Shown piece after piece: positions 1 through 64,000 of a stretch of DNA of 64,000 bases. Where the stretch lies: the NCBI GenBank assembly GCA_037447655.1, contig JBBHKE010000339.1:62001-126000 (forward strand), written 5' to 3'. Each line of letters begins with the position of its first letter. Within the stretch, counting starts at the first letter, position 1. The translations under genes and the position numbers were made by a program. Below the pieces are notes generated by a model. That model ran no database searches. It had not been told where the DNA came from and saw only the letters and a program-made list of their open reading frames with translations. The stretch is from Zygnema cylindricum. Lineage: Eukaryota > Streptophyta > Zygnematophyceae > Zygnematales > Zygnemataceae.

Positions 1-936
1 GACCAAGTTCACCCATGTGAAGGCAAGACTCCCCTGAGTCGATAGCAAAAAGAATCTCTGAATTTGCTCCCCTGAGCAGTAAGTTATGAAGGGTCAAAGT
101 TGACCTTTTGTACAGAAGCTCTCTGAGAGAGAGGGTCCTATCTCCTAATTTTACTAAGTCCTATCTCTCTCACACACTCTATCTACTGATGTACGGAGCC
201 AATCAGATTACAGTTTCGTACACAAAAGTACACCTGCCGGTGTACTTTCTGAACGGACACTGTACGACATGGCCTAAATGTCGATACGTGGTATGTCCGG
301 ATTCGCTCCCTTAATCCTTGGAGAAGCCGCGATCCAATGTTATTCCGCCACGTGTCATCCGATGTGGCGATGATCAAAAACCGTCGAAATCCTCTTCCGC
401 GATCTCGGCGTTAATTTCAGCCGTCTGATTAAATTCACATTAAATCGTAGCCGTAATAAATACATGCGCGGTATTCGTTTCATTAAAGAAATAAATGCGC
501 GGTATTGGTTTCTTCTCTGTACCGCAATCCGTACTTTTACATTACTAGATCTATGTATCGCGTAAACAGTTACAGTTAAATGAATTATCCGACCTGATAC
601 TGTTTAATTAAATATCAAACCATATAGTACGTAACACTAGTTAAAGACTTAACGGCTAAGGCTACCGACTACCGGCTGTCTGCCGTCCGGTAGGTACCAG
701 GATCAAATCCTGTGGCCGGCACATACCTTTTAGTAAATAAACCCCTAACTAATATATTTTTCCCGTAAACCTCTGTATAGAATAGGTAGCCATGGCTCTA
801 GCTCCCTCTCTAATTTCTCAGTGACTGCGACAAGTTTGAGAGTTGGAGAGAGAAGTTAGAGGTAGACTTCCTCGGCTTCTTTCTATATTTCTATTTAGAC
901 TTAGAAAATACTTTAAATAGACCATTAATTTCTTCA
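1..936 (-). repeat. Copia-R LTR, truncated by the window edge
   Basis: This is the first of several copies of one long terminal repeat. The others are at 8926-9083, 13433-14470, 20372-21546, 23558-24712 and 35523-36619. Shared landmarks are a gtgtacttt..gtacgacatgg block near 240-270, gccacgtgtcat near 348, a short T-arm-like hairpin near 693-712 and a gccatggctctagctccct block near 790. On the element's strand (minus) the LTR begins near 936 and its end lies beyond base 1. No gene is seen inside; ORFs at 108-377 are chance readings of the repeat. It may belong to an element left of the window or be a solo LTR. Confidence 0.8.
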
Positions 937-1047
937 GTTCCCCCCTTTCGGCTTATTACTTCCAGAGGCCATGTCTCTCTAGCTTACGCTTACTCGGTTG
1001 GGGCCTCTGCCTCTCTTATTTTAGCTCCTCTCTCTCTCAAAGCTACC

Positions 1048-2639
1048 TTAAAACGTCCTGATGCCTCCCTTTGGAAAATCGCCGCTGATGGTGAATTCAA
1101 TGCCTTACTTTCCAACAAAACATGGAAACTTGTTCCCCTTCCCCTTGGAAGAAAGGCAGTCGGTTTGAAATGGGTCTTCCGTGTAAAACAAAAAGCGGAT
1201 GGATCCTTGGACAAATACAAAGCTCGCTTGGTGGCGAAGGGCTTTTCCCAAATCGAAGGTATAGATTTCACTAAAACCTCTGCTCCTGTTGCCCGGTTGA
1301 CATCTATCCGCACTTTACTTGCTTTAGCTACTGAACATGATTTCCATGTTCATCAGATGGTTGTTAAAAATGCCTTTTTAAATGGGATCTTGTCTGAGAA
1401 CATTTACATGCATCAGCCTGAAGGCTATATTTCCCCTAGATCTGAACATTTGGTTTGCCATCTCATTAAAAAAATCTATGGATTAAAGCAACCCCCCCGT
1501 GTATGGAACCATACCATAGATGCCATTATGCGGAAAGAAGGATTTTCCCGAATTGATGACGATTTTAGCATTTACTCTCGTGGCTGTGGCACCTCCTTGG
1601 TCATTGTTGCCATCTTTGTGGACAATCTCTTTCTTGTTGGTCTTTCCCTCTTTGAAATCTCTACTGTCAAATCTCTCCTTCAGACCCATTTTGACATGGC
1701 TGATATATGTGAGCTCACTTATTATTCGGGCATTCAAGTTTCTCGTAATCGCTTGGCTCGCACCCTCTCTCTTTCTCTTAAGAGACCTTTATCTTTGATC
1801 TTTTGGAACGCTTTGGCATGGCAGAGTGCTCCTCCTTTTCCACTCCTTTAGATGCTAATGCCCCTCTCCTCTCTTCCACTAACTCCCTTCTCTCCCCCTC
1901 CCTCTATGCCACTTACCGCTCGATGGTCAGGGCCCTTATGTACACCATGCATGCCACCCGCCCTGACATTGCCATAGCTGTCACTAAACTCTGTCAATTC
2001 CTTCAACGTCCTTCTCTTGATCATCTTGCCGCAGCCAAACATGTCTTTCGTTATCTACTGGGCACTAAAACTCTTTGTCTGACATATTCTTCCTCTGGCT
2101 CTAGTGCTCTTACGGGTTTTGTTGATTGAGATTGGGCACAAGATGAGCTTTCCCACCGTTCCACCACTAGCTCGTGCTTGTTTTTGGGCAATGGTCTTAT
2201 CTCTTGGTCATGCAGAAAGCAGCCTACCACTCCATGCTCTAGCATTGAGGCGGAAATATGGCTGCTTGTCACGCCGCCAAGGAAGCTGTCTGGCTTCGGA
2301 CTCTACTTTCCAATCTTGGATTTCCCCCTTCAGCCCCTACTCCTATTTTTTTCTCGTTCCCAAGGAGCCCTTGCTTTGATCCGCAATCCTGTTCACCACA
2401 AACGGACGAAGCACATCGACATTCAGTATCATTACTCTTGGGAGCGGGTCAAAGCTGGCACTCTCCAATTTCTTTATGTCAAATCCGCCGACCAAGTGGC
2501 CGATTATCTCACCAAGGCTCTTCATCGCCCTCACTTTGAGCAGCACCGCCTCTTCTTTGGCCTTCGTCTTCTTTTTCCTCTTGGCTACATTTCCTTTGTT
2601 TTCATCTCAATCTACTTCCTAGTTTTGCTAGAGGGGGGG
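1048..2639 (+). pseudogene. Ty1/copia RT-RNase H relic
   Basis: The reading starts in the conserved entry to copia reverse transcriptase (WKLVPLP, then GLKWVFRVKQKADGSLDKYKARL), continues through VAKGFSQ and the palm, and reaches the RNase H end with the copia signature HHKRTKHIDIQYHY and LTKAL near 2395-2520. The RT active site reads FVDN near 1615-1626 where copia elements have YVDD, so one catalytic aspartate is lost. Frame breaks lie near 1800-1850, there is a stop near 2128, and further shifts follow between 2250 and 2380. Gag, protease and integrase are absent on the left, where the Copia-R LTR abuts. A dead fragment; family assignment is secure. Confidence 0.9.
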
Positions 2640-4140
2640 TGTTAAGGGACATTTAGCGTCAATTTATTTTTGTCTTGCCCGTACTTTTCTTACGTCGGTC
2701 AAATCCCTCACTAAGCACTCATCCCCATTTTTTGCATGCCTGCTCATGGGAACAAGGCAGGTAGCAGTGGGCATAGACATTGTTGTGGCAAGCATTCGCA
2801 TTTTGGGTGGGGGGGGGTTTATTGCTGAACTCTTATGCCAATTACCCGGGCAGTGGGCCCTCCTCTGATGATTTCCGGCACGCTCGACAGGTGTCTAGCT
2901 CGTGTGCTTCACAGGCACCCCTGTATTTTTTCGAAGGATTTCCGGGCCATTTTTCCTCTGTACGGTCATTCAAGTACGCAAAAAAGAGCGCACTCAGCCG
3001 GACCAGATTCTTCTATTTTTTTAACTCAGCGGAACGCACTTTATTTCGCACCTAACGGAGGCCTGACGATGGAGTTATTCTGTCCCAAAGATTTACATGC
3101 GACTAGTTGCCACCTGTCCCTTTGGGGGCTACATTGTGGAACGCCACGTAACTTTTGGAATAATCTCGTAGATTTTGCTGTTAGCTATCAATAGGACGTT
3201 ATTTCAGGTCCCTTAGCCGAGTAGAGCATTTATTTATGTGAGTCAACGTTAGGCGTTTCACGTCCATTTAGAACTTTGTTGCTCAGGATGGTGTCATAGA
3301 AAAACACATGACTTCTAACCTAGCCGGAGATAGTCGCCTAACTTTTTGCCCTGAGTGTAGTACAACCTACTTTGTCTTATGTCTGTACGATAAAAATTCC
3401 TGGCCTGTGATTGGCTCCAGGTATTGCTTTGACTTTGGTACTGTCGGTAGGAAAAACTTTGCTTGTATAAGGCATTTGAGGCCGAAGGAGACAGGTTGAT
3501 GTTTTAGTACTGTCTCCTGAGAAAAACCCTAGAAATTCCAACAAACTTTCTTGTGGAGAAATTTTGTTTTTGTATGTGATTGTGACCCTATTCCCATCTT
3601 GGTTTTCATCCGTCCTTTGTGGAAATCATTGTCCAGTTGGGTGGTTGGCACTGTCTTCCCTGTTTTGGGCGATTTGGGGCTAGTGTTCGTTGGAAACCGA
3701 GAACGGTCTTGCCGGTTCTGGGTCGCGGAAACCGCGGAGTTAAGGAGGCCTTACCTGTTCCGGGGTCTTTGAGGGGAGATTTCGTCTCCTTTTGTTGTCC
3801 TCGTTACGATTTGGGGGTAGGTTGAGCTCGCTTCCTATAATTCCATATTCTACCTTTATTCTCTATTTTTCTAAGGACAAGGTGATATTGTTTATTCTGA
3901 GACAACATTTTTATATTTTTATCCTTTCATTATTTTGAGTGGAAGTATCTTTGTTCTCTCTTTGGTAGTCCTTTTTGGGGCTTTGGTTGGGTTTCTTCCG
4001 GGGTCGATTACCAAAATCTTTTGTACCATAATATTGGATTTTGAGAGGATTTTTGTAAGACTATCAACAGACCGTCACATAAATCAGGGACCCGCCTCCA
4101 TCTCCAAGAATTCCATCCTTTTCCTCGGCCCGGGGGAGAG
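2629..4140 (+). repeat. Polypurine tract and 3' LTR of the 1.0-2.6 kb copia relic
   Basis: A purine run (AGAGGGGGGG) ends at 2639 and is followed at once by TGTTAAGGGACATTT, the expected start of a 3' LTR after the RNase H stop. A tataagg box near 3466 followed by a tract with aaaaccctag could mark the promoter and R region. I set the right end near 4140, before a G-rich run at 4133-4168, but no second complete LTR is present to fix it. ORFs at 2780-4222 show no recognisable domain. Confidence 0.55.
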
Positions 4141-4181
4141 GGGGGGGGGGAAAGGAGGGGGAGGATATATCTTTTCGCCCT

Positions 4182-4352
4182 CCTCAAGCACTCATCCCTA
4201 TTTTTTGCATGAATGCTCATAGGAACAAGGTGGGTAGCAGTGGGCATACGCATTATTGTGGCAAGCATTCACATTATGGGCGGGTAGGGGGTTGATTGAA
4301 AAACTCTAATGCCAATTACCCAGGCAGTGGGCCCTCCTTTGATGATTTCCGG
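4182..4352 (+). repeat. Second copy of a 170-bp LTR segment
   Basis: This stretch is a direct, slightly diverged copy of 2714-2885. Both read aagcactcatcccyatttttt, then ggtagcagtgggcata, then tgccaattacccrggcagtgggccctcc and tgatgatttccggca. The left copy lies inside the copia 3' LTR; this one abuts the truncated integrase end of Gypsy-A at 4353. It is probably a fragment of another LTR of the same family. Confidence 0.7.
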
Positions 4353-5276
4353 CACACTCGATTGAACTCCCTTGTTGGAAACTTCTATCACTTTCAAAAT
4401 CACCCGACCGTGTAGAAATATCAAGCGTGTCCTTCTTCTATTCCATCCGATATTCAAAGTCCCCCGGCATAAATCGTCGTTGCTGGGGCACATAATTCCC
4501 GCTCAGGCACTGAGAATACTACAATTGATCCCTGTGTTGAGCCGCCTGTAAATTCCCTATAACGAGAGGCATCTCTCGGTGGAAGATCTTGGTTTTATCG
4601 ACAATCAGTTTTTTGACCATTCCTTTGTCATCAATCTCTAGAAGGACCCCCGCTAGGGCCAAGTTAGCCCCGAGCAATATGGGATGTCGTCCGAATATAT
4701 GAAGTAAGGGCTATAGGAGTAGGGAGAAGCTTGTCTGCCGAATTTGTATCCCATGGCGATCCAAGGAACTCTTCGGTCCCACTCTCCCAAATCTTCTTCC
4801 ACTACATATTTACATAGTGACCGCTTCACTGTCTGTTCACACTTTTCAGCCAAACAATGGACTTGGGGGTAGTCGCGGCTTGTCAGTCGATGATCAATGA
4901 GGCATTTCTCCAAAAGATTAGTAAGTTCTCCCGCAAAATCGGATCCTTAGTTTGTTAGAACCTCTGATGTCGCCCCAAATTTTGACAGCACCCTCTGCAA
5001 AAAGGCATCTACAATTGACTTGGATTCCTTCCGGGGCAAAACCACCAACTCTATCCAATTCAAAAAAAAAAAAATCATGACCAGCACAAAACAGTTCTCC
5101 CGTTTGCTGGTCGGAATAAGTCCCAAAAGATCTAAAGACCACTGATAAAACATCCCAAGGATAGTAAGAGAATAAAGCTCAGTTTCGCCCTTTTTGTCAA
5201 AAGCTGCCTTGACTCGATCACATGAAGAGCAAATCTCCACAATTCGGTTAAATTGGGCCGCAACCCGTGCCACCAA
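4353..5276 (-). pseudogene. Gypsy-A integrase
   Basis: The part at 5276-4918 carries a cysteine pair (CSSCDRVKAAF), then FYQWSLDLLGLIPTSKRENCFVL, the start of the catalytic core with its first aspartate. The part at 4913-4653 has DHRLTSRDYPQ and a degenerate AEKCEQTVK, equivalent to the HPQADGLAER-type helix. Further left a pol C-terminal segment with PGDFEYR and TLDISTR can be read with frame changes, ending near 4353. Closely related to the integrase at 16030-16714, which helps the alignment. At least three frame breaks; non-functional. Confidence 0.8.
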
Positions 5277-5799
5277 TAAGAGCCTGTAACTAGGGAAGTG
5301 GTTCGCTTCTGCCCGAAGTGTCTACATTGCTGATAGAGATGGGTAATCAGAGTTTCCCCACCTCAAAGGGGAGGAACCACTTTCCTCGTACCGTCTGACC
5401 ATTTACGAAGGTGAATGCCTCGGTCCCAATCATGCGGCGTCATCCGGGTCTGCACCTAGGATAATTGAACTCCAGCAAACTGGGGAAGAGGAGACCCCTG
5501 CTGGATAGATTTGAGAGCATCAGAGTTGTTCCTGATATCCTTTCTTCTGGCTCCTATGGGCGCCTACACCTCCACGTCCGCCGAAAAAGTTCACCACGAG
5601 ATTGGGGAAGCCATATTAAGGCGAAAGTTGCTCGAATGAGTCCCAAACTGATTTCCAGGTCCTCATCATGCCGAGCCCTGGTAAAATCGGGGGTAGAGGG
5701 ATTGAGATTTCGGCTAAGTTCGTCGGCATTCCTGTGGATTTCCCTTGCCCCGTGAACAATGCTAAAATCATATTCCTACAAGATAACAACCTATCTGGC

Positions 5800-6990
5800 G
5801 AGTTTGCCGGTTAACTTACTATTTTCCATGATCCATTTCAAAGTTTAGTGGTCGGTAATCAGGGTGAAATGGACCCTATGCAAATAAGGCCGGAAATGTT
5901 AGATTGCCCAAACAGCTGCGAGGAGCTCTCCGTGGTTAGTGTTATAATTTCCCTCCGCTCGGTTATTGCTCTGGCTAGCGTAAGCCACCACATATTCAGC
6001 TCGGGCATCATCGACTTCAGCCAAAACCGCTCCAAATACAAACCTGCTTGAATCAGTATAAAGGAGGAAAGGCCTCTGGTGATCAGGCATCCGGAGCACG
6101 GTGTGCTGTTTTAGAGCATCCTTCAAGAATTAGAAGGCGATATATTTCTCTTCAGCCCATTGCCATTCTTGGTCTTTGCGCAATAACTGATTAAAGATAT
6201 TGGGCGTGAATACAGAACTCGGGGATATAACCGTCGATACTAGTTGGCTAAGCCCAGCAAGGTGCGAAGGGCCGAGATGTCTTGCGGTGGGGGAAGAGCG
6301 TCAAGGGCTGTCATCTTGACCGTATGGGGACCCACAGTCTGAGAGTCACCTCATGTCCGAAGTAAATGATTTTTTGCACCCCAAAAATGCCTTTGCCCAG
6401 GTGACCTTTCAAGCCCGCTACTTAGAGTGCCCAGAGAATGATCTGGATATGCTCCAGGTGTTCCTCAAATGTCTTAGAGAATATGATCACATCATTATTA
6501 TAGCACCGGGCACAATGGATTCCTCGCAGCGTTTTGTCATTGCCCGTTGGAATTTTGGCAAGGCATTATTGAGCCCAAAGGGCATGTTAATCCATTCGTA
6601 CATTCGCGAACGTGCCAAAAATCCCGTTTGCTCCCGGTGCTTTAGTTCCATGGCGATCTGGTGGAAACCGTTCTTCATGTTTAGTGTAAAGTAGATACAG
6701 GCACCAGCAAGAGAGTTGAATATCTTTTCCAAAGTTGGCATCGGATACCGGTCAAAGATGGTGGCCGTGTTCAGCATGCGATAATCTCCACACATCCGGA
6801 AATCTACAGTTTTCCTGGACAAGTCCTTCTTGGGAGGGAGAGCTGTCGAGGAAGCAAACTCATAGAGTCATGTACTTTCCTGAACTAATCTAGCTTCCAC
6901 CAAAGTTTGGACTTTAGCCGTAATGAATACCTTCTCATTGAAACTGAGAGGATACTGCTTCTACCAAACAGTAGTCGTTTCGTCGATTAA
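5800..6990 (-). pseudogene. Gypsy-A reverse transcriptase and RNase H
   Basis: The RT fingers and palm are read at 6822-6487: DFRMCGDYRMLNTATIFDRY, then YFTLNMKNGFHQIAM (first catalytic aspartate changed in the usual LD motif to LN), then MPFGLNNAL. The YxDD box is not intact in the open frame, which ends in IMM. Upstream at 6990-6823 is the usual gypsy lead-in (TPFGIDLIDET). RNase H at 6126-5899 shows LLYTDSSRFVFGAVL, YASQSNNRAEGNY and HGELLAAVWAI. Same family as 14500-15760. Confidence 0.85.
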
Positions 6991-7089
6991 ATCAATTCCA
7001 AAAGGGGTTCCTTTGTATATACCGACATCTCTTTCTGACCATGAGAACACATGCTTGTTTTTGGCCAATAGGTCAAAGAGCCACGCCTT

Positions 7090-7377
7090 CTATTGAGGGT
7101 CCAACTGCTCCTCCAGGTTCCAATCCATTTTCCTTATCAAAACATCACCCCAAGCTTCCGACGGTCTACCCCAGATGTTAATGTCAAACTCCAACCCTAC
7201 CGGTGGATCTGCCTTTGCCCCTCCCGCTGGGACAATACTGCTAACAACTTTTGCTAAGCTGTCGCCATCTGAGCCGCCGCCCCCCCCCACTAGGAAAACC
7301 TGCGGTGGTGAAATGTGAATTTTTCTTCTCCTTTCTCTCCCCCCCTCAAGCTGCAAAGTTGCCTGCATTGCTAACAA
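7090..7377 (-). pseudogene. Gypsy-A spacer between methyltransferase and RT
   Basis: An open stretch of 95 codons joins the methyltransferase C-terminus to the RT lead-in. It contains a glycine run (VGGGGGSDGD) that looks like a flexible linker, followed by DINIWGRPSEAWGDVL. Downstream, past a stop, comes LLAKNKHVFSWSERDVG, a typical pre-RT segment of gypsy pol. I recognise no separate domain. Confidence 0.5.
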
Positions 7378-8386
7378 CTAAGGAGCTTGAAGGTAAATAG
7401 CCCTTGACTCTGGGGATTGGAGACTCGAAAAGGCAAAAGCATGCTTTAGGACCCATGTGATTGCATTCAAATCCATGCTTTGCCCTATTATGCTGCACCT
7501 CAGGATGTATGAAATACCTGGTACGGCTGTAGTTCGCGCATTAAATCCCATGGCCTGCTCTCGTTCTGCGATTTTCGGTGTCGTCTTGCTTTTTGCGGCA
7601 CAATTGTAGATCATTCTAGCTGCTCTTTTCCGATATGCGTGGCTGTAAGGAAAGGAAACTAATGTAGGAAATGCTCTGCATGGTCTTCCCCGTTGGGTGC
7701 ACTGGAAGAACGGAGGACGCTCTGGTTTTTGTCACGGGTGTTGCCATTCGCCCTTTCTCGAGGATTTGCTGCACAGAGTTCTGAGAGTCTGGGATCTGCT
7801 TCTCCAAGATTTTCTCGAGTATCAGAAGCGGGATTAAATTGGTCTAGTAAGCTCGGACTCGTTGTGCCCGAGATCCCATTTGTGGTGGATCAAAGACCAA
7901 TGAAGCCCCTAAAATATGGGTAACCTAATTCCACCTGTCGACCACATGTCTTCGTTTATCATCTATTGGGTGAACATTTTCCAAAACGTACCCCACTTCT
8001 GTGTTTTGGAGCTATAGTTACTATGATATTAACTGCAGCATTGTAAAAAATGTTTTACACCTCCGGTCTTGATGCCCTTTTCCTTGTCCTGCTAGGGAGT
8101 ATCCTTGACAAGGCCATCCTGCCACTACCAAATCTACTCTTCCCAAAGTGGCTAAATGAGGTGTCATGATATTATCCACATTCTGCGGGAGACTTCGGTG
8201 AGCTTTGGAAATTGCGGACACTGGAAGTTGTTGAAGATATAGGTTGTGAAGTTGTAGGAGGCGATGTTCGCTAACAGCTCGTGCTTCAGGCGATATCTCC
8301 TTGGTTGTATAAGATTCTACCTGATATCCTGCTTTCAAAACGGCTTCCAGATCAAAACTGATTCCAAAAAATAGGGATAAAATCAA
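7378..8386 (-). pseudogene. Cytosine-5 DNA methyltransferase domain inside Gypsy-A
   Basis: Signature motifs of C5-cytosine methyltransferases appear in order on the minus strand: motif I LSLFFGISFDLEAVLKAG at the start (about 8383-8325), motif IV with the catalytic Pro-Cys-Gln in AGWPCQGYS (about 8130-8100), motif VI ENV (about 7978), motif VIII-like RVRAY-stop-TNL (about 7860-7840), then a variable target-recognition stretch, and motifs IX/X as EREQAMGF and IGQSMDLNAITW in the 7614-7378 frame. Total length about 1 kb fits one catalytic domain without regulatory modules. The family methylates cytosine in DNA. A stop near 8020, an in-frame TAG in motif VIII and at least one frameshift break it. 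It lies between protease and RT, within pol. The PCQ core itself is intact. Confidence 0.85.
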
Positions 8387-8462
8387 GAGGCCTTAATCGA
8401 CAACTTTCAATGACACCAGTTGTCGGTTGAATTTTTCGTGTTCGGATATGGTCCATGAAACA

Positions 8463-8925
8463 TCACACCGAAGGTTTGAAACTGTTTCCTTGTAAAATAG
8501 TTGAGAATGTCTGTTCCACTCCCCTCCAGAGTTTAGCCACATGTAATAATCTGTCATTGTATTCCTCTTCCCACCGCTTAGAAATAGGGAATTGCTTGAT
8601 CTCCTCAGCTATATCTTTGGAGCTGGCAAAAAGTTCCGCTGGAGAGGATGTAGAATACATCGGGTAGCAGCAAGACACCATGACATTCGTCTTCCTTCGT
8701 TTCCATAAGTCCAAAGGAACCACCACTTTGGTTCCTTGCGGATTTTCGAGGTCCCGAACGGTATATTGTTTTTTCTACACGCTTAACCCCATATTCAACC
8801 GGGTCCATGTGGCCATTCCCAAAAGGATTTCAAATTGAATTCCTTCAACCACTAAGAATGGGAGCTCAATTTTCACCCGTTAGCCTGCGTCAATGGAGAA
8901 TTCAATATTCATGGCCTTGATAATC
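8463..8925 (-). pseudogene. Gypsy-A protease C-terminal half and linker
   Basis: On the minus strand from 8925 the translation reads LPFLVVEGIQFEILLGMATW, the C-terminal strand of a retropepsin with its hydrophobic-LLG turn. The N-terminal half with the catalytic DSG/DTG is missing because the Copia-R 3' LTR sequence begins at 8926. After the protease, an open frame at 8726-8463 (starting MVVPLDLWKRRK) leads toward the methyltransferase; I recognise no domain there. A stop is present near 8883. Confidence 0.6.
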
Positions 8926-9083
8926 CAGCCATGGTTCAACCACTCTCTCTATCGTTCAATGACTACAACAAGTATGGTGGCTAGAGAGAGGAAGTGGAGG
9001 CAGGTTGTTCGCCCTTTCCTTTTCTTTTTTATACTTATATATTTAGACCTAGAAAATACTTTATAAATCAAGTAATTTCAACA
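8926..9083 (-). repeat. Clipped 3' LTR of Copia-R
   Basis: On the minus strand it begins TGTTGAAATTACTTG right after the polypurine tract and matches the first part of the LTR at 14470 leftward, including the gccatggttcaaccactctct block. Homology stops at 8926, where Gypsy-A protease sequence takes over. The remaining ~880 bp of the LTR are missing. Confidence 0.85.
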
Positions 9084-9096
9084 CTCCCCTTATTTT
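9084..9096 (-). other. Copia-R polypurine tract
   Basis: On the minus strand the sequence AAAATAAGGGGAG lies directly before the TGTTGA start of the 3' LTR. The same arrangement (AAAATAAAGGGAG then TGTTGA) occurs at 21547-21560 in the nested derivative, which supports its role as the plus-strand primer. Confidence 0.8.
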
Positions 9097-9744
9097 CTAG
9101 TCTAACTTTAACTTTAGTTTTAGTCCAAATTTTTCTCTGCAATATTTTAATTTGGGAGAAGGCACTAGTTTTGTCATCATATCAGCCACCATTTCCTCAT
9201 TAGATCTATATACAAGATTCACAATCTTATTCTTAACTTTTTCTCTCACAAAACTCAATCCTATGTCTAAATGCTTAGCCTTGAAATGATGTTTTAGATT
9301 AGCTGCAATTGGAATGGCAGCTTGAGTATCACAAAATACTTCATGCACTCCCTCTTTGATATACCTCGATTCTTACAACAAGGATTTGACCTACGTTAAC
9401 TCTTTCACAACAGAAAAAAAGGTCGTGTACTCAGCCTCCAAAGTAGCCTAAGCAACCACCTTTTGTTGTTTCCTGCTCCCACTACAAGCAACTTCCCCCA
9501 TATACAACACATACCCAGAAGTGCATCTTCTCATAGGTGCATCCCTATAACTGGAATCACTCCAAGTAGTGATATCACTGTGCTCCCCTCCCAAATGCAA
9601 CCATAACTTTTTGGTTCCTACCAGATATCTCATGACTCTCTTGGCTGCCTCCCAATCTCTCTTCCTATGATCAGTAAGACTCCTACTGAGGACTCCTAAT
9701 GCTACCGCTAAGTCTGGCCTTGTACAGTTCATTAAATAGATCAA
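9097..9744 (-). pseudogene. Copia-R RNase H
   Basis: The first frame (9744-9448) reads MIYLMNCTRPDLAVALGVLS, then RVMRYLVGTKKLWL and TTWSDSSYRDAPMRRCTSGY, the copia RT thumb to RNase H start. The second (9348-9097) reads VFCDTQAAIPIAANLKHHFK, AKHLDIGLSFVREKV and the end of pol. A stop and frame change between 9448 and 9348 break the reading at the point where SAEAEY-type residues would lie. Otherwise well preserved. Confidence 0.85.
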
Positions 9745-9897
9745 ACTTCCTACAACCTGTCAATAAGGGATAGACTTTATAAACTCTCTCTCCTCTAGAC
9801 TCATCTGATCATCTAACATCATCACTCCTCCTCCTACTCTCCCATCAATTACTTTTTTCATGTCCATGGGAGTGGTACAACTGTTACCGTTTTCCAT

Positions 9898-10530
9898 CTA
9901 GAATTTCTCATGCATATTACCTATTGCTTCTTTGTGAGTAAGTCTGATAATCTTCTTCCCCCTATCTCTTACCATTTGTATCCCCAAAAAATATCTTGCC
10001 TCGCCTAAATCTTTCATATCAAATCTGCTTCTAAGATCTTTCTTTAGCCTATTGATCTTTTCCAAAGACTTACTAAGCACAAGCAAATCATCCACATAGA
10101 TTGCAATAAAAATGACACCATTCTCATCTTCAAACATATAGATAGAATGGTCAGAGCTGATACGGATATATCCTAGACTGGTAAAAAACTCATCTAGTTT
10201 CTTATCCACTGTCGGGGAGCCTGCTTTAGTCCATATAACGACTTTATGAGCTTGCGGACTTTTCTCTCTTCTCCTTCCTCCACGAACCCCTCGGGTTGCC
10301 TCATGAAAATTTCTTCCTCTAACTCACCATTAAGAAAAGCACTCTTAATGTCCATCTGGTGTTTTTCCATGTCTTCCGCTGTTGCTAGAGTGAGGAAAAT
10401 CCTTACTGATGGGAACCAAAAAACTTGAGCAAAGGTCTACTCATAATCAATCCCTTCCTATTGGGTGAACCCCTTTGCTACCAATCGAGCCTTATATCTC
10501 TCAATGGTATTATCAGGGTTCAGTTTTAGT
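9898..10530 (-). pseudogene. Copia-R reverse transcriptase
   Basis: The reading begins in the 10458-11057 frame with PYKKLIAYKSVYKLKLNPDN and ERYKARLVAKGFTQ, passes through a shifted stretch near 10450-10210 (MDIKSAFLNGELEEEIF can be read there), and is open at 10209-9898 with SSDHSIYMFEDENG, IAIYVDDLLVLSKS and MKDLGEARYFLGIQM. The catalytic YVDD box is intact. Stops near 10439 and 10212 show it is not translated as a whole. Confidence 0.85.
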
Positions 10531-11057
10531 TTATATACCGATTTATAGGCAATAAGTTTTTTATATGGATGACAATCCGCTAGTTCTGTGGAATTGGCTT
10601 CCATGATGGAAGCCATCTCATCATTTATGACTCCAATCCATCTATCTTTTTCTAGGCTATTCACAGCCTCCAAGTATGACTCAGGCTCATCAAGATGAGA
10701 TAGCTTAGTTACCTTATGAGCAGCCTGTTTCTCTTTTATCGTTTTGCTGCTCTTTCTCCCTTTCTCAAACTCTGAAGCTGGAATGGAAGGAAGTCTCGGG
10801 TTTCTTCTTATTGTCTCATTGGCTCCTCTGTTCATGGAAGCCGGTTCCAGTTCCATCTCTTTTGTCTTTTCGAAGTCCATAGGAATATGTGAGGTGTGCG
10901 GTAAATCTTTTGTATCTTGGATCTCCCCTGAATCTACAATCACTGGTTTACACATGTCCTTTTCGGAAAAGACAGGACTCTCCTCGCTTTCAGACTCAAA
11001 GCGATTTTTTATCTTTTTGGTATATTTGAAGGGGTGAAATGACTTTCCTTCATCCAT
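10531..11057 (-). CDS. Copia-R linker between integrase and RT
   Basis: An open stretch rich in charged residues, with DEGKSFHPFKYTKKIKNRF at the start and ESEESPVFSEKDM after it. The closing part (SYLEAVNSLEKDRWIGVIND, EMASIM) is the usual pre-RT segment of copia polyproteins, where a leucine-tryptophan rich helix precedes the fingers. It continues in frame into the RT start. No catalytic domain. Confidence 0.6.
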
Positions 11058-11069
11058 GACAACTAGTTA

Positions 11070-11977
11070 TTATACTTGAATAATATCTTGCTTTGCTAAG
11101 TCATAGACTCTATATCCCTTGACATCCTCATCATATGCTACAAAGTATCTAGGTTTGCCCAAAGCATCTAGTTTCCATTTTTTCTTATCCGTATCAAGAC
11201 TATAAACTTGGCTATCGAATACTTTAAGGTGTGAAATATATGGTTTCCTTCCAACCCATCTCTCATAAGGTGTCATTCCCTTTAAGGCTGAGTTAAGGAC
11301 TCTATTCTTAATGTAGTTGGAAGAGTTCATGGCTTTTGCCCAAAATCTCTTTCTTATTTTGTTGTCAGCCAACATACTACATACACTATCTCCTAGTGTT
11401 CGGTTCAATCTTTCAACTACCCCATTTTATTCCATGTTATATGGTACATTTTTCTGGTGCTGAACTCCCTCATCTCTTAGGTATTCCTCAAACTGGTTAG
11501 AGGTAAATTCTCCCCTATTATCACTCCTTATTTTCTTAATAGGGGTTCCATGCAACTTCTCACTCCATGCTTTATATTCTTTGAAGTAAGTTGGTGTTTC
11601 AGACTTTGTTTTGAGGAAGTAGACTCTGAACACTTAGACCAGTCATCGGTTATTGTTAACATAAACCTCTTCCCTCCAACCGAAGGTACTCTTATAGGTC
11701 CCCTGATATTTGTGTGGATTAGATCTAGTACATTTTCCCCCCTATATCTGGCGACTTTGGGAAAAGGAAGTATGTGAGCTTTTCATTGAGCACATCCACT
11801 ACAATCATCCACCATTTCATTTTCACCAAACTGAATGCCTTCTTCTATACCAAGCTTCTTTATTTCCCTCAACTTATCAAAATGCTCATGCCCCAACCGC
11901 TTATGCCAAATCATCAATTTTGGAACACCAACAAAATAAGCATTCTTCTTTTCATTACTCAGGTTAAGCCTAAACAT
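11070..11977 (-). pseudogene. Copia-R integrase
   Basis: The gag-pre-integrase zinc segment at 11977-11783 reads IWHKRLGHEHFDKL and DDCSGCAQ, giving the H-H-C-C set. The core continues at 11633-11427 with EYKAWSEKLHGTPIKKIRSD, NRGEFTSNQFEEYLRDEG (second catalytic aspartate in RSDNRGEF). The C-terminal part at 11408-11070 has NRTLGDSVCSML, WAKAMNSSNYIKNR and MTPYERWVGRKP. Stops separate the three pieces near 11780, 11637 and 11430; in the last an ATGGAATAAAAT suggests a single change from a coding to a stop codon. Confidence 0.85.
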
Positions 11978-12106
11978 GCTTTGGCTACCCTTACATGCTG
12001 TGAGGTAGACTTCATCCCCATATTTTGTTTTAAAGACTCCCTTTCTAATAAAGGTATCAAACTCTTTGTCATCTAGTACAGATGTAGAGACAAGATTTTT
12101 GCTCAG

Positions 12107-12745
12107 CTAAGGAATGTAAAGTACATCTGAGAATGTGAGTAAAGAAGTCTTACCTTCCACTAAGACTTTCAAATCTACTGACCCAACTAGATCTATAGTA
12201 ACGACTCTCTCATCCCCATACTGTATCTCTACAATTGGGATCTTTTTTAGCTTAGTGAAAAGTTGTTTATCACGACACATATGCATGGATGCACCTACGT
12301 CAATGATCCATCCTTCGTGTGGAGCTTCCCGAACTTCTCCAAGCGAACACTTCTGTCTTCGAGGGTTCTCCTTCTCCTCCTGACTCTCATCAGGAAGAAG
12401 CTCCCAATCCTCCTCAGAGGACTCGTCCTCGGATTCTCCTGTCACTTTTGTGACCACAAGTGCCTTTTTCTTCCCTCCGGAAGAACCCCCTCCACGGTTC
12501 TCTTGGAGCCTCAGCTCCGAAAGTTTGACACAATCTGCGATGAAGTGTCCCGGCTTTTTGCAAAAATGACAAAGACCCTTTGGGGGGCTTGGTCCTCCAA
12601 GCTGATCTCTCTCTCCTTTGAATGGTTTCTCCGGATCCTTCCCCCATCGGTTTCCTCCTGCAACTAGAGCTTGGATGCTCTCCCCCCCCCTCCTAATCTC
12701 AATTGTGTTCTCCGCACAAGTATCATCCGGACCACTGTGTTCCAC
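12107..12745 (-). CDS. Copia-R nucleocapsid zinc knuckle and protease
   Basis: A long open frame of 212 codons. The CCHC knuckle CHFCKKPGHFIADC lies about residues 58-71 and would bind RNA packaged in the particle. An acidic stretch (ESEDESSEEDWELLPDES) follows. The retropepsin starts at WIIDVGASMHMC near residue 147; the usual catalytic D-S/T-G is D-V-G here, keeping the aspartate. It continues to FSDVLYIP, where a TAG ends the frame; the next copia residues (QLSKN) follow out of the stop. Preceded in another frame by gag. Confidence 0.85.
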   Translation of the reverse strand: MEHSGPDDTCAENTIEIRRGGESIQALVAGGNRWGKDPEKPFKGERDQLGGPSPPKGLCHFCKKPGHFIADCVKLSELRLQENRGGGSSGGKKKALVVTKVTGESEDESSEEDWELLPDESQEEKENPRRQKCSLGEVREAPHEGWIIDVGASMHMCRDKQLFTKLKKIPIVEIQYGDERVVTIDLVGSVDLKVLVEGKTSLLTFSDVLYIP

Positions 12746-13392
12746 TTCCCTGAACTGTCAGTCATTTCCTGTACTCGGTACAGTATGTTTTCATACTCAT
12801 CGGGTAACTTCAAGATGAGAGTGGTAACTTTCATCTTCATTGTAATTGTCCACCTGGCACTCTCCATCTCCATATACAAACAAGAGAGATCATTATAATA
12901 TTCCAACATCTATCCTCCTTTGTAAGTATAATTCCTTAACTTTTGTTCGGCCAACTGGAGCTCCTTAATAAAACCAGCTCTATAGATTTTCGTCAAACTC
13001 ACCCAAAACTCCTCGGCCTTGTAAATGTGAAGATGGGGGGTTACTTAAGCCTAATTGAGGTTTCTTAGTATGAAGTTTTTGGCAGCCATGTTGATGTCTT
13101 CCCACATTTGGGTGTCGTTCTCCGCGGTCTTCACGGTCACCGCTCCGGGTGCCGTGGTAATAGGAGCAATTGCAGTAAGAGGCGTCTCCTTCTCTTTCCC
13201 CTTTTTGGACACAATGTTGTCCCCATCATCTGCCTCCTCTCGTGCAACATAGGTTGCTGCAGCAAACCTTATTCCACCAAACCTTGGTGGAGTTCCCTGA
13301 GTTGGACGTTTCACTTGTCCACTAACAATACCCTTGTATCGTTTTTCGCACAAAGTTCCCATCATCATGGCTTCTCAATAGATGAACCGTGA
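12664..13392 (-). pseudogene. Copia-R gag
   Basis: The capsid-like part begins near 13392 with a reading close to that of the related gag at 23601 (MDGTDFTYWEF-type start). It shows LCEKRYKGIVSGQVKRPTQG, then an alanine/threonine-rich insert and TQMWEDINMAAKNFILRNL. The second piece at 12909-12664 has MLEYYNDLSCLYMEMES and LKLPDEYENILYRVQ, the UBN2/Retrotran_gag-type helix pair. Stops near 13050 and 12912 interrupt it. Forms the virus-like particle in an active element. Confidence 0.8.
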
Positions 13393-13417
13393 TCCATTGA
13401 AGGTGGGCACCCTAGAG

Positions 13418-13432
13418 GGTGGGCCCATAACC
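13418..13432 (-). other. Copia-R primer binding site for a half-tRNA (initiator Met)
   Basis: The plus strand reads GGTGGGCCCATAACC, identical over 15 bases to the anticodon arm of plant initiator tRNA-Met, with the CAU anticodon inside. On the element strand its complement begins directly at the LTR end (TGCA). Copia elements of Drosophila and yeast Ty5 prime from an internal tRNA-iMet fragment in the same way, instead of the 3' CCA end. No site complementary to a tRNA 3' end is seen nearby. Confidence 0.8.
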
Positions 13433-14470
13433 TGCAATTCTGTGTCCCCCATTGGACCACAAAATTCACGAAGCCTCTAGATAGCTTTTAACTAACCCAC
13501 TCAAAGCCACAACCACTGCTGCCCAAAAGAGCAAACTGACAGTCTGACTACTCTAGTGTGTAGCCTGGAATCTTATGAGTTCGTAGGAAAAAGAATCACT
13601 GAAAACGGCCAACCAGGCGATAGGTTATGGGGTGGCAAAGATGCTTATTTTATACAAACCCTCAAGGGGAGAGGTGACTATCTATTAAAAAACACTAAGT
13701 CCTAATTCTCTCTAATAACTCCTATCTACTGAAGTATGGACCAATCAAATTACTGTACTGTACTAGAAAGTACTATTGCCGGTGTACCTTTTGAACGACT
13801 TATGTACGACATGGCTATTACGTGGACGCATGCCCTCTTTTTACTCGTTTCTAAGTTACTCAAAATTTCCGCAACCAAATGTGATCTCTCCACATGGCGC
13901 CAAGTCATGCCATGACACAAAAAACCAAAGTGACCACTCCTAGATCCTAGTGATGATGTGCGCCGTTGGATAAGAACCAAAATGAAATCGCAGCCGTTAT
14001 AAATACTTGCGCGATATTTGTTTCGTTGTCGAATCAAAATGCGCGGTATCCGTTTCGAAACCGTACCGTACTCCGTACTTTACAAAACTGTATCTATGCA
14101 TGTCTTATATAGTTTCAGTTAAACGAATTAGTTCACTCCTAAATAATTAAATATCTATCAAACCCTATAGCATTTAGCATTAGTCCTAGACTAATAAGAT
14201 AAAGCTGACCGCTACAAGCCAACTCGACAGACGGCAGGTACCAGGATCAAATCCTGGGTCCATCAAGTATCTTTTTAGTAACCTACTAAAACAACTTCAT
14301 TTTGAACTAAGGCAGCCATGGTTCAACCACTCTCTCTATCCTTCAGTGCCTACAACAAGTATGGTGGCTAGAGAGCGGAGGTGGAGGCAGGCTGTCCGCC
14401 CTTTCCTTTTTCTTTTTATAGTGATATATTTAGACTTAGAAAACACTCTATAAATCTAGTAATTATAACA
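13433..14470 (-). repeat. Copia-R 5' LTR
   Basis: It runs from TGTTATAATTACTAG at 14470 (minus strand) to TTGCA at 13433, just before the half-tRNA primer site, giving TG..CA ends and 1038 bp. Inside are a TATA-like stretch (13997-14005), a gccacatgg-type block, the conserved hairpin CCAGGATCAAATCCTGG at 14241-14257 and the gccatggttcaacc block. The right end abuts Gypsy-A RT sequence at 14471. Confidence 0.85.
13997..14005 (-). promoter_or_regulatory. Candidate TATA box of the Copia-R LTR
   Basis: The element strand reads TATTTATAA here. Equivalent positions in other copies read TATTTATGA (near 21090 and 24258) and TATTTATTA (near 455), and the plus-oriented copy at 35916-35925 reads TATAAATATA. 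The position is conserved in the LTR, but the exact box is not and no start site can be read from sequence. Confidence 0.4.
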
Positions 14471-14539
14471 GAATCTACAAAGGAACTCCGTTCTGAATTT
14501 ACCTGATAAACAAGACGGCAATTGTTTCGCAGAAGCAGT

Positions 14540-15110
14540 ATCCTCTCAGCTTCAAGGAAAAAGAGTTTATCACCGTTAAGGCCAAACCTTAGTGGAATCC
14601 GGATTGGTTCACGAAAGTACCAGATTTCATGTGTTCGCTTCCCCAAGAGTTCTCCCTCCGAAGAAGGATTCGTCTGGAAAAACGGTGGATTTCCGGATGT
14701 GTGGGGACTATCGAATGCTGAACACTGCCACCATCCTTGACCGGTATCCGATGTTGACCCCGGAAGAGATTTTCGACTCTCTTGCTGGGGCCACCATCTA
14801 ATCCACTCTTGATATGAAGAATGGGTTTTACCAAAAAGCCATGGAGCCAAAGCACTGGAAGAGAACGACATTTTGGGCAGGTTACCGGTTATACGAGTGG
14901 ATATACATGCCGTTTGAGTTGAAAAATGCACCGGCGAAATTCCAACAGGCGATGGACGAAGCTCTTTGAGGAATTGATTGTGCCCAATGCTACATCGATG
15001 ATGTCATCATCTTCTCCCAGACCTTCGAGGAACACTTGGAGCATGTCAGATTGTTCTTTGGGCCCTTCAAGCAGCAGATTTGAAGTTTCACCCTGGTAAA
15101 GGTTTTTTCG
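14540..15110 (+). pseudogene. Gypsy-A (second copy) reverse transcriptase
   Basis: Readable blocks in order: YPLSFKEKEFITVKAK, ASPRVLPPKKDSSGKTVDF, RMCGDYRMLNTATILDRYPM, STLDMKNGFYQKAMEPKHW (keeping the LD catalytic aspartate), MPFELKNAPAKFQQAMDEAL and AQCYIDDVIIFSQTFEEHLE, which includes an intact YIDD box near 14990. Stops near 14801 and 14968 and a frame change near 14590 break it. Confidence 0.85.
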
Positions 15111-15780
15111 GTGTGTGCAGAAAATTATTTACCTTGGACATGAACTAACCCCTGGGAAAGTGGGCCCCCATATGCTCAAGGTGGCCGCCCTTGACGCCCT
15201 TCCTCCACCTCAAGACATTTCGGCCTTGCGCACCTTTCTTGGCCTTGCCAATTACTATCGGAGGTTAATTTCCAATTTCACCAACATGCTCAACCTCTCA
15301 ATCAGTCACTACAGAAGGACCAAGTATGGCAGTGGGCCGACGAGCAGCAAATGCCTTCCAGTTTTTAAAGGACACACTTGAGCAACACCCCATGCTCTGG
15401 ATGCCCGATCACCAGACCCCTTTCCTCCTTTACACTGATTCGAACAGGTTTGGATTGGGGGCAGTTTCAGCTCAAGTAGATGATGCCGAAGCTGAGTATG
15501 TAGTATCCTATGCTAGCTGCAGTAATAACCAAGCGGAAGGGAAATACACCAGTTACCATGGGGAGCTCCTTTCAGCAGTTTGGGCAATTCAGCATTTCTG
15601 GCCATATTTATACGAGATCCACTTCACACTTATTACAGACCGTCAACCTTTCAAATGGATCATGGAAAAAAGTATATTAACTGGCAAACTTGCCAGATGG
15701 GTTCTGATTTTGCAAGAATAAGATTTCAATATCATCCACTGGGCAGGAAAAATTCACTTGAATGCCGACGGACTCATCCG
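15111..15780 (+). pseudogene. Gypsy-A (second copy) RT thumb and RNase H
   Basis: The frame at 15115-15381 has IIYLGHELTPGKVGPHMLKV, ALRTFLGLANYYRRLISNFT, then a shift to 15326-15721 with LEQHPMLWMPDHQTPFLLYT, DSNRFGLGAVSAQVDDAEAE, YASCSNNQAEGKYTSYHGEL and TDRQPFKWIMEKS. The RNase H catalytic aspartate in YTDS and the glutamate in AEGKY are present. A stop at 15719-15721 ends the frame near the tether domain; ADGLIR-type residues follow in another frame near 15765. Confidence 0.85.
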
Positions 15781-15989
15781 AAATCTCGACCCCTCCACTT
15801 TGGATTCTACCGGGGCGCGGCACGATGAGGATCCGAAGATCAGTTTGGGACTTATACAAGCCTTCTCTGCTTTTATCTAGCTTCCCCAAGCAGGGGGGAA
15901 AGTGTCCACTTTTGCGGCAGACGTGGAGGGACAAGAACGAATAAGGACCAGACGGAAGGATATATGGAAAGACCCCGATTCTCTAAAAT

Positions 15990-16714
15990 CCATCCAGTAG
16001 GGATCCCCTCTTTCCCACTTGGCAAGCGCTCAATTATCCCGTGTGCAGACCCGGATGGCGGCGTATGATTGGGACCGAGGGATTCTCCTCCGCAAATGGG
16101 TGGACGAAACGAGGAAAGTGGTTCCTCCCCCCGCAGACGGAGAAACTTTGATCACCCGTTTCCACCAGTAATGAGGACACTTTGGGCAGAAACGGACCAC
16201 TTCTCTGGTCACTGGATCTTATTGGTGGCACGGGTTGCGGACCGAAGTCAACCGAATTGTAAAGACTTGCTCTTCCTGCGATCAACTAAAAGCATCTTTT
16301 AACAAAAAGGGCGGGACGGAGTTCATCCAGTGCCCATCCGGAGAATGTTTTATCGATGGACTCTAGACCTTTTGGGACCCCTTCGGACCAGCAGGCGGGA
16401 GAACTGCTTCGTGCTAGTCATGATTGAACATTTTTCCAAGTGGATTGAGCAGGTGGTGTTGCCCTGGAAGGAGTCCAAGTCAATTGCATACGTCTTTTTG
16501 CAAAGAGTGTTATCGCAATTCGGGGCGCCAACACAAGTTCTGACTAATCAAGGTTCCGAATTTGCAGGAGAATTTTCCAACCTATTGGAGAAATGCCTCA
16601 TCGACCACCGGCTAACCAGTCGGGACCACCCAGAAGCGGACGGCTTGGCCGAAAGGTGCGTCCAAAGAGTGAAGCTGTCACTGCGGAAATATGCAGTCCA
16701 AGTAGATTTAGGGG
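15990..16714 (+). pseudogene. Gypsy-A (second copy) integrase, interrupted by a Gypsy-M LTR
   Basis: The zinc region is broken near 16150-16290 (CSSCDQLKASFNKKG can be read). The core is open from 16330: FYRWTLDLLGPLRTSRRENC, FSKWIEQVVLPWKESKSIAY, QFGAPTQVLTNQGSEFAGEF and HRLTSRDHPEADGLAERCVQ. Catalytic Asp are seen in TLDLLG; the second motif reads TNQGSEF where TDQGSEF is usual, so one acidic residue is changed to Asn. Pol ends at 16714 where foreign LTR sequence begins. Confidence 0.85.
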
Positions 16715-19700
16715 TGTCATGCCACATCGTGTCGGCTGCTCGCGCGCACGATATTCTGCCCGCACGCGCGATATTTGGCGCGCGTGCACGATATAATGCA
16801 CGCACGCGCGATTTTATACATGCACGCGCGATTTGATGCACGCACGTTTGATTTTTGTGTCGCACGTGTGAGTTTTCGTCAGTTCAATTGTTTATGATGT
16901 GAACGCGATTTGCGTTCACGTACAATTAAATACATACTAATTCCGTGCGCACATTTTGTTTGTTTCGTTTCAAGGTACACAATTTTGGAGTATCGACGCG
17001 GCGCGATTTCCGATAATATTTCGGGCGATATGTTTCATTTCGTGTGACATGTTTTGTTTCGTGCGTATGCACGCAATTTTGGGAGTATCGACTCGCGGTA
17101 TCGTTTGGCGCCGAATCGCGATTTCTGGTAGTATCGGCGACGCTTCGATACCTTTTATTTTTTTAAGTCGCGAACCCATGCAGGTTCGCGCATACATGTA
17201 GTTAGGGAGGGTTTTTACCTTCGGACGGTGGATTTTGTTAAGCGTACGGCAGACGATGTTGGCCACCTATTGGCCAACATCTTAAGTAGTTTCATGCATG
17301 TAAAGTAGACTAGACGTAGGCTAATTTTGTTTAGGTCTAGCGTAGCTCTTACTTAGCCTAATTCTCACATTTAGAGAATTTAGCTTTTGGACAAGAATTT
17401 TCTCTTGGCATCGGAGCTTTTCTCTTGCTCTTTCTCTCACCGATTGCTCATGCTTTCTCTTTCTTATTGCTAGCTAGCTATAGTGGCTAGATAGGTTAAG
17501 AATATTTGCCTTTGTTTCTGCCCCGCTTTTAATCCACACGGCTTCTGCCAAGTTCGGAAGGTTTCCCTCCAAATTTGTCTTTTTGGCGATTGGTGGAGTG
17601 GAAGGTTGAGGGGTGGCATCTTCTGTCAAGTTGGGCCGTTCTCCGGACAGCTGGACGGTTTATTTGCGTGTATTTATGTGTGTGGCATTTCGGTTTTCTT
17701 GGGAAAGTGTCATTTTTGGTTAATTCCGATTTTCTTGGTTTCGGTTGGAAGTGATTATTTTGCTTCGTTGCTTTCCTTTGAGATAACTCTTGAAGAGAAT
17801 ACATGGAAGACCCGAGAGCCTAGTGGCTACCTCGTGGCTTAGTATTCTTGTCCAAAAGGTCTAACTTTTCAAAAGCACATGTTTTAAAAAGTTTATTTTT
17901 TAAAATAAATTAAAAATATAAAAAAATATATATTACCTTTCATATTCAGTTTTAAATCCTGTTTTTGTCTTTCCATTTTCCTTCCACTTTATCTTTCGTT
18001 TTCAGTTTTGCTTCTCAGTTTGGTGTGAGAACAAAAATCTAAAAGAAAAAAAATATATAAAGATACATTATTTTCAATATAAAATCCATCTTTTCATTTC
18101 TATATTTTCTTCCACCTATTTTTGATTTGGTTTTTGTTCCCCTTGTTTTTTCTTTCAACAAGTTTCATTCTACTATCTCTCTATTTTTGCTTTCGCTTTC
18201 AGTTTTGCCTTGGGAAAATATATTATAAAAATAATTTAATTTATAAATTTTATTTTATAAAAAAAAAAAAAAAACAGTTTGTTTTTGTTCTTTCTTGCTT
18301 ACAATCCTTGTCCTTATATCTTGTTGCCACTCTATTTCTAGTCTGCAGATTTAGGTCTGATTTTGTGTCAGATTTTTAGGGTTAATCTGCGGAATTAGGG
18401 TTTGGCTGCAGATTTAGGGTTTGGGCCGCAGATTTAGGGTTTGGGCGGATTTAGGGTTTATTTTTTTGAATTCTTAACCCTAGGTCAGCATATTACCATC
18501 CCTTGGTCGCAGATTTTTGATTTTTGCAGCGTGGTATTAGGGTTTGGGAAACCTTTTTGCCCAATTTTACCGTACTTTGTGTTTTATTTTGAACTTTTCT
18601 CAATATTTCTTATCTTTCTTTCCTTTAGTGCAACTTCCTTTGCTGGCTAGTTGATGTTTGGTTTGTGGTGGATTTGATATTCTCTTTCTTTATCCTTTGC
18701 CAAATTTAATCATTCATAAAACATAGCAAAGTAAAAATATATATTCTAAATATTTGATTTGCACAAATTATAACATATAATTATCATTGCTTTATAGTTG
18801 GGTATAGCGTGGCATAGTGCTGATACGCATACCCTAGCAAGATACTAATTGCCTGGGTGTTTAGTGGTGATTCTGGGTACGATTATTCGGAACCGAGGCG
18901 GATAACGTTCTTGAGGACTCTGCAAAATCTGACTTGTTTCAACCAAGTCCGGTTCACTTTTAATACTCACCAGAGTATTAAAAGTGTTTGTAAGTATTCT
19001 GATGCCTTTCGGGCGCAAGAGCGTTACGATATAGTGTTGACACTCGTGTAGGGGATCAGTGTGGATTGGTTCTATTACGAACCTTTCTTTTTGAGCATTT
19101 GCATTTTCTTTGCTTTCCTTGCATGCTATCTGGCCGTGAGTGGCCTTGAGTTTCCCTGTGACTATCTGGATTCAATTTTCATTCATAAATCTTGTTGTGG
19201 GTGGCACTGTTTAGAAAATTTTTTGTCTGTGTCGTTGTAGATTTGCACCGAAAGGTGCCTGGATAGTTCTTTATTTGTTTTTATAAATCTGGCCCTTCGG
19301 CCTTGCCCCATTGTTTGCAGGGTAGAGGTTTTGGTATTCCGACTTTTTGCTAGATTTGACCAACGGGTCTGATAGAGACTTCGTGTGTTGACTTGTCTTG
19401 TGTGGTTCAACCTTCCATTTGACGCACCTCGATTAGGCCGTTCCGTGCTCTCATAGTCGTAATCGAGGGTTCTCTCTTCGTTTATGCCCACGGATTGGGA
19501 TAACTTACGTTATCAATCCGGATCTACCCTTAGCGGGACAGTTTTCCGTCCATTGGAGTTACATCTTTCCAGTTTCTTCGAGTCTATGGACGCACCATTT
19601 TCGGTTTGGTCCCTGAATCTCCGTCAGTTTGGTTGGTATTGACCACAGTCTCCTCATTATAATCAATTTCCTCTAGGTCATACCTCGATGGATCGAAGAA

Positions 19701-19793
19701 GAATTTTCAAAGAAAATATTTTCCTATCCTCTCACATTTCAATTTCTGGTTAATCCAAATTTAGAACCCCCAGCACATTCTTCGTTTGACGAC
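16715..19793 (+). repeat. Gypsy-M copy 1: 5' LTR plus leader
   Basis: The LTR start TGTCATGCC at 16715 matches the minus-strand start of copy 2 at 35231 (TGTCATGCCATATCATGTCG). Homology between the copies is patchy but collinear: acatgtag..agggtttttaycttmg near 17190, cctattggcca near 17270, a taccctagcaagatactaa block near 18830, a ctgcaaaa..tccggtt block near 18920, and ctggcccttcggccttgccc near 19290. The boundary between LTR and leader cannot be set because no 3' LTR is present; gag starts at 19794. No gene is seen in these 3 kb; ORFs at 16956-19491 lack recognisable domains. Confidence 0.7.
16735..16860 (+). repeat. CpG-dense tandem array at the Gypsy-M LTR start
   Basis: About five degenerate units of 20-25 bp share a cgcacgcgcgat core with spacers such as attctgcc, atttggc, ataatgca and tttatacatg. 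CpG density is far above the surrounding sequence. The equivalent part of the copy 2 LTR (35100-35231) instead holds a different short repeat (gcggttaaa). Confidence 0.75.
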
Positions 19794-20371
19794 ATGGCTT
19801 CCTCTTCCGAGGAGGGCATGGGGAAGATGCAATTTTGTTTTTTAGGAATGAAAGACACCATGTCTCTTTCCCATTTTCGTATGCTTTATGATACCGAAAT
19901 GCGTGACTTGACATTTCGTTATCAAGAACACTTTGACCTTAGGGTCATTTTCTCTCTCCTCGGCCGATATCTTCAGGGTTTGGCTCTCATTTTATACACA
20001 CGGAAGTATGAGAGTATCTGTCAAATGACACAGCACTCTCCACCCTTTGCAAGACTTCGAGTCGTTTCCGTCCAAGTAGAAATTCCGTACCACGCAGCTG
20101 TTCCAGCAGTATTGGACGTTAATAGGGATGAGCTATATCTAGCCATCCCTGAGATTGCTCAACAGTATGCTGTGGTTGCCCGTGCGGCAGTTCAAACTAG
20201 ACCGGGAGGATTAATTTTTTCACGTGACCCGCTATCGGTCATGTTCGATCTTCTCCAAGAAGAATACCGGATGCAAAATCCATATCAAGTTAAAGAGTTG
20301 ATGAACTTCAAACGTAGGCCGGGTGAGACTACCCCTGTTTTACGAGATAGAATGGAAACCTTGCGGGAAGC
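19794..20371 (+). pseudogene. Gypsy-M copy 1 gag, 5' part
   Basis: An open frame from an ATG at 19794 reads MASSSEEGMGKMQFCFLGMK, DTMSLSHFRMLYDTEMRDLT, and later SVMFDLLQEEYRMQNPYQVK, NFKRRPGETTPVLRDRMETL, a Retrotran_gag-type capsid. The same blocks occur on the minus strand at about 32620-32000 in copy 2. The frame runs into the nested Copia-R derivative at 20372 after the codons for REA and resumes at 24713 with EALLYLMSNAD, so the insertion cut an otherwise open gag. The last residues of the open ORF to 20456 come from the inserted LTR. Confidence 0.85.
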
Positions 20372-21546
20372 TGAAACTCTGTGTGCTCCATTGCCCACAA
20401 AAATCACAGATCCAAAAGAAGCTAATCTAGATAGTGCCGAATCCAAGTTGATATAAACCCAAATGACTAACCCCTTGACAATTAGAACCTAAATATAGAT
20501 TCACCCCTGTGAAATAACACTTTCTGCGTGCTTAGTTCCACCACAAAATGCAAAGTTAGAATATGAGATTTGGACACATTCACCAACTTTGTCTTTCCCT
20601 TAGAAATACCTTCACCCTGGCAGACAAAAACCCGACCGACTACACCCTTGTTTAGCGTGGACTCCCCTGAGTCCGTAACAAAGAATCACTGAAAATGGAC
20701 AAGTAAATTGATAGTTATGGCTGGCCAAAGTTTGCCATTTTATACAAGGTGCTCTCTGGGAGAGGCAGCTACTTACCCAAAATTTTCTAAGTCTTATTCC
20801 CCCTCTAAAACTCAATCTACTGAAGTACGACACCAATTAAAAATTGTGTCGTACAGAAAAGTACAGGTGCCGGTGTACTTTCAGTACAGCTATCGTACGA
20901 CATGGCCAAAATGTCGACACATGTCATATCGGGATTCGTTTCCGTAATCCCTGGAGTTGCCGCAATCCAATGTGGTTTTGCCACGTGTCATTTGATGTGG
21001 CGCTGATCGCAAACCGCCAAAATCCTATTCCGCGATCTCGGCATCCTTCGCGGCCGTCCGATCAAATCCGGATTTCAATCGTAGCCGTCATAAATACTTG
21101 CGCGGTATTCTTTTTTATGTCAAACAAAATGCGCGGTATGTATTTCGTAACCGTATAGTACTTCGTACTTTATATAACTGTATCTATGCACTACGTATAT
21201 ATTTCCAGTTAAATGATAAAGTCTACGTGTAACAAATTAAATAATTATCAAACCTTATATGTCTTAATACTAGCTCTAGACTAAACAGTTAAAGCTACCG
21301 GCTATGATTGATTGACACACGGTAGGTACCAAGATCAATTCCTGGGTCCGTCAACTTGCTTTTGGTAAGTCTACCCAATTTAACCCCTGTCTTCTCTAGA
21401 GAGCTTAGGCAGCCATGGCTCTAGCTCCCTATCGAGCCTTCAGTGACTACAACAAGTGTGGGGGCTTGGAGAGGGGAGTTAGAGGCAGACTGCCTCTGCC
21501 TTTTTCTATCCTATTTACAGACCTAGAAAATACACAAATATCAACA
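20372..21546 (-). repeat. 3' LTR of the nested Copia-R derivative
   Basis: On the minus strand it starts TGTTGATATTTGTG at 21546, directly after the polypurine tract AAAATAAAGGGAG, and ends GAGTTTCA at 20372. Length 1175 bp. It is very similar to 23558-24712, with scattered substitutions and small indels, which points to a fairly old insertion. Includes the hairpin near 21329-21345 with one mismatch (CCAAGATCAATTCCTGG). Confidence 0.9.
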
Positions 21547-21559
21547 CTCCCTTTATTTT

Positions 21560-22180
21560 CTAGTCTATTTTCCTTTCAACTCCCACACAAAAAAAACCAA
21601 AATACTCCCTCCCAATTTTTTTTTTCTTTTCCTTTTTCCTTTTCCTTTTATAAACCTTTATGACAATACCCTCACATTTTAAAAGGTCCATTAGATGAGC
21701 TGAAATAAACATTCGATCTTGCTGATCACATATTTTATTAAGCATCCCGATTTTCATAACCCGGAGCAAATATTTTATCCACCTCATCACTTTTTCATCC
21801 ACACACAACCTGATTTCTCTCTTGCAATCTAAACAGCCAGCCCTATCTCCAATCTGCAACATATACCTGGATGATAACCCTTTTACAGGCACATCTTCAC
21901 AAGCGACATCACACCAAGTAGTGATGTCAAATCCATCCACCTCCAAATATTCCCAAAAAACACTAGTCCCCACTAAGTTCCTTATAAGATCTACATCTTC
22001 CGTACTCATATTTTTATCCATGATAACTACCCCATTTTCTGAACTTCCCTCACTCTCACCCATGGAATTCTTTCCACTATCACTTTCTATTTCAATTCGC
22101 AATAAATATTTCTTCTCCCCTAAACCTTTAATCAAATATTTCTCTTCTCCCCTATCCTTTAAAACCTCTTCGAGTTTCAC
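21560..22180 (-). pseudogene. Degraded RNase H tail of the nested derivative
   Basis: The 206-codon frame contains FDITTWCDVACEDVPVKGLS, matching copia RNase H (ITTWSDSSYRDAPMRRCTS in the full element), then ICDQQDRMFISAHLMDL as a decayed counterpart of the FCDTQAAIPIAANLKHHF segment. The N-terminal 90 residues (glutamate/lysine rich) resemble no pol domain and bridge the deletion joining gag to RNase H. It ends in a lysine-rich tail just before the polypurine tract. Unlikely to be catalytic. Confidence 0.65.
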
Positions 22181-22221
22181 TTCTCCCCTTTTTCAGAATC
22201 CGTTGAAGTCTCCCTTTCCGA

Positions 22222-22881
22222 CTAGTTTTCTATTTCCCTATTATCTATAAAATTATTGTCATTAATTTTATCTTTCCCGTATTCACTTATGGATCCTAGA
22301 TCTGACTTTCTCATTTCTAAGTCATACACTCTACACTCCTCGAAAACCTCAAGTACCTCCTCTCTCTTTACTTCCCTTATACCTCCAAAAGTACACTGTT
22401 GCGTTCGTGGAATTTCTGTGTGCTTTTCTCTCTTCCCCATACTACTAATCCGGAGAAGCTCTAAAATATCTTCATCCTCTTTCTCCTCTTCCTTTTCTTC
22501 CTCCTCATCCACATTCCAACTTCTAAGTTTTTCCAAACAAGGGCATTCCTCCATATAATGACCCGGTTCCCTACAAAAGAAGCAAACACCCTTTTTCAAA
22601 GCTCCCCTTTCTTTTCCTCTCCCTCTATTTCCACCAAAGTTCCGATAAGGTTTACCTTTGTCTTTCTTCCTTTCATCACGCTTCCGCTCGTCACCACCTA
22701 TCCTCTCATCACGCTTCCGCTTATCACCGCCGTTCCTCTCATCACGCTTCCGCCAATCACCACCAACTGTAAATGCATTCACCCTGTTAATTCCCCTACG
22801 AAGCTCCAAAGTGCTTTCCCTCACATGAATTATCCCCATGGTAAAGCTCCAAGTCCATGAGGAGCCATCCATTGCCTGCAT
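22222..22881 (-). CDS. Gag C-terminal part with zinc knuckle, nested derivative
   Basis: A 219-codon open frame. A basic run of repeated units (GGDKRKRDERIGGDERKRDE) near residues 36-65 is a short internal duplication of about 10 residues. The CCHC knuckle CFFCREPGHYMEEC follows near residue 100, then an acidic stretch and KHTEIPRTQQCTFGGIREVK, which matches the segment before protease in Copia-R. The protease aspartate region is not present. RNA binding and packaging are the expected roles. Confidence 0.75.
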   Translation of the reverse strand: MQAMDGSSWTWSFTMGIIHVRESTLELRRGINRVNAFTVGGDWRKRDERNGGDKRKRDERIGGDERKRDERKKDKGKPYRNFGGNRGRGKERGALKKGVCFFCREPGHYMEECPCLEKLRSWNVDEEEEKEEEKEDEDILELLRISSMGKREKHTEIPRTQQCTFGGIREVKREEVLEVFEECRVYDLEMRKSDLGSISEYGKDKINDNNFIDNREIEN

Positions 22882-23109
22882 ACGACAAATGATGTTTTCT
22901 TACTCATTTGGGAGTTTCATCAGTAGTGTATTAATCTTCCTCTCCTCAGATTCTACATATCATGCACTAGCAAGCTCAACATATAGCGCAGCAATATCAT
23001 TGCAAAACTCTATCATGCTACCGCCTTTATAAGCATAGGCATCTATTTGTTGGTTTACTAATTGCTGCCTCTGAATAGTCTTACTTTTATAAATCTGACT
23101 TAGTGCTTC

Positions 23110-23601
23110 CTATATCTCTGAGGACTTCATTAAGTTTATAAGAGTGATAGCTATGGACTTGGACATGTTTCTAAGTATGAGATGCTTTGTTATAGTAATT
23201 TTGTATTCCCATATTTTTCTGTCATTTTCTTCAGTTTTAATCCCTACAAATGGAACCATAATCGAGAGCTTAGCTCCCCTCACCATCGGTGTTCCTTTTC
23301 CCATCTCCCATTTTTCTCCATCCACGGAACAGTTTTTCCCTTCACCTTCCGTTGCATCTGAACTCCGGTTGATATTCTGGGCAGCCTCAGATGATTCTCC
23401 ATAGTAAGCTCCTCCAAAGCTAGGTGGTGGACATCTCACTTGTCCCGAAACAATTCCCCATAAGTGCTTCTCCAAAAGCAATCCCTCAATAGTAAACTCC
23501 CAATAAGTGAAGTCTGTTCCATCGAACATAGGCACCCTAGATGGGGGGCCCATAACTTGAAACTCTGTGTGCTCTATTGCCCACAGAAATCGCGGATCCA
23601 A
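23110..23601 (-). CDS. Gag N-terminal part, nested derivative
   Basis: Open frame of 163 codons beginning in the leader; the gag-like sequence starts at MGPPSRVPMFDGTDFTYWEF and continues TIEGLLLEKHLWGIVSGQVR and FGGAYYGESSE, then IWEYKITITKHLILRNMSKS. The F-D-G-T-D-F-x-Y-W motif is typical of copia gag starts. A stop near 23110 separates it from the next piece, where YAYKGGSMIEFCNDIAALYV and VYNLLSYMQAMDG-type blocks can be followed to 22881. Confidence 0.75.
   Translation of the reverse strand: MDPRFLWAIEHTEFQVMGPPSRVPMFDGTDFTYWEFTIEGLLLEKHLWGIVSGQVRCPPPSFGGAYYGESSEAAQNINRSSDATEGEGKNCSVDGEKWEMGKGTPMVRGAKLSIMVPFVGIKTEENDRKIWEYKITITKHLILRNMSKSIAITLINLMKSSEI
23543..23557 (-). other. Half-tRNA primer site of the nested derivative
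   Basis: On the plus strand GGGGGGCCCATAACT lies directly against the LTR end at 23558. The central GGGCCCATAAC (11 bases) matches the initiator tRNA-Met anticodon arm; the outer bases differ from the 15-base perfect site at 13418-13432. Confidence 0.7.
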
Positions 23602-24712
23602 AAGAAGCTAATTTAGATAGTGCCGACTCAAAGTTGATTTAAACCCAAGTGACTGACCCCTTGACAGTCAAAATTCCAATATAGATTCACCCCTGTGAAA
23701 TAACACTTTCTGCGTGCTCAGTTTCACCACAAAATGCAAAGTTAGAATATGAGATTTGGACACATTCACCCACTTTGACTTTCCCTTAGAAATACCGCCA
23801 CCCTGGCAAACAAAATCTCTGAGCGAGAACACCTCTATGTAGCTTGGACTTCCTTGAGTCCGCAGCAAAAAGAATCACTGAAAATGGTCAAGTAAATTGA
23901 TAGTTTTGGCTGGCCAAAGTTTGCCATTTTATACAAGGTGCTCTCAAAATTTTCTAAGTCCTATTCCCCCTCTAAAACTCTATCTACTGAAGTACGGCAC
24001 CAATTAAAATAATGTGTCGTACAGAAAAGTACAGGTGCCGGTGTACTTTCTGTACGGCCATAGTACGACAGGGCCAAAATATCGACACATGTCATATCAT
24101 GATTAGTTTTTGTAATCCCCGAAGTTGCCGCAATCCAATGTGGTTTTGCCACGTGTCATTTGATGTGGCGCTGATCGCAAACCGCAAAAATCCTATTACG
24201 CGATTTTGGCATCCTTCGCAGCCGTCTGATTATATCCGGATTTCAATCGTAGCCGTCATAAATACTTGCGCGGTATTCTTTTTGATGTTAAACAAAATGC
24301 ACGGTATGTATTTGGTAACCGTATCGTACTTCGTATTTTATATAACTGTATCCATGCACTACGTATATATTTCCAGTTAAATGATAAAGTCTACGTGTAA
24401 CAAATTAAATAATTATCAAACCTTATATGTCTTAAAACTAGCTCTAGACTAAACGGTTAAAGCTACTGGCTATGATTGATTAACACACGGCAGGTACCAG
24501 GATCAATTCCTGGGTCCGTCAACTTGCTTTTGGTAAGTCTACCCAATTTAACCCTTTCTTCTCTATAGAGCTTAGGCAGCCATGGCTCTAGCTCCCTATC
24601 CAGCCTTCAGTGACTACAACAAGTGTGGGGGCTTGGAGAGGGGAGTTAGAGGCAGAGAGCCTCTGCCTTTTTCTATCCTATTTACAGACCTAGAAAATAC
24701 ACAAATATCACA
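23558..24712 (-). repeat. 5' LTR of the nested Copia-R derivative
   Basis: From TGTGATATTTGTG at 24712 to GAGTTTCA at 23558 on the minus strand, 1155 bp. It is followed on the right by the target duplication GAAGC. The hairpin CCAGGATCAATTCCTGG is at 24497-24513. Confidence 0.9.
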
Positions 24713-25270
24713 GAAGCATTACTGTACCTTATGTCCAATGCAGATGCTGTCCAAAAATTCGTGAGACAATTTCCTCCTCAATCGAAAATAATTCATTTAG
24801 ACTCATCTCAGTCAAACATACGGGCTGAAATTTACCTTTGAGCAAGCAGCTAAATATGTGGTTAGGTATCGTCGTGGTGGGATGCTCATGACAATCCTGA
24901 ATCTCAATGAAACCAGTTTGACCAATCCCCACCACCTCTGAGGAACCCGTGGCCTTCTAATAGGCCTTCAAAAACCCTGGCCATGGGAAATCCGCCATTT
25001 AATTTCGGAGACTGATTGTGTTTCCGTTGTGGAAACTAGGGGCACGATGCCCGCATGTGCCTGGATAAGTCAGCCACATGCACCCATTGGAACCAGAAGG
25101 GACATTATGTCCACCGTTGTCATGTTAAGGACCCTAATTTCTCATATCACAATCAGACTAGAACGGTGGAATTCATGCCCGTTTTGCCAAGCTGGTCACT
25201 CCTCCTACCGAGACATGGAAAGAGGCGACTATGCCTAAGATCTCTAGGAGAGAGAGGGAAAAGGCCGAGT
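24713..25270 (+). pseudogene. Gypsy-M copy 1 gag remainder and nucleocapsid
   Basis: Gag resumes as EALLYLMSNADAVQKFV after the nested element. The nucleocapsid has two zinc knuckles: the first is broken by a stop and a substitution (CFRCGN-stop-GHDARMC, near 25020-25060), and the second reads CTHWNQKGHYVHRC with Trp in place of the second Cys. Copy 2 keeps both intact as CFQCGKTGHDASMC and CTNCKQTGHFVYRC. Followed by PNFSYHNQTRTVEFMPVLPS and a lysine/arginine-rich piece. Confidence 0.75.
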
Positions 25271-25541
25271 AACAAGTCATGATGTCCGCCATGATAAAGG
25301 AACAATTTGCCGCCTTCATGGCCGAAATGAAACCCCAGTTCACGGGGATGGCAAGGACAATCGTCCACATGCCATCGTTGGCCGGCCGAATCCTTCGAGA
25401 TTCTATTGTCCAACAACGAGCAGCTACTTTGATAAGGGCTCGCCTGATCATAATCGGGACGGAAAATTACAAAATTCCCGTATTCCACTTTCTATCGAGA
25501 AAGTATCTCTTTGTCCTCTACTAGACACAACTTCTTCCATA

Positions 25542-26555
25542 GTGGCTAAAGCTCTCACCATTTTGGAAAGTACCATACATGATGCACACCGAGTCAAAGA
25601 ACGACTAAACATCCTTTCTGCCATGATTTATGAAGCCCCCAGGGCCTCTCCCTTTCCTAATGAGGTTCCCAAAGCCTCTCCCGTTGTTGATGAGTTTGCT
25701 GCAGCCGCCGCTTTGAGGGCATTGCAGCTAAACCATAGTCTTTCAGTTATTCAGCCGGTTATCGCGGATGAGCGCTGTGACCTTTATCCTCACATCAGTT
25801 TCTTAGACAATGCTCGAAAGTCCTTCTCCATTAATGGTGTTGCTCCTTCTCTACCTCTCATCGACACCGAAGCCAATCCCGTGATCCTCGGATCCGGATT
25901 TGCGCTCAAGCTTAGTCTGACCGCATACAAGTTTCAAGCCACGGCTACTTCGCTACTCACTTCGGCCGATACCACGGAGCCGGTACTTAGAATCACCAAG
26001 GACCCGCTCATCTTTCGATTCCAAAACGGAACCGAGGGTGAGTACGTGGAAGTTTCTGTCCAAGCATTGGTCACCAAATGCAACGACTACGAATGCTTAT
26101 TGGGACAAGGTGTTATCTTCCGAATCGGCGGGGGAGTACATATGCATGATCAAACCTTCTCCTACCGCCCCTCTAATTTTCCGGGAGGCAAAATTTGCCT
26201 CCCTTTTGTCTTTGCTCGCAAGCCATTGCCCACTATGGCACATTTCGCTTCCGCTCTCCCTACATTTTCCAGTATTGACCTTCGATATAGTTTTAGTGAG
26301 CCCGGTTTTCTCCTCGACTCGCGTCATCTCTTGGATATCGTCAAACCTGAGGTTTTTCTACACATTCTCCATGTGGTGGATAACGATACTAATGGGATGT
26401 TGAGTTTGCAGAGGGTTTATACATGTACAGGTGGTGATCAAGGGTTCCACATGGAGTGCCTCTCTCCTCCATTATCTTTGAAACCCGGTAGATCATTGTT
26501 GCTGTTCCAGGCCCTCGGTTGTGTTGACCTGCCCCTTTACGGGCTAAGAAGCTAG
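25542..26555 (+). CDS. Gypsy-M copy 1 protease fused to a PHD-like finger
   Basis: A continuous 337-codon frame. Residues 1-85 match the gag-protease linker of copy 2 (KALTILES.., FLDNARKSFSINGV). The retropepsin spans about 95-200: SLPLIDTEANPVILGSGFAL (catalytic D in DTE, where DTG/DSG is usual) and DYECLLGQGVIF. Residues 204-280 (MHDQTFSYRP, KICLPFVF, PGFLLDSRHL) match the post-protease part of copy 2. At about residue 280 similarity to copy 2 stops; the tail contains CTGGDQGFHMECLSPPL, the second half of a PHD zinc finger (Cys, His and Cys spaced as usual), with the final Trp-x-Cys pair lost. The methyltransferase, RT, RNase H and integrase expected in between are missing, so the frame looks like an internal deletion joining the start and end of pol. 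Confidence 0.75.
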   Translation: MAKALTILESTIHDAHRVKERLNILSAMIYEAPRASPFPNEVPKASPVVDEFAAAAALRALQLNHSLSVIQPVIADERCDLYPHISFLDNARKSFSINGVAPSLPLIDTEANPVILGSGFALKLSLTAYKFQATATSLLTSADTTEPVLRITKDPLIFRFQNGTEGEYVEVSVQALVTKCNDYECLLGQGVIFRIGGGVHMHDQTFSYRPSNFPGGKICLPFVFARKPLPTMAHFASALPTFSSIDLRYSFSEPGFLLDSRHLLDIVKPEVFLHILHVVDNDTNGMLSLQRVYTCTGGDQGFHMECLSPPLSLKPGRSLLLFQALGCVDLPLYGLRS

Positions 26556-26752
26556 GGGGGGGGGAATATTGGGTCCACTTCACTCTAAGGGAGTAATCTT
26601 CCCCTTCTGTTTTTGAGTTATTTTCACCTTTATTCATTCTCATGGTGTATATAGTTTTTGTCTTTTCATATTTATGTCCGTTTGCATATATGTTCCTATG
26701 CATGACTCTGCTTGTTGTGATGCATGTTCGCTTGCTTGCCTCTCATGCACGA
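26556..26752 (+). other. Untranslated 3' end of Gypsy-M copy 1
   Basis: A run of nine G follows the stop codon (26556-26565), a candidate polypurine tract. The next ~185 bp are AT-rich with a gtgtatatag box near 26646 and end CATGCACGACA at 26752, where minus-strand integrase of copy 2 begins. They do not match the TGTCATGCC LTR start of the family, so I cannot call them LTR with confidence. Confidence 0.4.
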
Positions 26753-26757
26753 CACCC

Positions 26758-27330
26758 TTAATCTGTGAGGACTTCGGTTGGCGCGCCGTACCTCATAAGG
26801 ACATATTCCTTAAAAGCGTCGATGATGAGCTTTGCAATTTTGTGTGGTAACGCTACTACTTCAACCCATTTGCTAAAATTTTCAATCATGTTCATTATAC
26901 ATTGTTTCCCCCTCCGTGATATGGGAAAGGGACCTGCCAAATCGCACGACCAGCGGTAAAATAACCCTTTGACGGGTAATGGTTGGAGGGTAGTATGCCG
27001 ATTGCTAAAAGAGGTACGTAGACAATCAGATATTGCACACTTGTGCAATACCGTTGCGACATCAGATTGCATCCTAGACCACCAATAGCGTGCTTGCAAC
27101 AAGCTTAAGGTGCGCTTGGTCCCATAATGATCCAGCTCATTGTGAATTTGTTCAATCAGCGAGAGGCGTTCAGTCGAGTGAGGCACGTGCCTGTGACTAC
27201 TGTCCGCTAACAATCGAACTAGCGATCCACCTAACCAAAGATAATTTTTAGCTCTTTTCTTTACTCGTTCCTCCTCCTCGGATGTACTGCCTAGTCGTAA
27301 GGTTTGTGAGGAGAGGAAAAGAATTAATGC
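26758..27330 (-). pseudogene. Gypsy-M copy 2 integrase, truncated
   Basis: The zinc-binding part reads IEQIHNELDHYGTKRTLSLL and HKCAISDCLR (His pair and Cys pair; the Cys spacing is four instead of the usual two). The core follows with YRWSCDLAGPFPISRRGKQC, NFSKWVEVVALP, and RYGAPTEVLTD with the second catalytic Asp. The codon after TD is TAA where CAA (Gln) is usual; three codons later at 26752 the reading passes into unrelated sequence. Catalytic Asp residues up to that point are intact. Confidence 0.85.
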
Positions 27331-27339
27331 TCGGTCTCT

Positions 27340-27900
27340 TCATGGATCTGGGGCAGAACAGGAGTCGGGCAGCGAAGCTAAAGAATGTGTGATATAAAAC
27401 TTTGTTGACATAGAAGCTAAGTCGTCATCGAAATTCTCTCGAACTGCATTGTCGGTGGTCCCTAGCAAAGGATTTTGGGACATGCCGTCTGCATTTAGGC
27501 TAAGTAATCCTAGACAGTGAATCAATTCCACATCATATTCTTGTATTATTAATGCCTATCGCGCTAATTTTCCTGACAATTTATAGTTCGTCATCAGCCA
27601 ATGTAAAGGTTGATGGTCGGTTAAAAGGGTAAACGGTTTTCCGTAAAGGTAGTGACAAAAGTGTACAATACCCCAAACTGCTGCCAGACATTCTCCTTCA
27701 TAACTACTGTAATTTGACTCCGCACAATTATTACTCTTGCTTGCGTAAGCGACCACGTATTCTTCTCATGTTAGTTCACGCTGAGTTAAGATGGCCGCAA
27801 TGCCAGGCTTTCCAAAGTCTGTTTGTAGGCAGAAAGGTAATTTTTGATTAGCAGGTCGGAGGATGGGAGCACTAGAGAGAGCATCTTCCAACTTCTGAAA
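27340..27900 (-). pseudogene. Gypsy-M copy 2 RNase H and tether
   Basis: Blocks read FCLQTDFGKPGIAAILTQ (first catalytic Asp in QTD), then VAYASKSNNCAESNYSSYEG, ECLAAVWGIVHFCHYLYGKP, TLLTDHQPLHWLM and, in the next frame, GLLSLNADGMSQNPLLG, the usual NADGLSR tether before integrase. Single stops near 27770 and 27550 break the frame; otherwise conserved. Confidence 0.85.
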
Positions 27901-28918
27901 ATCCACAATCTGATCAGGTCCCCATACAAAGGGGACCTCTTTTTTGAGTAGATCGTTCAATGGTGAAGCGACAGTGCTGAAACCAGGGAAAAATCTGCCA
28001 TAATAATTAGCTAATCCTAAGAAGGCTCGAAGACTCGTGACATCAACGAGGGTTGGCAGTTTGCTGATTGCCTCAGTTTTTGCTTTCAAGTGGTGTGATC
28101 CCTTCAAAAGAAATGAAATGTCAAAGGTAAGGCACACCCTTGAACTCGAAAGTACATTTAGTTGGATGACATTTTAATCTGACCTTTTTCAGTTCAGTTA
28201 TGACCCATTCGATATGAGCAACGTGATCTTCAACTGTGGCATAGGCGATAATCAAATCATCAATATAACATCTTGCAAACTTGTAACCACCTAAAACTGA
28301 ATCCATTACTTGTTGAAAAACTGCGAGGTCGTTTTTAAGTCCAAAAGGCATGACAGACCACTCCCAACGACCATCACTACCCCAAAAGGCGGTTTTATGC
28401 CTATCCTTCACCTCTTTTTCAATCTGGTGAAAGCCTTGTTGTTAATCCAAAATACTGAAATATTTAGCGCCTCCTACATGATGAAATATGTATTTGGCCA
28501 ATGACATTGGATGTCGATCTTATATCGTTCTAGCATTGAGTTCACGGAAATCGTGGCACATCAGGCGATTAGTAAAGTTTCTTTCGGCATCTTTTTTCCT
28601 GGGCATGACTGTGGGTGATGCAAAAGTAGAATCCGATCGATAAATGAGGCCTGCTTCCTCCTATTCAACGAAGCGTTGGTCCACTAATTCCCATTCCGTT
28701 TCCGATAAGCGGTGTTTCGGCTTGAAAATGGGACGATCGTCTTCAAAATCTATTGACAATTTATAGGTGGTATGGCGACCAAGATCATTCATAGAGAAAG
28801 CAAAAGCGTCAATTTTGCAGAGATCATCTTCGTTTAGTGAGTCATGTTCAGATTGAGAGAGATTAGAGCCAAATTTCCATTTAGGAGTTTTCGAACCTTT
28901 AATCGTCATTGCTTCCAT
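27901..28918 (-). pseudogene. Gypsy-M copy 2 reverse transcriptase
   Basis: The lead-in at 28918-28661 has LGRHTTYKLSIDFEDDRPIF and KPKHRLSETEWELV. A short degraded stretch near 28650-28420 holds FPGKKDAERNFTNRLMCHDF-type residues and a damaged first catalytic motif. The palm is open at 28411-28121 with KTAFWGSDGRWEWSVMPFGL, and ARCYIDDLIIAYATVEDHVA, an intact YIDD box. The thumb at 28137-27900 has LPTLVDVTSLRAFLGLANYY and GRFFPGFSTVASPLNDLLKK. Several single stops. Confidence 0.88.
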
Positions 28919-28940
28919 GGCTTGTGCAAAAGCTAGCTGT

Positions 28941-29290
28941 TCATCCGCGATAAGTGACTGACCTAATGAGTAAACAACCGGTGTTTCCTGTTAGCAATTT
29001 GTCCAATGGTGCCAGTTGCGAGTAGGAAGCTGCTGTCCAATGAGTGGGTGTTAACATAAGACTAGAGGGCGCTGATTGGGCAGTAGTATATGCTGGAATG
29101 GACCGTAAAATGTAGCAAGGGTTCAAGAAATCGTAGATGGTGGCTTCTAGAGAAGGTTTTATAAGGGATGGAAAGAGGAAAAATTGAGAAGGTGTCCCTC
29201 TAAAGGTGACTAGAGATCGTGTAAGTATGTGTTTAGAAATTGGTGATGCATTCCCCCCCCCAGCTGGTTGAGACAGATGGGTTTGTGTGT
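28941..29290 (-). pseudogene. Gypsy-M copy 2 spacer after the methyltransferase
   Basis: The C-terminal third of the 29690-28941 open frame, beginning after the methyltransferase motif X. It reads GGGNASPISKHILTRSLVTF, SLEATIYDFLNPCYILRSIP and TPTHWTAASYSQLAPLDKLL. No known domain. It occupies the same place as the glycine-rich spacer of Gypsy-A and leads to RT. Confidence 0.5.
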
Positions 29291-30245
29291 AACGACCTGC
29301 TGCAAACCCGAGGCCTAAGATAAATGAGAGAGATTTAGGGTCCATGACCAGACCTAAAAGGATGAAGCGCTGTCTTTTTGTGAGACCATGTGCAGCAGTA
29401 GTGTTGAGAGGGAAATGCATAAGGTGTTCTTGTTCTGTGGCTGTCGGTTCATCTAGGCCGCCTGTGTGAATATTTTTGAGTAGGTTCGGCCCATCACCAA
29501 AGAAAGCGTGAGAGTGGGGATAAGACACTAGAGTAGGGAGAACTTTGAGTGGTTGACCTGAAACATTGATGTTGTAATTCGGTAGGTGATCAGGCTGCAG
29601 GCATGTTGGACTTTGTGAAATGGAGAAGTGCAGTCCGAATATATGTAAAAGGTGGTCTGATAGAAAGATTTCCTTCTCTAAGGCGTCCAATATTAATCAA
29701 GTTGGTCCATTTAGATCGGACCTGATGAGCTAAGGACCCGTGGCAAGAGGCATCAGTAATAAAAGGAGGACCAATTAATGCTTCTATCCGTTTGTAATCA
29801 GCTAACACCGTAAGTCGATGATCGTTATAGACTGTCACGTTTTCCAAAATATATCCCAATGGTCAATCGAATGATTGCAAAAAATGCATGATACGAAGTA
29901 ATTCAAAGAATAATTTAGTGCGAGGGTCAGCTAAGCCGAGACCTTTGCCTGCTCGTGACATTCCCTGACACTCCCAACCGGCAAAGAGAAGATCGATTGG
30001 TTCCACATCGAGAAGGTGTTGGTTGCCTATCAAACAAATATCTTGAGGTAAGGTAGTATGCATGTGAGCAAAGGAAGATTTAGGGAAAAGATGTGGATAT
30101 TGTCCGTGTAAAAGATTACAGTGATGTGTTTGGGCTTTTCGAGCTAAAGGGTCAGTGTCAACTGAGTAGTAGTGCTTGATAAGTAATCCGTTGGGAAGAC
30201 ATGAGAGTAGAGAGGTACCTATGCCTGCGAATTGGTAAAAAATGA
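29291..30245 (-). pseudogene. Cytosine-5 DNA methyltransferase domain inside Gypsy-M
   Basis: Motifs in order on the minus strand: motif I FYQFAGIGTSLLSCL (about 30240-30195), SVDTDPLARKAQTHH (acidic residue binding the cofactor ribose), motif IV in DLLFAGWECQGMSRAGKG (about 29990-29935), KLFFELLRIMHFLQ, motif VI GYILENVTVYND (about 29860-29830), motif VIII-like HQVRSKWTNLINIGRL, a target-recognition stretch, then TEQEHLMHFPLNTT and LTKRQRFILLGLVMDPKSLS as motifs IX/X (about 29430-29320). The catalytic Pro-Cys-Gln reads Glu-Cys-Gln: the nucleophile remains but the proline is lost. One in-frame TGA (29863-29865) and a frameshift near 29590-29690 also break it. It is clearly diverged from the Gypsy-A copy, yet lies at the same place in pol. 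Confidence 0.87.
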
Positions 30246-31125
30246 CTAGACCATATTGATGAGGTTTGACCTGAATTGGTTTCTAATTAATGGGAAGAAA
30301 ACCAGAAGGATCTACAGAAATATGAAAAATAGGTGGAACCCGCGATAAAGGAATCTGAAGTGTGTGTTTGTAGATGTGATCAAACTCGCAAGAATCAATA
30401 ATAAAACCTGGATTATCGAAATGTTTAGACAAAGAAGGACTGTCGGGTAGAATTTCCTTTGCGGAAAGAGAATGAAAAATTTCAAATCCCACCGAATTTT
30501 TGAAATAAGCAGGGACAGATTGGGTTGCGTGAGCAATAATGGGTATGGGTTGGTGTGTTGAAATTAGAGGGAGACAAATTTTCTTTTCCGGATAATTGGT
30601 AGGGTGGTAGGAAAAAGTCTGATCGTACATATCAATGCCGCCTCCTACTCAAAAAATCACATCTTGCCCAACTAAACACTCGTAATCACTACATTTTGTG
30701 ACCAACGCGTGAGCACGAACTTCTGCAAAATCAGATTTTGTACCATTTTCAAACCTAAAGCAGAGTGGATCATTCGCAATTGCCAAAACTGGTTCGGTTG
30801 TTCCTGTTGAGGTGAGTAAACGTGTGGAAGTGGACTGAAGTTTATCAACAGTCAGACCTAGTTTCAGTGCAAAAGATGACCCCAAAATAACTGGTTTTGC
30901 ATTGGTGTCAATAAGTGGTAATGACGGTATGACACCATTGACTGAAAATGCACCCTTCCCATTATCTAGAAAACTTTTATGTGGGTCAAGTGAACTACGC
31001 TCGTCGGTAGAGATATGCCTAAAAGGGTCAAGATTACGGTTCATTTGTAAAGCCTCTAATGGTGCAAATGGGATAGATGTGACCGTAGTTTTTAGGTTGG
31101 GTAAATTGGAAATCATAGTAGACAA
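30246..31125 (-). pseudogene. Gypsy-M copy 2 protease and post-protease segment
   Basis: The frame at 31125-30649 has FLDNGKGAFSVNGVIPSLPL, IDTNAKPVILGSSFALKLGL and SDYECLVGQDVIF, a retropepsin whose catalytic motif is DTN (copy 1: DTE; consensus DTG/DSG), so the glycine is absent in both copies. After a stop at 30647 the reading continues at 30630-30283 with MYDQTFSYHPTNYPEKKICL and PGFIIDSCEFDHIYKH, parallel to residues 204-285 of the copy 1 ORF, and then enters the methyltransferase with a stop near 30281. Confidence 0.8.
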
Positions 31126-31158
31126 AATACAAAATCTTTCCTTAACCCTATGGCTGTC

Positions 31159-31877
31159 TTAAATAGAGCGGTCAAGAATATTGAGTGCTTCAGCCATGAT
31201 GGTGGAAGCTATTTCGGGCAAATTGGTTATGGTTTCCTTGGAAAATAATAATGGTAGACGGGTGCTAGACTGTTTAACCTCGCGATTGTGATCAACTGTC
31301 CCTTTGTCAAACGTGGTTGCCCGCTTTTGAATGGTTGAATCTCGTAAAACTCGACCAGTTAGCGTGGGAAAGTGGACAACTGTAGAAGCGATACCGGTTA
31401 GGTGAGTTGGTGGTTTCATTTGAGCCATAAGGGTTGCAAATTGGTCTTTCATCATAGCGGCCATTTGAGTTTGCATTTCCTCTCTTTCTTTTTCTCTCCG
31501 GGACATTTTAGGTGGAGAGTTTTTTTTTCTGGCTCTTTAACTAGTTTGACTACTTTAGCAGATCTAGCGGGTATGCCACCATTTCGAATCCGATTTTGAT
31601 ATGAAAATTCAGGGTTTTTGATGTGACAACGATACACAAAGTGGCCGGTCTGTTTGCAATTTGTACAGGTCGCAGATTTATCCGGGCACATCGAAGCATC
31701 ATGCCCGGTCTTGCCACATTGGAAACAAATCTGATTGGATGGTTGATTTGGTGGGGTCCCTATGGCAAGGACCCTTGGTGGCCGATTATTTGGCCCCAAG
31801 TTACGAGGATTTAGGGAATTGAAGGGATAGGTTCTTTTTGAGGAGATTTTGGTCGATCGTGGGCTTCCCACCAACAA
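31159..31877 (-). pseudogene. Gypsy-M copy 2 nucleocapsid and gag-protease linker
   Basis: Two intact CCHC zinc knuckles in tandem: CFQCGKTGHDASMC and CTNCKQTGHFVYRC, 9 residues apart, in the 31877-31452 frame. The following lysine/glutamate-rich tract shifts to the 31506-31159 frame (KEREEMQTQMAAMMKDQFAT, LMAQMKPPTHLTGIAS, TLTGRVLRDSTIQKRATTFD), matching MIKEQFAAFMAEMKPQFTGM of copy 1 at about 25290. Nucleic-acid binding in the particle. Confidence 0.85.
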
Positions 31878-31879
31878 TT

Positions 31880-32620
31880 CGTCATCTCGTATACTAGGGC
31901 GTATTGAGCTGCTTGGTCGAACGTAAATTTGAGACCGTATGTTTGGGTAAGATGGCTTTGAATAAATTTCTTTGATTGGAAAAGAAACTGTCCAACAAAA
32001 TTCTAGATAGTTTCGGCATTTGATATCAAATTGGGAAACGCTTCCCGCAAGGTCTCCATGCGGGCTCGTAAAGCGGGGGCAGTTTCGCCCGGTTTACGCT
32101 CAAAATTCATTAATTCCATAACTTGGTCAGGATTCTGCATGCGATACTCCTCTTGTAACAAATTAAACATTATGGTGAGAGGGTCTAACAACAGAATAGT
32201 CATCCCAGGTCGTGCCGGGACAGCGGCTTAGAAAAAATGGCATATTGGTGGGGAACCTCCGCCTCAGCCAGGTAAAGAACATTGCCAAGCGCATCTAAGA
32301 CCTCGGGAATAGCAGCTTTATATGGAATTTCTATTTGACCTATGACCTCGACGTACCAGCAAACTGTAGAGAATATTCAGTCATTGCAAGTATGCCATCA
32401 TACTTGCGGGAATATAAGGTACGGGCGGACCCACGAAGGTAACGCTTGAGAAGGGATAAAGCGACACGCATGTCAAATCTATTTTGGTAACGGAAAGCTA
32501 GATCTCACATTTGAGTGTCGAATAACATTTGAAAATGAGATAAACTCATAGTATCTTTCATCCCGGAAAAGCAGAATTGGAGTTTACTAAGAGTGCCCTC
32601 CAATGTGGAGGCCATCAAAA
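31880..32620 (-). pseudogene. Gypsy-M copy 2 gag capsid region
   Basis: Blocks on the minus strand match copy 1 gag at 19794-20371: GTLSKLQFCFSGMKDTMSLS, RYLRGSARTLYSRKYDGILA, and MFNLLQEEYRMQNPDQVMEL, NFERKPGETAPALRARMETL, then REAFPNLISNAETI. Several stops and frame changes between 32350 and 32200. Continues downstream toward the zinc knuckles through QSFKKFIQSHLTQTYGLKFT-type residues near 31970-31910. Confidence 0.8.
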
Positions 32621-33660
32621 GAGACAAGTAAATCGGAGTCAAAGCCTAAATCGGTCCTAACGAAGACCAAAGAGAAAGGAAATCTAAATCAGGTTCCCTT
32701 TTGTTATCAACCTCTTCCAGAGACAGCGTGGAATTAATGGATGACAAAGATGAGACTGTGGTTAAATCTGAACGAGAAGAGGACGCTCTAGATTGAATTA
32801 AAGGACTTAACGTCAAAGGAACCGAATTTGATAAATTGATTGATCGAAATTTGATGAACGGAAACTTCCACCACTTCGTGTAGATCCGTATGAGTGGTGA
32901 AGATTATCCCAATCAGTGGGCATAAAAAGGACTGAGATAACAAACTAATCCGCTAATGATACGCCCTATACGAGGTGCAACAAATGCCAAACCATACCAC
33001 AGACGTAGGCAACAATCTCAAACAGTCTCTAACAAGGCCACGATGGCCAGATCTAGTCAAGAGGCCGCTTTTACCAAAACCTCTACCCTGCAAACGAGTG
33101 GGCAAGGCCAAAGGGCCAGATCTATAAAGGCAAAATATTGCTAAACAAACACCCGGAGGTGCTGATCTAAAGCTTCACAGGCAGAAAATAGTCCTATCTA
33201 AGGCCACCAACAACCTGATCTAACAATAAAATTCCACGCCAAACAAACAACAAGAGAAACACAAGGCCACTCACTGCCAAATGACAATCATGGAAAGCGT
33301 GGACAGTGCAAATGCTCAATACAATTAGGTCTAGATGGACCCAATCCACTCACGTACCCTCTAAACAATCAACAACTATCTTGACACGCGCCTGCACCCG
33401 CAAGGCATTGTGAACTTACAAACCACTTTTATCGATTTGGTGATTGCCAAGGGTGAACTGCGGTTGTTCGCTCCAACCGGAGTTTTGCAGAGCTCCCAAA
33501 AAACGAATCAGCTCCACTATCTCCACTCCAAATTGTCGAGCAGACACCACAACTCAATTACCATCTTAGTTAGTAGCCTGTTAGGGCACGCGTATCAACA
33601 CTATGCCAAGATTTGCGTGACTATAAAGCAATGGTAATTTTATGTGATAATTCGTGCAAC

Positions 33661-33699
<39 letters not shown>

Positions 33700-35231
33700 T
33701 AAAGGTTTTTTTTTGTTTTTTTTAAGTTTTTATTTGTTTAAGTTTGCTAAGTGTTCTGAGTGAGTTAATCTGGTAGGAAGAAAAAAGAGAAATCAATACC
33801 GGACTATTGAGCAATCTCACATTCAACAACTAAAAAAGAAACTAGACAACTAATGAAATAAAAATAAAGCATTGCAAAAATCTAAACATACAGACAAATT
33901 GACAAAAACTAGACAGAAAAACCAATTAACACAAAAAATAAAGAAACTTAGAAAAACTAACAATTTCAAATTGCATAAAATGGAGCAAAACTGACAATTT
34001 CAAATTGCAGAGAATAGAAGAGAAAGACACAATTTAAAGAGCACAAGAATATTAAGCCAACAGATAGCTACTAGGCTCCTAGGTTAGTTTATATTCCTTA
34101 CTAAAGATCAATAAATAAAGATATAACCTAAATATCACAACACATAAACTAAAAATGTAGTAAACCACGGGCAAATTAGAGATAACCAGATTTAGCCACA
34201 AAAAAAACAAATAAAGAAAATCAACCCTAATCCACTATCACCAAGCAACCACAGAAGCAAACCCAAAACTGTCCAATCACAATCCAGGGTTCACAACAGC
34301 TTGAGATAGAAAGTTGAGCACCAATCCACTTGATATGAAGAGAGAAGAAGTGAAGGGAAACCGATTAGGCCTCGGCGTGAGCCGCGTAGATTAATTTGCA
34401 TGGCAGATTACAAAGAAAGGTGAGAGCGAGCTAGGCAGCAGAATGCTTAATGACCAAAAAATAGTCACTAAACGTATCCTGACAATTTCACAAGAAAATA
34501 ATAAAAGTTTAGGTTAAATCTTCCAAAAAAAGAGAATTCCTGTGCTCTTGAAATTGTGAGCACAAAATTCACTTACAATTCGCTAAGTTCAAAGTCTATA
34601 GCTGAGAGTCTACCTTACTACAAATACATGCGTTCTATGTAGCTGTTTGCTCCTAGTTTGGATTCTGGCCAATAGGCTACCAGAATCGTATGCCTTGAGT
34701 TACAAAATCTACAATCTAAGGATAAAAACCCTTCCTACGCTACATGTGAATGTGTGAGACCTCCAAGGGTCCACGACTTAAAATTAACCAATCGCTTCGC
34801 CGTGCGCGGTTTGAATCCTCATCGTTCGTTCGTCTGCATCATCTGCGGCCCTAGATGCGCGTTCGAATTCGCGCTGGTCTTGACATATTTCCAAGTTGGC
34901 GCTTCAGTTCGCCAATTGTACATACGAAATTTAGACTTGTTCGCGTGAATTCCGACGCATAACAAATAGACGTACGGACTTCAAAATGTTCGCGGGTTTC
35001 ATGTCACCTACCAACTTCGCATACGAAATCCAATGTGTCCGAGGGTTTCACGTTGTCAACGAAAATATGTATGGTCCTGTCGCCACCGAAACATACCAAA
35101 AATCAAATTAGTGTGGCGTTAGTTTGTACGAACTATTTCTATGCCATTTATATGCAGTTAAATGTGGTTTAACTCCGGTTAAAATGCGGTTAAAGTGCGG
35201 TTAAAATGCGGCGACATGATATGGCATGACA
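32621..35231 (-). repeat. Gypsy-M copy 2: leader and 5' LTR
   Basis: On the minus strand it starts TGTCATGCCATATCATG at 35231 and is collinear with 16715-19793 in patches (see that entry). Contains a (TA)n microsatellite at 33664-33697, and AT-rich filler at 33700-34400 without genes. The LTR-leader boundary cannot be set. ORFs at 32956-34948 show no domain. Confidence 0.7.
33664..33697. repeat. (TA)n microsatellite
   Basis: About 17 uninterrupted TA units inside the Gypsy-M LTR, followed by a T-rich run. Not present at the equivalent place of copy 1. Confidence 0.95.
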
Positions 35232-35522
35232 GTAGTTGTCACTATTCTCCAATCTTTATCCTCTATCTTTGCCATATGGATATTTCTCATTGTCTTAAAC
35301 ATATGCTTCTCTCTACACTTATGCATAGAAGCTCCAGAATTAATGATAGAACCTTCTTTAAGTTTTTCTTTCACCCCGCCTTAGGCACACTTTTGCTTCT
35401 TTGGAATCTTCGGCTCGGTTTGCACCGCCAACTCTCGTTGAGGAGAGGTTCGCCATCATCGTTATCGGAATCCTCTCCCATTACTCCTGTTGCCACAAAT
35501 GCCTTGTTCTTTCCTTTGGTTG
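35232..35522 (-). pseudogene. Copia gag-protease fragment
   Basis: On the minus strand KAFVATGVMGEDSDNDDGEP and, after a shift, IINSGASMHKCREKHMFKTM correspond to the acidic linker and protease start of Copia-R (WIIDVGASMHMCRDKQLFTK). The catalytic motif reads NSG, so the aspartate has been lost. It is cut on the left by the Gypsy-M LTR at 35231 and on the right by a Copia-R LTR at 35523. Confidence 0.75.
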
Positions 35523-36619
35523 TGTTAAAATTTATGTATTTTCTAGGTCTGTATTGGAAAAATAAAGAGAGTGTTGAAAAGAGGTGACTAATACTTCACT
35601 TCTATATTTTAGTTTGAATATAAAGAGAGAGAAAGAGAGGACCAAAGGCACGCCATGGTTGCCGCATCATTTAGAAGGAGGCAGAATGAATTAGAAAGTG
35701 TTTTACTAGTTTTAGCAAAATAGTGCCCCTGGCCGGATTTGAACCGGAGTCTGTAGATTACTAAATAGACCAACGTCTTATCCATCATGTCATTAACGAA
35801 ACGATACACGTGGAACGTTTCACGCATATTTACCTATTGATTCAAAGGACTAATTCGCAGCAGAAAAACGAAAACGCGCATTAATCCATTCATGCATGGA
35901 AGCGAATCGAAGCCCTATAAATATAACTGATCGAACGGCCACCATTAAAGCTGCCACCCGCAATAAGCTTTCGGCGGCCTTTGGGGATAGCGTCACGCGA
36001 TGCCACGTGGCACCACATTATTTTACACCGGAGAAGATGGGAGGAGGAACCATGGCTCCTGATTTGGCACATGTCACCTTGTAGACCATGTCGTACAATG
36101 GCCGTACAATAAGTACATCGCCCATCGTACCTTCTTGTACTATATAGTGTTCCTATGGGACTAGGGTTTAGTAGTAGGTAGTCATGAGTAGGCAGACTAA
36201 GACTTAGTGATATTTCGGTACCTCTCACTAAGAGAGCTTGTAACTATAAAGGTCATCTTTGACCAGCCATAACTTAATGCTCGGGTGAGCAAATTCAGTG
36301 ATTCATTTTGCTGCGGACTCACATGAGTCCAATCTACACAGGGGTGTAGTCGGTCAGAGTCTTTGCGTGCCAAGGTGGCACTTATTCAGTGAGAAATTCA
36401 AATTGGGGAATATTGTCCAAAACACATATTCAAGCTTTGCATTCTGTGGTGGAACTGAGCACACAGAAGGTCTTCTCTTCACACGGGTGAAGGTGTATTG
36501 GGGTTCTAATTGTCAAGGGATCATTCATTCGGGTTTATATCAACTTGGAGTCGGCACTATCTAGATTAGCTTATTTTGGATCTGCGAATTCTGTGGGCAA
36601 TGGAGCCCATAAACTTTCA
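35523..36619 (+). repeat. Copia-R LTR, plus orientation, apparently solo
   Basis: It begins TGTTAAAATTTATGTATTTTCTAGGTCTG, matching the LTR start of the nested derivative, and ends near AAACTTTCA at 36619. No polypurine tract or pol of the same orientation lies to its left, and no primer site or gag to its right; minus-strand copia fragments are on both sides. The flanking 5-mers (ggttg and ttaat) do not match, so it is not a clean solo LTR. At 35733-35747 the hairpin reads CCGGATTTGAACCGG, and a TATAAATATA box is at 35916-35925. Confidence 0.75.
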
Positions 36620-36639
36620 TTAATAAGTTTGAGGTTCAT

Positions 36640-38477
36640 TGGTGTGTGACAGTTTTGTTACCTTGTTAACTGCCTATTTTTCCTATTATCTTTTGCTGCT
36701 CCTTCGTCCTGTTTCGAATTTTGAGGGTGGAATGGATGGAAGTCCTAGATCTTCCGACTTTTATCATCACTAGTTCAGGTCTCTCTTCCTCACTTTCCTC
36801 GGTGTGAGCAAGAAGCTGTGAACCTAAAGGTGGTTCAATCTCAATCTAAACTTCTTCTTGTTCAACCCTGATCTGTTGAGGTACAAGGATATCACGTAGA
36901 TCTAAATTTGTTACACTATTTGAATCAAATCTGATTCTGATAGTTTTAGTATACTTGAAAGGATCTATAGACTTCCCTTCATCTATCACCACTAAGTACT
37001 TTATCATTATGATATCTTTCTTTCCCAGGTCATAAACTCTATATCGTTTGACATCTTCATTATACCCCACTAGATATCTTGGTTTTCCCCGAGCATCTAG
37101 TTTCCAATTAGTTCTGTCAATGTTCAGAATATACACTTGACTTCCGAAATAGCTTTAGGTGAGATACATCATGCTTTCTACCAACCCATCTCTCATATGA
37201 TGTTTCTTCCTTTAAAGCTAAGATAAAGACTTTATTTGTGATATAATTTGCACAATTCATGGCTTTTGCCCAGAAGCGTCTTCCTATCTTTTTATCTGTA
37301 AGCATGCTCCTAGCACTGTCACCTATGGCTTTGTTTAGCCTTTCAACAACATCGTTTTGTTTTGGATTGTCCGGGATAGTATTTTAATGTTGCATTCCCT
37401 CATCTCTTAAGAAGTCCTCAAAATTGTTAGATGGGTACTTCCCCCCATTTTCACTTCTAATTCTTTTAATGAAAGTCTCATTAAGCTTTTAGCTCTAGGC
37501 TTTATACTCTTTGAATTATGCTGGTGCTTTAGACTTTGATTTGAGAAATTAAACTCTCGAGTACCTAGACCAATCATGAGTTATGGTGGGCATGAATTTT
37601 TACACTCCCACTGATGGCACTCTGGCTGGCACCCAGATATCTGTATACACCAAGTCTAATACCTTTTCCCCCTTATATGTAGTTGATTTCTGGAAGGGCA
37701 GTCTATGAGCCTTACCTTGGGCACATCCACCACAGTCATCTAACATTTCATTATCTTTAAATTGAATTCCTTCCACTACTTTCAGTTTCTTCATTTCTCT
37801 TAATCTGTCTAGATGCACTTGACCCAACCGCTTATGCCATATCATGATATCAAGAACACCAACATAATAAGCTTTCTTCTTTTTATTACTGAGTTTCAGC
37901 CTAAACATCCCTTGGCTGCCCTTTTACGCTGTGAAGTAGACCTCGTCATCATACTTAACCGTTAAGACTCCCTTCCTAGTATAAGTCTCAAAATCTTTTT
38001 CATCCAAAATAGAGGAGGAGATAAAATTCTTACTCAACTGAGGTATGTAGAGCACATCTGAAAAAGTAACAATGGACGTATAACCTTCCACTAGCACTTT
38101 CAGATCCACCGATCCCACTATATCCGTAGTAACTACTCTCCCATCCCCATACTTTATCTCTACTATGGGAATCTTTCTCAATTTTGTAAATATTTGTTTT
38201 GCTCGACACATATGCATTGAAGCGACTAACACTATGATCTAACCTTCTTGTGAAACTTCTCAGACAGCTCGAATTGACCAATTGTGCTTTCGTGGGATGT
38301 CCGTCTCCTCGAACTTCTCGTTGAGAATAAGTTCTCCATCCTCTTCATCCAACACCTCCTCTTCTCCTAACTCCCCTTTCACTTGTGTCATCACAAGTGC
38401 CTTTTTGTTGCCTCCTTAGGATCCACCTGTTTGATTCTCCATGAGCCTCAACTCGGTTAACTTCGTGCACTCTGCCA
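36640..38477 (-). pseudogene. Copia-G relic: zinc-knuckle end, protease, integrase
   Basis: Right to left: MAECTKLTELRLMENQTG (end of nucleocapsid, near 38475-38420), ESASMHMC-like protease start as LVASMHMCRAKQIFTKLRKI with FSDVLYIPQLSKNFISSSIL (38232-37924), gag-pre-integrase IWHKRLGQVHLDRLREMKKL and DDCGGCAQGKAHRLPFQKST (37908-37600), and integrase C-terminal parts KKIGRRFWAKAMNCANYITN (37305) and GKPRYLVGYNEDVKRYRVYD (37136-36846). The integrase core near 37590-37310 is broken by several stops. RT and RNase H are absent. Related to Copia-R at about the family level. Confidence 0.8.
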
Positions 38478-38545
38478 TGTATTTGTTGTTCTATGACCAC
38501 CGGTGCAGGTGGAGGAGCAATAGTAGTAGTAGAAGTAGACATGAT
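38478..38545 (-). pseudogene. Copia-D gag start joined to Copia-G
   Basis: These bases encode MSTSTTTIAPPPAPVVIEQQ, the same N-terminus as Copia-D gag at 43625 (MSTSTTTAAPPPSPVVVEQQ), and at 38477 the reading passes straight into Copia-G nucleocapsid sequence. So a Copia-D LTR plus gag start sits in front of a Copia-G body. This indicates a chimeric element or unequal recombination, not a simple insertion. Confidence 0.75.
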
Positions 38546-39327
38546 ACACTCTCAGAAGCTATCAAGAATCCTACCAAACAGCTCTTTTCAAGTGCTCACC
38601 AATTCTTACACAAGCATCCAATCCTCACAAAACTCTATCAAAATATAGAGTAGCATAAACACTGACAACTCCCAAAGTTTCAGCACAATTGACTTGACAA
38701 CACTCAAGATATAATACTCAAAAGTTTCCCAAATATTGTTTGTAGTTTTACTACTTGGAAGTCTAGATACAAGATGTGTTCTGAGTTCTAAGTCTTATAC
38801 TTGTGTTCTACTAGCAATACCAATCTACCTGAGAGGTAACTCAATCTACTAGGCTAATACTAATCTGTCAAGATACCACTGAGCTACCACTAAGCTACCA
38901 CTGAGCTACCACTGAGCTACCACTATACTACCACTAAGCTACCCACTAAGTTGAGGTCCGTTGACCTGATTCATATCAAACGCAGCAGCGGTGTCGCGTA
39001 CCAAATCATATCTAAGATAGCGGCAGCTGCGTTGTCTGTACAGATCATATCGAAAGTAACCGCAGCTGCATTTGTCCTGTCTATGTCGCAGCTTCGCTGC
39101 TACGCTGCTCTGCCTGCATAGCAGCTGCGTTGCTGCGCTGCTCTATCTTCAATTACAGCAACGCTGCTCTGTCTGCACAGTAGCTACGTTGCTGCGATGC
39201 TCTATATGCATAGCAGCTGCGTTGTCCTTAAGTCATGACGCATATCTTTATGAAACTTACGCTACAAATTACAACCTTTCTGCCGTCCTACCAATTTGCT
39301 GAGACTGGAAGCTTTCCAAAAACAACA
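38546..39327 (-). repeat. Copia-D LTR, left copy
   Basis: On the minus strand it starts TGTTGTTTTTGGAAAGC at 39327, after the polypurine tract CTTTAGGGGAG (39328-39338), so it is the 3' LTR of Copia-D. It also leads into the gag start at 38545 like a 5' LTR, so it serves two bodies. It contains an 11-bp tandem repeat (taccactgagc type, 38874-38945) and GC-richer direct repeats of cagctgcgttgctgcgctgctct type (39060-39230). Matches 43626-44408. Confidence 0.85.
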
Positions 39328-39499
39328 CTCCCCTAAAGCTTTAGACTCAGTATACTGGCGCAACTGCAATGACAAACTAGCGCAGCATCGCAGCATAGCA
39401 ATATAGCAATTAGCAAGTCACCCAGTCCCACTATATCTTAATGGTGGACTTATCGCAGCGTGGCAGTATAGCAGTGCAGCAATTGAACTATTCACTTAA

Positions 39500-40156
39500 T
39501 CCCACTGCATCCCTACAATACTTCAGCTTAGGAGCAGGAAAAGCTTTAGTGAGCATATCAGCAATCATTTTCGCATCTGAAAAATAACATAATTTAATCA
39601 CTCTAGAGAACACTTTTTCTCTTACAATGTGTAATCTTACATCCATGTGCTTGCTTTTGAAGTGATGACTCGGGTTAGAAGCAATGGCAATGGCAGCCTG
39701 GTTATCACACCAGATCAGGTGTGGACCAACCTACATGTATCCTAGTTTTTGTAACATAGATTTTACCTATAAGAGTTCTTTGAGGGCAGAGCTTGCGGCC
39801 ATATATTCTGACCCTATTGTCGACTGTGTTGTCACCTTTTGAAGTTTGCTGCTCCAACAGCAAGTACCGTTCCCAATTTGTAGAACTAATCCCGTGGTGG
39901 ATTTTCGGCTTGGCATGTCGCCATAGCTTGCATCACTCCACGTTTGCAGTTTTACTTCTCCTACGCCTAGTGTGAGTTTGAGGTCTTTCGTTCCGGCCAA
40001 ATATCTTAAGACTCTCCTTGCTACATCAAAGTTAGATTTTCTCGGATTCTGTAGACTCCTGCTCAGTACCCCGACTGCTCCAGCAATCTCAGAACGGGTA
40101 CAATTGATGAAATATATTAAGCTTTCCACTATCTGTCTATTAGGTATTAGTGTCAT
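39500..40156 (-). pseudogene. Copia-D RNase H
   Basis: The frame 40156-39767 reads VESLIYFINCTRSEIAGAVG, RRVLRYLAGTKDLKLTLGVG, TWSDASYGDMPSRKSTTGLV, WSSKLQKVTTQSTIGSEYMA. The rest follows left of a stop near 39765 with HLIWCDNQAAIAIASNPSHH and FKSKHMDVRLHIVREKVFSR. The catalytic Asp (TWSD, WCDN) and Glu (GSEY) residues are present; only one stop interrupts. Confidence 0.87.
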
Positions 40157-40394
40157 AGGATCATTCTCCCCTGACTCTAAATACTCGCTAACAATGACAC
40201 CCGGTTCTGTCTCTTCTCCCTCTAACTTCTACCAAAACTCCATTGGCTTTAGACATCCTTTTGCCCCCCGCATTCCGTACTCATCTAACATGTTTGCAAT
40301 AACCTCTTTTTGAGTCAGTTTTATTTCTTTCTTTTTTATGTCCCTCTCTACCTGGATACCCAAAACATATTTTGCCTCAACGAGGTCTTTCATC

Positions 40395-40967
40395 TCAAAA
40401 CGTGAGTTTAGAGCAATTTTTGATTTTGTTAATTTCAGCCATTGATTTGCTAATTAATAGTAAATCATATACATACACCGCTATATACACTATCCCATTT
40501 TCAGCCTTTAGAACATAGACAGAGTGATCAGAACTTATCCTTTGAAATCTTAGGCTAGTTAGGTATTCATCAAGCTTCAGATTCCACTGTCTGGGGGCCT
40601 GTTTTAGGCCGTACAGAGATTTAAGCAACTTGCATACTAAGTGTTTTTTTCCTGGTTCCACATACTTTTCAGGCTGCTGCATGTAAATGGTCTCTTCTAG
40701 TTCTCCATGCAAAAAGGCTGTCTTTACATCCATCTGATGTATTTTCATATCTTCTATAACAGCTAAGGACAGCAAAATCCTAACTGTCGAAAATCTGACA
40801 ACCGGAGAAAATGTTTCTTCAAAATCAATTCCTTCCTTTTGATTATACCCCTTTGCCACAAGTTTGGCCTTATAACGTTCAATGGTGTTATCGGGATTTA
40901 ACTTCACCTTAAATACCCATTTGCTGCCGATCGCTTTTCGGTCCGGAGGAAGGTCCACATTTCCCAT
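40395..40967 (-). CDS. Copia-D reverse transcriptase
   Basis: A 190-codon open frame with the full run of copia RT blocks: GSKWVFKVKLNPDNTIERYK, AKLVAKGYNQKEGIDFEETF, SPVVRFSTVRILLSLAVIED, KIHQMDVKTAFLHGELEETI, QQPEKYVEPGKKHLVCKLLK, SLYGLKQAPRQWN. The catalytic box reads YVYD (VYVYDLLLIS) where YVDD is usual, so one of the two paired aspartates is lost. A frameshift near 40410 then separates it from MKDLVEAKYVLGIQ (about 40390-40330). Confidence 0.87.
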   Translation of the reverse strand: MGNVDLPPDRKAIGSKWVFKVKLNPDNTIERYKAKLVAKGYNQKEGIDFEETFSPVVRFSTVRILLSLAVIEDMKIHQMDVKTAFLHGELEETIYMQQPEKYVEPGKKHLVCKLLKSLYGLKQAPRQWNLKLDEYLTSLRFQRISSDHSVYVLKAENGIVYIAVYVYDLLLISKSMAEINKIKNCSKLTF

Positions 40968-41014
40968 GTTTGAGCCTCCATGATGGACTTCATTTCGTCG
41001 TTTGATACCTCAAT

Positions 41015-41302
41015 CTAGTGATGCCGTTCTGGTGATGAGAAGGCCTCCTGAATAGTCAAAGGCTCCCCTGTGTTTGCCGAGTAGGCAAAGTGAGAACTTG
41101 CTTGCAAGCGGCTGCTTGATCTTCTTTTCCCCGGAAATTCTGAGGCTGAGATCGTCGTATGCCGCGCATTGGGCCGGTTGCGATCTGACCGCTGTTGGTC
41201 CGGTTGGACATGAAGTTGTTGAGGGACTTGGAGAGAGTCTGACTCTGAAGTCACCACCGGAGAATGTTGAATACGCGGGAAAATTTCTTGCATGAAATCC
41301 AA
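41015..41302 (-). pseudogene. Copia-D integrase-RT linker
   Basis: A polar 95-codon stretch (SESDSLQVPQQLHVQPDQQR, KRRSSSRLQASSHFAYSANT), typical of the variable region before copia RT, ending with a shift before the pre-RT block IEVSNDEMKSIMEAQT. No domain. Confidence 0.55.
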
Positions 41303-41314
41303 AATGACATACTC

Positions 41315-42188
41315 CTATACCTTTTGTTGCTTTTGCTGCTCTGTCATTTGAAATAAATCTATGAAGTCTAGTTTATCTTTAACAATGATGTTCCTTGCTA
41401 CAACTATTTTCCGCCTCTCAAACACAAAGACTCTATAACCTTTTGAGTGATCGTCATATCCTAACAAAATACCCGGTAATTCCTTCTGTTCCAATTTCCA
41501 TCTATTTGTAGACATATCCAAGATAAAGCATTCACTACCAAAGACTTTGAAATGGCTAACATCTGGTTTGCTACCTGTCCATATCTCGTAAGGAGTAGTG
41601 TCTACCGATCTGGATGCTATCCTATTCTTAATATAAACTACACAATTTAGAGCCTCAGCCCACAATTTTGGATCCACATTTTTATTTGCGAGCATCGACC
41701 TAGAGCTCTCCGTGAGAGTTCTATATAGTCTTTCCAACACCCCGTTTTGTTCTGTTGAATATAGAACAGTCAATAGATGACTAATACCTTCTTGGAGTAA
41801 AAAGGTTTCAAATTCTTTCGATATATATTCACCACCATTGTCCAATCTGAGCAGCAAAATAGGTGAATTATGAAGTTTTTCAACCCATGCTTTATAGTGT
41901 TTGAAGTGACCAAACACTTCACTCTTCTCTTTTATCAAGTACACTTTTGTAAACCTGGAGAAATCATCTATGAAGGTTACCATATATTTTCCCCCCGGCA
42001 GATGGAACCTTCGCAGGACCAAATACATCCGAATGAATTTGTTGTAGAAGTTTCGTTGACCGATGCTCAGACTCTTTAGGAAATGGCAATCTGTGGATTT
42101 TGCCTAAAGCGCAACCATCACAAGTTTTGACCGGCTCATCCGTGATTGATACACCCTCTATTTTTCCAACACGGACCATTTTCCTCAA
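41315..42188 (-). pseudogene. Copia-D integrase
   Basis: Zinc part: KTCDGCALGKIHRLPFPKES. Core: LLQQIHSDVFGPAKVPSAGG, then in the next frame YMVTFIDDFSRFTKVYLIKE (first Asp pair), LLRLDNGGEYISKEFETFLL (second Asp, DNGGEY), LEQNGVLERLYRTLTESSRS with the catalytic Glu; the usual E-R-x-N reads ERLY. C-terminal: DTTPYEIWTGSKPDVSHFKV. One frame change near 42000 only. Close to intact. Confidence 0.88.
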
Positions 42189-42209
42189 ACTATCATAGTT
42201 TACATGGCC

Positions 42210-42626
42210 CTATATTTTATGCCACAACTCATCTGAGTGCAAAACACCGGAGTACAAAACATCATTCTCGTTGGTATTAGCCATATCCATGCGGTACAGC
42301 TTGCTACTATCTCTAGTACCTGTAACTGCAACCTTGCCATTTTTGCTAACACTCTGCCGACCATTTTTCAAATTAACCTCAAAGCCTTTACTCTCTACCA
42401 ACGACGTAGAAAACAGGTTTTTCTTAAACTCAGGCACAAATAAGACATTGTGAAGAGTCATTTCAATTGTTTTTCCTTCTACATCGACTAGCAAGGACAC
42501 ATCACCCACATCACGAGTTTGGACACTCATTCCACAAGCATAATAAATATTTTTCTCCAGCATTGTTTTCAGATTTTTGAAGATGGCCTTGTTCCAGCAC
42601 ATGTGGGCTGACGCACCTGTATCCAT
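42210..42626 (-). CDS. Copia-D protease and pre-integrase
   Basis: A 138-codon frame with the retropepsin start MDTGASAHMCWNKAIFKNLK (catalytic Asp in DTG), NVLFVPEFKKNLFSTSLVES, and the start of the pre-integrase domain YSGVLHSDELWHKI, where a TAG stop (42207-42209) interrupts before GHVNYDSLRKM. A TAG just upstream of the protease (near 42630) separates it from the zinc-knuckle frame. Confidence 0.87.
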   Translation of the reverse strand: MDTGASAHMCWNKAIFKNLKTMLEKNIYYACGMSVQTRDVGDVSLLVDVEGKTIEMTLHNVLFVPEFKKNLFSTSLVESKGFEVNLKNGRQSVSKNGKVAVTGTRDSSKLYRMDMANTNENDVLYSGVLHSDELWHKI

Positions 42627-42629
42627 TAT

Positions 42630-43625
42630 CTATCCAGTGTCCTTTGCGCCCTCCATCGCTGCCGCCATAGCAAATAGATCTGTGTCGTTCTCCTCAAAAA
42701 ATGTCAGAGTCTCGTCCTGGAGTGATGAAGAAGCTGAAAACAGTGCATTTCCACGAGGTGTAGGCCCCGTGAAGCTTTTGTAAAACTGACTTTGTTGCCA
42801 TCCTGGCCTGTATAAACTTGTATCGTTAGCTTGTTTAAGTTTAGGACAAAATTTGTATCCATGACCTCTCTCACTACAATAAAAACATGCATTGTTTGAT
42901 TGTCTATTTCCACCCTGATTAAATTGTCTCAACTGGTTAAACTGATTACGTTGATGATTAAACTAACCTTTCTTCCAAAATTCTGAATTAAAAGCCTCTA
43001 CTTTCTCAACATTGAGAATATTAGATGTAGCTTCCTCCTCTAGTAAAATATTGATGGCTAACTATAAAGTCCAGCTAGCTTTATCTTTTTGTTTGAGCAT
43101 GTTAGATGCTCTTTTCATGCTATGAGGGAGACCCCTCATGAGCAAAGCTGCCTGTTGAAACGGAGGAAACATCCCACCTGCACAAGCATGTGCATCTACA
43201 AGTATGCAAAATTTGTTAGAATATTCAGCCATTGTACCGCCGGTGTACCTATAGTCCCAAATTTTTCAAGCCAATAGAAGCTCTTCCTAGACATTACCCT
43301 TTTCATAATCACTCTTAAGGGATTTCCAGATATCAATTGCTTAATTCATTTTTATCCGAGACATAGCTAAGTCCTTAGATATACAAAATTTCAAAATAGA
43401 ACCAGCTTGCGTATTTTTCTTAAACCATGACGGAATAGATTCATCCAGCGAACCATCCAATATATCCAAAAGATTGACATTCTCAAAATGTGTCTCCACC
43501 ATATCCGCCCAGTAAACATACTTTTCCGCGGAAATGATAATAATTCTTGAAGACAAGCCCATAACTTGTTGTTCTACAACCACCGGTGAAGGTGGAGGAG
43601 CAGCAGTAGTAGTAGAAGTAGACAT
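42630..43625 (-). pseudogene. Copia-D gag and zinc knuckle
   Basis: Starts MSTSTTTAAPPPSPVVVEQQ at 43625. The capsid has YVYWADMVETHFENVNLLDI, LDESIPSWFKKNTQAGSILK, then a stop near 43340. The zinc knuckle CFYCSERGHGYKFC is at about 42890-42850 in the 42932-42630 frame. Blocks between (YSNKFCILVDAHACAGGMFP, FQQAALLMRGLPHSM) are readable with single stops near 43270 and 42970. Confidence 0.82.
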
Positions 43626-44408
43626 GATACACTGTCAGAAGCTATCAAGAATCCTACCAAACAGCTGTTTTCAAGTGCTCACCAATTCTTACACAAGCAT
43701 CCAAACCTCACAAAACTCCATCAAAATATAGAGTAACATAAAAGCTCACAACTCCCAAAGTTTCAGCACAATTGACTTGACAACACTGAAGATATAATAC
43801 TCAGAAGTTTCCCAAAAACAGGCTGCAGTTTTACTACTTGGAAGTCTGGATACAAGATGTGTTCTTAGTTCTAAGTCTTATACTTGTGTTGTATTGGCAA
43901 TACCACTGTACGTGAGAGGTACGTCAATCTACTAGGCTAATACTAATCTGTCAAGCTACCACTGAGCTACCACTAAGCTACCACTGAGCTACCACTGAGC
44001 TACCACTATGCTACCACTGAGCTACCCACTAAGTTGAAGTTCGTTGACTTGATTCATATCAAACGCAGCTGCGGTGTCCCGTACCGAATCATATCCAAGA
44101 TAGCGGCAGCTGCATTGTCTGTACGGATCATATCCAATTATTGCAGCTGTGTTTGTCCTATCTGTGTCGCAGGTTCGCTGCTGCGCTGTTCTGTCTGCAT
44201 TGCAGCTGCGCTGCTGCGCTAATCTGTCTTCAATTCCAGCTGCGCTGCTCTGTCTGCATAGCAGCTACGTTGTTGTGCTGCTCTGTATGCATAACACCTG
44301 TGTTGTCCTCAAGTGATGACGCATATCTTTATGAAACTTACGCTACAAATTACAACCTTTCTGTCATCCTACAAATTTGCAAAGACTGAGAGCTTTCCAA
44401 AAACAACA
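43626..44408 (-). repeat. Copia-D 5' LTR
   Basis: Minus strand from TGTTGTTTTTGGAAAGC at 44408 to about TTCTGACA near 43632, before gag. It matches 38546-39327 with the same minisatellite blocks (taccactgagc at 43960-44025; cagctgcgctgctgcg at 44130-44260). After it on the right lies a Copia-E protease cut at 44409. A primer site could not be assigned: the bases between LTR and ATG read gtgtatcatg, only loosely like a tRNA-Met 3' end complement. Confidence 0.85.
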
Positions 44409-45250
44409 GTAGTGACCACGTTTCTAATAATTTCAGATCTACCGATCCTACAAGAGTAGTAGTGCCAAATTTCCCATCCCCGTACTCTATCTCTACGGTG
44501 GGAATCTTTCTTATATTAGTGAACAAGTGTTTATCCTTACATATGTGCATGGAGGCACTTTCATCTACAATCCAGCATGCTTCACTTTTCAATCCACCGA
44601 AAGCACATTTCTGCTTTCGTGAAATTTCTACCTCGTTTGTCGCTTCAAACTCCTCATCCAATAGGAGCTCATTGTCCTCGTCTTCGGATTCCACCTCATG
44701 TACATGTGGCATAAGGGTCTTTTTCATTCCTCTCGGGGTTGCACTACTCTGCCCCTCTTTTAACCGAAGCTCGGTTAGCTTAGTGCACTCCGCCATATAG
44801 TGCCCTGGCTTCTTACAAAAATGACATAAACCCTTGGGAGCCCTTTGTCCGAACTCGTCGGTCTGATTTTTCTGCCCCCCCCCCCTCCGTAATTTCCGAT
44901 CAGTCTCCGAGAATCCTTGTTCCTCCAGTCGGTCCTAGCTGCCAAGGCTTGCCCACTCTTTCCTCCCCTTCGGATCTCAATTGTCTTCTCCAAACGAGAA
45001 TCATTCCCACCACTGAGCTCCATATCCACCTTGAGTCCGGCAAGTCCTGCACACGGTTCACTATGTTCTCGAACTCATCGGGGAGCTTCATCAGTAGTCA
45101 GTTAACCTTTTCTTTTTCACTAAAATCTTTTCCAGCACTGTCTAGCTCCATAAAAAGTGTAGCAAGCTCATTGCAAAAATCCAACATCTTCCCCCTTTTA
45201 TATACATACTCCTTAACTTTTTGATCAGCCAACTGTTGTTGCTGAATCGT
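44409..45250 (-). pseudogene. Copia-E gag-protease fragment
   Basis: Right to left: gag helix block LMKLPDEFENIVNRVQDLPD (45091), a basic linker, the zinc knuckle split by a frameshift (GLPRVYVIFVRSQGTIWRSA in one frame, CHFCKKPGHYMAECTKL in the other), MAECTKLTELRLKEGQSSAT, and the protease start WIVDESASMHICKDKHLFTN with VEIEYGDGKFGTTTLVGSVD. The catalytic motif is DES where DSG/DTG is usual. It is cut by the Copia-D LTR at 44408 right after VDLKLL. Close to Copia-R and Copia-G. Confidence 0.82.
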
Positions 45251-45542
45251 ACCACTTCGGTTCATCTCGTAGATGTGCTTTCACACGTAGGCACCGTAGA
45301 TGTGCCTTCAGAAGTATTTGTGATTCACAGGTGAGTGTCCTCCACCCGCGGATAGGATTTTGTACCGCTTGCCCCCTCTGCTAACGCGTGTCCAACAATT
45401 GACTGAAGAGTATGATTACACTCTTACTATCACACTAAATCAGGTTAGTAATGTACCGATCTTACCAAATTATTCTATGTCGTGGAAACTTTATCTCTTA
45501 CACCCGAGCATAGAGAGAACTAAAGCTTTCCAAAAACAACAT
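45251..45542. repeat. Copia LTR remnant
   Basis: The last ~30 bp (ctaaagctttccaaaaacaaca, 45520-45542) match the Copia-D LTR start in reverse complement, as at 39310-39327 and 44390-44408. The remaining 250 bp, with two near copies of cgtagatgtgctttcac, are not otherwise recognised. Confidence 0.5.
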
Positions 45543-47616
45543 TAGGTGCCACGTGAGTCTTCATTAATATATCCCACACATTACATATAGCGATTCTACA
45601 ACGACTTAATAGATAAAGCAGCAGGCTGTTTTGAACTATTTAGGACCTTAGTTAAAATTCGGTCCTCACCCTTTTTGTTAAGGAGACTCATATCCTCTGT
45701 CTAAGTCTACCAGCTTTGACTACCAAGAAGGCAGCCATGGTTTCCTTCTCTCTTAAGCTCTCTCTCTCTCTCTATATCATAAGTCTAAAGGAGAACAAAT
45801 TATCCTTTTCAACACTATTTTTGTAAAAACTAAAAACAAAAACAGGATTTGAGGCATAACACAAAAATGACTAAAAACTAGACATAAAAGTACAATTTCC
45901 TCTTGCGTGAGTTGTGATGTCCACAAAGTTATAATCAATAAGAGAATTTTTGCATAATTTTGAGTTTTGTAACCTACTCATCTTTATATATGGTTTTGTA
46001 ACCTACTCTTCGTGTATGATGTACCTTTAAACGTCTTTATTAAGTTTGTTGGTTTGTTTATACTAACAACCTACCAAACACAAGAGATTTTAAAACAATA
46101 CAAGATATAATATCAAGGTGAGTAGAATTGTTTTATGTGAAACCTTCTCATATTGATTGTCGAACAATGTAGATGTCACGCAGTTATGTAACATTTTTTT
46201 TGGAAAACACATAAAACATGCAAAATAACAAACATAGGTGGTCTACAATGATAACATAAAGCGTTTATTTTTGTAAACCTAAACGTATCACATTGGTATG
46301 AGCAACACTTGTTCCACGATATAGTGATATCGTAATTTCGCTAGCGATCCCAGCGAGCGTAGTATTGTACCCCACAAGCCGAGGTAAAAACAAGATCGTG
46401 TAAAAGATGTTGTGGTAATAGTACGATAGCATGCAACGTTTTGCATACGATTTTGCACGAACCAATGAAAACGTGATAAGAGATATGGATTTTGAAAAAC
46501 TTGAAAAACCACTCCAATATATTTAAGAAATAATTCCAATCTTCCGTCTTCGTACCCTTTTCACCACCCAATGTAAGAAATTTAGTATTGTTGTTATATA
46601 AGATTGCATTATTGTGCTATACGCAACAATAACATCATTTAACCAGTTTGGGTTGTTAAACAAGTACGACATTATTGTACGTACTCAATACGAACAATTA
46701 AGTGACAGACAATTTTTTCTTCAAAATGCTCGCCTCTCAAAGCCCTTCTTATATGATCATTTTTTTTTATCGTCAATGCCTTACAGCTAACACAAAATTT
46801 TATCATTATTCGATGGGCTATTCCGGTTATGGATCGTCGACTAGTTTGAAAGCTCCTTCAGCGTGCTCTTTCGGGCTAGGGGGAGGGATCGGGTTGGTTT
46901 TGGTAGATCTTTTGTTATGTTGAGGTTTGTTGAGTTGTGTTTGTTTAAGCACACCGTCATGTTTTTCTTTTTATGGTTGTTGTTTTGTTTTTTTTTAATT
47001 ACATGAGGTTTCACGAACAGAGAAGTATAATTATTGCTAAAAGTTACCGCCACCGGAGTTATTGCGATAGAAAACCGATATTATAAGTTTTTTATCGGCG
47101 ATAACAACGGTGTCGATATATCGTGCCACTATATGGATTATTGGGGAGCCAAATAAAATGTACATACTGATTATCGGCAAAACCTTGTCGGTACACAACA
47201 CTAGTATCTACTAGTTAAATCTGGTCGTTTTGGCGCAATAAAAAACACTCACCGAATTTTGGTCATCATGGTTTATCGGTCTGCCAAAAATTCACCATAA
47301 AATTTATCATTTTTTCAACATTTGAGAGCACATACCGTTCCGTGTTTACATTTTACATGCTTTTTTTTGTGTGTTCATTTTTTCACCTTGATTTTTTTTT
47401 TTGCTTGCATCACTCCACTTGTAGTTTTATGTGTTGATACTGCTGCCTCTTTCCCCTTATGGCGCGCCCTTAGTGGGAAGGGGTGGGGGGTGTACGATTT
47501 TTTTGTACCTTTTTCCCGTACTATTTTCCATACCATTCCGGGGCCACTAGCCGATATATATTCGACATATCGAATATCAAAATTATCGCGATATGATTTT
47601 ACCCGATACCCAACAC
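45543..47616. other. Intergenic, no gene recognised
   Basis: AT-rich sequence. A gcagccatggtttccttctctctta block with a (CT)n run at 45731-45775 recalls the inner end of the Copia-R LTR and may be a scrap of it. Between 47040 and 47230, gtcgatatatcg and ggtacacaacactag resemble the terminal parts of the GTGTTGGGTATCG elements further right. ORFs at 46265-47813 carry no domain. Confidence 0.6.
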
Positions 47617-47836
47617 TACACTCTGTATCGCTATTAGTGTTAATGTTTTTCTGCCCCTTGAAACATAAGTTCTCGGTACACATATGTCGCATTGTGGATC
47701 TGACTGTCTCGATTGAAAGGTATAATTCTCAGCTTCTTATTGGCGGTTTCAAATTGAAAATTCGACAAATGTATACAGAAGAAAGATGTTTTAAGTGGCG
47801 TAAAAATTATTAACATTAATAGCGATACACGGTATA
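47617..47836. mobile_element. MITE copy 1 (diverged)
   Basis: Ends TACACTCTGTATCGCTATTA and, inverted, TATACCGTGTATCGCTATTA. The inner TATTAGTGTTAAT / ATTAATGTTAAT portions pair too. About 220 bp, no coding capacity. It sits directly right of acccgatacccaacac, like copy 4. Confidence 0.7.
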
Positions 47837-48109
47837 CTTATAAGCGTTAATAACACTAAAAGTATCTTAATTTTTTTTGGCCAAAAATCACAAAATAGTT
47901 TTAGCAACACTATTTAAGGTACTAGATTAACATCTGCCAGGCCATATTACACTAAAGTAAAACTATTTATTTTACCTTCGGAAATACACTCAAAAATCTT
48001 TAACGCGATAACGACAAGTGGTGTACTATTTGTCACGCAATTTACAAATTTCAACCTTTTTTATGTGCCAATCTATCTTTTTATGTGTCGATCTGCGTTT
48101 TTATGTACC
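47837..48109. other. Intergenic, MITE-like debris
   Basis: AT-rich; contains atttaaggtactagattaacatctgccaggccat, resembling the internal part of the TA-flanked MITEs (tatttaagga..ggaccataatctgccacg). Nothing else recognised. Confidence 0.45.
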
Positions 48110-48665
48110 TCTTGAATTTGGAAATTTTGAATTTTATAAATTTGATGATTTGAAATTTTGGGAATTTAGGAATATGGGGATTTGAAATTGTGGGATTTTG
48201 TGTATTTAAGAATTTGAGAATTAGAGATTTTGAAAATTTGAGGTTTTGAGAATTCGAGGATTTGAGATTTTAGGAATTTATAAATTTGCGGATTTTATAA
48301 TTTTGGAATTTTGGAATTTTTAAATTTGAGATTTTGAGAATGTGGGAATTGGGGATTTTAGATTTTGAGATTTTTGGGATTTAGGAATTTGGGGATCTGA
48401 AATTGTACGAATTTGGGACTTTAGGAATTTGAGAATTTGAGATTTTGAAAATTTGGGAGCTTAGGTATTTGTGGTTTTGAGAATTCAAGGATTTGAGATT
48501 TTGGGATTTCGACGATTTTAAAATGTGAGATTTCGGGAATTAAGGAATTTGGGAATTTTAAATTTTGAGAATTTGGGAGTTCGAGATTTTGTTAATTTTG
48601 AAATTTGGGAAGATGAGAATTTGAGAATTTGAGAATTTGAGAATTAGATAATTTGAGGATTAGAC
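48110..48665. repeat. Degenerate minisatellite of aatttgagaatttgggattttg type
   Basis: More than twenty imperfect units of about 8-11 bp built on gaattt, gggattt and gagatttt follow one another for about 550 bp, with only A, T and G common and C rare on this strand. No ORF of note. Unit boundaries drift, as in an old tandem array. Confidence 0.85.
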
Positions 48666-48901
48666 TAAATGAATTTTGAAATTCACAGATTTTCATACGT
48701 GCTGTGCCACGCTATATACAGTCGATTATATAATACAATACATTATTAAATACCATAACATAGCGCACTAAATATTTCTTACTTATCGCCAATAAGAAAT
48801 TTGTTGGTCTCGAAGCGATATATCAGGAACCCTAACCGTTCGATAACCGCTAACTATCGGCATTGGTGTTTTGAGATAAGTTTAATGACGATACACAACA
48901 T

Positions 48902-49416
48902 TACACCGCGAATCGTAATTAGCGTAAAGAAATAACTAGTGTCAAAAAATAGAAAAAAAGAATTAGTGTTATTAACTCTAATTTAGGTTTTCGTTTTTTT
49001 TTAATTTACTCTATTTTATCAATAACTATAATTTGGGTTTCCGTAATAATTATCCGCGCTTAATATCTTTACTCTAAATAAGGTACACGTACAGAATCAA
49101 ACAAAACGTACAGTTTCACGTCATTATGACGTTTCCACGACGCAGTATGTGAAAACACAGTTACATGATAACGGTCTATATTAAATATTTTTTTGTAATT
49201 TTTTAGTTAATAAAGTACAATTTTGCACGGTCGGACACCAACCGTATGCTACACTATTTAAAACGGCACTATATTAGAGTTGTTAACGCTGATTAAAAAA
49301 GGACCTTAAATAATGTAAAGAATAATTTAGAATTATGTACTCTATTGAGGGTGATAGAGTCAAAATGTGGGGCAACGCAATAAGCGTACATAATGCTAAT
49401 TACGATTCGCGGTGTA
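48902..49416. mobile_element. MITE copy 2 (long form, 515 bp)
   Basis: Terminal inverted repeats TACACCGCGAATCGTAATTA at both ends, flanked or ended by TA, consistent with a Tc1/mariner-type TA target. The inside differs in length from copies 3 and 4 but shares the ctatttaa and taatgctaa parts. No coding capacity. Confidence 0.85.
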
Positions 49417-49595
49417 GTAAAAATATACTAAGTACTCTACATAAAGTAAGACTAGTATGAAATATAGTTCGTAGAGTATGTACTATTTGTTCTACTTCTA
49501 TGTTGTGAGCGTTCAAAACCGTATTGTACATTTCCTAGAGTCTGCAAAATTGAATAGTACAAAATCTCATTTCACTGAGCTAAAGTGGTAATTGG

Positions 49596-51315
49596 TAGTG
49601 TTGGGTATCGAGGACCTTTTGTCGATATTCGATATATATCGAATTTCAAGTACCCGATAAAAGATAAATCGCTTCAATATATCAAAAATCAAAATATCGC
49701 GATATATCGCCAATATATCGTATCGCCAATATATCGAGGCATTAAAAAAAAAAAAACATATTTTCACACGTCTCCAAAGTCACGTGCCTTCGGACAAGGT
49801 GACCGTAAAATCTTTGCCGAAAAAAAATACGGTTTTTTCCTCAAAGTCAGCAAAATGAAGAAGAACTCTGAGGTACATTGACGCAATACACTTGCGAAGT
49901 ACACGTACATAATACGCAAGAACGAAAATGGTCGGTTTTCAAATCTTTGACGATTTTAAAGATTTGATTGTCAACTTTGAAGGAACCACTCAAATTCGAA
50001 CACGTATATAAAAACTTGTTTACAGACGATACGCGATGTAACCGAGGCCTCTGCAATACATAATTTTTTTTATTTTGTTGTCTGTACTATTACAAAGACC
50101 TCCTGGTGTAACCATACCCCAAATAAGTAATTACATGAATTACAGAATTAGTATTTTAATGTCGATTACATTTTACGGCGTCTACTTTTAAGTCACGGAA
50201 GGAATATCACGTCGTACGTGGCGTATCAAACAATTTGTCTTTTATGCTAAAATTACATATTATATAGAAAAATAAATATCAAATTTAAAAAAATACTACC
50301 GTATAGATAAATGTACAGCCAGTACACTCAACTGTACTAATTATTCCCCGGACGCGCCCTACTCACAACCCCTATCTACTAGGGTGTCTACTAATCAAAT
50401 CACTGATATTGTACAGTTGTACAAGCACACAAAGTACAGTAGCCGCCATGAGGTCCGTACGGTTTTGGTACGGATCCAATAAAAACAATATACCTTCATA
50501 TCCGACGCTATGGCTTTGTCTCTTTTATCCTTGGGATCCATTGGAGACCTGCCACGTGTCAATCTGTCGGCTTTTTTGGCATAAGCCGCCAAAAGAGCCA
50601 TTCCGGGATGTCGGCGCTCACGCTAGCCTGTCTGCTCGTATTTTATCATTCCAAGTCGTTCGTTCGATTTCGGCGGCGCGCAAAATGTTATTTTGCGTCC
50701 ATTGAACTTTGTGTCCGCCATCCTTTTTTTGTTCCATGTTCACCAGTTTTTCGGTACAATTCCATACGTTGCCATAAAATTTTGTTCAGTTAACCGGTCA
50801 AAAAGTAGTACAAAGTGCAATGTATCTTTTCGTCAAATTGCGTACATTTACCGAAAGAAACCGTACATTTCCCGTAGATTTTCAGTTCAGTTTACCAGAC
50901 AGAAAGTTCTCCACGTTTTTTTGCGATTTTTTCAAAGTCACCAACTATTCATAGAAATCGGGAAAAAATAAAAAAATCGTACTAAGAACTATGGTTTCGG
51001 TACTATAGTTTTAGAACTATAAAGTATTCTTTTAAATTTTTCAACGTTTATGTGTTGCGCTTTCCGTAATAAATCGCAGTTAAACAAGGACGAAACAGAT
51101 TCTTCTTCGTGGCATGCCACGCTATATAAAGTCAATAATATAATATAGTATGTTATAAAGTACTATTGTAGGCATAGTATATTTTTTTAAGTTATTGCCG
51201 ATATGGAATTTGTTGGTCTCCGATGAATATATCGGGACCTTTGACCTTTGGATAACCGATAACTATCGTTATCGGTGTTATCGCGATAATTTTTTTTATC
51301 GATACACAACACTAA
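49596..51315. mobile_element. Inverted-repeat element 1 (GTGTTGGGTATCG ends)
   Basis: Left end TAGTGTTGGGTATCGAGGAC, right end (inverted) TAGTGTTGTGTATCGATAA. The subterminal zone is dense in tatcg / cgata motifs that can fold back on each other (tcgatattcgatatatatcga). The left ~550 bp are repeated at 52223-52768 and the next block at 50135-50290 is repeated at 55610-55760. No transposase ORF is recognised. Confidence 0.65.
50350..50910 (-). repeat. Old Copia-R LTR relic
   Basis: Collinear decayed blocks of the Copia-R LTR: cctatctactagggtgtctactaatcaaatcac, gtacagttgtacaagcacacaaagtacag, gccacgtgtcaatctgtcggc, and later caaattgcgtacatttaccg..ttttcagttcagtttac, in the same order as at 13720-14120 and 20810-21215. 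Its ends are no longer clear. It lies inside inverted-repeat element 1. Confidence 0.6.
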
Positions 51316-52222
51316 TAATTTGTATGTTTGGTACGATTTCCGAACCCCGCAAGTACCCCAACCCGACGGATGCATTCAGCGTGGTAGATTGACCCTTGAA
51401 ATAGTGCCGATGCCAACTCAGGGTAAAACTGTACAAGCTATAAAGTTGACACACAGATTTTGCGTTAACTGCCACATTAATTTCAATGGGATTTTTTTGA
51501 GGGAATTGATCATGGCAGTGACTGTTTTGGTTGCGCACAGTCACTTACGTCATTTTGTCAAAAAATGTACGTTTGAAATACACATTGGTAGAAGTAAATT
51601 ACCGTTGAGTTTAAATTTGATGGTCAATCGGTTGGACAGCTTTGACTTTCAAAATATTGTTTCAACCGCTTAAACTTTTACCGCGCTTGCGAACGTCGAC
51701 CGTCATAATAAAAATAGCAATTCACACGGTCGGCGAACGTTTACGGTAACAAAACTGCGGCAACCACATGTAAATAAAAGTGTTGCAGACAATCACATTT
51801 TGTCGTTACGTGAGCTCCACGATAAAAGCACGCTGGATATTAACTTAGCCGCAAAATTGAATTTAGTCGTATAAGCGTTACATTGAATTTAGACGCAAAT
51901 TGAAATGAAACCTCTTTAAACTGAAGTACTGTAAGTCTTGTATGGAACTATTCAAACGCAGGAAACGAAATAAACTTTGTACACTATAATAAAACAAACC
52001 AGCGTAAAAAATACCTATTGAAATTAAATGAAAAATATATGCGCCTCACGTGCGACGAAATTGAGCCACACTATCTACGAAATCAACATTCTAACATTGA
52101 AATTTCGTTATTTTTGTAAGGCAATTATTCCTTTTTTTGCAACACCCAAATTAACATTAACGCCAGAATTAGAATACACCTTTATTTTTATTTTTTTCAA
52201 ATTCTTAATTAGCATTCATAAC
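51316..52222. other. Intergenic, no gene recognised
   Basis: An open frame at 51320-51673 (117 codons) shows no known domain and has no partner copy in the window. The rest is AT-rich without repeats I could match. Confidence 0.5.
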
Positions 52223-53456
52223 TAGTGTTGGGTATCGAGGACCTTTTGCCAATATTCGATATATATCGAATTTGAGGTACCCGATAATCGATAAATCGCT
52301 TCGATACATCGAAAATCAAAATATCGCGATATATCGCCAACATATCGTATTGCCATTATATCAAGGCATTAAAAAAATATTTAAAAAATATTTTCACATG
52401 TCTCCAAAGTCACGTGCTTTCGGACAAGGTGACCGTAAAATCTTTGCCGAAAAAAAATACGGTTTTTATTGAAAGTCAGCAAAGTGAAGGAGATCTCTTA
52501 GGTACATTGACGCGGTACACTTGCGAAGTACACGTACATAATAAGCAAGTACGGATTTCCATACAAAATGGTCGATTTTCAAATCTTTGACGATTTTAAA
52601 GATTTGATCGTCAACTTACAAGGAACCACTCAAATCCGAACACGTATGTAAAAACTTGTTTACAGACAATACGTGATGTAACCGAGGCCTTTGTAATACT
52701 ATAATTTTGCTATTTTGCTGTCCGTACTATTACAGAGACCTCTTGATGTGATCATACCCCAAATAAGGTCGCTTCTACATCAGGCGCCGACAGTAATCGT
52801 ACGGAAACGTTTACCGCATGTAAAATTTTGTTCACTTCTCCATCAAGTCGTGTCAGTAAAGAGTCAATCATTGACGTGCTTTCCTTGGATTGGATGCACG
52901 TAGATTTATGTTGTGACGGCAAGCGTCATCAAAGATTCAAAAAGCGAAATATCTAAACTATTATCCGTACAACCAACCGCTTTGTCGTTGTTTCAACGGT
53001 GTTATATATCTGTTGAAAAATAAATGGATGTACAAACGTACATAGATGTACCATTAGAACGTTCATGTTTCATCGATGTACCAATTGTCCTTTTGAATCC
53101 ATGGCTTCGATTTAACGTTTTTACTTTGAAACCTTGTTGCGTCCGCCTCTAACGTGAATCAAAGCGACCGCCTTTTGTGCATACGTCTTTCACGCCCTGG
53201 AATCCTTTCACCTGCAAAATATATCGGAACTTTATATATCGGAACCATATCAGAACTTTGAAGACAGCAAGCGCAACAAATTCCGGTTGACGATGAATGG
53301 TGGTGGAGGCGACATGACACATTCTTCAACAAACTTTTTTTGTGGTTTTTGTCGTATCTAATTTCCGCCTGTCTGAAGACGCTTGGCTTGTACTTCACCT
53401 TTCCACGCGTAAACGTTTTACACGTCCGGTGATTGGCTACTCTCCTCTTGAGGAGA

Positions 53457-54236
53457 GTAAGGGTATGTCTCCATGTACTTGTAACTTAGCGAACTTACTT
53501 TGTATTTTAGCGCGGATCTGCTAGACCAGGTTTTCAAGTGTCCCTATGTCTATAACTTACGCAACTTACGCTTGTGACGATTGTATACGTTGACAATACA
53601 TGTGACGGTTGTCAGCGTCTACAATCTGTGGTCGCACATTATTATTTGGAACTGCTTGTGACGTCGCATGTCTTACCGTGGTATTGTAGACGTACCGCCT
53701 TTCAGACTGTGCCTTTTCACGGTTGAAGATGAGGTGCTTTGCCATTGCGTCTCCTATCCGATTGACGTGAAATGGCATCGGAATTTGAAGACCCCTGCAA
53801 AAAAAAACCTGTACTGGACAAAAACGGACAAAACCAAGCAAATTTTGCACTTTTCTTCGTCGTATTCAAACGCAAACGGACAAAACATAGCCAATTCTGT
53901 ACTTTTCTTTGTCCTTGTAAATCATATTAAAATTTTCGAAAATTAAGGCACGTGCGAATATATGTTCCTATTTGTTTATGGAAAATGTCTAGTTTTAAAA
54001 CACATCGCGCATGTGTTTTATACATAAGGTTGAAGATGACGATTTTTGTCGTGGAAGTGGGTCGAAAAACACAAGAAGACAAATTTTCATACATCCTAAT
54101 TCGAGGATGACGCTAACTGTACTCTACAAATTTGCGATTCGTTCGTACGATTGCAACTTAGGCAGTACGGCGCTAAGTTTTACAGGAAAATGACAGAAAA
54201 AAAAACCCTTACTTATGCACATGGGGACATACCCTA
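53457..54236. mobile_element. Small element with GGGTATGTCyCCATGT inverted ends
   Basis: Left end taaGGGTATGTCTCCATGTA at 53458-53477; right end ACATGGGGACATACCCTAATTA at 54219-54240, which is the inverse with one mismatch. The same end motif, as ACATGGGGACGTACCCTAA, recurs at 55587-55605 and as GTACGTCCCCATGTAA at 54471-54486, suggesting a second member (54470-55608). The inside has repeated gtgacggttgt..gtctacaa phrases but no gene. Confidence 0.55.
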
Positions 54237-54339
54237 ATTAATCACTGGACGACGTGACCTCTTGCTTCGAAAAGTCATAATCGGACGGTTGATGTTATCG
54301 CCCAAAAGTTTGGAGAATCTTGATGCCCTAACAGTTATC

Positions 54340-54366
54340 CTGTTTGTAAAAAAAAAAAAAAAAAAA
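54340..54366 (+). repeat. Poly(A) run
   Basis: About 18 A in a row (gtaaaa..aacagtacgg). It lies between two small inverted-repeat elements; no LINE or SINE body is recognised upstream. Confidence 0.8.
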
Positions 54367-55151
54367 CAGTACGGCACTCTACGGCAATGAGTTGGATGTG
54401 TACGGAAATGCAACTTTTTCGGTAAACAACCCCATTTTTCGCTTGATGGAGGTTCACCCTAAGTAAGCGTACGTCCCCATGTAAGCGATACTTTTAAAAA
54501 GTACTTTGGACTGTAGTGAAGTGTTCCGTGCTACTTTGAAAAGCGTGCCTATGTGCGAAAATTAAATCGTAACTTTAACATGTGACGGTTGTAGACGTAG
54601 GTACAACTTTGTGAAGGTTGACGACGACTACGAAATTGGTGACGCCAACAGAAACAGCGACAATTGTAGACGTCTACATTTTTGTAATTTTGTGACATGG
54701 CAGATGTTTAGGGTTTTGTAACATTGTGACGTCACAATCACTTGTGACGTCACAGATTCAAGAACATTCGGCCATGGATACCCGATTTCGTTTTCTCTAC
54801 TTTTTTCGCTCTACTTGCCATAAAATATACATAAAAGTAGTCAAAAAAATTATATTTCAAATATCTTTCATTTCATACCAGTTTTGTCGTGCCTCATTCT
54901 GAAAAGTGTGAGATAAAAGTGATAGTGTGAGAGGGAGAGGGGAGAGGCAACGACGATGCAAAATTATACCGAGGACCCATGAATGAAATTGGAGGTCCGA
55001 GACCCCTGCAGATTTTTTTCCATACATCCTCGTCTTTCCGTACATGCACGTGACGGGCAGGGAGAAAAATAGCGAGTACTCTCCCGCGTCCTAAAATTTT
55101 TCCACTCGTGTGGCGCGTGCGTGGGTCATTTTTCATTCGTTGTTTCGGTGG

Positions 55152-55354
55152 TACACCGCGAATCGCTATTAGCGTTATGAACTCTATATCGGCGCCCCAA
55201 AATTTTGACATTTATACCTTAAATAGAATAAACTACACTATTTAAGGACGTGGACCATAATCTGCCACGTCTCCTGGCACTAAATTAGAATGAATGACGC
55301 TAATTTTTTCTTTACACTAATAATTTCTCAACGCTAATAACGATTCGCGGTGTA
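55152..55354. mobile_element. MITE copy 3 (203 bp)
   Basis: Near-perfect inverted ends TACACCGCGAATCGCTATTA / TACACCGCGAATCGTTATTA, with TA at both edges as target. Internal text (ccccaaaattttgacat, tatttaagga, ggaccataatctgccacgtctcctg, taatttttt) is almost identical to copy 4. Non-coding; needs a transposase from elsewhere. Confidence 0.9.
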
Positions 55355-55903
55355 CTTTCCCTGAAATCAGGTCGCGAGGTGACGGGCTGGATTCTCTTGC
55401 CCGGGGGTCGAAAAAAAGAAAACGCCAAAATGCGTTCACATGACGACAATTATGAAGTACATTCAATGTATCGACTTGAAGTTTGCTGTACTTTTTAAAG
55501 AATTGATTTCTTTGTACGGCTATAATATTTCTCGTACGGAACTGCGTTTTGGGGGAAAACGACAGATTAAAGTCGATACTTTAATACATGGGGACGTACC
55601 CTAATTATATGAATTACAGAATTAGTATTTTTTTGTCGGTTACATTTTGCGGCGTCTACCTTTAAGTCACGGAACGAAAATCACGTCTTACGTGGCGTAT
55701 CAGACAATTTTGTCTTTTTCGCTAAAATTACATATTATATAGAAATATAAAATATTAAATTTAAAAAAATACTATATATCGCGATAGATATCGCGATGGT
55801 TTATGTTAGTCTTGGTACGATATATCGAGAATTCTGCTTGATCGATACTCGATATATCGAGTATTGAAATCATCGCGATATGAATTTACCCGATACCCAA
55901 CAC

Positions 55904-56106
55904 TACACCGTGAATCGTTATTAGCCTTATGTACGCTATATCGGCACCCCAAAATTTTGACATCGATACCTTAAATATAATAAATTACACTATTTAAGGA
56001 CATGGACCATAATCTGCCACGTCTCCTGAAACTAAATTAGAATGAATGACGCTAATTTTTTCTTTACACTAATAATTTCTATACGCTAATAACGATTCAA
56101 GGTGTA
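55904..56106. mobile_element. MITE copy 4 (203 bp)
   Basis: Same length and internal sequence as copy 3, with ends TACACCGTGAATCGTTATTA / TACACCTTGAATCGTTATTA. It shares its left TA with the right end of inverted-repeat element 2 (cccaacacTA), the same junction as seen for copy 1 at 47617. Confidence 0.9.
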
Positions 56107-57435
56107 GTAATTGGTAATCATGGAGAACGAAAATTATATTCTGGGTTTTCACTGAATAATTTATTTGACTGGAGAGCTTCCACGGCGACTCCAAACTGTG
56201 AAAAGCGGCAAGAGTCACCCTACCGCGCTATCTTAGTGGCTGCCGACTTGCAATCTCCCACGTGGCTCAATGCATCCAAACTTCCGAAATACCCGTGCTG
56301 CTAAAGTCAGCTGGTTCGGAGTAAGCGCAGAGTTACCCGTATCAAAATGTTGCCACTGATCCAGGAATCAGCCAATTAGGAGTTCAGAACAGTACAGTAC
56401 AGTACAGGTCGTTTTTGTACTTCGGCACCGTAATGGACAACGTATCACTATTGTATCCGACAAGCTTTTAGTATTATGCTTCACGAGCTTCTCTTATTTC
56501 GTTCTTGAACAAGGATGATCAAGAAAGCGAGGATGATGGTATCGCGTTTGAGATTCTCGTGTCAAAGAGACCATCATGAAGTTTAAATTGTTAAACTGAC
56601 AGAGATTGTACTATTGTAAGACACACATTTTTCTGCCCCAGAGGGCTCTTGCTTCTTTAAAGTTGTTTTGTGTTTGTTTTATCTTCTTGAATCGCTGCTT
56701 CCTCAGCTGCAACATTTTATGATTTTTTTATCACATTGAGCATATCGATTTCAAGTTTCGAAATTTAGTGGAAAACCCATTTAGACCGAGCTCGAGTTGT
56801 TTTATGACTCGAGCTGGCTGGCTTATTTCTTTCGTTTTTACTTTTTGGGCTTTAGGGATTGCAAGGGAGAAGCATCGGAAGTCCTTCAGTGGCCACAGAC
56901 ATGGCTGGCCTCCGGGAAAAAGGAGTTTTAAACAGCTTGGTGGCCTCCAATGTATGTTCTTGGTTCCTTTGTTTCCCTCTTGTTTTCCTCTTGTTTCCTT
57001 CTTGTTTTCCTCCATCGCTTTGCAGTTTCCATTACTGCAAAGACTGTGACGGCTTTAATCCAAACAGTGTAGCAACAGTTTAGTTTCCAGGACCGGGTGC
57101 TTTGTCTTTAGAGAGACATGTTTACAGCTGGCATGTGTGATATTCAGCCAAATTTATAGAGTCAAGACTTGGTGGTGGAGGACTCGGAGGAGGCAGTGGA
57201 GGAGGTGAAGTATTAGGTGATTTTGGCGGAGGTGGAGACGGGCTAGGTGGAGGGGGAGGAGAAGGAGAGATGGCAGATTTTTGTCTTATTCATCATTTTG
57301 AATGTGCAGTTGCGGGTTGCATTTTTATCCAACGAAGTGAGACATTCTTCATGACAGTAAATTTCTTTAGTCATTTGCAGGCAGTCATATAAGAGGTACG
57401 AGAGCCTATCGACCCTTGATCTTGCCTTCTGAACC
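56107..57435. other. Upstream region of the CSLC-like gene
   Basis: No recognised gene. Less AT-rich than the repeats to the left. A proline-coding, G-rich tract (ggtggaggagg repeats) is at 57170-57265. ORFs at 56731-57083 overlap on both strands without domains. The promoter and 5' untranslated exons of the downstream gene probably lie here but cannot be placed from sequence. Confidence 0.4.
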
Positions 57436-57720
57436 ATGTTTTGTGAAGTTTTTTTGCAGTTGGGCGAGGTTGAAAATTTGCATCCACGCGATGAAGAGGC
57501 AGGAGAAGAGCCAGAAGAGAACTTGTTGAAGCCACGGACTTTTTTGGCTCGTTCCATCTGTGCTCAGTCCCAGTTCTGGTATTCCCTCATTGTGGTTAGT
57601 GCACAGAACGCCTTGAAATGTGCTGTGTTCCGAGCTTCTGTAACACTGCCGTCTTTCCTTCCTATTCTAGCAGTCTTTTTGTTTGCTTTACTTATGGCTG
57701 AAACTATTTGGATTTTTGAA
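57436..57720 (+). CDS. Possible first coding exon of the CSLC-like gene
   Basis: An ATG at 57436 opens 95 codons ending in GAA at 57720, where a gtgtaag donor follows in phase 0, matching the phase 0 acceptor at 58046. The translation is acidic first (EEAGEEPEENLLKPRTF), then has a hydrophobic helix LPILAVFLFALLMAETIW, in the place where plant CSLC proteins have their first membrane helix. There is no sequence proof that it is joined; an overlapping minus-strand frame exists. Confidence 0.4.
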
Positions 57721-60700
57721 GTGTAAGGCAAAAAGACAGCCACCCGTCGGTGTATCTAACCTTTTTGGACTGGAATCATACTCCACAACATTCTCTGCTT
57801 CACATTCATCTCAAAACACTGAAACACAAAATATTTTATCCACTTAAATAACTAATTTCTGCTGTTAACGGCTCCTGCATTTGGTGTTCATCCACATTAT
57901 AATGCTGCTAAAGCACAAGGAAACGGCATTGTAATTTTCCAACCGAAACCGAATGTCAACCTTTTAACCTTTCACTGGCTTTTTCAAGCATTCCAACATA
58001 GGGCATATTCTTGCAAGTGATTGCTGTTTTCTGGTCACATGTGCAGGCCGTCATTTTGCTTTGTTCTTTATGGGCTCTCCATTCACACGGCAACACATTC
58101 GTGCTTCTTTTATCAAGTGGATGGCAACCGCCATATGACCCATGGGACATGGAACCGCAATGGAGTATTCTGGAATCTTGGTGGGCTGGTTATTTGTTGG
58201 AGTATATTGGACCACCACTCTTTTTCATCACTCACACCATCCTGGATCCCCTCTGTTTTATAGCTGGGCTTGAGATACTCTTCCTCACTCTCTCTGGTCT
58301 TTTTTTGTACCGCTGTGGCCAACAGTGGCTCCCAGAGAACACACGGTGGAAAGCCACTCCTCTTCCAAAGGATATACCAACAGTTGTAGATCGTAGTATT
58401 TATCCCAAGGTGGTAGTGCAACTGCCAATGCACAATGAGCAGCAGGTGTAGTCCCACTACCTTCCACTTAGAGAGATGAATGAGAGGATGGGAGGAGGGG
58501 AGGATGGGAGGATGGAAAGATGGAGGATGGGACAGTGGGAGGATCGGAGGATGAGAGGATGAGGATGAGAGAGGAAAAACTGCATTTCTTGCTGGTAATT
58601 TTATCGCTGTGTGGTTGTTAGAAATGATGTAAGCATTATGCCATGCAGTTTTTTCATCGAACTGTTGCAGTTTCTTATGTTTTCTTATATTTTTATAGGA
58701 CATTCTTGGGATGGGAGAAGTTTGGGCACAAGTTTTTCTACCGTTTTATTTTGTTGGTGGTTTACCCAAGAATAAATTTACGTCCTGGTGTGCAAAATTG
58801 GGTTTTTCTTCCTCAGATTGGAACTTCGTCAGTGTTATGATGCCCTGAAGATGTTTGGACAATCTATTAATGATTGTAGTTCGGTTTACTTGATTACTGT
58901 GCACAGGTTTATGCTCGAGGAATCGCAGCCTCTTGTTCTCTCATGTGGCCATCAGAGTCCCTTCTCATCCAGGTTAGTTGCATATTGTAACAGCCACCCT
59001 TACGAACTTAAAATAAAAAGGGTATAGCTGAATCAAACTTTTTTAACATTATTTAGTGACAAAAGTTAAAAAAATTGAAAAATACACATGAATCTGCTGT
59101 ATAGTTACCATATGATCCCCCCCAGTAAAAAGCTGCAAAACTTGCATTTTTCAAACAATATTGCTCGAAGTTCAAATCTCTGAAAAGTTTGTTGCCAAAA
59201 GTTCAGTCTTTAGAACGCGAAATGATACATATTGAGCTGGCTTCGAGTTAAACAGGGTGGCTGTTACGGTAAAACGCACTCATGGAAAAGGATCAGAATG
59301 GCGTTTGCCTATTTTTGGTGTACAGCCCAGTTCAGTAATTTTGTGTGTAGGCCATCAAGAGTGTCAACCTCACATCGTGTCAACAATGCACTATTGGCTC
59401 GCATAACAACGGAGGACCAGGAAATTGTTGTAGGACATTAAGTAGATATGTTGGGAAGTCATTTTTTTCGGTTTTGGAACAACAATTGAACTTTTATTGG
59501 GTGGTTTTTATCTGTTGATGAAAGTTCACTAATTTGCCTCATAGTATTGTTACCAAGGGCTGGTCTGGAAAGAAGTTGTGTCAAGCACCTAAGGTGACAC
59601 CTGATTGTGTTGAGAGATTGAAAAGGTGATAGGAAGATCACCAGATGGGAATGTAATTATCGGCATTGGTGAGGAATGATTAAAATTTGGAGGGCTTGGG
59701 GAAGTTCCCTCTTTTTTCTCTATTAACATTATGTAGAAGTCAAATATGACTCTTGAAACGTTGGGTGAAGGAGGTGATAAAAGCTGAAGTGTAGCGGGTG
59801 AAGATGGCATGCCAGCTGGTGTTAATGTGCCTTGTAAAATGCTCTACACACGTTTTTATTGTCATTTCAGTAAAAGGTTAGGTTTTCCAAATTTTAGAGA
59901 CTGCAAGACTTAAACTCGAAAGTTGTGCTTTCTGAAACAATGTTGTACTTGTGAAGGTTGTACTTTTTTAGCATAACGATATTGTTGAACGGTCTATTCC
60001 TTGCTGTGCTCATTTCTTTCCTCAGAAAGTTTTATGTTCCCACCTATCGAAAATGAATAAAGGCTCAAATTTAGGTTGTGTTTGCCATCAAGTAGTTTGC
60101 TTTACTTTTAACTTAGTCTTGGGATTCTATATCATATTAAACAGAGAAGCTCCTAATCATGTAGATGTCTGTAATAGAAGTGGTGATTCAAAGGCCACCC
60201 CTGTATTTTATTCCATTTTGTCATTGATTCACTTAAAAACTCTCATTTCACGTAATTTAATAATCAATGTTGGTGACTTGAAAGTGGAGCCATCGATGTT
60301 TGCTACTCACGGATTCCCTTCATATTAATGTGAAACTTTCAGAAAGTTTAAAAAATGTGAATAAATGTGGACTTCACATGTCTATTTAAGCACTTATATA
60401 GCGTACATTTGGGTCTTACTACTTTCCTGTCATTCTATTTGTCCGCCCATCATTACTTCAGGGTTTGATGATAAGGAGCAATTCTCAAATATACTAAAGA
60501 AAGACAAAGCTTTAAGTTCCGGGTAATATTGGTTGGTACCTATTTAGTGCGCAAATCCGTAAAAAGTAGGAAATGAAATGACAATGTAATGTGAGAGTTT
60601 GTGGATTTCAGAACAGGAGAATCCTATGGATCTTTGGTTAAAATTTTATCAGTTGTCTTATTGACAAACTGTAGATGTGAAGATGTTGAAGGAACCCCAA

Positions 60701-63263
60701 TCCAGCATCAATCGATTGTCAATTAGATAATTAATCTATTGCTCAACGATTTGTATCTTTTTTTTTTTCGTTTGTTTGTGGAAGGTGTTAGATGATAGTA
60801 CGATTTCAGAAGTCTCGGAGGGCATGAAAAGGAATGTCGACTATTGGCGTTCGAAAGGGGTGAATGTAACGTACAAAAAACGGTCCGAGAGGAAAGGTTT
60901 TAAGGCGGGGAATTTGCGCGAAGGATTGGAGGAAGAGTATATAAAGGGGTATGAGTTTGTCGCGGTTTTCGATGCTGATTTTCAGCCAGCTCCGGATTGG
61001 CTCCTGAAGACAGTTCATTACTTGAAGGTATATTTTTAGTGTTATGTCTTTCTTTGTTCATTAGTTGAAGGTATATTCTTAGTTAATGACTTTCTTTGTT
61101 CATTACCTGAAGGTGTATTCTTAGTTAACGTCTTTCTTGTTGGTAGATTTTTAGTTAATGTCTTTCTTTGAGTAAAATAAATTGAGAAAGTTGTCTGGTT
61201 GTATGCATGTGAAGATACTTGAAGTATGATATGCAGCGTGTTTTCATTTCTCTCTCTCTCCTTTTATTTTCGTTTTTTTTGTCTCCTTTTTCAAACTGGA
61301 TCTTTTGGGCTGATGTGATTCTATTTGTGCTCATTATCTAACATTCAAAAAGTAGTTTTTAATAAACCATCTTTTTGGGTGGAACCAGGAGCATAAGGAG
61401 CTCGCACTCGTGCAAACGAGGTGAGTCTATTGATGATTCTGTTTTTTTCTTCCTTTCAATTAGTTTGAGGGTTGCATCACGTTGCCATCTCGTTTCGGTC
61501 CCATCCAATCCAAAAGACTTTCCTTTGTTCTGATGAAGCCCTTATTTTCATTTTAATAATGACTAATTTGTTTTTAGGGGGTGAGGGAGGGACAATATTT
61601 TCCAGATGGACCTTCCTGAATTCGCAAGAATGTGACTTAACCCGGTACCAGGAAGTGGAGTTAAAGTGGCATTTTCTGACAGAACAGCTGACAGGATCGT
61701 ACTTCCACAACTTTTTCGGTTTTAACGGTATAGCAGCAAATCAAATTAACCATCAAATCGTTTTTTCTTTCTTTTACCTTCTCTGCCTGCAAAGATTCCG
61801 TTCCTTTTCTGCGTTTTCTCTCTTAAAAAACTATTCTACTTTGTTGTTCTGAAATCTGTTTATTTTAGAACGGTCTTCTGTGTTTTTCTGCTATCTCTTC
61901 CACAGGTAATTTCTTGGTTTTTCCAGGTAAAAGGAGGAGGGGGAGGGAGGGAGAGGTTTTTTTTCTACAGGCACTGCAGGTCTTTGGCGACTTAAAGCCA
62001 TAATGGAGGCGGGAAATTGGAGGGACGATACGACTGTGGAGGACATGGATATGGCCTTTTGCACCACAATGCTAGGATGGCAATTCTTATTTTTGCCACA
62101 TGTCACGGTACAATTTTGTGATCCTTTTGCAGTAATGGGTTTGGTTTTACCCCGAACACTTAATGTTAATGACTTAGTTAAAACTTAGTTGACGACTTAG
62201 TTAATACTGTGTAATGGCTTCTTTCATTTGAGGAGGTGGAGAAAGATAGACAGCTTCTCCTCCCCTTCTGTCTCTTTGTCCCGTAAACCTTTTTTTTGGG
62301 TATTTAGTCCTCACTCTTCATTCCAAGGCTCATTTAATTTCTTATCTGACCATATGTTTTAGTCTGGTCTCTCCAGAGGTTCTTAAAAGACCTAATTTGG
62401 CGATTTTTATTTTTTTTATTTACTTTGAGGGCCAGCTTAGTTTTTGATATATTCTTTTGAAAATACTCCCAATAAAAATGATACGAAGTACTTCTGATGA
62501 AAAGCCATTGTCACGTAGCTGCCGCTTTGAATCGGAAAATGTTGTTTGGGATGTGAGCTCTTCCTGGATGGTTTTGAGAGAATTTTACAAATCAGGATTG
62601 AACAAGAAAAGAAGGAAAACCTACTGTTCATCTTTGTTTGACTTTCTTTCTTGCCATGTTTCTTAGTTTGTTTACCTCCTTCCTGTTCCTGTGGTGCAGT
62701 GCCCCAGTGAGCTCCCTGCCACATGTGAGGCGTACCGCAAGCAGCAGCAGCGCTGGAGCAGCGGCCCCGTCGACCTCGCTAAGAAGAGAATAGGACAAAT
62801 ATGGGCAGCAAAGGTCAGGCCTTCCTCCTCTCCAAATCCTTTCTTTAAATTCTTTCTCGCAATACTTTCAGCAAAGAAGAGAACAGGAAAAATGTGGGCA
62901 GAGAAGGTCAGGCTGCCTCCTCTCCAAATCCTGTCTGTGAAAACAAGATTGCAAGAACTTTAAGGAGAAATTTGTTTCTCTTCTTAGTAAGGTGTGCTTC
63001 TGTCAGGTTCTTGTTACCTTACTCTTTTGTTTTGGGTTGGTGTGGAATCTTGACCAGGGTATGCCTTTCTGGCATAAGCTGTATGTTGTAATTGTATTCA
63101 TCGGTCTGAGGAAGGCATTGCGCTCCATAGTCATCTTCCTCAGTGTGGGAGTTGTCTTCCCTCTTGTCCTTCTCTTTCCGGAATCTCTTATCGAGTTTCC
63201 TCCCTATGGTCTGATCTTTCATGTCGTCGTCTACAATCTCTGTCTCTTCATCTTTTCGCCCGA
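57436..63263 (+). CDS. CSLC/CSLK-like family-2 glycosyltransferase gene (partial, intron-rich)
   Basis: Seven exons join in consistent phases to a cellulose-synthase-like protein of the A/C/K group; an eighth 5' exon is possible. These are Golgi membrane enzymes that build beta-linked backbones (glucan for CSLC, mannan for CSLA) from nucleotide sugars. All four catalytic signatures are present: first Asp in VLDDST, DxD in FDADFQP, TED-type in TTVEDMD, and QxxRW as QQQRW. FFGFNGTAGLWR, YEFVAVFDADF and ELP-YRKQQ favour CSLC over CSLA. Membrane helices flank the catalytic part (exons at 58047 and 63058). Exons are 32-399 bp and introns up to 1.8 kb. The 3' end lies beyond 64000. The subfamily is an inference; in algae, CSLA and CSLC are often represented by a single ancestral gene. 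Confidence 0.88.
58047..58445 (+). CDS. CSLC-like exon: membrane helices and start of the catalytic domain
   Basis: Acceptor gtgcag before 58047 and donor gtgtag after 58445, phase 0. It encodes a hydrophobic helix (AVILLCSLWALHSHG), a tryptophan-rich luminal part (PPYDPWDMEPQWSILESWWA), a second helix (IAGLEILFLTLSGLFLYRCG), and the start of the GT2 fold at YPKVVVQLPMHNEQQ, equivalent to YPMVLVQIPMCNE in CSLC. Confidence 0.88.
58462..58580 (+). repeat. Intronic (ggatgggagga)n repeat
   Basis: About twelve imperfect units of gaggatg / gggaggatg type in the intron 17 bp past the splice donor. Purine-only on this strand for most of its length. Confidence 0.85.
58907..58972 (+). CDS. CSLC-like exon: 22 codons
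   Basis: Acceptor gcacag and donor gttagt, phase 0. It reads VYARGIAASCSLMWPSESLL, aligning with VYQQSIGAVCMLDWPRERML of plant CSLC without a gap, so the small exon is real although only 66 bp. Confidence 0.9.
60785..61027 (+). CDS. CSLC-like exon: nucleotide-sugar binding Asp and DxD
   Basis: Acceptor tggaag and donor gtatat, phase 0, 81 codons. Begins VLDDST (first catalytic-site Asp), then KGVNVTYKKRSERKGFKAGN, YEFVAVFDADFQPAPDW with the metal-binding DAD, and ends KTVHYLK. Base composition is higher in G+C than in the introns around it. Confidence 0.92.
61015..61172 (+). repeat. Tandem repeat copying the exon end and splice donor
   Basis: About 3.5 units of ~45 bp: cattacttgaaggtatatttttagtg.., cattagttgaaggtatattcttagtt.., cattacctgaaggtgtattcttagtt.., and a partial ttggtagatttttagtt.. 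The first unit contains the real exon end; units two and three repeat the donor (TTGAAG|GTATAT, CTGAAG|GTGTAT). Confidence 0.85.
61389..61420 (+). CDS. CSLC-like micro-exon (32 bp)
   Basis: Acceptor aaccag, donor gtgagt. It encodes EHKELALVQT plus the first two bases of Arg, aligning with NEELALVQTR of CSLC. The codon is completed by the A at 61606. Confidence 0.88.
61606..61727 (+). CDS. CSLC-like exon: RW..FFGFNG segment
   Basis: Acceptor tttccag, donor gtatag. Reads (R)WTFLNSQECDLTRYQEVEL, KWHFLTEQLTGSYFHNFFGF, then N and the first base of Gly. Matches RWAFVNKDENLLTR..FFGFNG of CSLC. Confidence 0.9.
61971..62107 (+). CDS. CSLC-like exon: TTVEDMD catalytic base
   Basis: Acceptor tctacag, donor gtacaa. 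Completes Gly, then TAGLWRLKAIMEAGNWRDDT, TVEDMDMAFCTTMLGWQFLF, ending HVT in phase 0. ED is the catalytic acid/base pair of GT2 polysaccharide synthases. Confidence 0.92.
62700..62813 (+). CDS. CSLC-like exon: QxxRW motif
   Basis: Acceptor ggtgcag, donor gtcagg. Reads CPSELPATCEAYRKQQQRWS, SGPVDLAKKRIGQIWAAK, with QQQRW binding the growing glycan end. 38 codons in phase 0. Confidence 0.92.
62767..62945 (+). repeat. Tandem duplication of an exon end
   Basis: The last ~40 bp of the exon and ~30 bp of intron (gctaagaagagaatagga..gtcaggccttcctcctctccaaatcc) recur at 62871-62940 (gcaaagaagagaacagga..gtcaggctgcctcctctccaaatcc). The second copy still encodes AKKRTGKMWAEK, has an AG before it and a GT after it, but as a 35-bp exon it would shift the frame. 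Confidence 0.88.
63058..63263 (+). CDS. CSLC-like exon: C-terminal membrane helices
   Basis: Acceptor gaccag, donor gtaagt. Reads GMPFWHKLYVVIVFIGLRKA, then helices IVIFLSVGVVFPLVLLFPES and YGLIFHVVVYNLCLFIFSPE, ending after two bases of a codon. It aligns with the WKKANLIFLFFLLRK..LPLTMFFPEA part of CSLC. The remainder of the protein should be right of 64000. Confidence 0.88.
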
Positions 63264-64000
63264 GTAAGTATCACATTTTTTCTGCAAATGTTAAAACTTG
63301 CCAGTTTTTTTGCTATTTGTGTTGTTGTCAGTTTATGTGTTTCATAATCAAAGAAGCAGTAGAATTTTCACATGTGAATAGTATGGGAGTACATTGCCTG
63401 CGCTTCTTTTCTCGCTTTAGGACCAGGTGGCAAGAGTGTTACTTAATCAGAAAGTTGTCACTTTCATAATTGCACGAACCCTATCCTGTTTATTAAATTC
63501 AGAAAACGTCGTCCTCTACTAATTTTTGCGTAATGCTTGAATATATTGCCTTTTCTTGCCATGTTGAAGGAGAGTATTGGAGAGTTCCCTTTTTTTTGTT
63601 TTCTTTTGTCCATTGTCGAGTACATGTAGTGTGTTCTTCCTTTTATTGTGAGTAAATTTGTTTCGTTTTGGCTCCGGCCACAGTCATTACCATTTGATTG
63701 AGAGTCTTAAAGTGCGAAGTTCTGGCATATTGTGTTTTTAATTCAAATTTTACTAGGTTAATGCCCATTTTACTCAGTTTTATTTGAATTAAAAACGGAT
63801 TATACATTCCTCAATTTCTGCACAATGAAACTAACACGGTTTGCACTAGTGCGAATCTGAGGATCGCCGCAACATTCGGTAATTCTAATCAAACCAAATC
63901 CGTACCAAAAAGTCAGAATAGACAAAAAAAGTCATAAACTCTCTTGCAATGCGATTCTCTAAATATATGTGCATTTGGATGGTCTTGAATGAATCTCCAC
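63264..64000 (+). other. Intron of the CSLC-like gene (continues past the window)
   Basis: No reading that matches the next CSLC segment (LLFENTMS-type) is found in any frame to 64000. AT-rich. A pair of short inverted copies (gtttttaattcaaat.. at about 63735 and atttgaattaaaaac at about 63782) can form a hairpin. Confidence 0.5.

What the first reader, a model, noticed from the sequence alone, without database searches (positions are those of the whole stretch)
7378..8386. Cytosine DNA methyltransferase carried inside a gypsy pol gene (Gypsy-A)
C5-methyltransferase motifs I, IV (with PCQ), VI, VIII and IX/X lie in order between the protease and RT of a Ty3/gypsy element, same strand. Retrotransposon-borne DNMTs are known in charophytes and dinoflagellates, so the class is described, but this family and its state are worth study: such an element could methylate its own copies or the host genome. 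The motifs have been kept readable while stops accumulated, which suggests the ancestor encoded a working enzyme.
Basis: partly seen in the sequence, partly recalled or inferred. Interest (0 to 1): 0.9.

Follow-up and report, generated by a model that had tools for sequence, protein, structure and literature searches.

The report
Retrotransposons carrying a DNA methyltransferase
In this genome, most likely of a green alga or plant, two old families of jumping genes carry a DNA-methylating enzyme inside their copying gene, kept by natural selection and joined to a probable histone-reading domain; the copy that was flagged is a dead relic of one of them.

Summary
Window 8392-7393 (minus) is a DNMT3-type cytosine methyltransferase between protease and RT of a gypsy-type element. 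This copy is dead: six in-frame stops, one frame change, 5' part missing. A second element, of another family (B), lies at 32.6-26.8 kb. The 353-Mb genome has at least 152 matches to the flagged piece and many B copies; some DNMTs lie in long open frames. DNMT shows purifying selection, and DNMT and RT trees agree.

Added here: (1) in family A an in-frame UAG precedes the DNMT-RT frame in 55 of 59 copies examined, in a context close to a plant-virus readthrough signal; (2) a PHD finger follows the integrase in both families; (3) family B has ECQ for PCQ in the catalytic loop in 15 of 17 loci (two unreadable); (4) one family-B element has DIRS-like split repeats and a possible 4-bp target duplication. 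A DRM gene suggests a streptophyte host.

The class is known (KnitGypsy-Dnmt3, 2018); this is a new variant. Methylation, readthrough and histone reading are inferred, not shown.

The parts
7727..8392 (-). Family-A DNMT, motifs I-VIII (first frame); five in-frame stops
   Evidence: PF00145 1e-7; 68% to L011; stops
7393..7752 (-). Family-A DNMT, motifs IX-X (second frame); one stop
   Evidence: 62% to L011; stop
8598..8924 (-). C-terminal part of aspartic protease of the same element; N-terminal part absent; two stops
   Evidence: tblastn with L011 protease, 72%
8595..8597 (-). Place of the conserved family-A UAG; this copy has a sense codon
6344..6954 (-). Reverse transcriptase of the same element (two overlapping pieces)
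   Evidence: PF00078 2.6e-8; 75-77% to L011
5755..6195 (-). RNase H of the same element; five stops
   Evidence: 83% to L011
4411..5401 (-). Integrase (5401-4743) and C-terminal part (4698-4411); DNA homology to other copies ends at 4364, before the PHD finger
31273..32615 (-). Family-B element: gag
   Evidence: tblastn with L009 gag, 40-69% in five pieces
30667..30996 (-). Family-B element: protease
   Evidence: 70% to L009
29193..30276 (-). Family-B element: DNMT (GWECQG form), pieces 30276-29611 (one stop) and 29606-29193 (none)
   Evidence: 73% and 61% to L009; stops
27508..28708 (-). Family-B element: RT (28708-27991) and RNase H (27957-27508)
   Evidence: 76-80% and 85% to L009
26755..27210 (-). 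Family-B element: integrase, cut off at 26755
   Evidence: 78% to L009
14539..16713 (+). Second family-A-like fragment: RT, RNase H, integrase; no DNMT match beside it
   Evidence: 75% DNA identity to 4786-7020
24677..26105 (+). Second family-B-like fragment: gag and protease, no DNMT match after it; more gag of this type at 19791-20372 (+)

Best explanation
The feature is the relic of a retrotransposon, Ty3/gypsy by its genes, whose Pol carries a DNMT3-type methyltransferase between protease and RT. In family A the layout is gag and protease, an in-frame UAG, then DNMT-RT-RNaseH-integrase-PHD. Most likely working, with steps marked: ribosomes mostly stop at the UAG and a minority read through to make the Pol part (inferred from conservation and context); the DNMT is therefore made in RT-like amounts and packed with RT (inferred); integrase with its PHD finger brings the complex to marked chromatin (inferred from the domain); the DNMT methylates the new cDNA or fresh insert, which favours quiet persistence in a methylating host (inferred; the weakest step). 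Shown: domain order, DNMT3 kinship, kept catalytic motifs in family A, purifying selection, agreement of DNMT and RT trees, UAG conservation, the PHD finger, and for one family-B element split repeats.
For: DNMT lies before RT and RNase H in 4 of 4 long open frames scanned. Kinship: DNMT3A E 5e-14 for L011, 5e-18 for the 13-copy profile, with DRM2 only weakly and in permuted register; AlphaFold2 model pTM 0.78 whose 50 listed PDB matches are all DNMT3A, 3B or 3C entries. Selection: of 59 family-A pairs with dS 0.05-1.5 (190 pairs in all) 58 have an upper 97.5% bootstrap bound of dN/dS below 1, and 3 of 3 usable family-B pairs of 21; medians fall from 0.39 (dS 0.02-0.1, 4 pairs) and 0.25 (0.1-0.3, 38 pairs) to 0.12 (1-2, 8 pairs). 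DNMT and RT trees of 16 copies both split A from B at 100 and share three subgroups in B. UAG. PHD. Split repeats.
Against: No activity data. CpG depletion, the footprint expected of self-methylation, is moderate in A (0.62, 0.65 in two copies), slight in B (0.89-0.94 in four) and strongest in a window copia element in which no DNMT was found (0.38), so it does not single out DNMT carriers. Family B's ECQ loop could weaken catalysis. The family-A copies with the longest open Pol frames (L011, L012) have breaks in gag or protease, so a family-A copy open throughout was not shown. The UAG context lacks the last A of the plant-virus consensus; re-initiation is an alternative to readthrough. DNMT evolves faster than RT (77% against 93% identity, L009-L013). 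DNMT-free sister elements were neither found nor excluded (search not answered). Family-A ends were not resolved. The 4-bp target duplication is one case and could be chance (about 1 in 256).
Confidence: 0.5

Rival explanations
1. The DNMT domain is kept for a non-catalytic job, such as binding DNA or nucleosomes to help RT or integrase, at least in family B, where the Pro beside the catalytic Cys is Glu.
For: GWECQG in 15 of 17 family-B loci (L004, L021 gave no readable match) and GWPCQG in 32 of 35 family-A loci (L034, L050, L055 no match), the window holding one of each. Slight CpG depletion in B. DNMT faster than RT. K. nitens DNMT without activity in yeast, inconclusive.
Against: Cys, Gln, the Asn of ENV and two motif-VIII Arg are invariant, and the Glu of ENV nearly so, in 13 aligned copies of both families, more than binding alone should need.
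Confidence: 0.25
2. The enzyme works on the host rather than on the element: many copies raise or reshape genome-wide methylation, as proposed for Symbiodinium.
For: Copy number: at least 152 matches, 1406 first-look candidates. Proposal in PMC5890265.
Against: K. nitens, with a like element, has plant-like methylation. Nothing here measures the methylome.
Confidence: 0.1
3. Passenger: a captured gene copied with the element without benefit.
For: The window copies and many others have stops.
Against: Purifying selection in 58 of 59 usable A pairs; domain kept in two families with about 41% identical DNMTs; trees agree.
Confidence: 0.05
4. The substrate is RNA (primer tRNA or element RNA), not DNA.
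For: DNMT2, a C5-methyltransferase relative, acts on tRNA (PMC5890265 calls it a tRNA methyltransferase).
Against: DNMT2 is far weaker than DNMT3A in the same search (3e-6 against 5e-18).
Confidence: 0.05

Closest known systems
KnitGypsy-Dnmt3 of Klebsormidium nitens (PMC5890265; parts 1-2 of 7, sections 9 and 10, and passages read)
   Same: DNMT3-type, unrearranged, intronless DNMT in the Pol ORF of a gypsy element; key residues kept; purifying selection; repeat layout described as DIRS-like with gypsy domains, which one family-B element here matches (A-coding-B-A-B).
   Different: Here two families with about 41% identical DNMTs; conserved UAG in family A; PHD finger after integrase; ECQ form in family B. 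Whether KnitGypsy has a UAG, a PHD finger or the same place within Pol is not in the text I read (figures and supplements not seen). Its sequence could not be compared.
SymbioDIRS-Dnmt3 and SymbioLINE-Dnmt of dinoflagellates (PMC5890265)
   Same: Retrotransposon-borne DNMT; DIRS-like repeat order for SymbioDIRS, whose enzymes methylate CG de novo in yeast.
   Different: DIRS with tyrosine recombinase, or LINE; not gypsy with DDE integrase.
Plant DRM and DNMT3 (host enzymes)
   Same: C5-methyltransferase motifs.
   Different: The probable host DRM (L146) has the rearranged order and is 21-23% identical to the retrotransposon DNMTs. A multi-exon host DNMT3 was not seen among 150 scored of 547 candidates.
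Tj1 of Schizosaccharomyces japonicus (gypsy/Ty3; PMC4600332, passages)
   Same: A stop codon separates gag from pol and is needed for efficient integration.
   Different: There the stop ends Gag; here it follows the protease and precedes the DNMT. The passages mention no DNMT.
Bdelloid Juno/Vesta/TelKA LTR elements (PMC5408684, passages)
   Same: An extra enzyme domain (dUTPase) sits between protease and RT.
   Different: Different enzyme; no chromodomain after the integrase there.

Membership tests
C5-cytosine methyltransferase, DNMT3 type | Motifs I, IV, VI, VIII, IX, X in linear order | tested here: met
   I-VIII aligned to DNMT3A, IX-X by eye
C5-cytosine methyltransferase, DNMT3 type | Nearest solved relatives are DNMT3 by profile and by fold | tested here: met
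C5-cytosine methyltransferase, DNMT3 type | Catalytic PC dipeptide in motif IV | tested here: inconclusive
   Met in family A (32 of 35 loci, 3 unreadable); not met in family B (EC in 15 of 17, 2 unreadable; Cys kept)
C5-cytosine methyltransferase, DNMT3 type | Placement in a tree with host DNMT3, DRM, CMT, MET1 | not tested
   protein database off; no host DNMT3 located
C5-cytosine methyltransferase, DNMT3 type | Methylates DNA | not testable with these tools
   needs an assay
Ty3/gypsy retrotransposon | gag, aspartic protease, RT, RNase H, then DDE integrase with H2C2 zinc domain | tested here: met
   (protease and zinc knuckle score below Pfam's cut-offs)
Ty3/gypsy retrotransposon | Plain LTR-coding-LTR layout | tested here: not met
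   One family-B element shows A1-coding-B1-A2-B2 instead; family-A ends not resolved. So it is gypsy by genes, not by repeats.
KnitGypsy-Dnmt3 kind | Unrearranged DNMT3-type domain in gypsy Pol, no introns | tested here: met
KnitGypsy-Dnmt3 kind | DIRS-like repeat order with gypsy domains | tested here: met
   One complete family-B element, A 931 bp 100% and B 243 bp 99.6% identical; not established for family A
KnitGypsy-Dnmt3 kind | Common descent with the K. nitens element | not testable with these tools
Type I stop-codon readthrough (UAG_CAR_YYA, PMC3542737, passages) | UAG followed by CAR YYA | tested here: inconclusive
   UAG CAA UU matches in most copies; the next base is mostly C, sometimes G or U, never A in the copies read; the pattern could not see A
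Type I stop-codon readthrough (UAG_CAR_YYA, PMC3542737, passages) | Measured readthrough | not testable with these tools
   needs a reporter

The most novel reading that the evidence does not exclude
A retrotransposon lineage that carries both a chromatin reader (PHD behind the integrase) and a DNA-methylation writer (DNMT3 type), makes the writer and RT only by UAG readthrough (family A), and uses them to place and mark its own new copies; and in one sublineage (family B) the writer's catalytic loop was rebuilt (PCQ to ECQ) under selection, giving either altered chemistry or a selected non-catalytic methyltransferase.
Probability: 0.3. Interest if true: 0.87.

Novelty: new variant of a known kind. 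Interest (0 to 1): 0.72.

Why it matters
DNA methylation is a usual way for hosts to silence such elements, so an element that keeps its own methyltransferase under selection is a paradox that needs an explanation. This genome offers well over a hundred copies in two deep families, one with the standard and one with an altered catalytic loop, plus a reader domain and a candidate translation control. That makes the question of what a retrotransposon gains from a methyltransferase open to direct tests with isolated domains and a methylome.

Tried and rejected
Rejected: chance motif match. Rejected: derivation from the host DRM found (rearranged order; 21-23% identity). Close viral origin not supported: the 80 kept of 246 IMG/VR relatives are at 24-34%, and no phage record matched a 123-residue piece of the window's DNMT at 1e-5. 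Self-methylation footprint by CpG depletion: not specific to DNMT carriers. LTRs of family A: not found by blastn or Smith-Waterman in two copies with flanks; one repeat pair in those flanks matched copia coding sequence of the window. Host species: not identified; the passages of a Closterium paper that I saw give assemblies of 438-975 Mb. tRNA scan of the window: none. No paper with these added features was listed by searches; the library lacks most subscription journals.

Limits: copies were chosen from HMM or protein hits, and for dN/dS from those with open frames, so the set is selected. Genome counts are lower bounds. B-type hits were told apart by the matched range only. The generic form of the stop-codon pattern did not complete; direct reading of 20 copies replaced it.

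Full report
What was checked. The finding says that a C5-methyltransferase lies between protease and RT of a gypsy element at 8386-7378. The minus strand shows motifs I-VIII in one frame and IX-X in a second. Pfam gives PF00145 at 1e-7 for the first DNMT piece and RVT_1 at 2.6e-8 for the RT piece; the second DNMT piece and three protease-like pieces match no family. With proteins of relatives as queries the window element reads protease 8924-8598, DNMT 8392-7727 and 7752-7393, RT 6954-6344, RNase H 6195-5755, integrase 5401-4743 and 4698-4411. There are five stops in the first DNMT piece and one in the second. At about 8926 the element is cut off; a 158-base piece from there to 9083 recurs at 14313-14470, and copia genes follow (read by eye). 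At 4364 DNA homology to other copies ends, before their PHD finger.

A second element. tblastn of the DNMT pieces against the window finds another DNMT at 30252-29301 (35% and 30%), in an element that reads gag 32615-31273, protease, DNMT, RT, RNase H and an integrase cut off at 26755. It belongs to a different family, called B here; the flagged one is A. Fragments akin to A and B lie at 14539-16713 and 24677-26105.

The genome. The window is part of a 352.8-Mb assembly in 2689 contigs. PF00145 gives 123 matches (123 scored of 782 candidates), with open frames up to 2395 aa. The window's own piece gives 152 matches, itself included (150 scored of 1406); the listed ones are at 60% identity or more, the nearest other copy at 76%. 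These are lower bounds. Four long open frames were scanned (L009 and L010 of family B, L011 and L012 of family A): the DNMT precedes RT and RNase H in all four and integrase in three; zinc knuckle and aspartic protease precede the DNMT in the two B frames, below Pfam's cut-offs. In family A the protease, with a VDTGA motif, lies in the frame before the UAG and scores just under the cut-off (22.3 against 24.3 bits). L011 and L012 have further breaks in gag or protease that they do not share (read by eye), so their Pol frames are open but the whole coding region is not.

What kind of methyltransferase. The L011 DNMT matches DNMT3A at 5e-14 over motifs I-VIII in linear order, the L009 one at 1.1e-10. 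A profile of 13 copies gives DNMT3A 5e-18, DNMT3C 2.5e-17, DNMT3B about 1e-15, then HaeIII 7.5e-8, DNMT2 3e-6, HhaI about 4e-6 and plant DRM about 4e-5 in permuted register. An AlphaFold2 model from that alignment (pLDDT 72, pTM 0.78; residues 92-106, which include part of the catalytic loop region, and 219-251 are poor) has DNMT3A, 3B or 3C entries in all 50 listed PDB matches, TM up to 0.74 by target length. L146 holds a gene with motifs VI-X before motifs I-IV, the DRM order (read by eye), 21-23% identical to the retrotransposon DNMTs. DRM is described as restricted to streptophytes (PMC12344493, passages), so the host is most likely a streptophyte. A human DNMT3A query gave 150 scored of 547 candidates at 27-40%; I saw no multi-exon DNMT3 among them, but exons can be missed.

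Two families, one history. DNMTs of A and B are about 41% identical, their RTs 55% (L011 against L009). Trees of 16 copies from DNMT and from RT both split A from B at SH-aLRT 100 and share three subgroups within B (in the RT tree two of them at 91 only); within A resolution is low and window A and L019 have long branches. Outgroups without a DNMT were not obtained, so one capture before the A-B split is the simplest reading but not proven.

Selection. Nei-Gojobori estimates on 20 family-A and 7 family-B open DNMTs: A medians 0.39 (dS 0.02-0.1, 4 pairs, one at 0.57), 0.25 (0.1-0.3, 38), 0.17 (0.3-0.6, 5), 0.145 (0.6-1, 5), 0.12 (1-2, 8); 127 of 190 A pairs are saturated or at dS 2 or more, 3 are nearly identical. 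Codon bootstraps put the upper bound under 1 in 58 of 59 usable A pairs and 3 of 3 usable B pairs of 21. Window A against L045 has dN 0.14, dS 1.21 over 219 codons. One same-pair comparison: 0.14 for DNMT, 0.09 for RT (L011-L012). Copies were chosen for open frames, which biases the set.

A conserved stop codon. In family A an in-frame TAG lies 65-70 codons before DNMT motif I, right after the protease. Seven loci show TAG CAA TT followed by C or G (L008, L011, L012, L019, L022, L023, L024), although the DNMTs of L019 and L024 are only 51-59% identical to L011; L020 has TAG but TAA after it. A 29-base pattern beginning with TAG has 223 sites in the genome against 1 for the reversed pattern; it allowed C, G or T but not A at the ninth base. 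Of 70 DNMT hits on contigs up to C1224, 38 have an exact site 201-210 bases upstream, 35 of them in frame. Of the other 32, 20 were fetched without regard to the codon: 17 have TAG (15 of these followed by CAA TTC), 1 has TGC, 2 could not be aligned. With the window copy, which has a sense codon, that is 55 TAG of 59 examined; 11 were not examined. In 23 aligned copies (18 of them from that set, 5 earlier loci) TAG and CAA TTC are 96-100% conserved, third positions included; upstream third positions are at 35-87%; downstream, high conservation goes on for some 18 bases after CCN. The consensus for efficient plant-virus readthrough is UAG_CAR_YYA (PMC3542737). A gypsy element, Tj1, needs a stop codon between gag and pol (PMC4600332). 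The longest family-B frame (2395 aa) has no such stop. Readthrough is likely but unmeasured; the downstream conservation could also be protein constraint.

PHD finger. After the integrase, family-B L016 has PF00628 at 3.5e-10 (40 bits, cut-off 24) and family-A L019 25.3 bits; L011 and L012 are below the cut-off (17.5 and 21.5 bits). With the L011 piece as query 4 of 7 A loci and 2 of 9 B loci of 10 kb match; several others end before that point. Of 75 B-type DNMT hits 29 have a listed PHD match 3-6 kb downstream on the same strand, 28 of them at 3.8-4.2 kb (only 150 of 984 PHD candidates were scored); in C1344 both lie in one 2395-aa frame. Host PHD genes are probably in that list too.

Catalytic loop. 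Motif IV reads GWPCQG in 32 of 35 family-A loci and GWECQG in 15 of 17 family-B loci, the window counted once in each; five loci were unreadable, and L007 belongs to neither family. What Glu for Pro does is unknown.

Ends of the element. In one family-B copy (L009 with its neighbour L061) a 931-base block before gag recurs 100% identical after pol, between two copies of a 243-base block (99.6%): A1-coding-B1-GC-A2-B2, beginning TG and ending CA, with TTGG on both sides. L062 shows two B blocks and part of the block between, but no A1 was found in its 10-kb neighbour L010. This is the order that PMC5890265 gives for DIRS-like elements and, by its Fig. 4 legend, for KnitGypsy-Dnmt3. Here it goes with a DDE integrase. 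The near-identity of the repeats points to a recent insertion. The 4-base match is a single case. In family A no duplication and no LTR pair was seen.

CpG content. Observed/expected CpG: A 0.65 and 0.62, B 0.89-0.94 (four), window A 0.69, window B 0.79, window copia 0.38, window 45-64 kb 1.02. Depletion is therefore not a mark of DNMT carriers.

Comparison with what is known. PMC5890265 describes the class in K. nitens and dinoflagellates; SymbioDIRS enzymes methylate CG in yeast, the K. nitens one did not in that assay. PMC12344493 says that some DNMT3 members sit in retrotransposons, naming LTR Copia and DIRS, of streptophytes and dinoflagellates. None of the listings of searches shows a UAG before the DNMT, a PHD finger after the integrase, or the ECQ form; figures and supplements of the 2018 paper were not seen, so these may exist there. 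Verdict: real; the ancestral enzyme was very likely functional; the class is known; this is a new variant with several testable novelties.

Noticed in passing
window 9084-13545 (-): A copia element with strong CpG depletion (0.38) adjoins the flagged gypsy copy; a 158-base piece at 8926-9083 recurs at 14313-14470 (89%).
   Followed up: partly
window 2705-2887 and 4178-4361: Two direct repeats of about 184 bases (86%), one of them where homology to other family-A copies ends; the stretch between holds sequence akin (72%) to the 5' side of a family-A copy, in opposite orientation.
   Followed up: partly
window about 26100-26760: Two broken family-B elements meet: gag-protease (+) ends and a cut-off integrase (-) begins.
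   Followed up: no
L146 (C2414:40000-43500, minus) and C2414:27597-27950: Probable host DRM gene, motifs VI-X before I-IV, with a second similar hit about 14 kb away.
   Followed up: partly
L007:1498-1665 (C514): A DNMT exon of neither retrotransposon family (GGPPCQGASGHNR ... ENV); looks like a host DNMT1/CMT-type exon (recalled, not tested).
   Followed up: no
L010:6344-6664: Short tandem array of 62-base units beside a family-B copy.
   Followed up: no
L009:2-1015: A 31-35% identical RT-RNase H fragment of another element lies directly left of the complete family-B element.
   Followed up: no
L061:480-481: Two bases (GC) separate the CA end of B1 from the TG start of A2, like a joint between two element ends; may bear on how split-repeat gypsy elements replicate.
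   Followed up: no
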